In this document: one piece after another, positions 1-32,963 of the stretch | Layout: each line of letters starts with the position of its first letter | Position numbering within the stretch: position 1 is the stretch's first letter | Source: Bacteroidales bacterium | GTDB taxonomy: Bacteria > Bacteroidota > Bacteroidia > Bacteroidales > UBA932 | Direction: 5' to 3' | Assembly (NCBI GenBank): GCA_017554335.1 | Contig: JAFZIO010000017.1 | Coordinates: 1 to 32,963 of the forward strand | Length of the DNA: 32,963 nucleotides | Notes under the pieces: generated by a model | What the model was told of the DNA's origin: nothing | Database searches by the model: none | Seen by the model: only the letters and a program-made list of their open reading frames with translations | Position numbers and translations under genes: made by a program

Positions 1-428
1 CCCGTCCTGTTGGAGTTAAGGGTACGCATCTGCGCGCCTCCTCCCAGTCCGGCAAAAAAGCGCATTGGCCCATAAGCCTCGGTCTTGAACTCCACAAAAG
101 CATTCAGGGTGTGCTGCATGGTCTTTAAATCATAATTTGCATTCTTCGGGTCAGTAGACTGAACATCATCTATTACAGACTTCGAGCTTAATTCTGCAGC
201 ATGCGGCATTACGAACGCATAAAAAGCTCCCACTGAGAACATTTTTGAAAGGTCGAACCTATATTCGCCGTAGACGTCCAGTGTGGACTTTTCTTCGAAA
301 TAGTTCTCGAACAGGAATTCTCCCGGAACGGCCACGCCTGTTCCGATTTCGAAATGGTGCTTGCTTATCTTCTGGGCGTTAAGGTTGAAAGGCAGAAGGA
401 TGCAGATTGCTATGAGAACTTTCTTCAT
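1..428 (-). CDS. Outer-membrane beta-barrel protein, 3' end outside window (partial)
   Basis: The minus-strand frame opens with ATG at 428-426 and runs without a stop to the window edge, giving about 142 residues. The N-terminus (MKKVLIAICILLPFNLNAQ) is a clear Sec signal peptide with an Ala-x-Ala-like cleavage site before Gln. The mature part alternates polar and hydrophobic residues and is rich in aromatic and Gly residues (for example VDVYGEYRF-like and FFAGLGGGAQ stretches), as in small porin-like or PorT-type barrels of Bacteroidota. A -7 promoter element lies 22 bases upstream, inside the last codons of ftcD. The fold assignment is by composition only and no specific function is recognised. 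Confidence 0.7.
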   Translation of the reverse strand, partial: MKKVLIAICILLPFNLNAQKISKHHFEIGTGVAVPGEFLFENYFEEKSTLDVYGEYRFDLSKMFSVGAFYAFVMPHAAELSSKSVIDDVQSTDPKNANYDLKTMQHTLNAFVEFKTEAYGPMRFFAGLGGGAQMRTLNSNRT

Positions 429-438
429 ATACATCAAG

Positions 439-1461
439 TTATATCTTTGCAAATGTACCAATTTTTCCGGGATCGATGAGCTTTTCTTCCGGATTGAAGG
501 GCCGCAAGTCGTCCAGCGACATGGATTTAATGGCGGTTTTGATTATTTCTTCTTCGCCGGCACCGGGGGCACTCCCCTGGCGTTCCATGTAGAAGCGTCC
601 CGCATCCAGCAGCACCTTGCGGGGGACGAGGCCTATAATTTCCGTCCCGGTGACCTTTAGCCCGCGGGCTGCAGCGGCACGCGACACCTCTTCGAATGCC
701 ACATGCAGGGGTGCGGCCTCTATGTCGGTAATGTTCATGGAGACCTGCGCTATTCCGTACTCCTCTATATACCAGCCGATTGCCTTGCATCCCTTAAGAG
801 TGCCGCGTACCCATTCGCCATTCACCTTCCGCCCCTTTTCCCGCACATCGCAGGCTATCTCCTGTGCCAGTTCTACGGAGGTCGAATTCAGGTTGAAGTT
901 AACCGCTACCAAATAATTGCGGGCGCCCACGTTTGATGCGCCGCTTCGCCGTGCGCGCTCGTCCCAGCCACCGCAGAAGTCGGGCCGGCGGTCGGGGTCG
1001 GCAATCTTTTCCGGGAGGGCCTCATATTCGCCGGAGCGGCATACGGCCAGATTCTTGCGTTCCGGCCGGAAAGCCGCCGCCTCGTAGCAGTAGCACGGAA
1101 TGCCGAGTACGTCGAACATACGTTTCGCGAGCCTGCGGGCCATGTCGGCACACTCGTCCAGCGTGACCCCTTCTACGGGCACGAGCGGCAGTACGTCGAT
1201 GGCGCCGCTGCGTGGATGGGTCCCGTGGTGCCTGCGCATGTCGATGAGCTCCTGAGCCTTTGCGGCGCCGCGGAAGGCCGCTTCAGTTACTTGCTCCGGC
1301 CCGCCGATAAAGGTCACCACCGTGCGGTTGGTCGCCTCCCCCGGGTCCACGTTCAGGACCTTCACCCCTTCGACGGACGCTATGGCATCCACGATGGCGT
1401 CTATTTTCGCCCGGTCGCGCCCCTCGCTGAAGTTCGGGACACATTCGATTATTCTCTTCAT
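439..1461 (-). CDS. ftcD: Glutamate formimidoyltransferase
   Basis: This enzyme transfers the formimino group from N-formimino-L-glutamate to tetrahydrofolate, the last step of one histidine-degradation route, in the cytoplasm. The 340-residue protein begins MKRIIECVPNFSEGRD, the family hallmark. It carries the HHGTHPRSGAIDVLPLVP motif, in which His82 corresponds to the catalytic His of the mammalian enzyme. The N-terminal (about 3-180) and C-terminal (about 181-300) formiminotransferase subdomains are both present. The cyclodeaminase domain of the animal bifunctional protein is absent, as is usual in bacteria. No hutH, hutU or hutI gene lies in this window on either side. The downstream neighbour on the same strand is an unrelated beta-barrel gene with its own promoter. 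Confidence 0.95.
   Translation of the reverse strand: MKRIIECVPNFSEGRDRAKIDAIVDAIASVEGVKVLNVDPGEATNRTVVTFIGGPEQVTEAAFRGAAKAQELIDMRRHHGTHPRSGAIDVLPLVPVEGVTLDECADMARRLAKRMFDVLGIPCYCYEAAAFRPERKNLAVCRSGEYEALPEKIADPDRRPDFCGGWDERARRSGASNVGARNYLVAVNFNLNSTSVELAQEIACDVREKGRKVNGEWVRGTLKGCKAIGWYIEEYGIAQVSMNITDIEAAPLHVAFEEVSRAAAARGLKVTGTEIIGLVPRKVLLDAGRFYMERQGSAPGAGEEEIIKTAIKSMSLDDLRPFNPEEKLIDPGKIGTFAKI
450..457 (-). promoter_or_regulatory. Bacteroidota -7 promoter element for the partial beta-barrel gene
   Basis: On the minus strand the sequence is TACATTTG, a perfect match to the Bacteroidota -7 consensus TAnnTTTG. Transcription would begin near 446 and give a leader of about 18 bases before the ATG at 428. 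The element overlaps codons for the last residues of ftcD. Confidence 0.5.
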
Positions 1462-1484
1462 ACGGCGGTCATCTGTTCAGCACA

Positions 1485-1492
1485 TAAAGGTA
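1485..1492 (-). promoter_or_regulatory. Possible -7 element upstream of ftcD
   Basis: The minus strand reads TACCTTTA, seven of eight positions of TAnnTTTG, 24 bases upstream of the ftcD ATG. The final G is missing, so this is a weak call. Confidence 0.3.
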
Positions 1493-1569
1493 CGAAATTT
1501 CCGAAAAATAATAATGACGTATTCTGAACCGTTACGTGTTATTATGATAGAATCAATAAATGATGCAAT

Positions 1570-2019
1570 ATGAAACGTTATTTTTTATCGATGCTGATTA
1601 TTCCGGTACTTTTAAGCGCTTGCAAGAAGGAGCATGTGCTGGTTATAGACTACGTTATGGAGGCACAAGTAATCGTGAAGAATGATTTGAGCGAAGAAGT
1701 AGACCTGACTGCATATTATACAGACCGTCAGACCCCTGATAAGGCAACGCTAAAGCTCAGCGCAGGAGAAGATTACAAGTATTGGATTTCCCTATTGAGC
1801 GGGAACTACGAAAAGGGTAAGATTAATATCTACCATTGTGATTCCTTGGATATTCAATTCTCCGGCGCTAAAAATCTACGCCTATACTCCGGCAAGTATG
1901 GAGAGGGTGACAATAATCTTGAAAACCTGTGGGTAATGAATCCAAATCCGGCACATGCAGGAGATGATATTACGATGACATTGACTATAAATGAATCCTT
2001 GGCAGCTTTAGCAAGATAG
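1570..2019 (+). CDS. Small lipoprotein of unknown function
   Basis: The 149-residue product starts MKRYFLSMLIIPVLLSACKKE, a type II signal peptide with lipobox LSAC. Cys18 would be lipidated. The mature part is predicted to be mostly beta strand and contains no motif I recognise. The gene looks AT-rich compared with the PUL genes downstream. It lies 43 bases before the ECF sigma factor gene and points the same way, but a separate promoter element between them (2034-2041) suggests it is not simply the first gene of that operon. The 108-base gap to ftcD is divergent and AT-rich, and I see no clear -7 element for this gene in it. Confidence 0.75.
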   Translation: MKRYFLSMLIIPVLLSACKKEHVLVIDYVMEAQVIVKNDLSEEVDLTAYYTDRQTPDKATLKLSAGEDYKYWISLLSGNYEKGKINIYHCDSLDIQFSGAKNLRLYSGKYGEGDNNLENLWVMNPNPAHAGDDITMTLTINESLAALAR

Positions 2020-2033
2020 TCCTTGATATTGTA

Positions 2034-2041
2034 TATCTTTG
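2034..2041 (+). promoter_or_regulatory. Bacteroidota -7 promoter element for the ECF sigma operon
   Basis: The sequence TATCTTTG matches TAnnTTTG exactly. It lies just after the stop of the lipoprotein gene, and transcription would start near 2045, about 18 bases before the sigma factor start codon. Confidence 0.5.
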
Positions 2042-2062
2042 AGGGAGAATACGACAAAGTGA

Positions 2063-2617
2063 GTGTATAAAGAGCTGGACGAGCAGGAACTGGCCAGGCA
2101 CTGCTCAGAGAGAGACAGATTGGCGGAGGAAGAGCTGTATAACAGATATGCAGCAAGGGTATATACACTCTGCAGGCGATACACCGGAGATAATGACGAA
2201 GCCAAAGACTTGATGCAGGATTCTTTAATCCAGGCATTGAACAAGATTGACACATTCCGGTTCGCCGGGAAAGGCTCCCTTTACAGATGGATGAGCCGGA
2301 TAGCGATAAACAAAGCCATAAATCATATAAAGCGGCAACGATGGCGAACCGTATCCCTGGATTTCCTGCAACATGACGATATACCGGAGCCTAGCGACGA
2401 AGAGATAAACTCGATACCGCAAGAGAAATTGCTGGAATGGATTTCACAGATGCCAGAAGTCAGAAGAACCGTGTTTAACCTCTATTGCATCGACGGTTAT
2501 TCCCATAAGGAAATTGGCAAGATGCTGGGCATAAGCGAAAAGGGGTCTGCCGGCACATTGGCCAAGGCCAGGAATCAACTGAAAGGAGAAATTCAACGAT
2601 ATCTTAAAGAACAATGA
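2063..2617 (+). CDS. ECF-type RNA polymerase sigma factor
   Basis: The 184-residue protein has the two domains of ECF sigma factors. Sigma region 2 covers roughly residues 20-95 and includes the DEAKDLMQDSLIQALNKI and RWMSRIAINKAINHIKR stretches. Sigma region 4 covers roughly 124-183 and includes a helix-turn-helix around GYSHKEIGKMLGISEKG. The start is GTG at 2063; no in-frame ATG lies between it and the conserved region. The next gene begins inside its stop codon (ATGA overlap at 2614-2617), so the two are co-translated. By analogy with other Bacteroidota ECF operons, the downstream one-helix membrane protein may hold this sigma at the membrane, but that is inference. The regulon is unknown. 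Confidence 0.92.
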   Translation: MYKELDEQELARHCSERDRLAEEELYNRYAARVYTLCRRYTGDNDEAKDLMQDSLIQALNKIDTFRFAGKGSLYRWMSRIAINKAINHIKRQRWRTVSLDFLQHDDIPEPSDEEINSIPQEKLLEWISQMPEVRRTVFNLYCIDGYSHKEIGKMLGISEKGSAGTLAKARNQLKGEIQRYLKEQ

Positions 2618-3801
2618 GCAAGTGGGAAGAAACAGTTAAGAACCGACTGGAAGAGTACGAAAGTCCTCTCCCTGAGGGGAGTTTTGCTGAGTTCTTTGAG
2701 CGCCGGAGTGCCGCATCCGGTAACTCGGGGGCTAAACTTACCACTTGGGCCAGGGTATTAGTCACCGCTGTTGCTGCTGTACTCGCCGTTATGCTGTTCC
2801 GTCGCCAGCCAGGCTCCCCTGCTGATGACATACAAATAATCATTCCGCCGGAGAGTCCCGTTGCTGTGGCTGTTGATTCAACAGATATTCAAGTATTTGA
2901 GCACCAGGCTGTCAGGAAAACTGCGGCTCTGCAGAAAGAGCCGGCGGTCGTTCCTGAAAATAGAATTGAAGAAACGTCCCCGGAAGTGACCGGCGGCGAT
3001 GTGGCGAAGAGCCGGGAAGACTTAGGCGACGGCTATCCCGATAACTTTAAAGAAGAATCTGCCGTCACTGATGCCGACTCTCCCTCGTCGCCCTTTGTAC
3101 CGTCTGTACCGGAAATCACCGTCCGCAAGCCCGCAGGTTTGAGTGTCGTCCCCGCCGCAGGAGCCGTTGCCGGAGGAGGATTGCTGGCCGCAGTGCTAAC
3201 TCCCATGACAGGCAGCCGCCAGAATCCATCCGACATTCCGATACACAGTGACCCGATACCCGGCGACCCTGTCAGGCCTGGCGACGACCCCGTGACGCCG
3301 GTTGACAAACGGACAAAAGAGTATTCCCACCGATTCCCGTTACAATTGGGATTATCCACACGGATTCCTGTTTCGGAAAGGCTCAGCATTACGACAGGTC
3401 TCGAATACTCGTTGTATTCATCGACGTTTACCTACACCCTGTCCGGGGAGAAAGAGCAAGTGGCGCATTATGTCGGGATTCCGGTGCGGATGGACTGGAC
3501 ACTTGCGTCCAATAATAATATTGACGTCTATCTCGGCGGGGGCATCAAAGGGGATTATTGCCTGGGGGCAACTCTTGGAGGGGAAGCTGTAAAGAAAGAC
3601 GGTTTCAACTTATCGCTGCTGGGCGCCGGCGGCATTCAGTTCAATGTAACGGAATGGCTGGGAGTCTACGTTGAGCCGGAAATCAGTTATACGCTTCCGT
3701 CGAAGAAGCTGATTCTTGAGACATACCGCACAGAGCACCCGCTGGTGTTCTCTGTGGCGGGCGGTTTACGCATAAACATTGGTACCACAAAAAGTAAATG
3801 A
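2614..3801 (+). CDS. One-helix membrane protein with C-terminal outer-membrane beta-barrel domain (putative anti-sigma partner)
   Basis: The 395-residue protein has three parts. The N-terminal 40 residues are charged and cytoplasmic-like. One transmembrane helix lies at about 43-62. A Pro/Asp/Ser-rich linker follows to about residue 235 and includes a Gly/Ala-rich hydrophobic patch at about 178-197. The last 155 residues look like a small PorT/OmpA-type beta barrel (TGLEYSLYSS, VYVEPEISY, VAGGLRINIG end strand). Its ATG overlaps the sigma stop by 4 bases. The layout resembles proteins that often follow ECF sigma genes in Bacteroidota. An anti-sigma role for the N-terminus is inferred from position and topology only. 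No classic anti-sigma motif such as HxxxCxxC is visible. Confidence 0.75.
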   Translation: MSKWEETVKNRLEEYESPLPEGSFAEFFERRSAASGNSGAKLTTWARVLVTAVAAVLAVMLFRRQPGSPADDIQIIIPPESPVAVAVDSTDIQVFEHQAVRKTAALQKEPAVVPENRIEETSPEVTGGDVAKSREDLGDGYPDNFKEESAVTDADSPSSPFVPSVPEITVRKPAGLSVVPAAGAVAGGGLLAAVLTPMTGSRQNPSDIPIHSDPIPGDPVRPGDDPVTPVDKRTKEYSHRFPLQLGLSTRIPVSERLSITTGLEYSLYSSTFTYTLSGEKEQVAHYVGIPVRMDWTLASNNNIDVYLGGGIKGDYCLGATLGGEAVKKDGFNLSLLGAGGIQFNVTEWLGVYVEPEISYTLPSKKLILETYRTEHPLVFSVAGGLRINIGTTKSK

Positions 3802-3802
3802 C

Positions 3803-4252
3803 ATGAAGCACTTATCGGTCTATAATGTTATTATTGCCCTTGGCTTGGCAACAGTTCTGGCATCCTGCTCGCAGACGGAGCCGGATCTGCCGGGAGAGGA
3901 AGTGACAATTAGCCTTTTGCAAGGAAAATGGGACGAGTATTATGACGACCCGTCCTTTGCCATGGACGGAGGGCTGACTTGGCAAATCGGGAAAGAAGAA
4001 ATAGTGCTTCACAGCTACGATGTCCTTACTGATACGTCGGAGGATGTGCATATAGGCTACGACGTTTCCAGGCAAAATGGGCAGTACATCATAACACTCC
4101 ATTATACCAAATGGGCGTACGACGACTCCTTCCAGATTACCGTCCTGAACGACAAGGAGATGGCATGGCAGAAAGTCGGCACCACCTTCTCCGCCGGTTC
4201 TTATTCCGGCAATTACAAGCACTTCGTTAACGACAACTACTGGAAGCAGTAA
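3803..4252 (+). CDS. Small lipoprotein of the ECF operon, unknown function
   Basis: Starting at ATG 3803, one base after the preceding stop, the product is 149 residues and begins MKHLSVYNVIIALGLATVLASCS. This is a lipoprotein signal with lipobox LASC. An upstream in-frame start at 3779 would add eight residues and overlap the previous gene, and is less likely because it spoils the signal peptide. The mature part has a LLQGKWDEYYDD-like opening and a beta-rich pattern typical of lipocalin-like Bacteroidota lipoproteins (TWQIGKEEIVLHSYDV). Identification beyond lipoprotein is not possible from sequence alone. It converges with the minus-strand gene ending at 4259. Confidence 0.75.
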   Translation: MKHLSVYNVIIALGLATVLASCSQTEPDLPGEEVTISLLQGKWDEYYDDPSFAMDGGLTWQIGKEEIVLHSYDVLTDTSEDVHIGYDVSRQNGQYIITLHYTKWAYDDSFQITVLNDKEMAWQKVGTTFSAGSYSGNYKHFVNDNYWKQ

Positions 4253-4258
4253 TCTTCC

Positions 4259-7162
4259 CTACATCATCTTCCACATGGCGTCGCGGGCGGCGCGCTGGTG
4301 CGAGGCGTTCATCTTGCCGAAATTCCAGCTCACGCCGAGCAGCACGTAGCGGCCGGGGCTGAGGGTCCAGGAGTTTTCGGAATAGTTTGCGTTGCGGGAA
4401 GTGATTATGTGGCGGTCCTGGTCCAGAAGGTCGGACGCCTTGAAACTGAAGGTCCAGGACTTCACGCTCTTTGATATCTTGAGGGCTGTCCCCACAATGT
4501 CGTTGTCGAAGCCTTCACCAAGCCCACGTTGCACGGAATAGCCCACATTTGCCGATATATCCAGTACATCCGGTATGCTCCAATCGGCTTTCACTGAAGC
4601 GCGGGCGCCCCAATAACTTACGTTGGCATCCGGACTAACGCTGTATTGAGTTATGTGGTATTCTCCGGACGTACTGGCCCTGACAGTCAAGTTCTCGGTT
4701 GGTTTGTATGTCATATCCATAGTGAGCACCGGTACGATACTGCTTGTAATACTCTCCAGGAACCCGCTTGCTCCGCTGTAGAAGCGGCTTCCAGATGCAT
4801 CACCATATACGTCGGCGATAAAACTGCCGTAGTCCAGGGCACCCAGGTCAGGAGACGGCCCTGTTCCCGCCATCTGGTAAGATGTCGAACGTGAATAAGA
4901 AAAATAAGGTCCAAAGGAGAACCTGAGCTTCTCTTCCTTGCCTAAAGGAAAACCGTAATCCACTGTGGTCCAAATGCTCAGCGACGGTTTTTTAGAATTT
5001 ACAGGAAGCGAATACCAGACTCCGGAGCCGTCGAACCATCCGGCCTGCACCTCCCCGTTGAAGCCTATGTTTCCCGAAGCGTAATAATTCAGGTATGTTC
5101 CAGCCGCGTTATCGCCGGTGTCCAAATCTATGTAAAGCGTATGGTTGAAATAAGGCTTGAGGTAGATGTTGCCGGCACTTATCCGGGTCGGGTTGGACAG
5201 GTTGAAGGTTGGCAGCTGGGAGCTCATAGACGGTTTCTGCGAGTTGCCGTTGTAATTTATGTTGATGCTGGCGTTGCGTTTGTCCTTTTCCCAACTATTT
5301 CTGTAGCGGATAAATGGGGCGAAGTTCCACTGTACCTCCCCCTCTCCGGTGTAAGTGTCTATGTTGTAGGAGCGTGCGTGGATGGTATTGGTGATTGCGC
5401 GCACTGATCCTCCTGCCTGTATATTTCGGCGCCCCTTCTTGTACTGGAGCAGCAGGCGCCCGTAATTGGATAGGTAGTCGTTCTCGTTTAGGGCTGAGTA
5501 CCAGCTACTGGGGGTGCCCGTAAGCCCGTCCGTTGCGTCCCGAGCCGATACGGAATGCCGGAAGAAGGAGGAAACGTACGTCTGCAGCGCCCACTCGTCC
5601 CCGAAGGGCTCCACGTACTGCAGGCTCCCGCCGAGTCGGTAGCTGTCGTCGGTGTCGGCATACTGGAGATTACGGATTTCCGGAGCCCTGCCGTCGGCAT
5701 ACTCCGTAGTGGATGCGTCGCCGGAAGTGCCTATGCCTTTCTGGAAGGAGTAAGCGACGGTGATGGTGAGCGAGCGGCGTTTCTTGCCTAGGTCCTTCAT
5801 TCCAAGAGTAAGGTCACCGTCGGTGCTAAAAGTATGCATATTGCTGACAGTAAGGGCATCGGAGCTATTGAGAGAAGCGGCGTCCGCAGAGGTGACGCTC
5901 TCCGTCTGCGAGGCCTTGTCTTTAATAGTGTACTGCACTTTGGGCTCGAAGGTGAACGCCCATTTCTTCCTGTCCTTGTTCTTGATTTCCATGTTCATCT
6001 GGAAGCCGTCCTGGGTGGTTACGGTGCTTCGGTCCGATACGGAACGGACGTCAGACGCCGCCTCCTGGAAGGTGGTGCGGTCGGAATGGGAAAGAACATC
6101 CGAATGTGCGTCGTTGAAGGACGCGGCGGCGTTAATCTCCATCCCCTTGATGCGCTCCGTATTGTAGTTCACTCCCGCCTGGGCACTGCGCGGATTCCCG
6201 CGGATGAGGTCGAGGTCGGTGTCTGCCGATGCGAACACCCTTACTGTGTTTTCATCGGTGGCATTCATGCCGGACAGCACCGCGGTCAGCTGGTCTTTCT
6301 CGCTGTAGGAGGAAATCATTCCGCTGCCATTATAGAGCAGGGGCCGGTAGCTCACGTACGGCTTCTCCTCCTTCCCGGGGATGGATGTGCCGCCGGCGAG
6401 CTTGAGGTTGCCGAAAAGGCCGTTCTTGAATTCCTCCTTAAGCACCACGTCCATCACCTTCTCCTTCTTCTCGTCTGCGATGCCGCTGAAGGCCGCGGCG
6501 TCGGATTCCTTGTTGATTACCTGCACCTTGTCCACCACCTTGGCCGGCAGATAGTTAAGGGCGGCACTTCGGTCGCCGCTGAAGAAGGTCCGTCCGCCCA
6601 CCGTTATCTTGTCAACCGTCTCGCCGTTCACCTTTATCTGGCCGTCGGAGCTGACTTCTATGCCCGGCATCTTCTTGAGCAGGTCGGCGAGCACGTCGCC
6701 CTCCAGCACCTTGAACGCAGCGGCGTTGTAGATGAGGGTGTCCTGCCGGATTTCCAGCGGGTTGGCAATCGCGGAGACTTTGGCCGCTTCCAGCAACTCC
6801 TTGTTCTGCTGCATCCTGATTATGCCAAGGTCCCGACTCTCCCTGATATACAGCTGCTTGCGCCAGGGATAGTAGCCCATGAATTCGGCCGTGACCACGT
6901 ATTCGCCGCGGGTGATTTCTTTAAGCTTGGCCTTGCCGTCCGGGCCCGTCAGGGTGAAATGGGTTATGAGGGTATCGCCCACGGGCTGCATGTACAATGA
7001 TGCGAAGCCCAGCACTTCACGGGTGGTTGAGTCCTGCACCTCCGCTTTCAGCTCATAATGCTCGGGGCGGAGCATGTCGTAGGATATGACTACCTGCGCA
7101 TCCAGAGAAGCAGCTGCCCATGTCAACGCCGCCACAAGGGGGATTATATGTCTCATAATCAA
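4259..7162 (-). CDS. Large outer-membrane beta-barrel protein, TonB-receptor-like, with CarboxypepD_reg-like N-domain
   Basis: The 967-residue protein has a Sec signal peptide ending at LDAQ. A carboxypeptidase-regulatory-like beta sandwich follows at about 38-115 (TREVLGFASLYMQPVGD, ITRGEYVVTAEFMGYYPW). A plug-like segment comes next (about 130-225, with LLKKMPGIEVSSDGQIKVNG and VDKITVGGRTFFSGD), then a long barrel. This order matches the outer membrane beta-barrel family related to TonB-dependent receptors, rather than SusC, because no typical TonB box or SusC signature is seen. The likely start is ATG 7162, with a second ATG two codons in at 7156. It is the last gene of a four-gene minus-strand unit and begins 4 bases after the M56 peptidase gene. 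Its ligand is unknown. Confidence 0.85.
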   Translation of the reverse strand: MIMRHIIPLVAALTWAAASLDAQVVISYDMLRPEHYELKAEVQDSTTREVLGFASLYMQPVGDTLITHFTLTGPDGKAKLKEITRGEYVVTAEFMGYYPWRKQLYIRESRDLGIIRMQQNKELLEAAKVSAIANPLEIRQDTLIYNAAAFKVLEGDVLADLLKKMPGIEVSSDGQIKVNGETVDKITVGGRTFFSGDRSAALNYLPAKVVDKVQVINKESDAAAFSGIADEKKEKVMDVVLKEEFKNGLFGNLKLAGGTSIPGKEEKPYVSYRPLLYNGSGMISSYSEKDQLTAVLSGMNATDENTVRVFASADTDLDLIRGNPRSAQAGVNYNTERIKGMEINAAASFNDAHSDVLSHSDRTTFQEAASDVRSVSDRSTVTTQDGFQMNMEIKNKDRKKWAFTFEPKVQYTIKDKASQTESVTSADAASLNSSDALTVSNMHTFSTDGDLTLGMKDLGKKRRSLTITVAYSFQKGIGTSGDASTTEYADGRAPEIRNLQYADTDDSYRLGGSLQYVEPFGDEWALQTYVSSFFRHSVSARDATDGLTGTPSSWYSALNENDYLSNYGRLLLQYKKGRRNIQAGGSVRAITNTIHARSYNIDTYTGEGEVQWNFAPFIRYRNSWEKDKRNASININYNGNSQKPSMSSQLPTFNLSNPTRISAGNIYLKPYFNHTLYIDLDTGDNAAGTYLNYYASGNIGFNGEVQAGWFDGSGVWYSLPVNSKKPSLSIWTTVDYGFPLGKEEKLRFSFGPYFSYSRSTSYQMAGTGPSPDLGALDYGSFIADVYGDASGSRFYSGASGFLESITSSIVPVLTMDMTYKPTENLTVRASTSGEYHITQYSVSPDANVSYWGARASVKADWSIPDVLDISANVGYSVQRGLGEGFDNDIVGTALKISKSVKSWTFSFKASDLLDQDRHIITSRNANYSENSWTLSPGRYVLLGVSWNFGKMNASHQRAARDAMWKMM

Positions 7163-7166
7163 GAGT

Positions 7167-8759
7167 TTATCGTTCTACAACGGCTGTCGGAAGTAAATCT
7201 TTGAATAGTGTATAGCGGCGTACGCCGTTGCCTTCGTCGCTAACAAGGACCGGGTGGCGTTTCATGGAGAGCAGACGTCTGAATTCTTCTACTGGAACCG
7301 GCTCGCTTACGAACAAACGTTCGCCAGTCGCGCGCTTGCGAACGTATTTGTATCCGTCGGATATTGCGAACACCGCCCCTTCGGATATGAGCCTTGCTAT
7401 ATTCAGTGTGTCAGATTGCCAGATACCGCCTTTGTCCCATAACTCTTGGAAGTCATTTATACTCCCATACTTCGCACGGGGCTTATAAGTATCATTCTGC
7501 ACGACCGCCTCGTCCAGCATCAGGGCCTCCGGCTGGAGCTCGAGTTTCAGATAGAAGAGTTGCGTGCCGTGCCGGGCATTCACGTCCAAAGTGCGGGTGG
7601 TATATCCGAGATGAGAGATGCCGATTTGCTGTGCGCCCTCGGTAGCGGCGAGTTCGAAACGGCCCTGGGAATCGGTCAAAACTCCGATGTTCGTGCCTTC
7701 AACCAGCACCGCTGCGCCTTCCAGCGGCTCTTTAGTGTCTGCCGCAGTGACTATTCCGGCCACCGAGCAGCTGCCGTCGGAACGGTAGGAGACCACCACG
7801 ACGTCGCCCTCGTCTGCGCTGCCGACGGGCTCGGGCGACTCGTAGATTGTCCGGGTGTGCGCCGTGAGCACCAGCGTGGCTGCGGTGAGCGGCAGGAAAG
7901 CCAGCAGCTTCCAGGCGCCACGTGCTCCGGTCGGACGATTCTGCATCATCCGGATACGGCCCCTCAAGGTGCTGAAAGAGAAGCCGTTGGCAAGGGTGTA
8001 GCCGGACTCCGTCATAGCCTTCCGTACCAGCAGCAACTGGTAGGCGCGCGCATCGGCACCCGCGTCGAGCACCGCCTTGTCGGCCTCATACTCATGCACC
8101 ACGGAGAGGTCGTGACGCAGCATCCAGATAGCAGGGTTGAACCATTGGACGGCCTTCACAAGGTCCACCAGCAGCAGGTCCCAGGAGTGGCGGAGGGCAA
8201 TGTGGGCACGCTCGTGGCGGATGATCGAGGGCTCGGGCGACCCGGCGTCTTCCGGGGACAGGAAGATGTAGTGCATCCAGCTGCTGGGGGTGGCCCCATC
8301 GTCGGTGACGATTACCGTGGTGCCGTCGTCCTGCGGGATCCTGCGGCCGTTGCGGATGACCCGGCGAATGCCGTACAGCGATGCCAGCAGCTTCCAGAGC
8401 ACGAACGCCGCACCTGAAAGATACAGCGCCAGGGCCGCCGTCAAAAGGATACGGCGCCAGTTTGCGGTATCGATGGTGGCGGGGGCTCCTGCCGCCACTT
8501 CCGCTGTGCTGTATCCGACGGCCGCTTCCATTATGTCGACTGCTGTTAGCACCTGATTGGTGGTCTCCGGAGCCACGGTGACGGTTTTGTGCATGGTGAC
8601 GAACCCAGCCGGCAGCACGAACGACAGCACTGCGATTGCCAGCAGCACGATGCGGTTGAGCCGATGTAGTGACTCGCGGCTGAGCAGCAAGCGGTAGAAC
8701 ATATAGAACACCGCCATCACCGCCGCCACTTTGACGGAATAAATCAGGAATTGTTGCAT
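7167..8759 (-). CDS. BlaR1-type M56 metallopeptidase with periplasmic CarboxypepD_reg-like domain
   Basis: The 530-residue membrane protein has helices at about 4-25, 36-54 and 103-126. An M56 zinc protease domain follows with HERAH at 182-186 and the downstream HEYEAD at 222-227 supplying the third ligand. A fourth helix lies at about 284-300, and then comes a beta-sandwich CarboxypepD_reg-like domain at about 332-405 (GIVTAADTKEPLEGAAVLVEG). The C-terminal tail (ALMLDEAVVQN) resembles the linker seen after such domains in TonB-dependent receptors. In BlaR1/MecR1 the protease releases the BlaI/MecI repressor after sensing a signal. The BlaI-type gene lies just upstream, 3 bases away. No penicillin-binding sensor domain is present, so a beta-lactam role is not supported. 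Confidence 0.9.
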   Translation of the reverse strand: MQQFLIYSVKVAAVMAVFYMFYRLLLSRESLHRLNRIVLLAIAVLSFVLPAGFVTMHKTVTVAPETTNQVLTAVDIMEAAVGYSTAEVAAGAPATIDTANWRRILLTAALALYLSGAAFVLWKLLASLYGIRRVIRNGRRIPQDDGTTVIVTDDGATPSSWMHYIFLSPEDAGSPEPSIIRHERAHIALRHSWDLLLVDLVKAVQWFNPAIWMLRHDLSVVHEYEADKAVLDAGADARAYQLLLVRKAMTESGYTLANGFSFSTLRGRIRMMQNRPTGARGAWKLLAFLPLTAATLVLTAHTRTIYESPEPVGSADEGDVVVVSYRSDGSCSVAGIVTAADTKEPLEGAAVLVEGTNIGVLTDSQGRFELAATEGAQQIGISHLGYTTRTLDVNARHGTQLFYLKLELQPEALMLDEAVVQNDTYKPRAKYGSINDFQELWDKGGIWQSDTLNIARLISEGAVFAISDGYKYVRKRATGERLFVSEPVPVEEFRRLLSMKRHPVLVSDEGNGVRRYTLFKDLLPTAVVER

Positions 8760-8762
8760 GGA

Positions 8763-9140
8763 TTATCTGGATTTCTCCGGTTCTTCTGATGCTTCTATCT
8801 GTGCCACAAGGGCCTTGAGCTCGTCGAGCGACAGGTGTTCATCGCGCACGAAGGCGGAGACCACGTCACGGTAAGAGCCTCCCAGATAATCCTTTACGAT
8901 TCCGAAGATGCCCCCCTTGCCGTATTCTTCCCGGCTGATTGCTGCGAAGTACTGGAAGGTGCCGCCGAAGGGGCGGTGGCCGATGAAGCCGTCTTTCTCC
9001 AAGGTGCGCACTTGCGTGGAGAGGGTGTTGAAGTGGGGCCTGGGCTCATCATAGAGGGCCTGGAGCTCATGGATGAACATGGGTCCCCGGCTCCAGTAGA
9101 GTTCCATTATCTGCTCTTCTTTCTTGGTGAGTTTGCGCAT
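8763..9140 (-). CDS. BlaI/MecI-family transcriptional repressor
   Basis: The 125-residue protein has the BlaI/MecI winged-helix domain at about 1-75. It opens MRKLTKKEEQIMELYWSRGP, continues NTLSTQVRTLEKDGFIG as the recognition helix and wing, and ends with a helical dimerisation part (about 80-120). Proteins of this family bind operator dyads and are cleaved when the partner M56 protease is activated. The partner gene follows after 3 bases. The start codon lies one base after the stop of the preceding thioredoxin-fold lipoprotein gene. Autoregulation of the whole unit is likely by analogy, but I could not find a convincing TACA/TGTA-type operator upstream of 10977. Confidence 0.92.
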   Translation of the reverse strand: MRKLTKKEEQIMELYWSRGPMFIHELQALYDEPRPHFNTLSTQVRTLEKDGFIGHRPFGGTFQYFAAISREEYGKGGIFGIVKDYLGGSYRDVVSAFVRDEHLSLDELKALVAQIEASEEPEKSR

Positions 9141-9141
9141 A

Positions 9142-10977
9142 TCATTTGTATTTTTTAAGTGTATTCTCCAATTTGTCCCGGACCTTGTCGTTCCAACCGA
9201 CGCGTGTATATACCCTGCTGCCGTCCGGCGCGACTACCATGTAGGCGTGGAAATTGTTCGGTCCGAATTCATTAAGTACTGATTCCATCTGCCCGTCGTT
9301 CAGGTAGTAATGCTCTCCTTTGATTTCCGGTATCATCGCGAGCCATTTGTCGCGGGGCGACACCGTGCCGGTTATGTACACGAAAGTCACATCTTTATAA
9401 CGTGTACTCTTGTCTGATTCTATTGCCTTGATTGCCTGTGTGCAGAATGGAAAGCCCGTTGCCCACACGGTAACAAGCACCGTCTTCCCTTTATAGCGTT
9501 CGAGTATAGTGTCGAGAATATGCTCCGGAGGAAGGTCGGGGAACGAAGATACGTTATCCGGTAATTGCTGCATTGCTCCGGCATAGTCCTCCATGGCTTT
9601 GAAGATGCCTTTTGCGAACAAAGGGGTTTTAAAAGATTTCGCCTTCGCAAGCTCTTCTTCCGTAAGGCTCTCGCCGGAGCGCACCTTTGCTATCAATGGC
9701 AGGGCGTACTTTACTTCCGCGAGGTAGCCTTCTCCCTTGGGGCAGGAATAAGCCAGCACGGAAGAGTCGGCCAGGTTTGCGTAAACATGTCCGCTGAATG
9801 CCCTGTCTGGAGAATCCAACTCGAACCCACTCAGCCATTTATATGCTTCCACGGGGATGGTCAATGATTCCTTTCCTTGGGTTTCCAAGATGTACGGTGC
9901 TGCCTGGATGGCGTTAAACGCTTCCGCTATTATGGCAGACTTGTAGAAGGCTCGGCCAATTGGTGGAACAGAGCCGTCGGCGTCAACTGCTTCCATCTTT
10001 CTCTCGCAAGAATCTTTCACCGCCATAAATAATTCTTCTCCGCTATTGGCGTCGGAGGAAAATATGACGTCATATAAATTGAAGGAGTATTTTGAATCGG
10101 AATCGCTTGAGATGAAATTGTTAAGGTCTGAATATGAGCCGCTGAAGACCGGCCTGGACGGGGCACTTTCGTCCAATCCGAACCTTTCAATCGTCTTATT
10201 CCTTGAAGATCCGTCCAGAATCACTTTCACCGTGCCGCCCGGTTCCACGAAGAAGCCGGTACGCGCATTGTCCTCATCTATCCAACCGCGGCATTTCCCT
10301 GTACCGTTGAGCCAGAACTCAAAAACCGCTGTACCGGTGTCGTCAAACTTGGCAGAATACTCTTCCACTTCTAAAGGGAAAAGTGATTGGCAGTACAAGG
10401 TGGCGTCCATCTTTGGCAGGCCCCTGAGGCTGCACCCGAGCACGAATTCCACCCTGGCCATTCCCGAGTCGAAAGAGGGTGCCGGAAGGGTTTTCGTCCT
10501 GATTTTAGGGGCCTTCGACGGTTTAGCGGGTTTGCCTGTGAGGTCTATGTGCAGGAAGTTGAAGGAGCTCCTGGCGTTGCCTTCTATGAGGCTGCACTCC
10601 GCAGCGTCATACGGAAGGGGTGCAAAAAAGAGTTTATATTCGGCGATTCCTTCGTTGGGCTCGCCCTTCTTTGGCATTTTGAATTTCTTGCCGGGCGTGA
10701 TGCTCTCCGTTCCAATGAGGGGGTACTTCTTCCCGTCCGCCAGAAGGTGAATACCGGGGTCAATCCTTATCCACCAGCCGGGGATAAAGAAGGATTTCAT
10801 GCTTACCACGGTTGCGGTATCCGTCTTTTCTATGTACGTAATCTCCTGATTGTCAACGTTACGTACGGCATAATGCGGGAACGTGATTGTCCTTGGCAGC
10901 TCCTGCGAGCAAGCCATGATACCGGCCACAGCAAGCACCATGGCTATGAATTTGATGGATAATTCAACTGCTCGCAT
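9142..10977 (-). CDS. Thioredoxin-fold (TlpA-like) lipoprotein with altered active site
   Basis: The 611-residue protein starts with a lipoprotein signal (MAVAGI-like core, lipobox IMAC with Cys23). A long N-terminal region of about 450 residues resembles the DUF4369/beta-rich region of Bacteroidota TlpA-family proteins. The C-terminal thioredoxin-like domain covers about 485-611 (GKTVLVTVWATGFPFCTQA). In the family the active site reads WCxPC after WA[ST]. Here the first Cys is Phe509 and only Cys512 remains, so the usual dithiol chemistry is not possible. The cis-Pro region is also unusual (NNFHAYMVV). It is the first gene of the BlaI/M56 unit. A role as a sensor or chaperone rather than an oxidoreductase is inference. 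Confidence 0.8.
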   Translation of the reverse strand: MRAVELSIKFIAMVLAVAGIMACSQELPRTITFPHYAVRNVDNQEITYIEKTDTATVVSMKSFFIPGWWIRIDPGIHLLADGKKYPLIGTESITPGKKFKMPKKGEPNEGIAEYKLFFAPLPYDAAECSLIEGNARSSFNFLHIDLTGKPAKPSKAPKIRTKTLPAPSFDSGMARVEFVLGCSLRGLPKMDATLYCQSLFPLEVEEYSAKFDDTGTAVFEFWLNGTGKCRGWIDEDNARTGFFVEPGGTVKVILDGSSRNKTIERFGLDESAPSRPVFSGSYSDLNNFISSDSDSKYSFNLYDVIFSSDANSGEELFMAVKDSCERKMEAVDADGSVPPIGRAFYKSAIIAEAFNAIQAAPYILETQGKESLTIPVEAYKWLSGFELDSPDRAFSGHVYANLADSSVLAYSCPKGEGYLAEVKYALPLIAKVRSGESLTEEELAKAKSFKTPLFAKGIFKAMEDYAGAMQQLPDNVSSFPDLPPEHILDTILERYKGKTVLVTVWATGFPFCTQAIKAIESDKSTRYKDVTFVYITGTVSPRDKWLAMIPEIKGEHYYLNDGQMESVLNEFGPNNFHAYMVVAPDGSRVYTRVGWNDKVRDKLENTLKKYK

Positions 10978-11002
10978 ACTAACTTTTAATAACTATTCGC
11001 TG

Positions 11003-11010
11003 CAAAGTAA
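11003..11010 (-). promoter_or_regulatory. Probable -7 element for the thioredoxin/BlaI/M56 operon
   Basis: The minus strand reads TTACTTTG, seven of eight positions of TAnnTTTG, 25 bases upstream of the ATG at 10977. The -33 region is AT-rich without a clear TTTG. Confidence 0.35.
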
Positions 11011-11055
11011 ACTAAAAATTTTCTTTTATGCAACTATTTTTTTTCGTTTGTGCAA

Positions 11056-11158
11056 CGCGCAACGGTGCTCTCCCGCACACCGTTGAGCGAAAAAACGCCC
11101 CTTTTCTCGCGCATAGGTGCTTCAAAACGCACCGTTGCGCGAAGGGGAGGTGCGCAAA
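11056..11158 (+). repeat. REP-like palindromic repeat, copy A
   Basis: This is the first of three copies. The 89-base core (11056-11144) differs from copy B at three positions. The outermost 12 bases (CGCGCAACGGTG) return as a perfect inverted repeat at the other end (CACCGTTGCGCG). The core can fold as two main hairpins with a GCGA/TCGC central stem between them: CAACGGTG with CACCGTTG on the left, and GCGCATAGGTG with CACCGTTGCGC (two mismatches) on the right. A weaker conserved tail follows to about 11158. It lies in the divergent gap between the thioredoxin/BlaI operon and the RAYT gene. Confidence 0.9.
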
Positions 11159-11184
11159 ATGATGATTCTTCTGAATTATTTCCA

Positions 11185-11192
11185 TATATTTG
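11185..11192 (+). promoter_or_regulatory. Bacteroidota -7 promoter element for the RAYT gene
   Basis: TATATTTG matches TAnnTTTG exactly, about 37 bases upstream of the RAYT ATG at 11229. It lies downstream of repeat copy A, so the repeat would not be transcribed from this promoter. Confidence 0.55.
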
Positions 11193-11228
11193 TGAACGCT
11201 GGCCTTCGGGCTTTATAACCTAACTATT

Positions 11229-12092
11229 ATGAAAAAGTTCTATCTTATTTCTACAAATCATCTTAAGAGCGGGATGCTCTTCGGAGATGAAGACGACTTC
11301 CGGGTCGGAATGAACATAGTTGCCATCAGTGCACACCTTGTTGACGTTAAGATTCTATCTTTCATTCTAATGAGCTCTCACGTTCATTTCGTGTTGCATT
11401 GTTCCCGGAATGAAGCAAAATCTTTTATTGACAAATACAAGACCCTTTACAGTAAGTATTATTGCCGAAAATATGGAACAAGTGAGTTTCTGCGTCTGTT
11501 AGGGATTGACATTCAGGAAGTCTTCATTGAGGATGAATCTCTGTTTAGAGCCATCGCCTATGTTATTATGAACTGCGTTGCGGCAAATCTGGTTGCCGCT
11601 CCTGTGCTTTATGCGTGGGGAACGGGTGACTTATTCTTCAATGCAAAGCCACAATATGGACAGAAGCTTGGCGAGATGTCCCAGAATTCACGTCGCAAGC
11701 TCCTTAAAAGCAGGGTGGAACTACCGGCAGATTATACCGTTGGAGATGGAGGCTATATTCTTCCTTGCAGTTATGTGCCCGTGAAGTATGTGGAGTCGCT
11801 CTTCAGAACTCCTAAACGTTATACCTACTTCTTGAATACATCATCTAAAGCGAAGCAACGGCTGGAGAAGGCCGAAGCTCCTTCCTTCAGCGATATCATT
11901 GTAAAAGCGGCAATGAACAGTCTGATCAATTCCCTTTTCAGGAAGGCTGAGCTAGAAGACTTGAATGACGGACAGAAGGCCGAACTGTTCCGACAGGTAC
12001 AGCGGCGTTTCAGTTCTGACGAGAGCCAGCTTGTGCGTGTATCGAGGCTCCAGCCAGATGAGGTCAGCCGTTTGATAAACGGTTTCTATTAA
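11229..12092 (+). CDS. REP-associated tyrosine transposase (RAYT), Y1/IS200-like HUH family
   Basis: The 287-residue protein carries the HUH metal-binding motif SSHVHFVLHC (His51 and His53) and the catalytic-tyrosine helix YVIMNCVAANLV (Tyr111, with Asn115 four residues on). These are the two defining features of Y1 single-strand transposases. The rest is longer than IS200 TnpA (about 150 residues). The C-terminal 60 residues (VRVSRLQPDEVSRLINGF end) look like a helix-turn-helix DNA-binding tail, as in RAYT proteins. The gene looks AT-rich beside its neighbours, which suggests horizontal origin. It stands alone between two direct-orientation copies of an 89-base palindromic repeat, the second beginning 8 bases after its stop codon. 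RAYTs are thought to mobilise such repeats rather than themselves. Confidence 0.85.
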   Translation: MKKFYLISTNHLKSGMLFGDEDDFRVGMNIVAISAHLVDVKILSFILMSSHVHFVLHCSRNEAKSFIDKYKTLYSKYYCRKYGTSEFLRLLGIDIQEVFIEDESLFRAIAYVIMNCVAANLVAAPVLYAWGTGDLFFNAKPQYGQKLGEMSQNSRRKLLKSRVELPADYTVGDGGYILPCSYVPVKYVESLFRTPKRYTYFLNTSSKAKQRLEKAEAPSFSDIIVKAAMNSLINSLFRKAELEDLNDGQKAELFRQVQRRFSSDESQLVRVSRLQPDEVSRLINGFY

Positions 12093-12094
12093 TC

Positions 12095-12200
12095 CAGGTT
12101 CGCGCAACGGTGCTCTCCGGCACACCGTTGAGCGAGAAAACGCCCCTTTTCTCGCGCATAGGTGCTTCAAAATGCACCGTTGCGCGAAGAGAGGCGCAAA
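12095..12200 (+). repeat. REP-like palindromic repeat, copy B
   Basis: The core is 12101-12189, in the same orientation as copy A and differing from it at three of 89 positions. Its central stem is perfect here (GCGAGAAAA, loop CGCCCC, TTTTCTCGC). Six bases on its left (CAGGTT) are shared with copy C but not copy A, and a GAGGCGCAAA tail extends to about 12200. It begins just after the RAYT stop and ends 17 bases before the -7 element of the sulfatase gene. Confidence 0.92.
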
Positions 12201-12216
12201 TATCCGCCATAATTAC

Positions 12217-12224
12217 TATATTTG
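12217..12224 (+). promoter_or_regulatory. -7 promoter element for the sulfatase/alpha-galactosidase unit
   Basis: TATATTTG matches TAnnTTTG exactly. It sits only 4 bases before the ATG at 12229, so the transcript would be leaderless or nearly so if both calls are right. Confidence 0.5.
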
Positions 12225-12228
12225 CGAT

Positions 12229-13827
12229 ATGGCATCCCTCAGAAATCCGTCCCAACCTCATCTGCCGTCCGTCGCGGCTGCAATTATTCCGTCAGTGGCA
12301 GCACTTTCGGCCCTCGCCGCCCTGTCCGGCTGCAGCAACAAAGTCCCCGAGCGCCCAAACATAATCTTCCTTATGTTCGACGACCTTGGATACGGAGACC
12401 TCGGGTGCTATGGTCAGGAGCAGATTGAGACTCCCAATATCGACGCGCTCGCACAGCAGGGCATCGTTTTCACGGATATGTACACCGCCTGCCCGCTGTC
12501 GGCGCCCTCCCGCTGCAGCATCATGACGGGACAGCACAGCGGCCACAGTCAGATTCGCTCCAACGACGAGAGGGTGCCTCGTCCCGATGGCCTGCAGCCC
12601 ACCAATTCCGACTGGTTCTTCGAGCGCATGAAAGAAGATCCGTCGTTCGAGGGCCAGTGGCCGATGGCTCCGGGTACGCCCACCATCGCCTCCATGATGC
12701 AGGCCGCAGGTTACCGCACCGCCATGGTAGGCAAATGGGGGCTCGGCGGCCCCGGGTCCGGCTCCACTCCGAACGACATGGGATTTGACTATTTCTACGG
12801 CTTCTACTGCCAGATGCTGGCCCACTCTTACTACCCCGACTACCTCTGGGAGAACGAGACCAAGGTGCTCACCGGCAACGAGTTCATGCCAATCGGCCGC
12901 CGGCTCGACCCGGGTGCCGACCCCTACGACATACGCAGCTACGACAAATTCAACCAGCAGCACTACTCCTGCGACCTGATGTACGAGAAGATTGAGAATT
13001 GGGTGACGGATAACGCCGGCAGCCCCTTCATGCTGATGTGGACCACCACCGTGCCGCACAGCACCGTGCAGGCACCGGAGGACGAGGTGATGTATTACGT
13101 TAACAAGCTCCAGGAAGAGAAGACCCCCATCACCGACGGCGGCTGGTACTACCCGGTGCTGTATCCCCATTCGGCCTACGCCGCGATGATCACCCATATC
13201 GACACCCAACTCGGGCGTCTGGTCGCAAAGCTGAAGGAGCTCGGCATATACGACAATACGCTGATAATCATCACCTCCGACAACGGCCCCGCTTGCAATT
13301 CAAACTCGCCGATAGAGTATTTCCGCAGCGGCGGACCGTTCAAGTGCGGCAAGGGCTGGGGCAAGCGTTCGCTGCACGAAGGCGGCATACGCATGCCTTT
13401 CGTGGTCAGCTGGCGGGGGCACGTCAAACCGGGCACCTGCGGCTACGTGGGCTCGTTCACCGACCTCATGCCTACTTTCGCCGAGCTGGCGGGAACGGAG
13501 GCGCCGGCGAACGACGGCATCTCCTTCGTGCCGTCGCTGAAGGGCGGCAGGCAGCCGGAGCACGACTTCCTCTATTGGGAGTTCCCCGGCGGAAAGGGAC
13601 TGATAGCCGTTCGCATGGGGCCATGGAAGGGCCTGGTACAGAACGTCAAAGGCGGAGCTCCCGTCATGGAACTGTACAACCTGCAGAACGATCAGGGAGA
13701 GACCACCGACCTCGCCGCGGAGTACCCGGAAATAGTCGCACGCATGTGGGAGGCGGCGGAGAGCTCGCACGTCCCCGTGCCCAGCGGCAACCCCAATTTC
13801 GAAATGAACATCAACTATCCTGAATAA
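12229..13827 (+). CDS. Serine-type S1-family sulfatase, lipoprotein
   Basis: Starting at ATG 12229 the product is 532 residues with a lipoprotein signal ending in LSGC (Cys35). An earlier ATG at 12172 lies inside repeat copy B and is rejected. The alkaline-phosphatase-fold sulfatase motifs are present. These are metal ligands Asp51-Asp52 in FDDLGYGDLG, the formylglycine site Ser91-Ala-Pro-Ser-Arg95 (SAPSRCSIMTG), Lys169 in GKWGLG, a TTTVPHS His, and Asp351-Asn352 in TSDNGP. Ser91 must be converted to formylglycine by an anaerobic radical-SAM maturase (anSME), which is not encoded in this window. The stop overlaps the next start (TAATG). The enzyme would remove sulfate from a glycan outside or in the periplasm; the exact substrate is not predictable. 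Confidence 0.92.
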   Translation: MASLRNPSQPHLPSVAAAIIPSVAALSALAALSGCSNKVPERPNIIFLMFDDLGYGDLGCYGQEQIETPNIDALAQQGIVFTDMYTACPLSAPSRCSIMTGQHSGHSQIRSNDERVPRPDGLQPTNSDWFFERMKEDPSFEGQWPMAPGTPTIASMMQAAGYRTAMVGKWGLGGPGSGSTPNDMGFDYFYGFYCQMLAHSYYPDYLWENETKVLTGNEFMPIGRRLDPGADPYDIRSYDKFNQQHYSCDLMYEKIENWVTDNAGSPFMLMWTTTVPHSTVQAPEDEVMYYVNKLQEEKTPITDGGWYYPVLYPHSAYAAMITHIDTQLGRLVAKLKELGIYDNTLIIITSDNGPACNSNSPIEYFRSGGPFKCGKGWGKRSLHEGGIRMPFVVSWRGHVKPGTCGYVGSFTDLMPTFAELAGTEAPANDGISFVPSLKGGRQPEHDFLYWEFPGGKGLIAVRMGPWKGLVQNVKGGAPVMELYNLQNDQGETTDLAAEYPEIVARMWEAAESSHVPVPSGNPNFEMNINYPE

Positions 13828-15479
13828 TGACACGAAAAACCATCCTCGCCGCTGCCGCCCTGTTGTTGACGGCCGCCGCATCCGCCCAGACCGCCACCGA
13901 GGCCCGGGACCAGATTGTCCGTGACGCTGCAGCCATTTCCGCTCCCGACTACAGTGCCTACATCCTCACCCCTCCCGCTCCCGACACGCCCCGCATCAAC
14001 GGGCCCCGCATCTACGGAGTACACCGCAAAGCTGACTTCCTGTTCCGCATCCCCGCCACCGGCGTACGCCCCATGACCTTCAGCGCCAAGGGACTGCCGC
14101 GCGGCCTCAAACTGGACAAGGAGAAGGGTATTATAAAGGGCCACGCAAAGGCGCGCAAGGGCACCTACAGGGTGAAGATAACCGCCACCAACGCCCTCGG
14201 CTCCGACACCCGCGAACTGCGTATAGTGATAGGCGACCGCATCGCCCTCACACCTCCGCTCGGATGGAACTCCTGGAACGTATGGGGCAACACCATCAGC
14301 CAGGATATAGTACTTGAGGCGGGGCGCACGATGGACGAAAAAGGCCTGGCAGACTACGGCTGGTGCTATATCAACATAGACGACGGCTGGCAGGGCCTGC
14401 GCGGAGGCAAGTACAACGCTATTCAGCCGAACAAGAAGTTCAGCGACATGAAGGCACTTGGCGATTCCCTGCATGCCCGCGGCCTTAAGTTCGGTATCTA
14501 TTCCGGCCCTTGGATCACCACGTATGCCGGGCACGTCGGAACCTCATGCGATAATGAAGACGGAACCTACTGGTGGGTTGAGAAAGGACTCGTAGATGAG
14601 TTCCAAAAGACTGACCGGGAAAAGATAAAGAGGGACACCTTGCGAAGCTTCGGCAAATATTCTTTTGCCAAGGCCGATGCAAAGCAGTGGGCAGACTGGG
14701 GCGTGGATTATCTGAAATATGACTGGAACCCCAACGACGTGTGGTGGATACGCGACATGCGTGAAGCCATTGACGCGACCGGGCGCGACATAGTTTACAG
14801 CCTCTCCAACCACTCCCGTGTGATTCTCGGTCCGACCCTTGACAAATATGTCGACTGCTGGCGTACCACCGGCGACATCCGCGACAACTGGGAGAGCATG
14901 TCCACCATAGGATTCGAGGGCCAGGACAGCTGGGCCGGATGGCGCAAACCGGGCCGTTGGCCGGATGCCGACATGCTGGTGCTCGGCAAGGTAGGCTGGG
15001 GCCGCAAGATGCGCTGGACCGAGCTCAATCCCTGGGAGCAGTACACCCATATAACCCTCTGGTCCATACTGTCTTCGCCCATGCTGCTCGGCTGCGATAT
15101 GGCAGCGCTTGACCCGTTCACCCTGAGTTTGCTGTGCAACAACGAGGTGCTCGACGTGAACCAGGATCCGCTGGGCGTGCAGGGCGTGAGGTTCGCTTCC
15201 GGCGAGGGGCACGTCACATACGTAAAGCCTCTGGAAGACGGATCCGTTGCCGTAGCCCTCTTCAACCTCTCCGAGGAAGAGCGGTTGATGGGATTCAATC
15301 CTTTCAAGCTCGGCCTCTACGGCGAGCAGACCGTCCGCGACCTCTGGCGCCAGCAGGATGTCGGCAAGGTAAGCTGGAAGGAACGCTGGGAAGTAAGCGT
15401 GCCGCCTCACGGCTGCGCCTTCTACCGCCTGAGCCCCGGAGTCACAACAGACAAGCTCGAGGGATTCTACAGGTATTAA
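13827..15479 (+). CDS. GH27 family alpha-galactosidase with N-terminal Ig-like domain
   Basis: The 550-residue secreted enzyme has a Sec signal (cleavage after ASAQ). A putative Ig (He_PIG-like) domain follows at about 58-137 (FLFRIPATGVRPMTFSAKGLP, GTYRVKITATN). The GH27 (beta/alpha)8 barrel begins at PPLGWNSWN (about 143). The nucleophile is Asp299 in YLKYD and the acid/base Asp350 in WRTTGDI. CYINIDDGWQG and FGIYSGPW are further family motifs. A C-terminal beta domain follows (about 455-545). It hydrolyses terminal alpha-linked galactose, or possibly N-acetylgalactosamine, since GH27 contains both activities. Its start overlaps the sulfatase stop by one base, so desulfation and galactose removal are co-expressed. 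Confidence 0.93.
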   Translation: MTRKTILAAAALLLTAAASAQTATEARDQIVRDAAAISAPDYSAYILTPPAPDTPRINGPRIYGVHRKADFLFRIPATGVRPMTFSAKGLPRGLKLDKEKGIIKGHAKARKGTYRVKITATNALGSDTRELRIVIGDRIALTPPLGWNSWNVWGNTISQDIVLEAGRTMDEKGLADYGWCYINIDDGWQGLRGGKYNAIQPNKKFSDMKALGDSLHARGLKFGIYSGPWITTYAGHVGTSCDNEDGTYWWVEKGLVDEFQKTDREKIKRDTLRSFGKYSFAKADAKQWADWGVDYLKYDWNPNDVWWIRDMREAIDATGRDIVYSLSNHSRVILGPTLDKYVDCWRTTGDIRDNWESMSTIGFEGQDSWAGWRKPGRWPDADMLVLGKVGWGRKMRWTELNPWEQYTHITLWSILSSPMLLGCDMAALDPFTLSLLCNNEVLDVNQDPLGVQGVRFASGEGHVTYVKPLEDGSVAVALFNLSEEERLMGFNPFKLGLYGEQTVRDLWRQQDVGKVSWKERWEVSVPPHGCAFYRLSPGVTTDKLEGFYRY

Positions 15480-15504
15480 GCATTTATTATCCGAATTCTC
15501 TTAG

Positions 15505-15611
15505 ATTCGCCTCTTTCTTCGCTCATCGGTGCATTTTGAAGCACCTATGCGCGAGAAAAGGGGCGTTTTTTCGCTCAACGGTGTGCGGGAGAGCACCGTT
15601 GCGCGAACCTG
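15505..15611 (-). repeat. REP-like palindromic repeat, copy C (inverted)
   Basis: The core is 15517-15605 on the minus strand. It is nearly identical to copies A and B except for one arm, which reads CACCGATGAGCG instead of CACCGTTGCGCG, so the outer inverted repeat is imperfect. CAGGTT on its outer side matches copy B. It lies 37 bases after the alpha-galactosidase stop and upstream of the FAD oxidoreductase promoter, and may act as a transcript end or RNA-stabilising structure. Confidence 0.9.
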
Positions 15612-15690
15612 CGGCAATCTGGCGAGAACAGATGCGCGAACCGTCAGTTAAAAAACATTCAACCGAAACGTTGCGTAACGTATTTTTTAC

Positions 15691-15698
15691 TATATTTG
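15691..15698 (+). promoter_or_regulatory. -7 promoter element for the PUL operon
   Basis: TATATTTG matches TAnnTTTG exactly. Transcription would start near 15702 and give a leader of about 46 bases that includes the GC hairpin at 15715-15729. Confidence 0.6.
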
Positions 15699-15714
15699 AC
15701 AGCTAATACATATC

Positions 15715-15729
15715 GCGCGCCACGCGCGC
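15715..15729 (+). other. GC hairpin in the leader of the PUL operon
   Basis: Six bases (GCGCGC) pair with an identical palindromic hexamer across a three-base loop (CAC). It is followed by an A/C-rich stretch to the ATG at 15748. It may influence translation or stability of the long transcript; no riboswitch family is recognised. Confidence 0.45.
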
Positions 15730-15747
15730 ACACACAAACAATAACCG

Positions 15748-17214
15748 ATGAAAAGACGAGACTTTTTGAAAACCAGCGGTGTAGCAGTAGCCGGGAGCAT
15801 GCTTCTGGGAGGCGCAGGGAGTCTGGCTTCATCTTGTACCGGCAAAGGGAACGATATTGACTTCGGGTCAACTGACGTTCTTGTCGTTGGCGGAGGCCCT
15901 GCAGGCGTATGCGCAGCAATCGCCGCTGCCCGTTGCGGAGCCGAAACACTGATCATAGAACAGGGTAACTGCCTGGGCGGCATGGCAACCAGAGGCCTCG
16001 TCGCCCCTTTCATGACTTGCTACGACACCACCGGCGAGATAATGGTCATACGCGGCCTCTTCGCGGAGATTGTTGACAGGATGGTAGCCCTCGGCGGCGC
16101 CATACATCCCTCCCAGGTGCGCGCAGGCACCCCCTTCAGCGCCTGGATTACCAAAGGGCACGATCACTTGACCCCGTTTGACGCGGAAACCATGAAGTTC
16201 GTGCTCGACCAGATGTGCGCGGAAGCTGGCGTCAAAACGCTCTTCCACAGCACCCTCGTGGAGCCCATCGTTAAGAATAACACCATAAAAGGCGTACGCG
16301 TCCTCGGGCGCGAAGGCATAGGCCGCATAAATGCAAAAGTAGTCATTGACGCCACCGGCGACGGCGACGTGGCCGCAAAAGCAGGCGTCCCATGCACCTT
16401 CGGCAACCCGGAGCTTGGCAAAGTCCAGCCGTCCACCCTCTTCTTCCATATCAACAACGTAGACAGCCCCAGGCTCATAAAGGACGTGGAGGCACACCTG
16501 CATGAGTTCCGAAAGGTCAACGGAGTCAGCTACCGTGCCCTGCATTGGCGCGTAGAGGAGGCCGAGGCCGCCGGCGAATGGGACATCAACCGCAAGAGCG
16601 TGAACATCTACCGCGGCGTGCGCGAAGATGAGTGGGCCGTGAACTGCACCCGCATCGCAAACGTGGATGCCACCAGCACCGGGAGCCTCTCCGCCGCTGA
16701 AATCGAAGGCCGCCGGCAGGTGCAGGAGATGATGAATTTCTTCCACAAGTACGTACCCGGATGCGAGAACGCCACCATCAAGAGTTCCGCCTCCACCCTC
16801 GGCATACGCGAATCCCGTCACGTTCAGGGCGAGTATCTTCTGACCGCCGACGACCTCCTGCAGGGCGTGGTGCCGGACGACAGCATACTTGTGGCCTCCA
16901 ACAGCGTGGACGTTCACGGCCGCAACGGAGCCAACACCACGGAATACAAGACCATAGAAAACGGACAGTGGTACGGCCTGCCGCTCCGCAGCCTCATACC
17001 GCTTGACGTCGACGGCCTCATCGTTGCCGGACGCGCCATCTCAGCCACCTCCGACGCAGCGGGTGCCGTCCGCGTCATGCCCCCTTGCATGGCCATGGGG
17101 CACGCCGCCGGAATAGCAGCCGCCCTGGCTGCAGCAGGCAACTGCAAACCCCGCAGCATAGACGCCTCTGAAATCAGGCAGAAACTGCTGGAGCAGGGAG
17201 CTTTCCTCGGATAA
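15748..17214 (+). CDS. FAD-dependent oxidoreductase with Tat signal
   Basis: The 488-residue protein begins MKRRDFLKTSG, a twin-arginine signal. A Cys30 in ASSC gives a possible lipobox, so it may be a Tat-exported lipoprotein. The FAD-binding Rossmann motif is VLVVGGGPAGVCAAIAA (about 44-60), with the ribose-binding Glu71 in IIEQGNC. The remainder matches the FAD_oxidored family (GGMATRGLVAPF, RESRHVQGEYLLT, GRAISATSDAAGAVRVMPPCMAMG). Members of this family occur in many PULs and their substrates are mostly unknown. It is the first gene of an operon running to 27348, and the next gene (SusC) starts 28 bases later. A role in oxidising a sugar or a modified sugar is inference. Confidence 0.88.
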   Translation: MKRRDFLKTSGVAVAGSMLLGGAGSLASSCTGKGNDIDFGSTDVLVVGGGPAGVCAAIAAARCGAETLIIEQGNCLGGMATRGLVAPFMTCYDTTGEIMVIRGLFAEIVDRMVALGGAIHPSQVRAGTPFSAWITKGHDHLTPFDAETMKFVLDQMCAEAGVKTLFHSTLVEPIVKNNTIKGVRVLGREGIGRINAKVVIDATGDGDVAAKAGVPCTFGNPELGKVQPSTLFFHINNVDSPRLIKDVEAHLHEFRKVNGVSYRALHWRVEEAEAAGEWDINRKSVNIYRGVREDEWAVNCTRIANVDATSTGSLSAAEIEGRRQVQEMMNFFHKYVPGCENATIKSSASTLGIRESRHVQGEYLLTADDLLQGVVPDDSILVASNSVDVHGRNGANTTEYKTIENGQWYGLPLRSLIPLDVDGLIVAGRAISATSDAAGAVRVMPPCMAMGHAAGIAAALAAAGNCKPRSIDASEIRQKLLEQGAFLG

Positions 17215-17242
17215 TTTATTACTCACATATTATTAACAACCA

Positions 17243-20200
17243 ATGAAAAAACACATTCTGATCACACTCCTGTTCCTTGCCCTGGGATCGCTGGCACTAA
17301 GCGCCCAGAACGGGGTAAAGGTAACGGGAACCGTCCTGGACAAGGACGGACTTGCCGTAATCGGAGCCGGAATCCTTGAGCAGGGAACGCTCAACGGAGC
17401 CGTTACCGATGCGGACGGAAAGTACAGTATCCAGGTTGCATCCGCGAACTCCGTGCTGGAGTTCTCCTGCATCGGATACCAGACCGTAACGGAGACCGTC
17501 GGCAGCCGCAAGGTTATCGACGTAGTCATGGAAGATGACAACAAGCTCCTCGATGAGGTTGTGGTTATCGGTTACGGTACCGTCAAGAAGAAAGACCTTA
17601 CCGGTGCTATCGCCAACGTGGACGGCGGCAAGCTTTCCGCCATCCAGGGAGTTGGCCTGAGCCAGGCGCTGCAGGGCTCGATGCCCGGCGTGCAGGTCAC
17701 GCGTACCAGCGGCCTGCCGGGCGCAGGAGCCACCATCCGCGTCCGCGGTATCACCACCATCGGCGATTCCGACCCGCTCATCATCGTTGACGGCGTGCCC
17801 GTAGGCACCATCAACGACGTTGACGTGGACGCCATTGAGAACATCACCGTGCTGAAGGATGCGGCCTCCGCTTCCATCTACGGTGCCCGTGCTTCCGCCG
17901 GCGTCATCCTCATCACCACCAAGCGTGCGAAGGAGGGACAGCTGCACATCGACTACAACGGCTCCTTCAGCGTGCTCACCCGTACCCGCCATCCTGAGCA
18001 GGTCAGTCCTACCCGTTTCATGGAGCTCCAGAACGAGTGCCAGTGGAACGATGCAGGCAACCCCGAAGGTGCAGACTACTACCAGTACGAGAAGGACTAT
18101 ATCGAGAACTATATGGCAAACCATGAGCTGGATCCCGATACCTATCCCCTGGCCGACTGGGACGCCCTGATGATTAAGAAGTGGGCTCCTCAGCACAAGC
18201 ACCGCGTGGGCATCACGTACGGCAACAAGGTTATCAAGAGCCGTGCAATGCTATCGTACGAGAACGAGGACGCCCTTTATGTCGGACGTAACGTGGAGCA
18301 GTACACCGCCCGCCTGAACAACGACATCAAACTCAACAAGTTCATCTCCGCATCGGTGGATATGACCTTCAACCACAAGCTCGCAAACAACAACCAGATC
18401 AATCCCGTACAGGCGGCGTTCAAGTACAATCCCATTTATTGCGCAGTCTGGTCCGACGGCACGATGGGCCCGGGCAACAACGGAACCAACTCCTACGCCC
18501 GTCTCCTTGCCGGTGGATTCGACAACACCGAGCGTGACGCATTCTACGGCAAGTTCTCTGTGGATATCACTCCGTTCAAGAACTTCAAGATTTCCGCAGT
18601 TTTCGCCCCTTCGCTCCGCCACAGTGCAGAAAAGAATTACGTGCAGAAAGCGTACTACTACCGCGAACCGGGCATACTCAGCGAGAATCCCCTGAGCGGC
18701 TGTACCTCAACTTCCCTCACCGAAAGCCGCACTGACGCAAAGACTATCACCAAGCAGTTGCTGATCAACTACAGCGCAGACTTCGGAAAGGATCACCATA
18801 CCACTTATCTGCTCGGTTACGAGGACAGCTACAATTTCTCCGAGAGCATGGGAGCCGGTACCGACCAGATGGAGCTCAGCGGCTATCCTTACCTCAACCT
18901 GGCGAACAAGAACTTCCTGAGCGTCAGCGGTAACGCCTCGGACAACGCATACCAGTCCGTCTTCGGCCGTATCACATACGACTACAAGGGACGTTACCTG
19001 ATTCAGGCAAACGCCCGTTACGACCGTTCTTCCCGCTTTGCCAAGGAATACCGCGGCGCCTTCTTCCCTTCAGTTTCCCTCGGTTGGGTCGTAACTGAAG
19101 AGCCCTGGATGAAGGGCATCGTAGGCGGCACCCTGAACTTCGCCAAGATCCGTGCATCCTACGGTACCCTGGGAAATGAGCGCATTGGTAACTATCCTTA
19201 CCAAAGCCTCATCGCCTTCGGCAGCGTGCCCATGTACGACTCCCCTACCAGCATTGCTTCTGCAATGACTGCCGCCCAGACGGCATATGCCATCTACAAC
19301 ATCACCTGGGAGACCACCAAGACATGGGATGTAGGTTTGGACATTTCATTGTTCAACAACCGCCTCAACTTTACCGGTGACGTTTATCACAAAGACACCT
19401 ACGGCATGCTCCTGAGCCGCAAGATCCCCGATGTGCTGGGTTACAGCGATCCCGAGGACAACATCGGCCAGATGTACACCAACGGATGGGAAATCCAGCT
19501 CGGATGGAACGACCGCAAGGGTGACTTCTCCTATGCCATCAGCGCCAACCTCTCCGATTACACCTCAATAATGGGTGACCTCGGCGGATACCAGAGCCTC
19601 GGCGCCCAGATTATCCGCGAAGGCGACGAATACCTCGCCTGGTACGGCTACCGCTGCAACGGCCTTTACCTTACTGAAGAGCAGGTGGCCAATTCCGCAA
19701 AGCTGTACAACAACGTAGGCCTTGGAAACCTGGAGTACAAGGACCTCAGCGGCCCTGACGGAGAACCCGACGGAATCATCAACTCCGCATACGACCGTGA
19801 GGTTCTCGGCAGTTCCATACCTCATTACCAGTTCGGCGGCAACATCAACCTGGGCTGGAAGAACTGGGATCTGGCAATGACCTTCCAGGGCGTCGGCAAG
19901 GTGCTCGCATGGAAGAGCAACGCCATGATATTCCGTGACGGTGATGCCTACACCTTCCCCCAGGAATACGCAGACCACTACTGGAGTCGTTACAACACCG
20001 ACGAGGAGAACGCAAAAGCTCTTTATCCGAGGGCTATGCTGAAGAACTCCCAGGCCAACGATTACGAGCAGACCTCCGACTACTGGCTCTTCAACGGTGC
20101 ATATTTCCGTATGAAGAACATCACCCTCAGCTACACTGTGCCCGAGCGCCTTACCCAGGCCATGAAGATACAGAAGATTCGCATTTACGGCAGCGCTACC

Positions 20201-20311
20201 GATCCGTTCTCGATTGACGGCTTCCCTCAGGGATGGGATCCTGAATCCTACACCAACCTGAGCGCCTACATGACCAGGACATTCACCGTCGGCGCACAGA
20301 TCACCTTCTAA
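17243..20311 (+). CDS. SusC/RagA-type TonB-dependent outer-membrane transporter
   Basis: The 1022-residue protein has a Sec signal (LSAQN). It continues with a CarboxypepD_reg-like domain (about 28-105, VTGTVLDKDGLAVIGAGILEQ), the TonB-box-like LLDEVVVIGYG at about 103-113, a plug domain (GALANV... PGVQVTRTSGLPGAGATIRVRG... TTIGDSDPLIIVDGVPVG) and a long beta barrel ending in FTVGAQITF. All are SusC hallmarks. It would import oligosaccharides with the SusD partner. Unusually, a BACON lipoprotein gene sits between it and susD. Confidence 0.96.
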   Translation: MKKHILITLLFLALGSLALSAQNGVKVTGTVLDKDGLAVIGAGILEQGTLNGAVTDADGKYSIQVASANSVLEFSCIGYQTVTETVGSRKVIDVVMEDDNKLLDEVVVIGYGTVKKKDLTGAIANVDGGKLSAIQGVGLSQALQGSMPGVQVTRTSGLPGAGATIRVRGITTIGDSDPLIIVDGVPVGTINDVDVDAIENITVLKDAASASIYGARASAGVILITTKRAKEGQLHIDYNGSFSVLTRTRHPEQVSPTRFMELQNECQWNDAGNPEGADYYQYEKDYIENYMANHELDPDTYPLADWDALMIKKWAPQHKHRVGITYGNKVIKSRAMLSYENEDALYVGRNVEQYTARLNNDIKLNKFISASVDMTFNHKLANNNQINPVQAAFKYNPIYCAVWSDGTMGPGNNGTNSYARLLAGGFDNTERDAFYGKFSVDITPFKNFKISAVFAPSLRHSAEKNYVQKAYYYREPGILSENPLSGCTSTSLTESRTDAKTITKQLLINYSADFGKDHHTTYLLGYEDSYNFSESMGAGTDQMELSGYPYLNLANKNFLSVSGNASDNAYQSVFGRITYDYKGRYLIQANARYDRSSRFAKEYRGAFFPSVSLGWVVTEEPWMKGIVGGTLNFAKIRASYGTLGNERIGNYPYQSLIAFGSVPMYDSPTSIASAMTAAQTAYAIYNITWETTKTWDVGLDISLFNNRLNFTGDVYHKDTYGMLLSRKIPDVLGYSDPEDNIGQMYTNGWEIQLGWNDRKGDFSYAISANLSDYTSIMGDLGGYQSLGAQIIREGDEYLAWYGYRCNGLYLTEEQVANSAKLYNNVGLGNLEYKDLSGPDGEPDGIINSAYDREVLGSSIPHYQFGGNINLGWKNWDLAMTFQGVGKVLAWKSNAMIFRDGDAYTFPQEYADHYWSRYNTDEENAKALYPRAMLKNSQANDYEQTSDYWLFNGAYFRMKNITLSYTVPERLTQAMKIQKIRIYGSATDPFSIDGFPQGWDPESYTNLSAYMTRTFTVGAQITF

Positions 20312-20314
20312 ATT

Positions 20315-21691
20315 ATGAGCAAGATGAAAAAGTATATAAGTCTTTTCCTTTGCGCCGCTCTGGCATTTGCAGCCTGCAATCCGGAGAAGCCCGAAATCGA
20401 GGAGGAAGTATATCAGGGAATCAAGGCTTCTGTTGAGATGTCCTCTTCCGAGGCCATACCCGCCGAGGGCGGAAAGCTGGTTGTAACCGTACACAAGAGT
20501 CCGGCCTTTACCGTTTCCATGCCCAAGACCGCCACATGGCTGACTTGCTCCCAGGCCGACAGCGTACTGACTTTTACCGCCGCCGCCAATCCTTCCGCAG
20601 TACTGCGTTATGCAGGCGTCAGCATCATAGATGCGGAGCTGCAGATTGCCATCACCAATTTCGACGTAGTTCAGGCGGGCACAGCCAAAGATATCGTGCG
20701 CAAGGCTTTCCTGGTTTCCAGCCAGTCACTTCTTGCCAAGGCCGATGACAAGAGCGCATCTTTCACCGTTACCAGCGAAGTCGACTGGACTGTAACCAGC
20801 TCCAACCCTGCGTTCGTTCCCACGCCCGCTTCAGGCAGCGGCAACGGCACCGTGACCGTTAACTTCCCGGCCAACACGAAGGCCGAGGAAATCACCGCCG
20901 TCATCACCGTCATCACCACTGACGAGGCCGTGGTAAACAAGGAGCTCGCCGTCACCATCACCCAGGAGGCGGCAAAAACTACCGAGGGAGCCGTCAAGCC
21001 GGCACCCGGTACCGTTCTCGCAGAGTGGTGCTTCGACACCGACCAGGTTGATGCACTGAAGGCCGGAGGCATAGAAGGCGTCTCGCTCGACGACGACAAC
21101 GCCGTCGGCAATGTCGGTAACCCTTACGTACCTTCCAACGTTTCCGGAAACGGCAAACTTGAATATTTCAACGGCTCAGACAAATCCATAGTCTCTACCA
21201 AGAAAGTCAAACGCCGTATCGGCGAGCGCGGAGAGCTGGCTATCTACTGTTCCTGGGTAGGCGACTGGTTCACCTGGACCGCCGAGGCCGACAAGCCTCT
21301 TGCCGCCGGCACCAAGTTCAAACTCAACTTTGCACTGCGTCCCAGCCACGAAGACACCCCGAAGTACTGGAAGTGCGAATATCTGGACGGCGACAAGTGG
21401 GTTGAGCTCGAGACCATAAGCCTCGACTTCCATAAAGATGCCGCAGGCACCGCCGCGGATCCCAAGCAGATCAACTGCTTCATCAATGAAACCGCGACCC
21501 TGACTGCAGACACTCCTTACGCCCAGTTCCGCTTCACCTGTACACAGAACGCAAGGTGCTATGACGGAGCTGAAGTACCTGCCCTCACGTCTAAATACGT
21601 ACTCCGCTTCGCAGGCAAGTGGTCTGACGCTTCGGAGGACAACAAGTACCTCCAGGTTCCCGAGAACCCCAAGATTGTGGTCGTAGAATAA
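20315..21691 (+). CDS. Surface glycan-binding-like lipoprotein with two BACON-type domains
   Basis: The 458-residue product begins MSKMKKYISLFLCAALAFAAC, with lipobox FAAC. A second ATG at 20324 gives a slightly shorter signal and is equally plausible. Two BACON-like Ig domains lie at about 38-120 and 130-215 (VDWTVTSSNPAFVPTPASGSG in the second). A C-terminal beta domain of about 220 residues follows (FNGSDKSIVSTK, WVGDWFTWTAEADKPL, KYWKCEYLDGDKW). This C-terminal domain is clearly related to that of the gene at 23430. It starts 3 bases after susC. Proteins of this kind often bind glycans at the cell surface (SGBPs), but binding is inferred from context. Confidence 0.82.
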   Translation: MSKMKKYISLFLCAALAFAACNPEKPEIEEEVYQGIKASVEMSSSEAIPAEGGKLVVTVHKSPAFTVSMPKTATWLTCSQADSVLTFTAAANPSAVLRYAGVSIIDAELQIAITNFDVVQAGTAKDIVRKAFLVSSQSLLAKADDKSASFTVTSEVDWTVTSSNPAFVPTPASGSGNGTVTVNFPANTKAEEITAVITVITTDEAVVNKELAVTITQEAAKTTEGAVKPAPGTVLAEWCFDTDQVDALKAGGIEGVSLDDDNAVGNVGNPYVPSNVSGNGKLEYFNGSDKSIVSTKKVKRRIGERGELAIYCSWVGDWFTWTAEADKPLAAGTKFKLNFALRPSHEDTPKYWKCEYLDGDKWVELETISLDFHKDAAGTAADPKQINCFINETATLTADTPYAQFRFTCTQNARCYDGAEVPALTSKYVLRFAGKWSDASEDNKYLQVPENPKIVVVE

Positions 21692-21695
21692 ACAG

Positions 21696-23417
21696 ATGAC
21701 GAAAATGAAAAAAGCATTATTTACCATACTTGCCGCAGCGGCCCTTTTGACCGCCTGCGTGGATCTCGACCTGACCCCCAGGTCTCAGGGATCCAGCGAA
21801 AACTGGTACTCCACCGAACAGGAGCTGCAGCTCTCGCTAAATGCATTGTACAATCCGACGCTTTGGAACTTCGAGTGCAACCGTTTCTTCCATACGGACC
21901 GTTATAGCGATGATTGGAGCCAGAGGACAGAACTCTATGACTGGCTTGCAGGAAGTGTTGCCGACGACTGGGCCAAGGCCAAGAACGAATGGGCAAACGA
22001 CTACAAGGGTATTGCCCGCGCCAACACTATTCTGAATAGTCTGGAGAAAACCAAAGACGAGCTCAGCGACGCTACCGTTCAGTTGTACTCCGGCGAAGCC
22101 AAGTTCTTCCGCGCGTCGTTCTACACGTACCTTATCTTCCTCTTCGGTGATGTTCCCTTCTACACGGATTACATCACGCTCGAAGAAGCCTACAAGATGG
22201 GACGTACCGACCGCTACCTGATTCTTGACCAGATTTATCAGGACTTTGATGACGCGGCCGCTGCACTTCCCGTATCTTACAACGGTGCACAGCGCGTCAC
22301 CAAGGGTGCGGCTCTCGCCATGAAAGCCCGTGCCGCCCTGCTCATGAACGACTGGAAGACCTGCGCCGCTGCAGCCAAAGCGTGTATGGATCTGGGGGTC
22401 TATTCCCTGCATCCCGACTATCGCGAGCTCTTCCTCTCTTCCTGCAAGACCAGCCCGGAACTCATTTTTGCACTGCCTTGCTCCAACGAGCTTGCCAAAC
22501 ACTCTTATGGCGAAGCTGCCACCCGTTCGTTCTATCCCCGTAACAACGGCGGTACATCCGTGGCCCAGCCCTCCTGGGAGCTCTTCTTCGCATACACTTG
22601 CACCGACGGCAAGAGTGTGGAGGAATCCCCTCTCTACGACCCTGCGAACCCGTTTGCCAACCGCGACCCTCGCCTCAGCGAGATTACGGCTCCCTTCGAC
22701 GAGGAATTCATGGACTATATCTATAATCCCCGTCCCAGCGCCAAGCAGACCCTGAAGGTTTCCACGGGTACGATGGTAAAGAACAACGACTCCCGTCTGA
22801 ATTCAAAGGACTGCTCTTACAACGGACTGATCCTGAAGAAATATGTGGACGAAGAGTGGATAGACGACCGTCTGACCGATACTCCTCAGCGCATCCTGCG
22901 TTATGCTGATGTTCTGCTTATGTATGCCGAGTCCAAGATGGAGCTGAACGAGATAGACAAGTCGGTATTCGACGCCCTCAACAGCCTCCGCGCCCGTGCA
23001 TATAAATGCGGCATCAACGATACAGGCAAGTATCCCGCAATCAGCGAAACCAGCCAGAAAGAGCTGCGCCGCATCATCCGCAACGAGCGCCGCTGCGAGC
23101 TTGCATGGGAAAACCGCCGCTGGTCAGACCTTATCCGCTGGAGGATTTGCGAGCCTTGCCTTACAGCTCCTATTTACGGACTGCCCGCAAATGCCCAGAT
23201 TGAGAAGAATGAAGCCACCGGTTATTGGATCTGGCCTAAGGATTTCCGCCCGCACATGAGGGAGGATACCACCATAGACCTTTCTGATATCGAGAATTAT
23301 CCTGATTACTATGTGATCAATGTAAAGCGTGCATTCAACCCCAGGCAATACTTGTTCCCCATCCCGCAGAACGAGCGAGTTGTCTGCCCTATGTTGACCC
23401 AGAACCCCGGATATTAA
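21696..23417 (+). CDS. SusD/RagB-type surface lipoprotein
   Basis: The 573-residue protein has lipobox LTAC (Cys21) and the SusD fold. Its N-terminus (DLDLTPRSQGSSENWYSTEQELQLSLNALYNP) and its TPR-like segments (ARANTILNSL, AKFFRASFYTYLIFLFGDVPFYTD, RITKGAALAMKARAALLM-like) are typical. The C-terminal RRCELAWENRRWSDLIRW and PIPQNER motifs are SusD signatures. It caps the SusC barrel and captures glycan. The predicted ATG is 21696, with an alternative at 21705 giving MKKALF. The gene begins 4 bases after the BACON lipoprotein. Confidence 0.95.
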   Translation: MTKMKKALFTILAAAALLTACVDLDLTPRSQGSSENWYSTEQELQLSLNALYNPTLWNFECNRFFHTDRYSDDWSQRTELYDWLAGSVADDWAKAKNEWANDYKGIARANTILNSLEKTKDELSDATVQLYSGEAKFFRASFYTYLIFLFGDVPFYTDYITLEEAYKMGRTDRYLILDQIYQDFDDAAAALPVSYNGAQRVTKGAALAMKARAALLMNDWKTCAAAAKACMDLGVYSLHPDYRELFLSSCKTSPELIFALPCSNELAKHSYGEAATRSFYPRNNGGTSVAQPSWELFFAYTCTDGKSVEESPLYDPANPFANRDPRLSEITAPFDEEFMDYIYNPRPSAKQTLKVSTGTMVKNNDSRLNSKDCSYNGLILKKYVDEEWIDDRLTDTPQRILRYADVLLMYAESKMELNEIDKSVFDALNSLRARAYKCGINDTGKYPAISETSQKELRRIIRNERRCELAWENRRWSDLIRWRICEPCLTAPIYGLPANAQIEKNEATGYWIWPKDFRPHMREDTTIDLSDIENYPDYYVINVKRAFNPRQYLFPIPQNERVVCPMLTQNPGY

Positions 23418-23429
23418 CAGATTACCATT

Positions 23430-24611
23430 ATGAAAAAGTTATTAGCATTATTAGCTGTTGCATCCCTGGCATTCATCGCCTGTGAGCCCAACAACCCGGA
23501 CACCCCCGACAACCCGGACAATCCTGATAATCCTACGCCCACCGAGAAAGCTTTCAGCGTTTCTCCCGAGACCATTCCCGTTGGAGCCGATGAAACCTCC
23601 GCAACCATCAACGTGACTGCCGAGGTCAAGTGGACCGCAAAGAGCGACAACGCCAAGTTCACCGTAAGTCCCGCTTCCGGTGAAAGCGACGCCACTATTA
23701 CCGTCAGTTTCCCTGCGAACACTGTTGCCGAAGAGGTCAAGGCTGCCATCACTATCGGCACCTACGATCCCCTGGCCAAAACCCAGACTTGGGTTGTGAA
23801 TATCACCCAGGCTGCTGCCGAAGTCACCAAAGAGCCCAAGACCCTTGCAGAATGGGAGTTCAGCGCAGACGCAGCTGACTTCTTCAAGGAGCACTTCACC
23901 TATGAGGCCGCAAAGGACGCCGACAAGAAACCCACGGCAGAGTCCAACGCACAGGGCTTCCTGAACGACGATCACTATTGCCCGTCCAATATCGTACAGG
24001 GCGGTAAGATCCGCTTCTGGAACGGCTCCGACAAGACCGCCATCAACCCTGACGGCCGCTGCAAGCGCGGAATCGGAGAAGCAGGCGAGCCTTGCTGGTA
24101 CGGTAACTGGGTAGGCGATATCGTTTACATCAACGCCCCTACCGAAGCCCTTGAGGCAGGTACCAAGCTCCACCTGTGGATGGCAATCCGCCCCAACACC
24201 CAGAACACCCTCAAGTACTGGCTGCTGGAAATCAAGGACGGCGAGAATTACGTACCGGTTGGAGAGACCAAGGCCTACGGTGACGCAAAATACAATGTTG
24301 AGCTTGTTTTCAACCCCGATGGCGACAAGACCGTTACTACCGACGAAGCCGGCAACAAAACTTACCCGGAGAATCCCCAGCAGATCAACACCATCATCGA
24401 CAGGGAATACACTCTTACCTCCAGCGTGAGCGAGGTCGAATACCGTATGACCTGCGTGGCCCTCATGTTTGCCGACGGCACCCGTGAGGCGACCGACATC
24501 GGAGACGGCACCAAGAGAGCCAACCCTGTGCTGCGTATTGCCGGCAAGGACACTACCAACGGCGGATGCAAGCCTGTCGGCCAGAACATGAAGATTGAAA
24601 TCGTTTACTAA
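23430..24611 (+). CDS. Second BACON-domain lipoprotein, paralogous to the gene at 20315
   Basis: The 393-residue product has lipobox FIAC and a Pro/Asp/Asn repeat linker (PDTPDNPDNPDNP) immediately after it. One BACON-type domain lies at about 38-122. A C-terminal beta domain of about 260 residues shares FWNGSDKTAI, NWVGDIVYINAP and LKYWLLEIKDG with the paralog. It has one BACON domain where the paralog has two. It starts 12 bases after susD and its stop overlaps the next start (TAATG), so all are co-transcribed. Glycan binding is the likely role by context. Confidence 0.82.
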   Translation: MKKLLALLAVASLAFIACEPNNPDTPDNPDNPDNPTPTEKAFSVSPETIPVGADETSATINVTAEVKWTAKSDNAKFTVSPASGESDATITVSFPANTVAEEVKAAITIGTYDPLAKTQTWVVNITQAAAEVTKEPKTLAEWEFSADAADFFKEHFTYEAAKDADKKPTAESNAQGFLNDDHYCPSNIVQGGKIRFWNGSDKTAINPDGRCKRGIGEAGEPCWYGNWVGDIVYINAPTEALEAGTKLHLWMAIRPNTQNTLKYWLLEIKDGENYVPVGETKAYGDAKYNVELVFNPDGDKTVTTDEAGNKTYPENPQQINTIIDREYTLTSSVSEVEYRMTCVALMFADGTREATDIGDGTKRANPVLRIAGKDTTNGGCKPVGQNMKIEIVY

Positions 24612-26020
24612 TGAACTATAAGCTATTGCTTATCGGATCCTGTCTCATTGCACTCCTCGCGGGGTGCAATGAGGACAAGGATAAAGACAAAGACAAACCG
24701 AAACCAGGCGACAAGACGGAGACCACCGTCGACCCTGCCATAAGCGTAACTGTCGGGCAGGTTCTTCCGGCCTGGCAGGAAGGATATCTGGACATCCATT
24801 CTATCAACGGAGGCCGCGGGGAGGCGTTCTACTACATATTCCCCGATGGCACTACTATGCTTGTAGATGCTGCCGGAGCGCCGCAGGATGAGTATTACGA
24901 ATATGGAAGCGGAGACTCCGAAGGAGTAGCGTCCAAGCCCAACCCTGCCACAAGCAGCGGGTCTGTCATAGTTGAGTATATCAAGCATTTCGCACCATCT
25001 GTCGCCAATGGCAGGCTGGATTATTTCATGACCTCCCACTACCACGGCGACCACATAGGAGCCTGGCGCTCAGAGTACGCCAAATTCGGATGGACGCCAT
25101 TGAACAAGGAAGGTGAGAAAGTCAGCACTGTCAACCTTAACGACGGCGGCTTCCTGCTTAACGGAGTGGCCGAAGTCGGCCTTTCCATACCCATCGACAA
25201 GGTACTCGACCGCGGTGACTGGGCCAGTCGTCCCTCTGCAGACTACTACGACGACGGCGGACAGAAGCGCTACAAGCTGTACATCAATTATCTGGACTAT
25301 GCCGCACGCAAGCAGGGCACCGTCCGCGAAACCCTGAAGATAGGGCACACCGACCAGATAGTCATGAAGCACGATGCTTCCAAGTACTCGACTTTCAGCG
25401 TCCGTACGATTGCTTCGGGCGGAGATATCTGGACAGGGAACGGCACGGACGTAAACACCAGTTATGTTCCCAGCACGGAAGAGTGCAAGGCCAACCACGC
25501 TGCCTGGTCCATCAGCGAAAACATTTTCTCAAATGTCTTCATGGTGAAGTACGGCAACTTCGATTTCTTCAGTGGGGGCGACATTCAATACAGCGGACGT
25601 TCCAACTACCCCTGGAAAGACATAGAGCTGCCAATCTCCCAGGTTGTAAAAAAAGTTGAGGGCATGAAAGCCTGCCATCACAGCACGGCTAACACCAACA
25701 GCGACAACCTGCTGAACAAGCTCAAGCCAGACTTCTATATAGCCGGCGTATGGCGGGCAGTGCAGCCCAACCCCGAAACGCTGCAGAGAGTTTACAACGC
25801 AAACGCCTCTGTACGGATTTTCACCACGAACCTGGCTGAAAGCAACGTGACCACTTTGAAGAATAAGGGCATCAACCCCGACAACTTCATTTCCAAGGGC
25901 GGGCACGTAGTGGTCCGTGTGATTCCGGGAGGCGCCAAGTACTATATTTACGTCCTGGACGACAACAATATGGAGTATAAGGTGAAAGCCAAGTACGGTC
26001 CTTTCGTATCTTTCATTTAA
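24611..26020 (+). CDS. Metallo-beta-lactamase-fold lipoprotein (first of tandem pair)
   Basis: The 469-residue product has lipobox LAGC (Cys19) followed by a Lys/Asp-rich repeat (EDKDKDKDKPKP). The MBL domain opens with YLDIHSINGGRGEAFYYIFPDG. It has the metal motif HYHGDH (His143, His145, Asp147, His148), a later GGD at about 322-324 and CHHS at about 355-358. This resembles the ComEC-like MBL hydrolases. Its start overlaps the previous stop by one base and its stop overlaps the next start. The substrate is unknown. Lipidation would put it on the outer membrane or cell surface, where a hydrolase of sugar esters, phosphates or sulfates would fit a PUL. Confidence 0.85.
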   Translation: MNYKLLLIGSCLIALLAGCNEDKDKDKDKPKPGDKTETTVDPAISVTVGQVLPAWQEGYLDIHSINGGRGEAFYYIFPDGTTMLVDAAGAPQDEYYEYGSGDSEGVASKPNPATSSGSVIVEYIKHFAPSVANGRLDYFMTSHYHGDHIGAWRSEYAKFGWTPLNKEGEKVSTVNLNDGGFLLNGVAEVGLSIPIDKVLDRGDWASRPSADYYDDGGQKRYKLYINYLDYAARKQGTVRETLKIGHTDQIVMKHDASKYSTFSVRTIASGGDIWTGNGTDVNTSYVPSTEECKANHAAWSISENIFSNVFMVKYGNFDFFSGGDIQYSGRSNYPWKDIELPISQVVKKVEGMKACHHSTANTNSDNLLNKLKPDFYIAGVWRAVQPNPETLQRVYNANASVRIFTTNLAESNVTTLKNKGINPDNFISKGGHVVVRVIPGGAKYYIYVLDDNNMEYKVKAKYGPFVSFI

Positions 26021-27348
26021 TGAAATTATTCTGGTTAATAATTACGGCTGCCGCCCTGGTGTCGTGCGAGGAGAAGGACAAACCGAATCCCCAGATACCA
26101 GGCGGCGACGTAACTGTAGATGAGTTTAAAGCTGACGCCGTCGGCTCCCGCTTGTCCGCCTGGAAAGAAGGCCTGCTGGATATCCACTTCATCAACACAA
26201 CCACCGGAGAAAGCACTTTCATTATCTTTCCCGACGGCACCCAGATGCTGGTAGACGCCGCCGGATCTACAGCAGCGACAGGCGTTGTCGGTTCCACCAC
26301 CAATACGGGAATACGCTCACGCTGGGATCCCACCAAGGACAGCGGATTCCGTGCCGGCAAGTTCATTGCCTCATATGTGAAGGACTGCATGGAGTGGACC
26401 GGCAACAAGACGGTAGACTATGTGCTGCTGACCCACTTCCACGGCGATCATATGGGAGGCATGACGGACATACTTGACATGCTGAACGTCAGCAAGGTAC
26501 TGGACCGTGGCTGGCCGGACTACAACTATCCGTTCGACATGCAGACCAAGGCCTCCAACGCCGGTGCTGTAAAGACCTATGTTGCTGCCGTCAAGAATCA
26601 TGTGACTAATACCGGCATGAAGGCGGAAAAGTTCGAGGCCGGTTCTGCAAGTCAAATTAAAATGGTGCACAAGGCGGCCGATTATACCAACTTCAGTGTG
26701 CAGAATATTGCCGTTAACGGGGAAATATGGGACGGCAAAGGCACCACTACCGCAACCGCCACCTTCCCGGCCCTGAAAGACATTGTCGTGGCCAATCCGA
26801 AAAGCATAGGCAATGACGATTGCTGCCCAGAAGAGAACCACTGCACCACTGCGTTTAAACTCAGCTACGGAAACTTCGATTTCTTCCACGGCGGTGACGC
26901 CCAGTATGACGGCTGCTCCACCTTTGTCTGGAAGGACATGGAGACTCCTGTAGCCCAGGCGTGTGGCGCCGTAGATGTGATGAAGGCCGACCATCACGGC
27001 CTTACCAACACGAACGGCTACGGCTACAAGGCCAAGAACGGCCATATCTGCGAGGCCATGAAGTACCTCAACCCCCGCTGCTGGATTGTAAACAGCTGGA
27101 CGGACGGGCATCCGCGCGAGAAGACTTTCGACGGGGTGACTGCCCTGCTTCCGGGCATGGATATATTTATAACGAACACCTGCAGCGACATGCAGGCGTA
27201 CGCCAATTACAATCAGGTGAAAGGAGGCGACGGACACATTGTTGTGCGCGTCTCCAAAGGCGGCACGAAGTATTTCGTCTACGTTGTTTCGGATTCCGAC
27301 GGCAGCTATACCGTCAAGAGAGTAGCAGGACCGTACGTCTCACGCTAG
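26020..27348 (+). CDS. Metallo-beta-lactamase-fold lipoprotein (second of tandem pair)
   Basis: The 442-residue paralog has lipobox LVSC (Cys16). The MBL domain begins LLDIHFINTTTGESTFIIFPDG and contains HFHGDH (His139, His141, Asp143, His144). HGGDAQYDG and DHHGLTNTNG supply further ligands. It is more complete in the canonical ligand set than the first copy, where the last His region reads CHHSTANTNS. The gene ends the PUL operon: its TAG overlaps the opposite TAG of the LptG-Fmt gene within one CTAG. Both copies share the order of strands and the metal motif, so a tandem duplication followed by divergence is likely. Confidence 0.86.
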   Translation: MKLFWLIITAAALVSCEEKDKPNPQIPGGDVTVDEFKADAVGSRLSAWKEGLLDIHFINTTTGESTFIIFPDGTQMLVDAAGSTAATGVVGSTTNTGIRSRWDPTKDSGFRAGKFIASYVKDCMEWTGNKTVDYVLLTHFHGDHMGGMTDILDMLNVSKVLDRGWPDYNYPFDMQTKASNAGAVKTYVAAVKNHVTNTGMKAEKFEAGSASQIKMVHKAADYTNFSVQNIAVNGEIWDGKGTTTATATFPALKDIVVANPKSIGNDDCCPEENHCTTAFKLSYGNFDFFHGGDAQYDGCSTFVWKDMETPVAQACGAVDVMKADHHGLTNTNGYGYKAKNGHICEAMKYLNPRCWIVNSWTDGHPREKTFDGVTALLPGMDIFITNTCSDMQAYANYNQVKGGDGHIVVRVSKGGTKYFVYVVSDSDGSYTVKRVAGPYVSR

Positions 27349-27356
27349 ACAGCGTG
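27341..27356. terminator. Hairpin spanning two convergent stop codons
   Basis: CACGCT pairs with AGCGTG across the four-base loop AGAC. Both stop codons of the convergent genes lie in or at this hairpin. No U tract follows on either side, so a true intrinsic terminator is uncertain. Confidence 0.3.
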
Positions 27357-29861
27357 CCATTCTTCCGGATTTCTGAATCCCAGCAGGAACGCCCCTATAT
27401 CCATACGTTTCTTGCCTTCCAGCTGCAGGTTCTTTATGCTCACGGCGCCGTTGGCGCAACCGATTGCCAGGTAGGTCTTGCCGTCGCTGTATATCCGTCC
27501 CGGCTCGGCACCATCCATCTTCATCACTTCCGCCTTGTAAATCTTGACGGAGCTTGCTTTAGCCGCGGCGGCAGGTGTGCCCTCCGCTGACTTCGCTTCG
27601 CTCATCCCTCCCACCGCTGACGCGGCGGGCCCCTCCCATTCACGTGGCCATGGGCGGCCACGGTCCTCGGAGGGCACACCTGCCACCGCTTGAGCAAGCT
27701 CCGTAAACGCCGCAGGATATGGTGAGAGGCCGCGAACGAGGTTCACAATGTCCTTCGCAGGGCGGTTCCAGTCGATGTGGCAGAGCTCACGGGTAAGCTT
27801 GGGAGCCGGATGCAGCACCTCGGAACCCTGAACGAACGAACGCTGCATACGCAGCTCCACATTGTGCTGGATAATAAGGTCCACGGTGTCAGTAACCACC
27901 TTGCGCCCCATCTCCATCAGCTTGTCGTGCAGGCTGCCGGCATCGTCGTCAGGCTCTATCAGGCACTCCTCACGCAGGATGATGCCACCAGTATCGATAG
28001 CATGGTCTATCATGAACGTAGTGACGCCGGTACGATGCTCGCCGTTGATAATCGCCCAGTTGATAGGAGCAGCGCCGCGATACTGCGGCAGGAGCGAAGC
28101 ATGCAGGTTGAAGGTGCCAAGGCGCGGCATCTTCCACACCTCTTCCGGCAACATACGGAAGGCCACGACTACAAAGAGGTCGGCCTTGAAAGCAGCCAGC
28201 TGCTCCAGGAACTCCGGATCGCGCAGCTTCACCGGCTGCAGCACGGGGATGCCATGCTCCACGGCGTACTTCTTGACCGCACTCTCATTCACCTTGAGTC
28301 CGCGGCCGCTGGGCTTGTCCGCAACGGTAACAACGCCTACCACCTTGTAGCCCTTCTGAACCAGTTCGTCCAGAGGTGCAACTGCAAACTCAGGCGTACC
28401 CATGTACACGATACGAGGCTTGTGGAAGAAACTCCATACGGCGCTCCATACCTTGCGCCAGGTAGATTTAACGGTGTCCATATTGAACAGCTCGGCGTCC
28501 TTGATCGCCTTGTAAGTCAGGAATATGCCCATAGGGGCAAGTACGAAGGCGGCAGCGAAATCTCCGTTGAAAGCAGAAATGGAACCGTCCTTTGCAAGCT
28601 TCTCTCCGGAAATCTGGACTATCCAGTAAATCACGAAGAAGAAAACTGAAATAATGGCGCTGATACCAAGACCTCCGCCCTTCTTGATCATGGCTCCCAG
28701 CGGAGCACCGATGAAGAAGAATATAAAGCAGGCAAGGGCCTGGGCTATTTTCTTATAAAGCTCAACGTCGGTACGGCGCAGGTAGAAAGTAGACTGGTAG
28801 ATGTCGTGGTTGTAAGTCTGTATCTCACCGGACATGCGGTCCGCCTCGCTCGACGCCTTGTCGTAGGCGCTCTTGATCTTCTCCAGATCTGGCCATGTCC
28901 ACATCTTGTCCGAGCTGTAGAACGTGCTCAGGTCTCCCCTGCGGGCGGTATCGAGCTGGGCGCGATAAGTGAAGTAACCCATAGTACGGATACGGTAGTA
29001 ATGGGCCTCCAGGGCGTCGCTGTTCTTCCGGGACAGGGAGTCGCTCTGCGCCTTCAGCTGGGAATAACGCATGGACTTTGCCTGGTCGCCGAAACGGCTG
29101 GAATCAGAATGCTCGAAGGTGTAATTGGACAGGGGTATAATGAGCTCCTGGCGATAGAAGTCCACACGGCTGAGGGCCAGAGACGTATCGCTGTAAGTCA
29201 TCTTGTTCGACTCCAGATAATTGGAGCCGTTGTGCAAGGTGAAAATCAGATAGTCCTTGTTTTTGGACATCTTAAGCAGGGCCGAATCCGCCACGATCAG
29301 GGAAGTGTTTCCCTTGCGGGATGTATGGTCGTACACCTGCACCTTATACATCATTCCGGTCTCGTCATCCTGCCCCTCGACCCTCAGCACGTATCCTTCG
29401 ATACCTTCGTAGAAAGTGCCGGAAGGGATTTTTATGCTTTCCTTGGTGCGGGTAATATCGTCGCGGAGGGTGAAAATTTCGTTGTACGCCTTGGACACCA
29501 GGTTATTGCCTATGAAGAAGGCACCCACAGCAATGAAAAAGGCGGTGACGATAAGCGGAGCGATGAGGCGTCCCAGCGAGATACCGGCAGCCTTGATGGC
29601 CATCAGCTCCTTGTTCTCGCCCAGCTGGCCCATCACCATCACGGACGACAGCAACACGGCCAGCGGCAGCGCCGTAGGCAGAATGGTGCAAGCGCCCCAC
29701 ATCATGAACTCCAGGATGACCCAGATTCCCAGGCCCTTGCCCACAAGTTCGTCGATGTAAAGCCAGAGGAATTGAAGCAGCAGGATGAAGATAACGATCA
29801 GCAATATCGCGACGAAAGGTCCGATAAACGATTTGAGCATGTACTGATCGAGCTTCTTCAT
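27345..29861 (-). CDS. fmt: LptF/LptG-family permease fused to methionyl-tRNA formyltransferase
   Basis: One 838-residue reading frame holds two proteins. Residues 1 to about 460 are an LptF/LptG (YjgP/YjgQ) lipopolysaccharide-export permease with about six helices (near 11-36, 56-78, 98-117, 371-391, 399-417, 436-452) and a periplasmic region between helices 3 and 4. Residues 482-838 are methionyl-tRNA formyltransferase. They start PRIVYMGTPEFAVAPL with no own initiator Met, and have catalytic Asn585 and His587 in NLHASLLPQYRG and Asp623 in DTGG. A linker of about 20 residues joins them, and Fmt would face the cytoplasm, tethered to the inner membrane. The Fmt C-terminal domain also carries an in-frame insertion (about 724-770) encoded by the palindrome at 27547-27704. 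The gene follows alaS by 15 bases. Confidence 0.92.
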   Translation of the reverse strand: MKKLDQYMLKSFIGPFVAILLIVIFILLLQFLWLYIDELVGKGLGIWVILEFMMWGACTILPTALPLAVLLSSVMVMGQLGENKELMAIKAAGISLGRLIAPLIVTAFFIAVGAFFIGNNLVSKAYNEIFTLRDDITRTKESIKIPSGTFYEGIEGYVLRVEGQDDETGMMYKVQVYDHTSRKGNTSLIVADSALLKMSKNKDYLIFTLHNGSNYLESNKMTYSDTSLALSRVDFYRQELIIPLSNYTFEHSDSSRFGDQAKSMRYSQLKAQSDSLSRKNSDALEAHYYRIRTMGYFTYRAQLDTARRGDLSTFYSSDKMWTWPDLEKIKSAYDKASSEADRMSGEIQTYNHDIYQSTFYLRRTDVELYKKIAQALACFIFFFIGAPLGAMIKKGGGLGISAIISVFFFVIYWIVQISGEKLAKDGSISAFNGDFAAAFVLAPMGIFLTYKAIKDAELFNMDTVKSTWRKVWSAVWSFFHKPRIVYMGTPEFAVAPLDELVQKGYKVVGVVTVADKPSGRGLKVNESAVKKYAVEHGIPVLQPVKLRDPEFLEQLAAFKADLFVVVAFRMLPEEVWKMPRLGTFNLHASLLPQYRGAAPINWAIINGEHRTGVTTFMIDHAIDTGGIILREECLIEPDDDAGSLHDKLMEMGRKVVTDTVDLIIQHNVELRMQRSFVQGSEVLHPAPKLTRELCHIDWNRPAKDIVNLVRGLSPYPAAFTELAQAVAGVPSEDRGRPWPREWEGPAASAVGGMSEAKSAEGTPAAAAKASSVKIYKAEVMKMDGAEPGRIYSDGKTYLAIGCANGAVSIKNLQLEGKKRMDIGAFLLGFRNPEEWHAV
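27547..27704. repeat. Palindromic element inserted in frame inside the Fmt domain
   Basis: The ends form a long inverted repeat. ACGGAGCTTGCT (27547-27558) returns inverted at 27693-27704, and a further 17 bases at 27570-27586 return exactly inverted at 27668-27684. The centre holds another dyad (CGTGGCC and GGCCACG). Translated, it adds about 47 Gly/Ala/Glu/Pro-rich residues to Fmt between the FTEL and SVKIYKAEV strands, where family members have only a short turn. The pattern resembles palindromic elements that insert within genes, such as those of Rickettsia. Confidence 0.6.
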
Positions 29862-29876
29862 CCCTGCTGACGGAGA

Positions 29877-32510
29877 TTACTGGCCCGTGGCTACTTTCAC
29901 AAGAGCTTCGAGGGCGTCTTTAAGTCCTGCAACTTCCTTGCCGCCGGCAGTTGCGAGTCCGGGCTGGCCGCCTCCGCCGCCCTGGATAAACCTGGCGGCC
30001 TCGCGTATATCCTTGCCCGCGTTGCGTCCTGCAGCGACGAGGTCGTCCGAGTACATAAGCAGCAGCTGCGGCTTGCCGTCCGCCTCGAAGGCGGCGACCA
30101 GGGCCGTATTCTTGAGCTCCTTCTGGAGAGCAAGCGCGGCATTGCGCATCATGCCGGTATCAAATGACTGCTGGCCGGAAGCGCTCACCTGGATAAGCTT
30201 GATGCCGTTTACCTCGACAGCCTTCTCGCTGAGCCTGCGGGCCAGCTCGGCGGCTTTATGCCTGGAGAACTCTTCTGCCTGCTTCTTGAAGGTAGCGTTG
30301 TCTTCCACCATCTTCTGGATGGCTCCGGCAAGGTCGGGAACGTTATTGAAGAAGGACCTGGCGGTCTTGAGGATGTCTTCCATATGGTGGACGTACTCTT
30401 CCGCCTTTCCGCCGGTAACGGCCTCGATGCGACGTACTCCTGCAGCCACGGCGCTTTCGGATACAATCTTGAACAGACCTATGGTGCCGGTACTGGGGGT
30501 ATGGGTACCTCCGCACAGTTCCACTGAATCGCCGAAGCGGACTACGCGCACCTGGTCTCCGTACTTTTCTCCGAAGAGGGCCATCGCACCCATTGCGCGG
30601 GCCTCATCCATGGTGGCGTCACGCTTTTCTACCAGAGGGAAGTCAGAACGTATAAGCTGGTTTACGCGGGTTTCCACTGTGCGAAGCTCCTCGTCTGTCA
30701 TCTTCTGGAAGTGGGAGAAGTCGAAGCGGAAATAATCCGGACCCACGAACGAGCCCTTCTGCTCCACGTGTGTGCCCAGCACGACGCGCAAGGCCTGGTG
30801 AAGCAAGTGGGTGCAGGTGTGGTTGTTCTGGATGTGGCGGCGGCGCACATTGTCCACCACCAGGTAGAAGGTCTGGGTGCTGCGTGAAGGCAGACGCTCG
30901 GCCAGATGGATGGTGAGGTTGTTCTCCTTTATGGTATTCAGGATTTGGATGCGCTCACCGTTTTCGCCCTCGATAAAGCCGGTGTCGCCGACCTGGCCGC
31001 CCATTTCTGCATAGAAGGGCGTGCGGTCGAATACCAGCTGGTAATACTCCTTGTTCTTCTGCTTTACGGTACGCTGCTTAAGCAGTTTGGCGCCTTTCAG
31101 ACGGAGTGTGTCGTAGCCCTCGAACACCACGTCGGCATCACTGAACACCATCCAGTCTCCGAATTCGTTGGCGGTGGCGTTGCGGGCGCGATCCTTTTGC
31201 TTCTGAAGTTCCACGTCGAATCCCTTCAGGTCTATGGTATAGCCCCTTTCCGAAGCGATGAGCTGGGTGAGGTCTATAGGGAAACCGAAAGTATCGTACA
31301 GCACGAAGGCGTCGGTACCGGCTACAACCTTGGTGGCGGTGTTCTTGTTCATGATGTCTTCCAGCATACGGATACCACGGTCCAGTGTACGCAGGAAGGC
31401 GTTCTCCTCCTCGCGGATAACGTTTGAGATAAGCTGCTGCTGAGCCTTTATCTCAGGGTATGCGTCTCCCATGTCGGACACGAGCTGAGGCACCAGGCGG
31501 CAGAGGAACGGTTCCGTGAAGCCAAGGAAGGTGTAGCCGTAACGGACGGCACGGCGGAGGATACGGCGAATCACGTATCCGGCCTTTACGTTGGAAGGCA
31601 GCTGGCCGTCGGCGATGGAGAAGCTGATGGCACGGATGTGGTCTGCAATTACACGCATGGCCACGTCTACGTCGGCACTCTCGCCATATTTGTGTCCGCT
31701 GAGCTCGCCTATCTTGTTCAGCATGCCGGTGAAGACATCGGAATCGTAGTTGCTGTTCTTGCCCTGAAGCACGGCGCAGAGGCGCTCGAAGCCCATTCCG
31801 GTATCTATGTTGCGGGCAGGCAGGGGTTCCAGGTGGCCGTCGGCCATGCGCTGATACTGCATGAACACAAGGTTCCAGATTTCGATGACGTGAGGGTCGG
31901 ACTGGTTCACAAGGTCGCGGCCGGAAATACCGCTGGCCGCCTTCTCTTCGGCGGTGCGGATATCGATATGAATCTCCGAACAGGGGCCGCAGGGACCGGT
32001 ATCACCCATCTCCCAGAAGTTGTCGTGCTTGTTGCCAAGTACGATATGATCCTCGGGAAGATGCTTGAGCCAAGCTTCTTTGGCCTCCTGGTCCATGGTG
32101 GTCCCGTCCTCCTCGGAGCCCTCGAAAACGGTGGCATAAAGGAGATTCTTGTCTATCTTGTAGACCTCCGTAAGCAGCTCCCAGGCCCAGTCTATCGCTT
32201 CTTCCTTGAAGTAATCTCCGAAGCTCCAGTTGCCGAGCATCTCGAACATGGTATGGTGGTAGGTGTCGTGTCCGACCTCCTCCAGGTCATTATGTTTTCC
32301 GCTGACCCTCAAGCACTTCTGGCTGTCGGTAGCCCTATTGAAAGGGGTAGCCTTGTTGCCGAGGAATATGTCCTTGAACTGGTTCATACCGGCGTTCGTA
32401 AACATGAGGGTGGGGTCGTTCTTGACCACCATAGGTGCGGAGGGCACTACCGTGTGCCCTTTTGAAGCAAAGAAGTCAAGGAACTTCTTTCGTATTTCTT
32501 TAGATGTCAT
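29877..32510 (-). CDS. alaS: Alanyl-tRNA synthetase
   Basis: The product of about 877 residues charges tRNA-Ala. It begins [19 protein letters not shown], continues with the class II catalytic core ([40 protein letters not shown]), and has the editing-domain metal motifs HTCTH (about 562-566) and CGGTH (about 663-667). It ends in the C-Ala domain with a Gly-rich stretch ([12 protein letters not shown]). The reading frame extends upstream to a TTG at 32522, but ATG at 32513 or 32510 fits the family. I use 32510. It lies in a probable operon with ribF upstream and the LptG-Fmt fusion 15 bases downstream. Confidence 0.97.
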
Positions 32511-32519
32511 CATAGCCTG

Positions 32520-32527
32520 CAAAGATA
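32520..32527 (-). promoter_or_regulatory. -7 promoter element for alaS
   Basis: The minus strand reads TATCTTTG, an exact TAnnTTTG, directly after the ribF stop codon. Transcription would begin near 32516, only a few bases before the alaS start, so an alaS mRNA from here is leaderless or nearly so. Confidence 0.5.
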
Positions 32528-32963
32528 CTACTTATTCTTGATAAGCGCTACGTCGGCCTGCAGTTGGGCACGGAGCGCTTCAAGGGAGGCGAACTTGCGC
32601 TCGTCGCGCAAGCGGCCCAGGAAATCTACGGTTATGTCCAGGCCGTATATCATTTCATCAAAACCCAAAATGTGTGTTTCAACTGTTATGTCGCTGCTGT
32701 CCCCCACCGTAGGACGGACACCGACGTTGGTGAGACCGTCCAGCCATTTGCCCAGAACCTGCACGCGGGTGCGGTAGACTCCCTTGCACGGAATCAGCAT
32801 TAGGGGGTCGTAGAGCTTCATATTGGCGGTAGGGAATCCTATAGTGCGCCCCAGACGGTTGCCGGCCACCACCACGCCGTACAGGCGGTAAGGCCTGCCG
32901 AGCAGCCTGGCAGCCTTCACCACGTCCCCTTCTTCAAGTGCGGAACGTATGCGACTGCTGGAC
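32528..32963 (-). CDS. ribF: Bifunctional riboflavin kinase/FAD synthetase, C-terminal part (partial)
   Basis: The frame is open to the window edge and encodes the last 145 residues. It reads [20 protein letters not shown], the end of the FAD-synthetase domain. The riboflavin kinase domain follows, with [12 protein letters not shown] (flavin/ATP binding), [10 protein letters not shown] and [10 protein letters not shown]. The family makes FMN and FAD in the cytoplasm. A GTG at 32923 is internal and not the start. The stop TAG is at 32530-32528, 15 bases before the alaS ATG codons. Confidence 0.95.

Follow-up and report, generated by a model that had tools for sequence, protein, structure and literature searches.

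Methionyl-tRNA formyltransferase (Fmt) is usually pictured as a soluble enzyme. The permeases LptF and LptG of the lipopolysaccharide (LPS) exporter have six helices and a cytoplasmic N-terminus, and a formyltransferase domain within a two-function, LPS-related protein is known from ArnA. In the 32,963-nt stretch of Bacteroidales DNA analyzed here (the window; contig JAFZIO010000017.1), we find an LptF-type permease and Fmt joined in one gene, and this is a real gene fusion.

The fused lptF-fmt gene occupies positions 27345..29861 (stop counted) of the minus strand, a strand left unnamed by the sequence-only reading that had placed an uninterrupted LptF/LptG-Fmt frame at this position. Translation gives a single open frame of 838 aa that starts with ATG and has no internal stops, and Pfam detects both parts, i.e., LptF_LptG at aa 7-450 (E 5.8e-72), and Formyl_trans_N at aa 483-658 (E 1.8e-36) together with Formyl_trans_C (E 8.7e-22). 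The cluster with alaS and ribF that the same reading described is also present, with both genes adjoining the fused gene in the order ribF-alaS-lptF-fmt. alaS (29877..32522, minus strand) ends 15 nt upstream of the lptF-fmt start on the same strand, and has a listed start of TTG with an ATG 3 codons further on. Another 5 nt upstream of this listed start lies ribF (32528..32962, minus strand), of which only the C-terminal part is present, as the window end cuts the rest.

The permease part (aa 1-455; 28497..29861, minus strand), delimited by PF03739 and hydropathy, scores 243 bits with the LptF_LptG model, passing the gathering score of 27.9. It does not reach the NCBI equivalog cut-offs for LptF (150 bits vs 230) or LptG (111 vs 240), and we therefore label it LptF-type without formal equivalog status. 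Six clusters of hydrophobic windows, identified by hydropathy only, lie at aa ~16-34, 43-76, 87-117, 368-392, 397-415, and 430-453; six helices and a cytoplasmic N-terminus, as in LptF/G, would place the C-terminus in the cytoplasm. A search of the genome for another lptF/G gene, as had been proposed, identified one that is unfused: a separate gene of 363 aa above the Pfam cut-off, with LptG as its best NCBIfam match (160.7 bits, under the cut-off of 240).

The Fmt catalytic domain (aa 483-722; 27696..28415, minus strand) contains N585, H587, and D623, as well as a DKPSGRG loop. N585, H587, and D623, which we take to be the catalytic Asn, His, and Asp with roles as in the E. coli enzyme, are kept in all 28 fused and all 40 unfused alignment rows, in line with the earlier impression that the Fmt catalytic residues seem to be present. 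Within the loop, G519-R520-G521 is kept in 28/28 fused rows, and P517 and S518 are variable among them. The TIGR00460 fmt model scores 235.5 bits, above its equivalog cut-off of 201.5, and the Fmt C-terminal domain is present (PF02911, 77.6 bits), its best stretch (aa 768-829, model positions 36-99 of 100) lying downstream of an insert of ~46 aa (27558..27695, minus strand). The rest of the C-terminal domain, assigned by Pfam, spans aa 769-838 and the stop (27345..27557, minus strand). The insert is encoded by a dispersed palindromic element (27547..27704) with a long outer stem, inner hairpins, and an exact core at 27603-27637, which is thus translated within the Fmt C-terminal domain.

The check for a second fmt found none in the genome of the window, a draft of 75 contigs that is 87.6% complete, so that a second copy might be missing from the assembly; the only other Formyl_trans_N protein is PurN (203 bits vs a cut-off of 150). 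Of the 111 family genomes with a match, 110 have a single Fmt match at E 1e-40. Peptide deformylase was found in all 61 genus genomes, which indicates that the formyl-Met cycle is in place. On these sequence features, the fused Fmt domain is predicted to formylate initiator Met-tRNA.

The window belongs to a genus in or near 'Candidatus Cryptobacteroides', and 34 of the 37 genomes searched in this genus carry the junction in one frame; 33 of the 37 have a single stop-free match that spans the permease and the Fmt catalytic domain, and one more (G025) has LptF in two pieces. The junction is not visible in the other three, where the match begins at a contig end (G004 and G010) or is a single weak one (G014), and no unfused member was found among the 37. 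Across the family, the fusion is present in 38 of the 111 matching genomes, representing 9 genera, and 15 of the 24 genera with a match have no fusion; in the rest of the order, none of 140 matching genomes is fused. What looked like a second fusion, in another family (G050, open frame 821), resolved with an Fmt-only query into a 319 aa frame, with genes 24 nt apart, and a 1143-aa frame in G040 likewise reduced to 320 aa. Both domains of the fused protein are under purifying selection: across four species pairs, dN/dS is 0.035-0.157 in LptF and 0.035-0.085 in the Fmt catalytic domain, dS being >1 in some.

In the 23 unfused lptF-fmt pairs of the family, the two genes overlap in 15, with the fmt start lying within the last part of lptF, and they abut in 6 (5-20 nt apart). 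This count includes L068 and L071, taken as family members from their tree position among family rows, and leaves out L126, L128, and L135 (retrieved stretch lacking lptF), L137 and L153 (cut or masked), and L070 (identical to L124). At one locus (L127), the permease-like frame matched upstream is long (632 aa) and ends unusually. G083 and G119 (g47), a sister pair, differ in being fused or unfused through 15- and 4-nt length differences in the lptF tail. Parsimony gives four state changes on the first tree and five on a reduced tree, from which 16 of 68 gappy, long-branched, or redundant rows had first been dropped, although parsimony cannot separate gains from losses. Forcing the fused rows into one clade was rejected by AU tests (p-AU 1.4e-5, and 8e-4 without g47, a subset picked after the first tree was seen); we prefer the second test, with a likelihood gap of 73.6, since the gap of 657 in the first is suspiciously large and likely poorly optimised. 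On these trees, which are quick searches with SH-aLRT only and lack L147 (fused, g30) and L153, a single origin of the fusion is therefore rejected, and these results suggest that frame joining probably produced the fusion on several occasions, with the direction of change being our reading of the trees.

We consider the best explanation, with a probability of about 0.77, to be one bifunctional, membrane-tethered lptF-fmt product, joined from adjoining genes without need for coupling. The likeliest product is thus a membrane-tethered Fmt, for which we infer a location in the membrane, activity of both halves, and synthesis mainly as the full-length protein. In this proposal, an LptF-type permease subunit and a complete methionyl-tRNA formyltransferase would form one inner-membrane protein, in which the cytoplasmic C-terminal tail of the permease would continue into Fmt by way of a linker that is short, basic, and probably helical. 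As the sole Fmt found in the genome, it would formylate initiator Met-tRNA at the membrane, with fMet-tRNA diffusing to the ribosomes. Two already abutting or overlapping genes would have been joined in frame more than once within one family, and no functional coupling would be required to explain this. Counting against a fused product, a single Fmt on every LptF subunit would make the amount of enzyme depend on the amount of exporter, and we know of no need of the LPS exporter for such a fixed ratio to Fmt.

Whether Fmt is also made alone depends on the linker (aa 456-482; 28416..28496, minus strand), which is basic and amphipathic, occupies the place of the C-terminal tail in unfused LptF, and, in windows that begin at aa 461-464, reaches the 98-99th percentile of the protein in hydrophobic moment. 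The sequence-only reading held that Fmt has no initiator Met of its own and should not be made separately from this start, and that an internal start would refute the fused product. There is indeed no Met directly before the first strand of Fmt (RIVYMGTP), but an in-frame Met461 (28479..28481, minus strand), the sole ATG in the linker of the window's species, lies 22 codons upstream and could start a free, slightly extended Fmt, making the fusion partly cosmetic. Such dual products are unlikely in our judgment. Of 55 fused sequences, 46 have an ATG within the final 30 codons of the linker, compared with ~34 expected at the ATG frequency of these genes (0.032 per codon), and the unfused pairs with fmt starting inside lptF imply that internal start signals once existed; however, the ATG positions vary (-23 in 17, -8 in 18, and -6 in 9 sequences), 9 of the 55 have none, and Met also suits the hydrophobic face of the helix. 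In addition, 4-fold sites are no less variable around the junction than elsewhere. Third-position diversity is 0.615-0.65 at the junction vs 0.539 in the first 40 codons and 0.573-0.639 elsewhere, a moderately sharp measure, as an LptF-internal stretch (aa 201-300) is also low (0.573), and since it is not lowered at the junction, it does not point to a concealed start signal. Neither a codon scan nor third-position diversity revealed a conserved internal start among the 55 fused sequences, although single species may still use one. A post-translational cut releasing separate LptF and Fmt is far less probable: the linker evolves faster than the other parts in 3 of 4 species pairs (dN/dS 0.11-0.59), but of 48 linkers measured, 44 have the same length despite drift in sequence, and no conserved cleavage motif was seen by eye in an alignment of 30.

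A selected tether, in which anchoring of Fmt to the LPS exporter either links envelope export to the formylation of initiator tRNA (and thereby to one-carbon supply) or raises the local level of fMet-tRNA at ribosomes bound to the membrane, is possible but doubtful, and that Fmt was repeatedly welded to the exporter because this was useful, with formylation inside the Lpt complex physically linking export to translation start or one-carbon supply, seems slightly less probable again. The near-constant length and basic, amphipathic character of the linker, the absence of unfused members from the genus sample, and fused rows that do not form one clade within the family are consistent with a tether. 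Against it, the genes abut or overlap in unfused relatives and can fuse without a functional tie or selection, most family genera are unfused, and linker length differs between fused lineages; no result supports the earlier claim that formylation is coupled to LPS transport. Titles and abstract openings of the open-access literature, which do not establish absence in print, name neither an lptF-fmt fusion nor a link between Fmt and Lpt. Repurposing of the formyltransferase part for an LPS sugar, as an ArnA-like amino-sugar formyltransferase, would explain the partnership, and ArnA has the same fold and matches at 153 bits; we reject it as highly improbable, since this score misses the ArnA cut-off of 777 and the best-matching solved structures are Fmt enzymes, and also because the fmt equivalog cut-off is passed, the Fmt C-terminal domain is present, and this is the only Fmt found in a genus with deformylase throughout. 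Finally, a frameshift or assembly error, which the sequence-only reading had named as a possible refutation and which the draft state of the genome might favor, is ruled out by the one-frame junction in 34 of the 37 genus genomes and in 29 of 80 named loci (partly the same genomes).

If the full-length, membrane-tethered product is real, the initiator-tRNA formyltransferase of an entire genus of gut bacteria is a membrane protein, made in a fixed ratio to an LPS-exporter subunit; this would be a departure from the soluble enzyme and a natural system for asking whether the site of formylation matters. The series of gene pairs from apart to abutting, overlapping, and fused, together with multiple fused lineages within a single family, is a clear case of fusion of operon neighbors by frame joining.

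Compared with known systems, the fused Fmt has the same catalytic and C-terminal domains, catalytic residues, and GRG loop as methionyl-tRNA formyltransferase (TIGR00460; E. coli 1fmt/2fmt), but differs from the E. coli type in having no start directly before it, in being attached to a permease, and in its C-terminal-domain insert. The permease part is recognised as LptF/LptG of the LptB2FG exporter (PF03739; 6mit, 6s8h, 5x5y) over aa 7-450, with the second permease encoded separately; it is ~90 aa longer than the LptF of 6mit (366 aa) and carries the enzyme at its C-terminus. ArnA formyltransferase/decarboxylase likewise places a formyltransferase in a two-function, LPS-related protein, but with another substrate and another partner, and at a score below its cut-off. 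An unfused relative such as Bacteroidales bacterium CF (CP006772.1; L124) has the same lptF and fmt genes in the same order, but with an 11- or 14-nt overlap, depending on the start, and hence two frames and two proteins.

The fused gene, lptF-fmt, lies at 27345-29861 on the minus strand of the window and encodes a protein of 838 aa from an ATG start with no internal stop, confirming the single uninterrupted frame proposed in the sequence-only reading. Pfam places LptF_LptG at residues 7-450, Formyl_trans_N at 483-658, and Formyl_trans_C as two stretches. The Fmt half clears the NCBIfam fmt cut-off (235.5 vs 201.5 bits), and the solved structures closest to it are Fmt enzymes (4iqf, 5uai, and 1fmt); the nearest NCBIfam model to the permease half is LptF, yet this half falls short of the LptF equivalog cut-off. 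The claim that the Fmt catalytic residues are present was borne out, with N585, H587, D623, and G519-R520-G521 invariant in all 28 fused rows of our tree set; P517 and S518, which are in the same loop as G519-R520-G521, vary among these rows. The neighbors also proved to be as described, the minus-strand order being ribF, then alaS after 5 nt, then lptF-fmt after 15 nt. The plus-strand gene at 26020-27348 is convergent with the fused gene, their ends sharing 4 nt. Its product has weak metallo-beta-lactamase-fold matches, far under cut-off, and a profile search gave no such match for the product of 24611-26020 (plus strand); by eye, both proteins have lipoprotein-like starts and HxHxDH motifs. 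Elsewhere in the window (12172-21691, plus strand), sulfatase, alpha-galactosidase-like, FAD-dependent oxidoreductase, TonB-type receptor, and weak BACON-domain genes occur in series, and are perhaps a glycan-use locus.

The fusion is not an artefact. A single stop-free match spans the permease and the Fmt catalytic domain in 33 of the 37 genomes sampled from the window's genus, and in a further draft genome (G025, C269 25702-27851) the LptF part is split in two pieces with the junction to Fmt in one frame; an assembly error or frameshift at the junction is thus contradicted by 34 of 37 genomes. In two others the match begins at a contig end (G004 and G010), and one contains a single weak match (G014). 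Among the best 80 of 589 loci from named genome records, 29 are fused, some coming from the same genomes as the genus sample (L012 and L044 are on contigs of the same length). One is recorded as ‘Candidatus Cryptobacteroides faecigallinarum’, and many others come from assemblies of the gut or rumen of goats, yaks, sheep, horses, or buffaloes. On this basis, the window is assigned to Cryptobacteroides or its close vicinity (Bacteroidales incertae sedis in the NCBI taxonomy, family UBA932 in GTDB).

Using an Fmt-only query, and distinguishing fused from unfused genes by frame length, we found matches in 111 of 119 genomes of the window's family, with 38 frames of 684-843 aa (fused), 70 of 318-392 aa, and 3 shorter pieces. 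Of 25 genera searched, 24 have a match and 9 have the fusion, which is present in every genome of g1 (9/9), g41 (3/3), g40 (8/8, one of 684 aa at a contig end), and g30 (7/7), in all 7 matching genomes of g39 (an eighth has no match), in the sole genomes of g27 and g29, and in 1 of 3 genomes each of g26 and g47, one of the three g47 genes being cut. In the order sample, 143 of 149 genomes match and all three family members are fused, with no fusion in the 140 matching genomes outside the family (largest frame, 392 aa). In the class sample (189 of 198 genomes matching), no fusion beyond that of the window's own genome occurs among the matches listed, where the next largest frame is 423 aa.

Searching the window's draft genome (2.35 Mb, 87.6% complete) for second copies, we identified two Formyl_trans_N matches, the fused gene and PurN, the latter beside frames resembling purM and purH. 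Two LptF_LptG matches are also present: the fused gene, and a permease of 363 aa encoded elsewhere, which scores best against the NCBIfam LptG model, under the LptG cut-off, and lies beside a tgt-like gene. Exactly one Fmt match (E 1e-40) is found in 110 of 111 matching family genomes, and each of the 61 genomes searched from the window's genus has a peptide deformylase. Since this is the only Fmt copy found and deformylase is universal in that sample, formyl-Met-tRNA should be supplied by the fused enzyme, provided that no other Fmt is encoded in a missing part of the draft genomes.

Unfused relatives point to how the fusion may have formed. In Rikenellaceae, lptF and fmt are ~1.2-1.5 kb apart in four loci (L077, L088, L099, and L104), some with what we read by eye as a ribB-like start after lptF, and 6-36 nt apart in six (L061-L064, L066, and L081). 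Of 23 measurable unfused pairs in the window's family, 2 are separated by 1.2 kb, 6 have a gap of 5-20 nt, and the other 15 overlap, the extent being 1-41 nt according to which start is taken. In some unfused family members, L125, L132, and L138 among them, the overlap is only 1-8 nt, and the fmt starts in reach in L132 and L138 are GTG or TTG only; translational coupling of lptF and fmt is therefore likely in these members. An overlapping pair could be fused by a mere frame change in the change-tolerant LptF tail. Unfused G083 and fused G119 of g47 (one draft genome each) align through the junction, where the LptF tails differ in length by 15 and 4 nt, uniting the frames. A repeated origin of the fusion is suggested by a tree built from LptF and Fmt (68 rows), which requires four changes of state, at least three by starred branches, and by a reduced tree (52 rows), which requires five. 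A single fused clade was rejected by the AU test, both with all 22 fused rows forced together (p-AU 1.4e-5, 52 rows, with a suspiciously large likelihood gap) and with g47 removed (p-AU 8e-4). As the outgroups are unfused, several gains would be the simplest reading, with losses also compatible. Fused lineages differ in how far Fmt's first strand lies from the final permease helix, at 40 to 56 residues (by a pattern that misplaced L142 and L149), and this inequality fits separate events.

The linker (27 aa in the window, where it is amphipathic, in the 98-99th percentile of the protein) occupies the place of the C-terminal tail of unfused LptF proteins. Across 55 distinct fused sequences (30 from g1, the others named loci, with L056 resembling g40 by its tail), it is basic, with means of 8.0 K+R vs 2.4 D+E per 30 aa. 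Measured from the final helix, 44 of 48 sequences have linkers of identical length, the pattern missing the other 7. The linker sequence changes fast (dN/dS 0.11-0.59). In four species pairs, some with dS >1, the ratios are 0.035-0.157 for LptF, 0.035-0.085 for the Fmt catalytic domain, and 0.06-0.32 for Fmt_C, by which all three are under purifying selection. For an internal start yielding free Fmt, which the sequence-only reading had raised against a tethered enzyme, the candidate in the window is Met461, its sole linker ATG. In 46 of the 55 sequences an ATG lies among the 30 codons that directly precede Fmt's first strand, mostly at -23, -8, or -6, and 9 sequences have none. Fourfold third positions differ in 61.5-65% of pairs near the junction, in 57.3-63.9% in the gene remainder, and in 53.9% in the first 40 codons. 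By these measures there appears to be no conserved internal start; single species may still use one.

The product is most likely one polypeptide, predicted to be inserted as an LptF-type subunit with Fmt at its C-terminus. Its C-terminus would be cytoplasmic, where the Fmt substrates are, provided that the six hydrophobic clusters form helices and that the N-terminus lies inside, as in LptF/G proteins. The results give no sign that Fmt regulates export or that export regulates Fmt. A neutral account, in which overlapping neighbors fuse and both halves keep working, is enough; given the repetition of the fusion and the nearly constant length of the linker, a tether of Fmt to the LPS exporter may also have been selected. 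Both domain families are already known, and the fusion is a bifunctional joining of known proteins, unusual in its partners and in its apparently repeated origin, that is not named in the open-access titles and abstract beginnings searched.

In the window, the Fmt C-terminal domain contains ~46 extra residues (27558-27695) that derive from a palindromic element at 27547-27704, for which the DNA fold z is -7.5. The closest relative (L006, 90% identical) has a different insert at the same spot, and by eye two Fmt C-terminal loops take differing inserts of varied lengths among species of the genus (L006, L011, L012, L016, L024, and L030). The window's genome has 38 element matches: the window copy, its two own arms, and 35 further, 29 of which were fetched (L156-L184). 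The conserved core, CATCCCTCCCA ... GGGCCCCTCCC, is followed by a GTGGCC hairpin in many copies. Exact cores number 27 in this genome, the window's included, and occur in 10 of 119 family genomes, with 14 and 6 copies in G163 and G140 (both g40); the inner hairpin is identical in 12 of the 14 G163 copies, as after a recent burst. By eye, inner-hairpin pairing is kept despite sequence change. The outer arms are long, often differ between copies (though a few copies, such as L162, L164, and L165, have similar arms), and pair best with the arm of their own copy in 22 of 25 parsed copies (30 fetched). Rfam gave no match for the window or for nine element copies. Some copies lie within long open frames and others outside. 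An element translated within Fmt is reminiscent of the Rickettsia palindromic elements, from which the window's element differs in that its arms are largely copy-specific.
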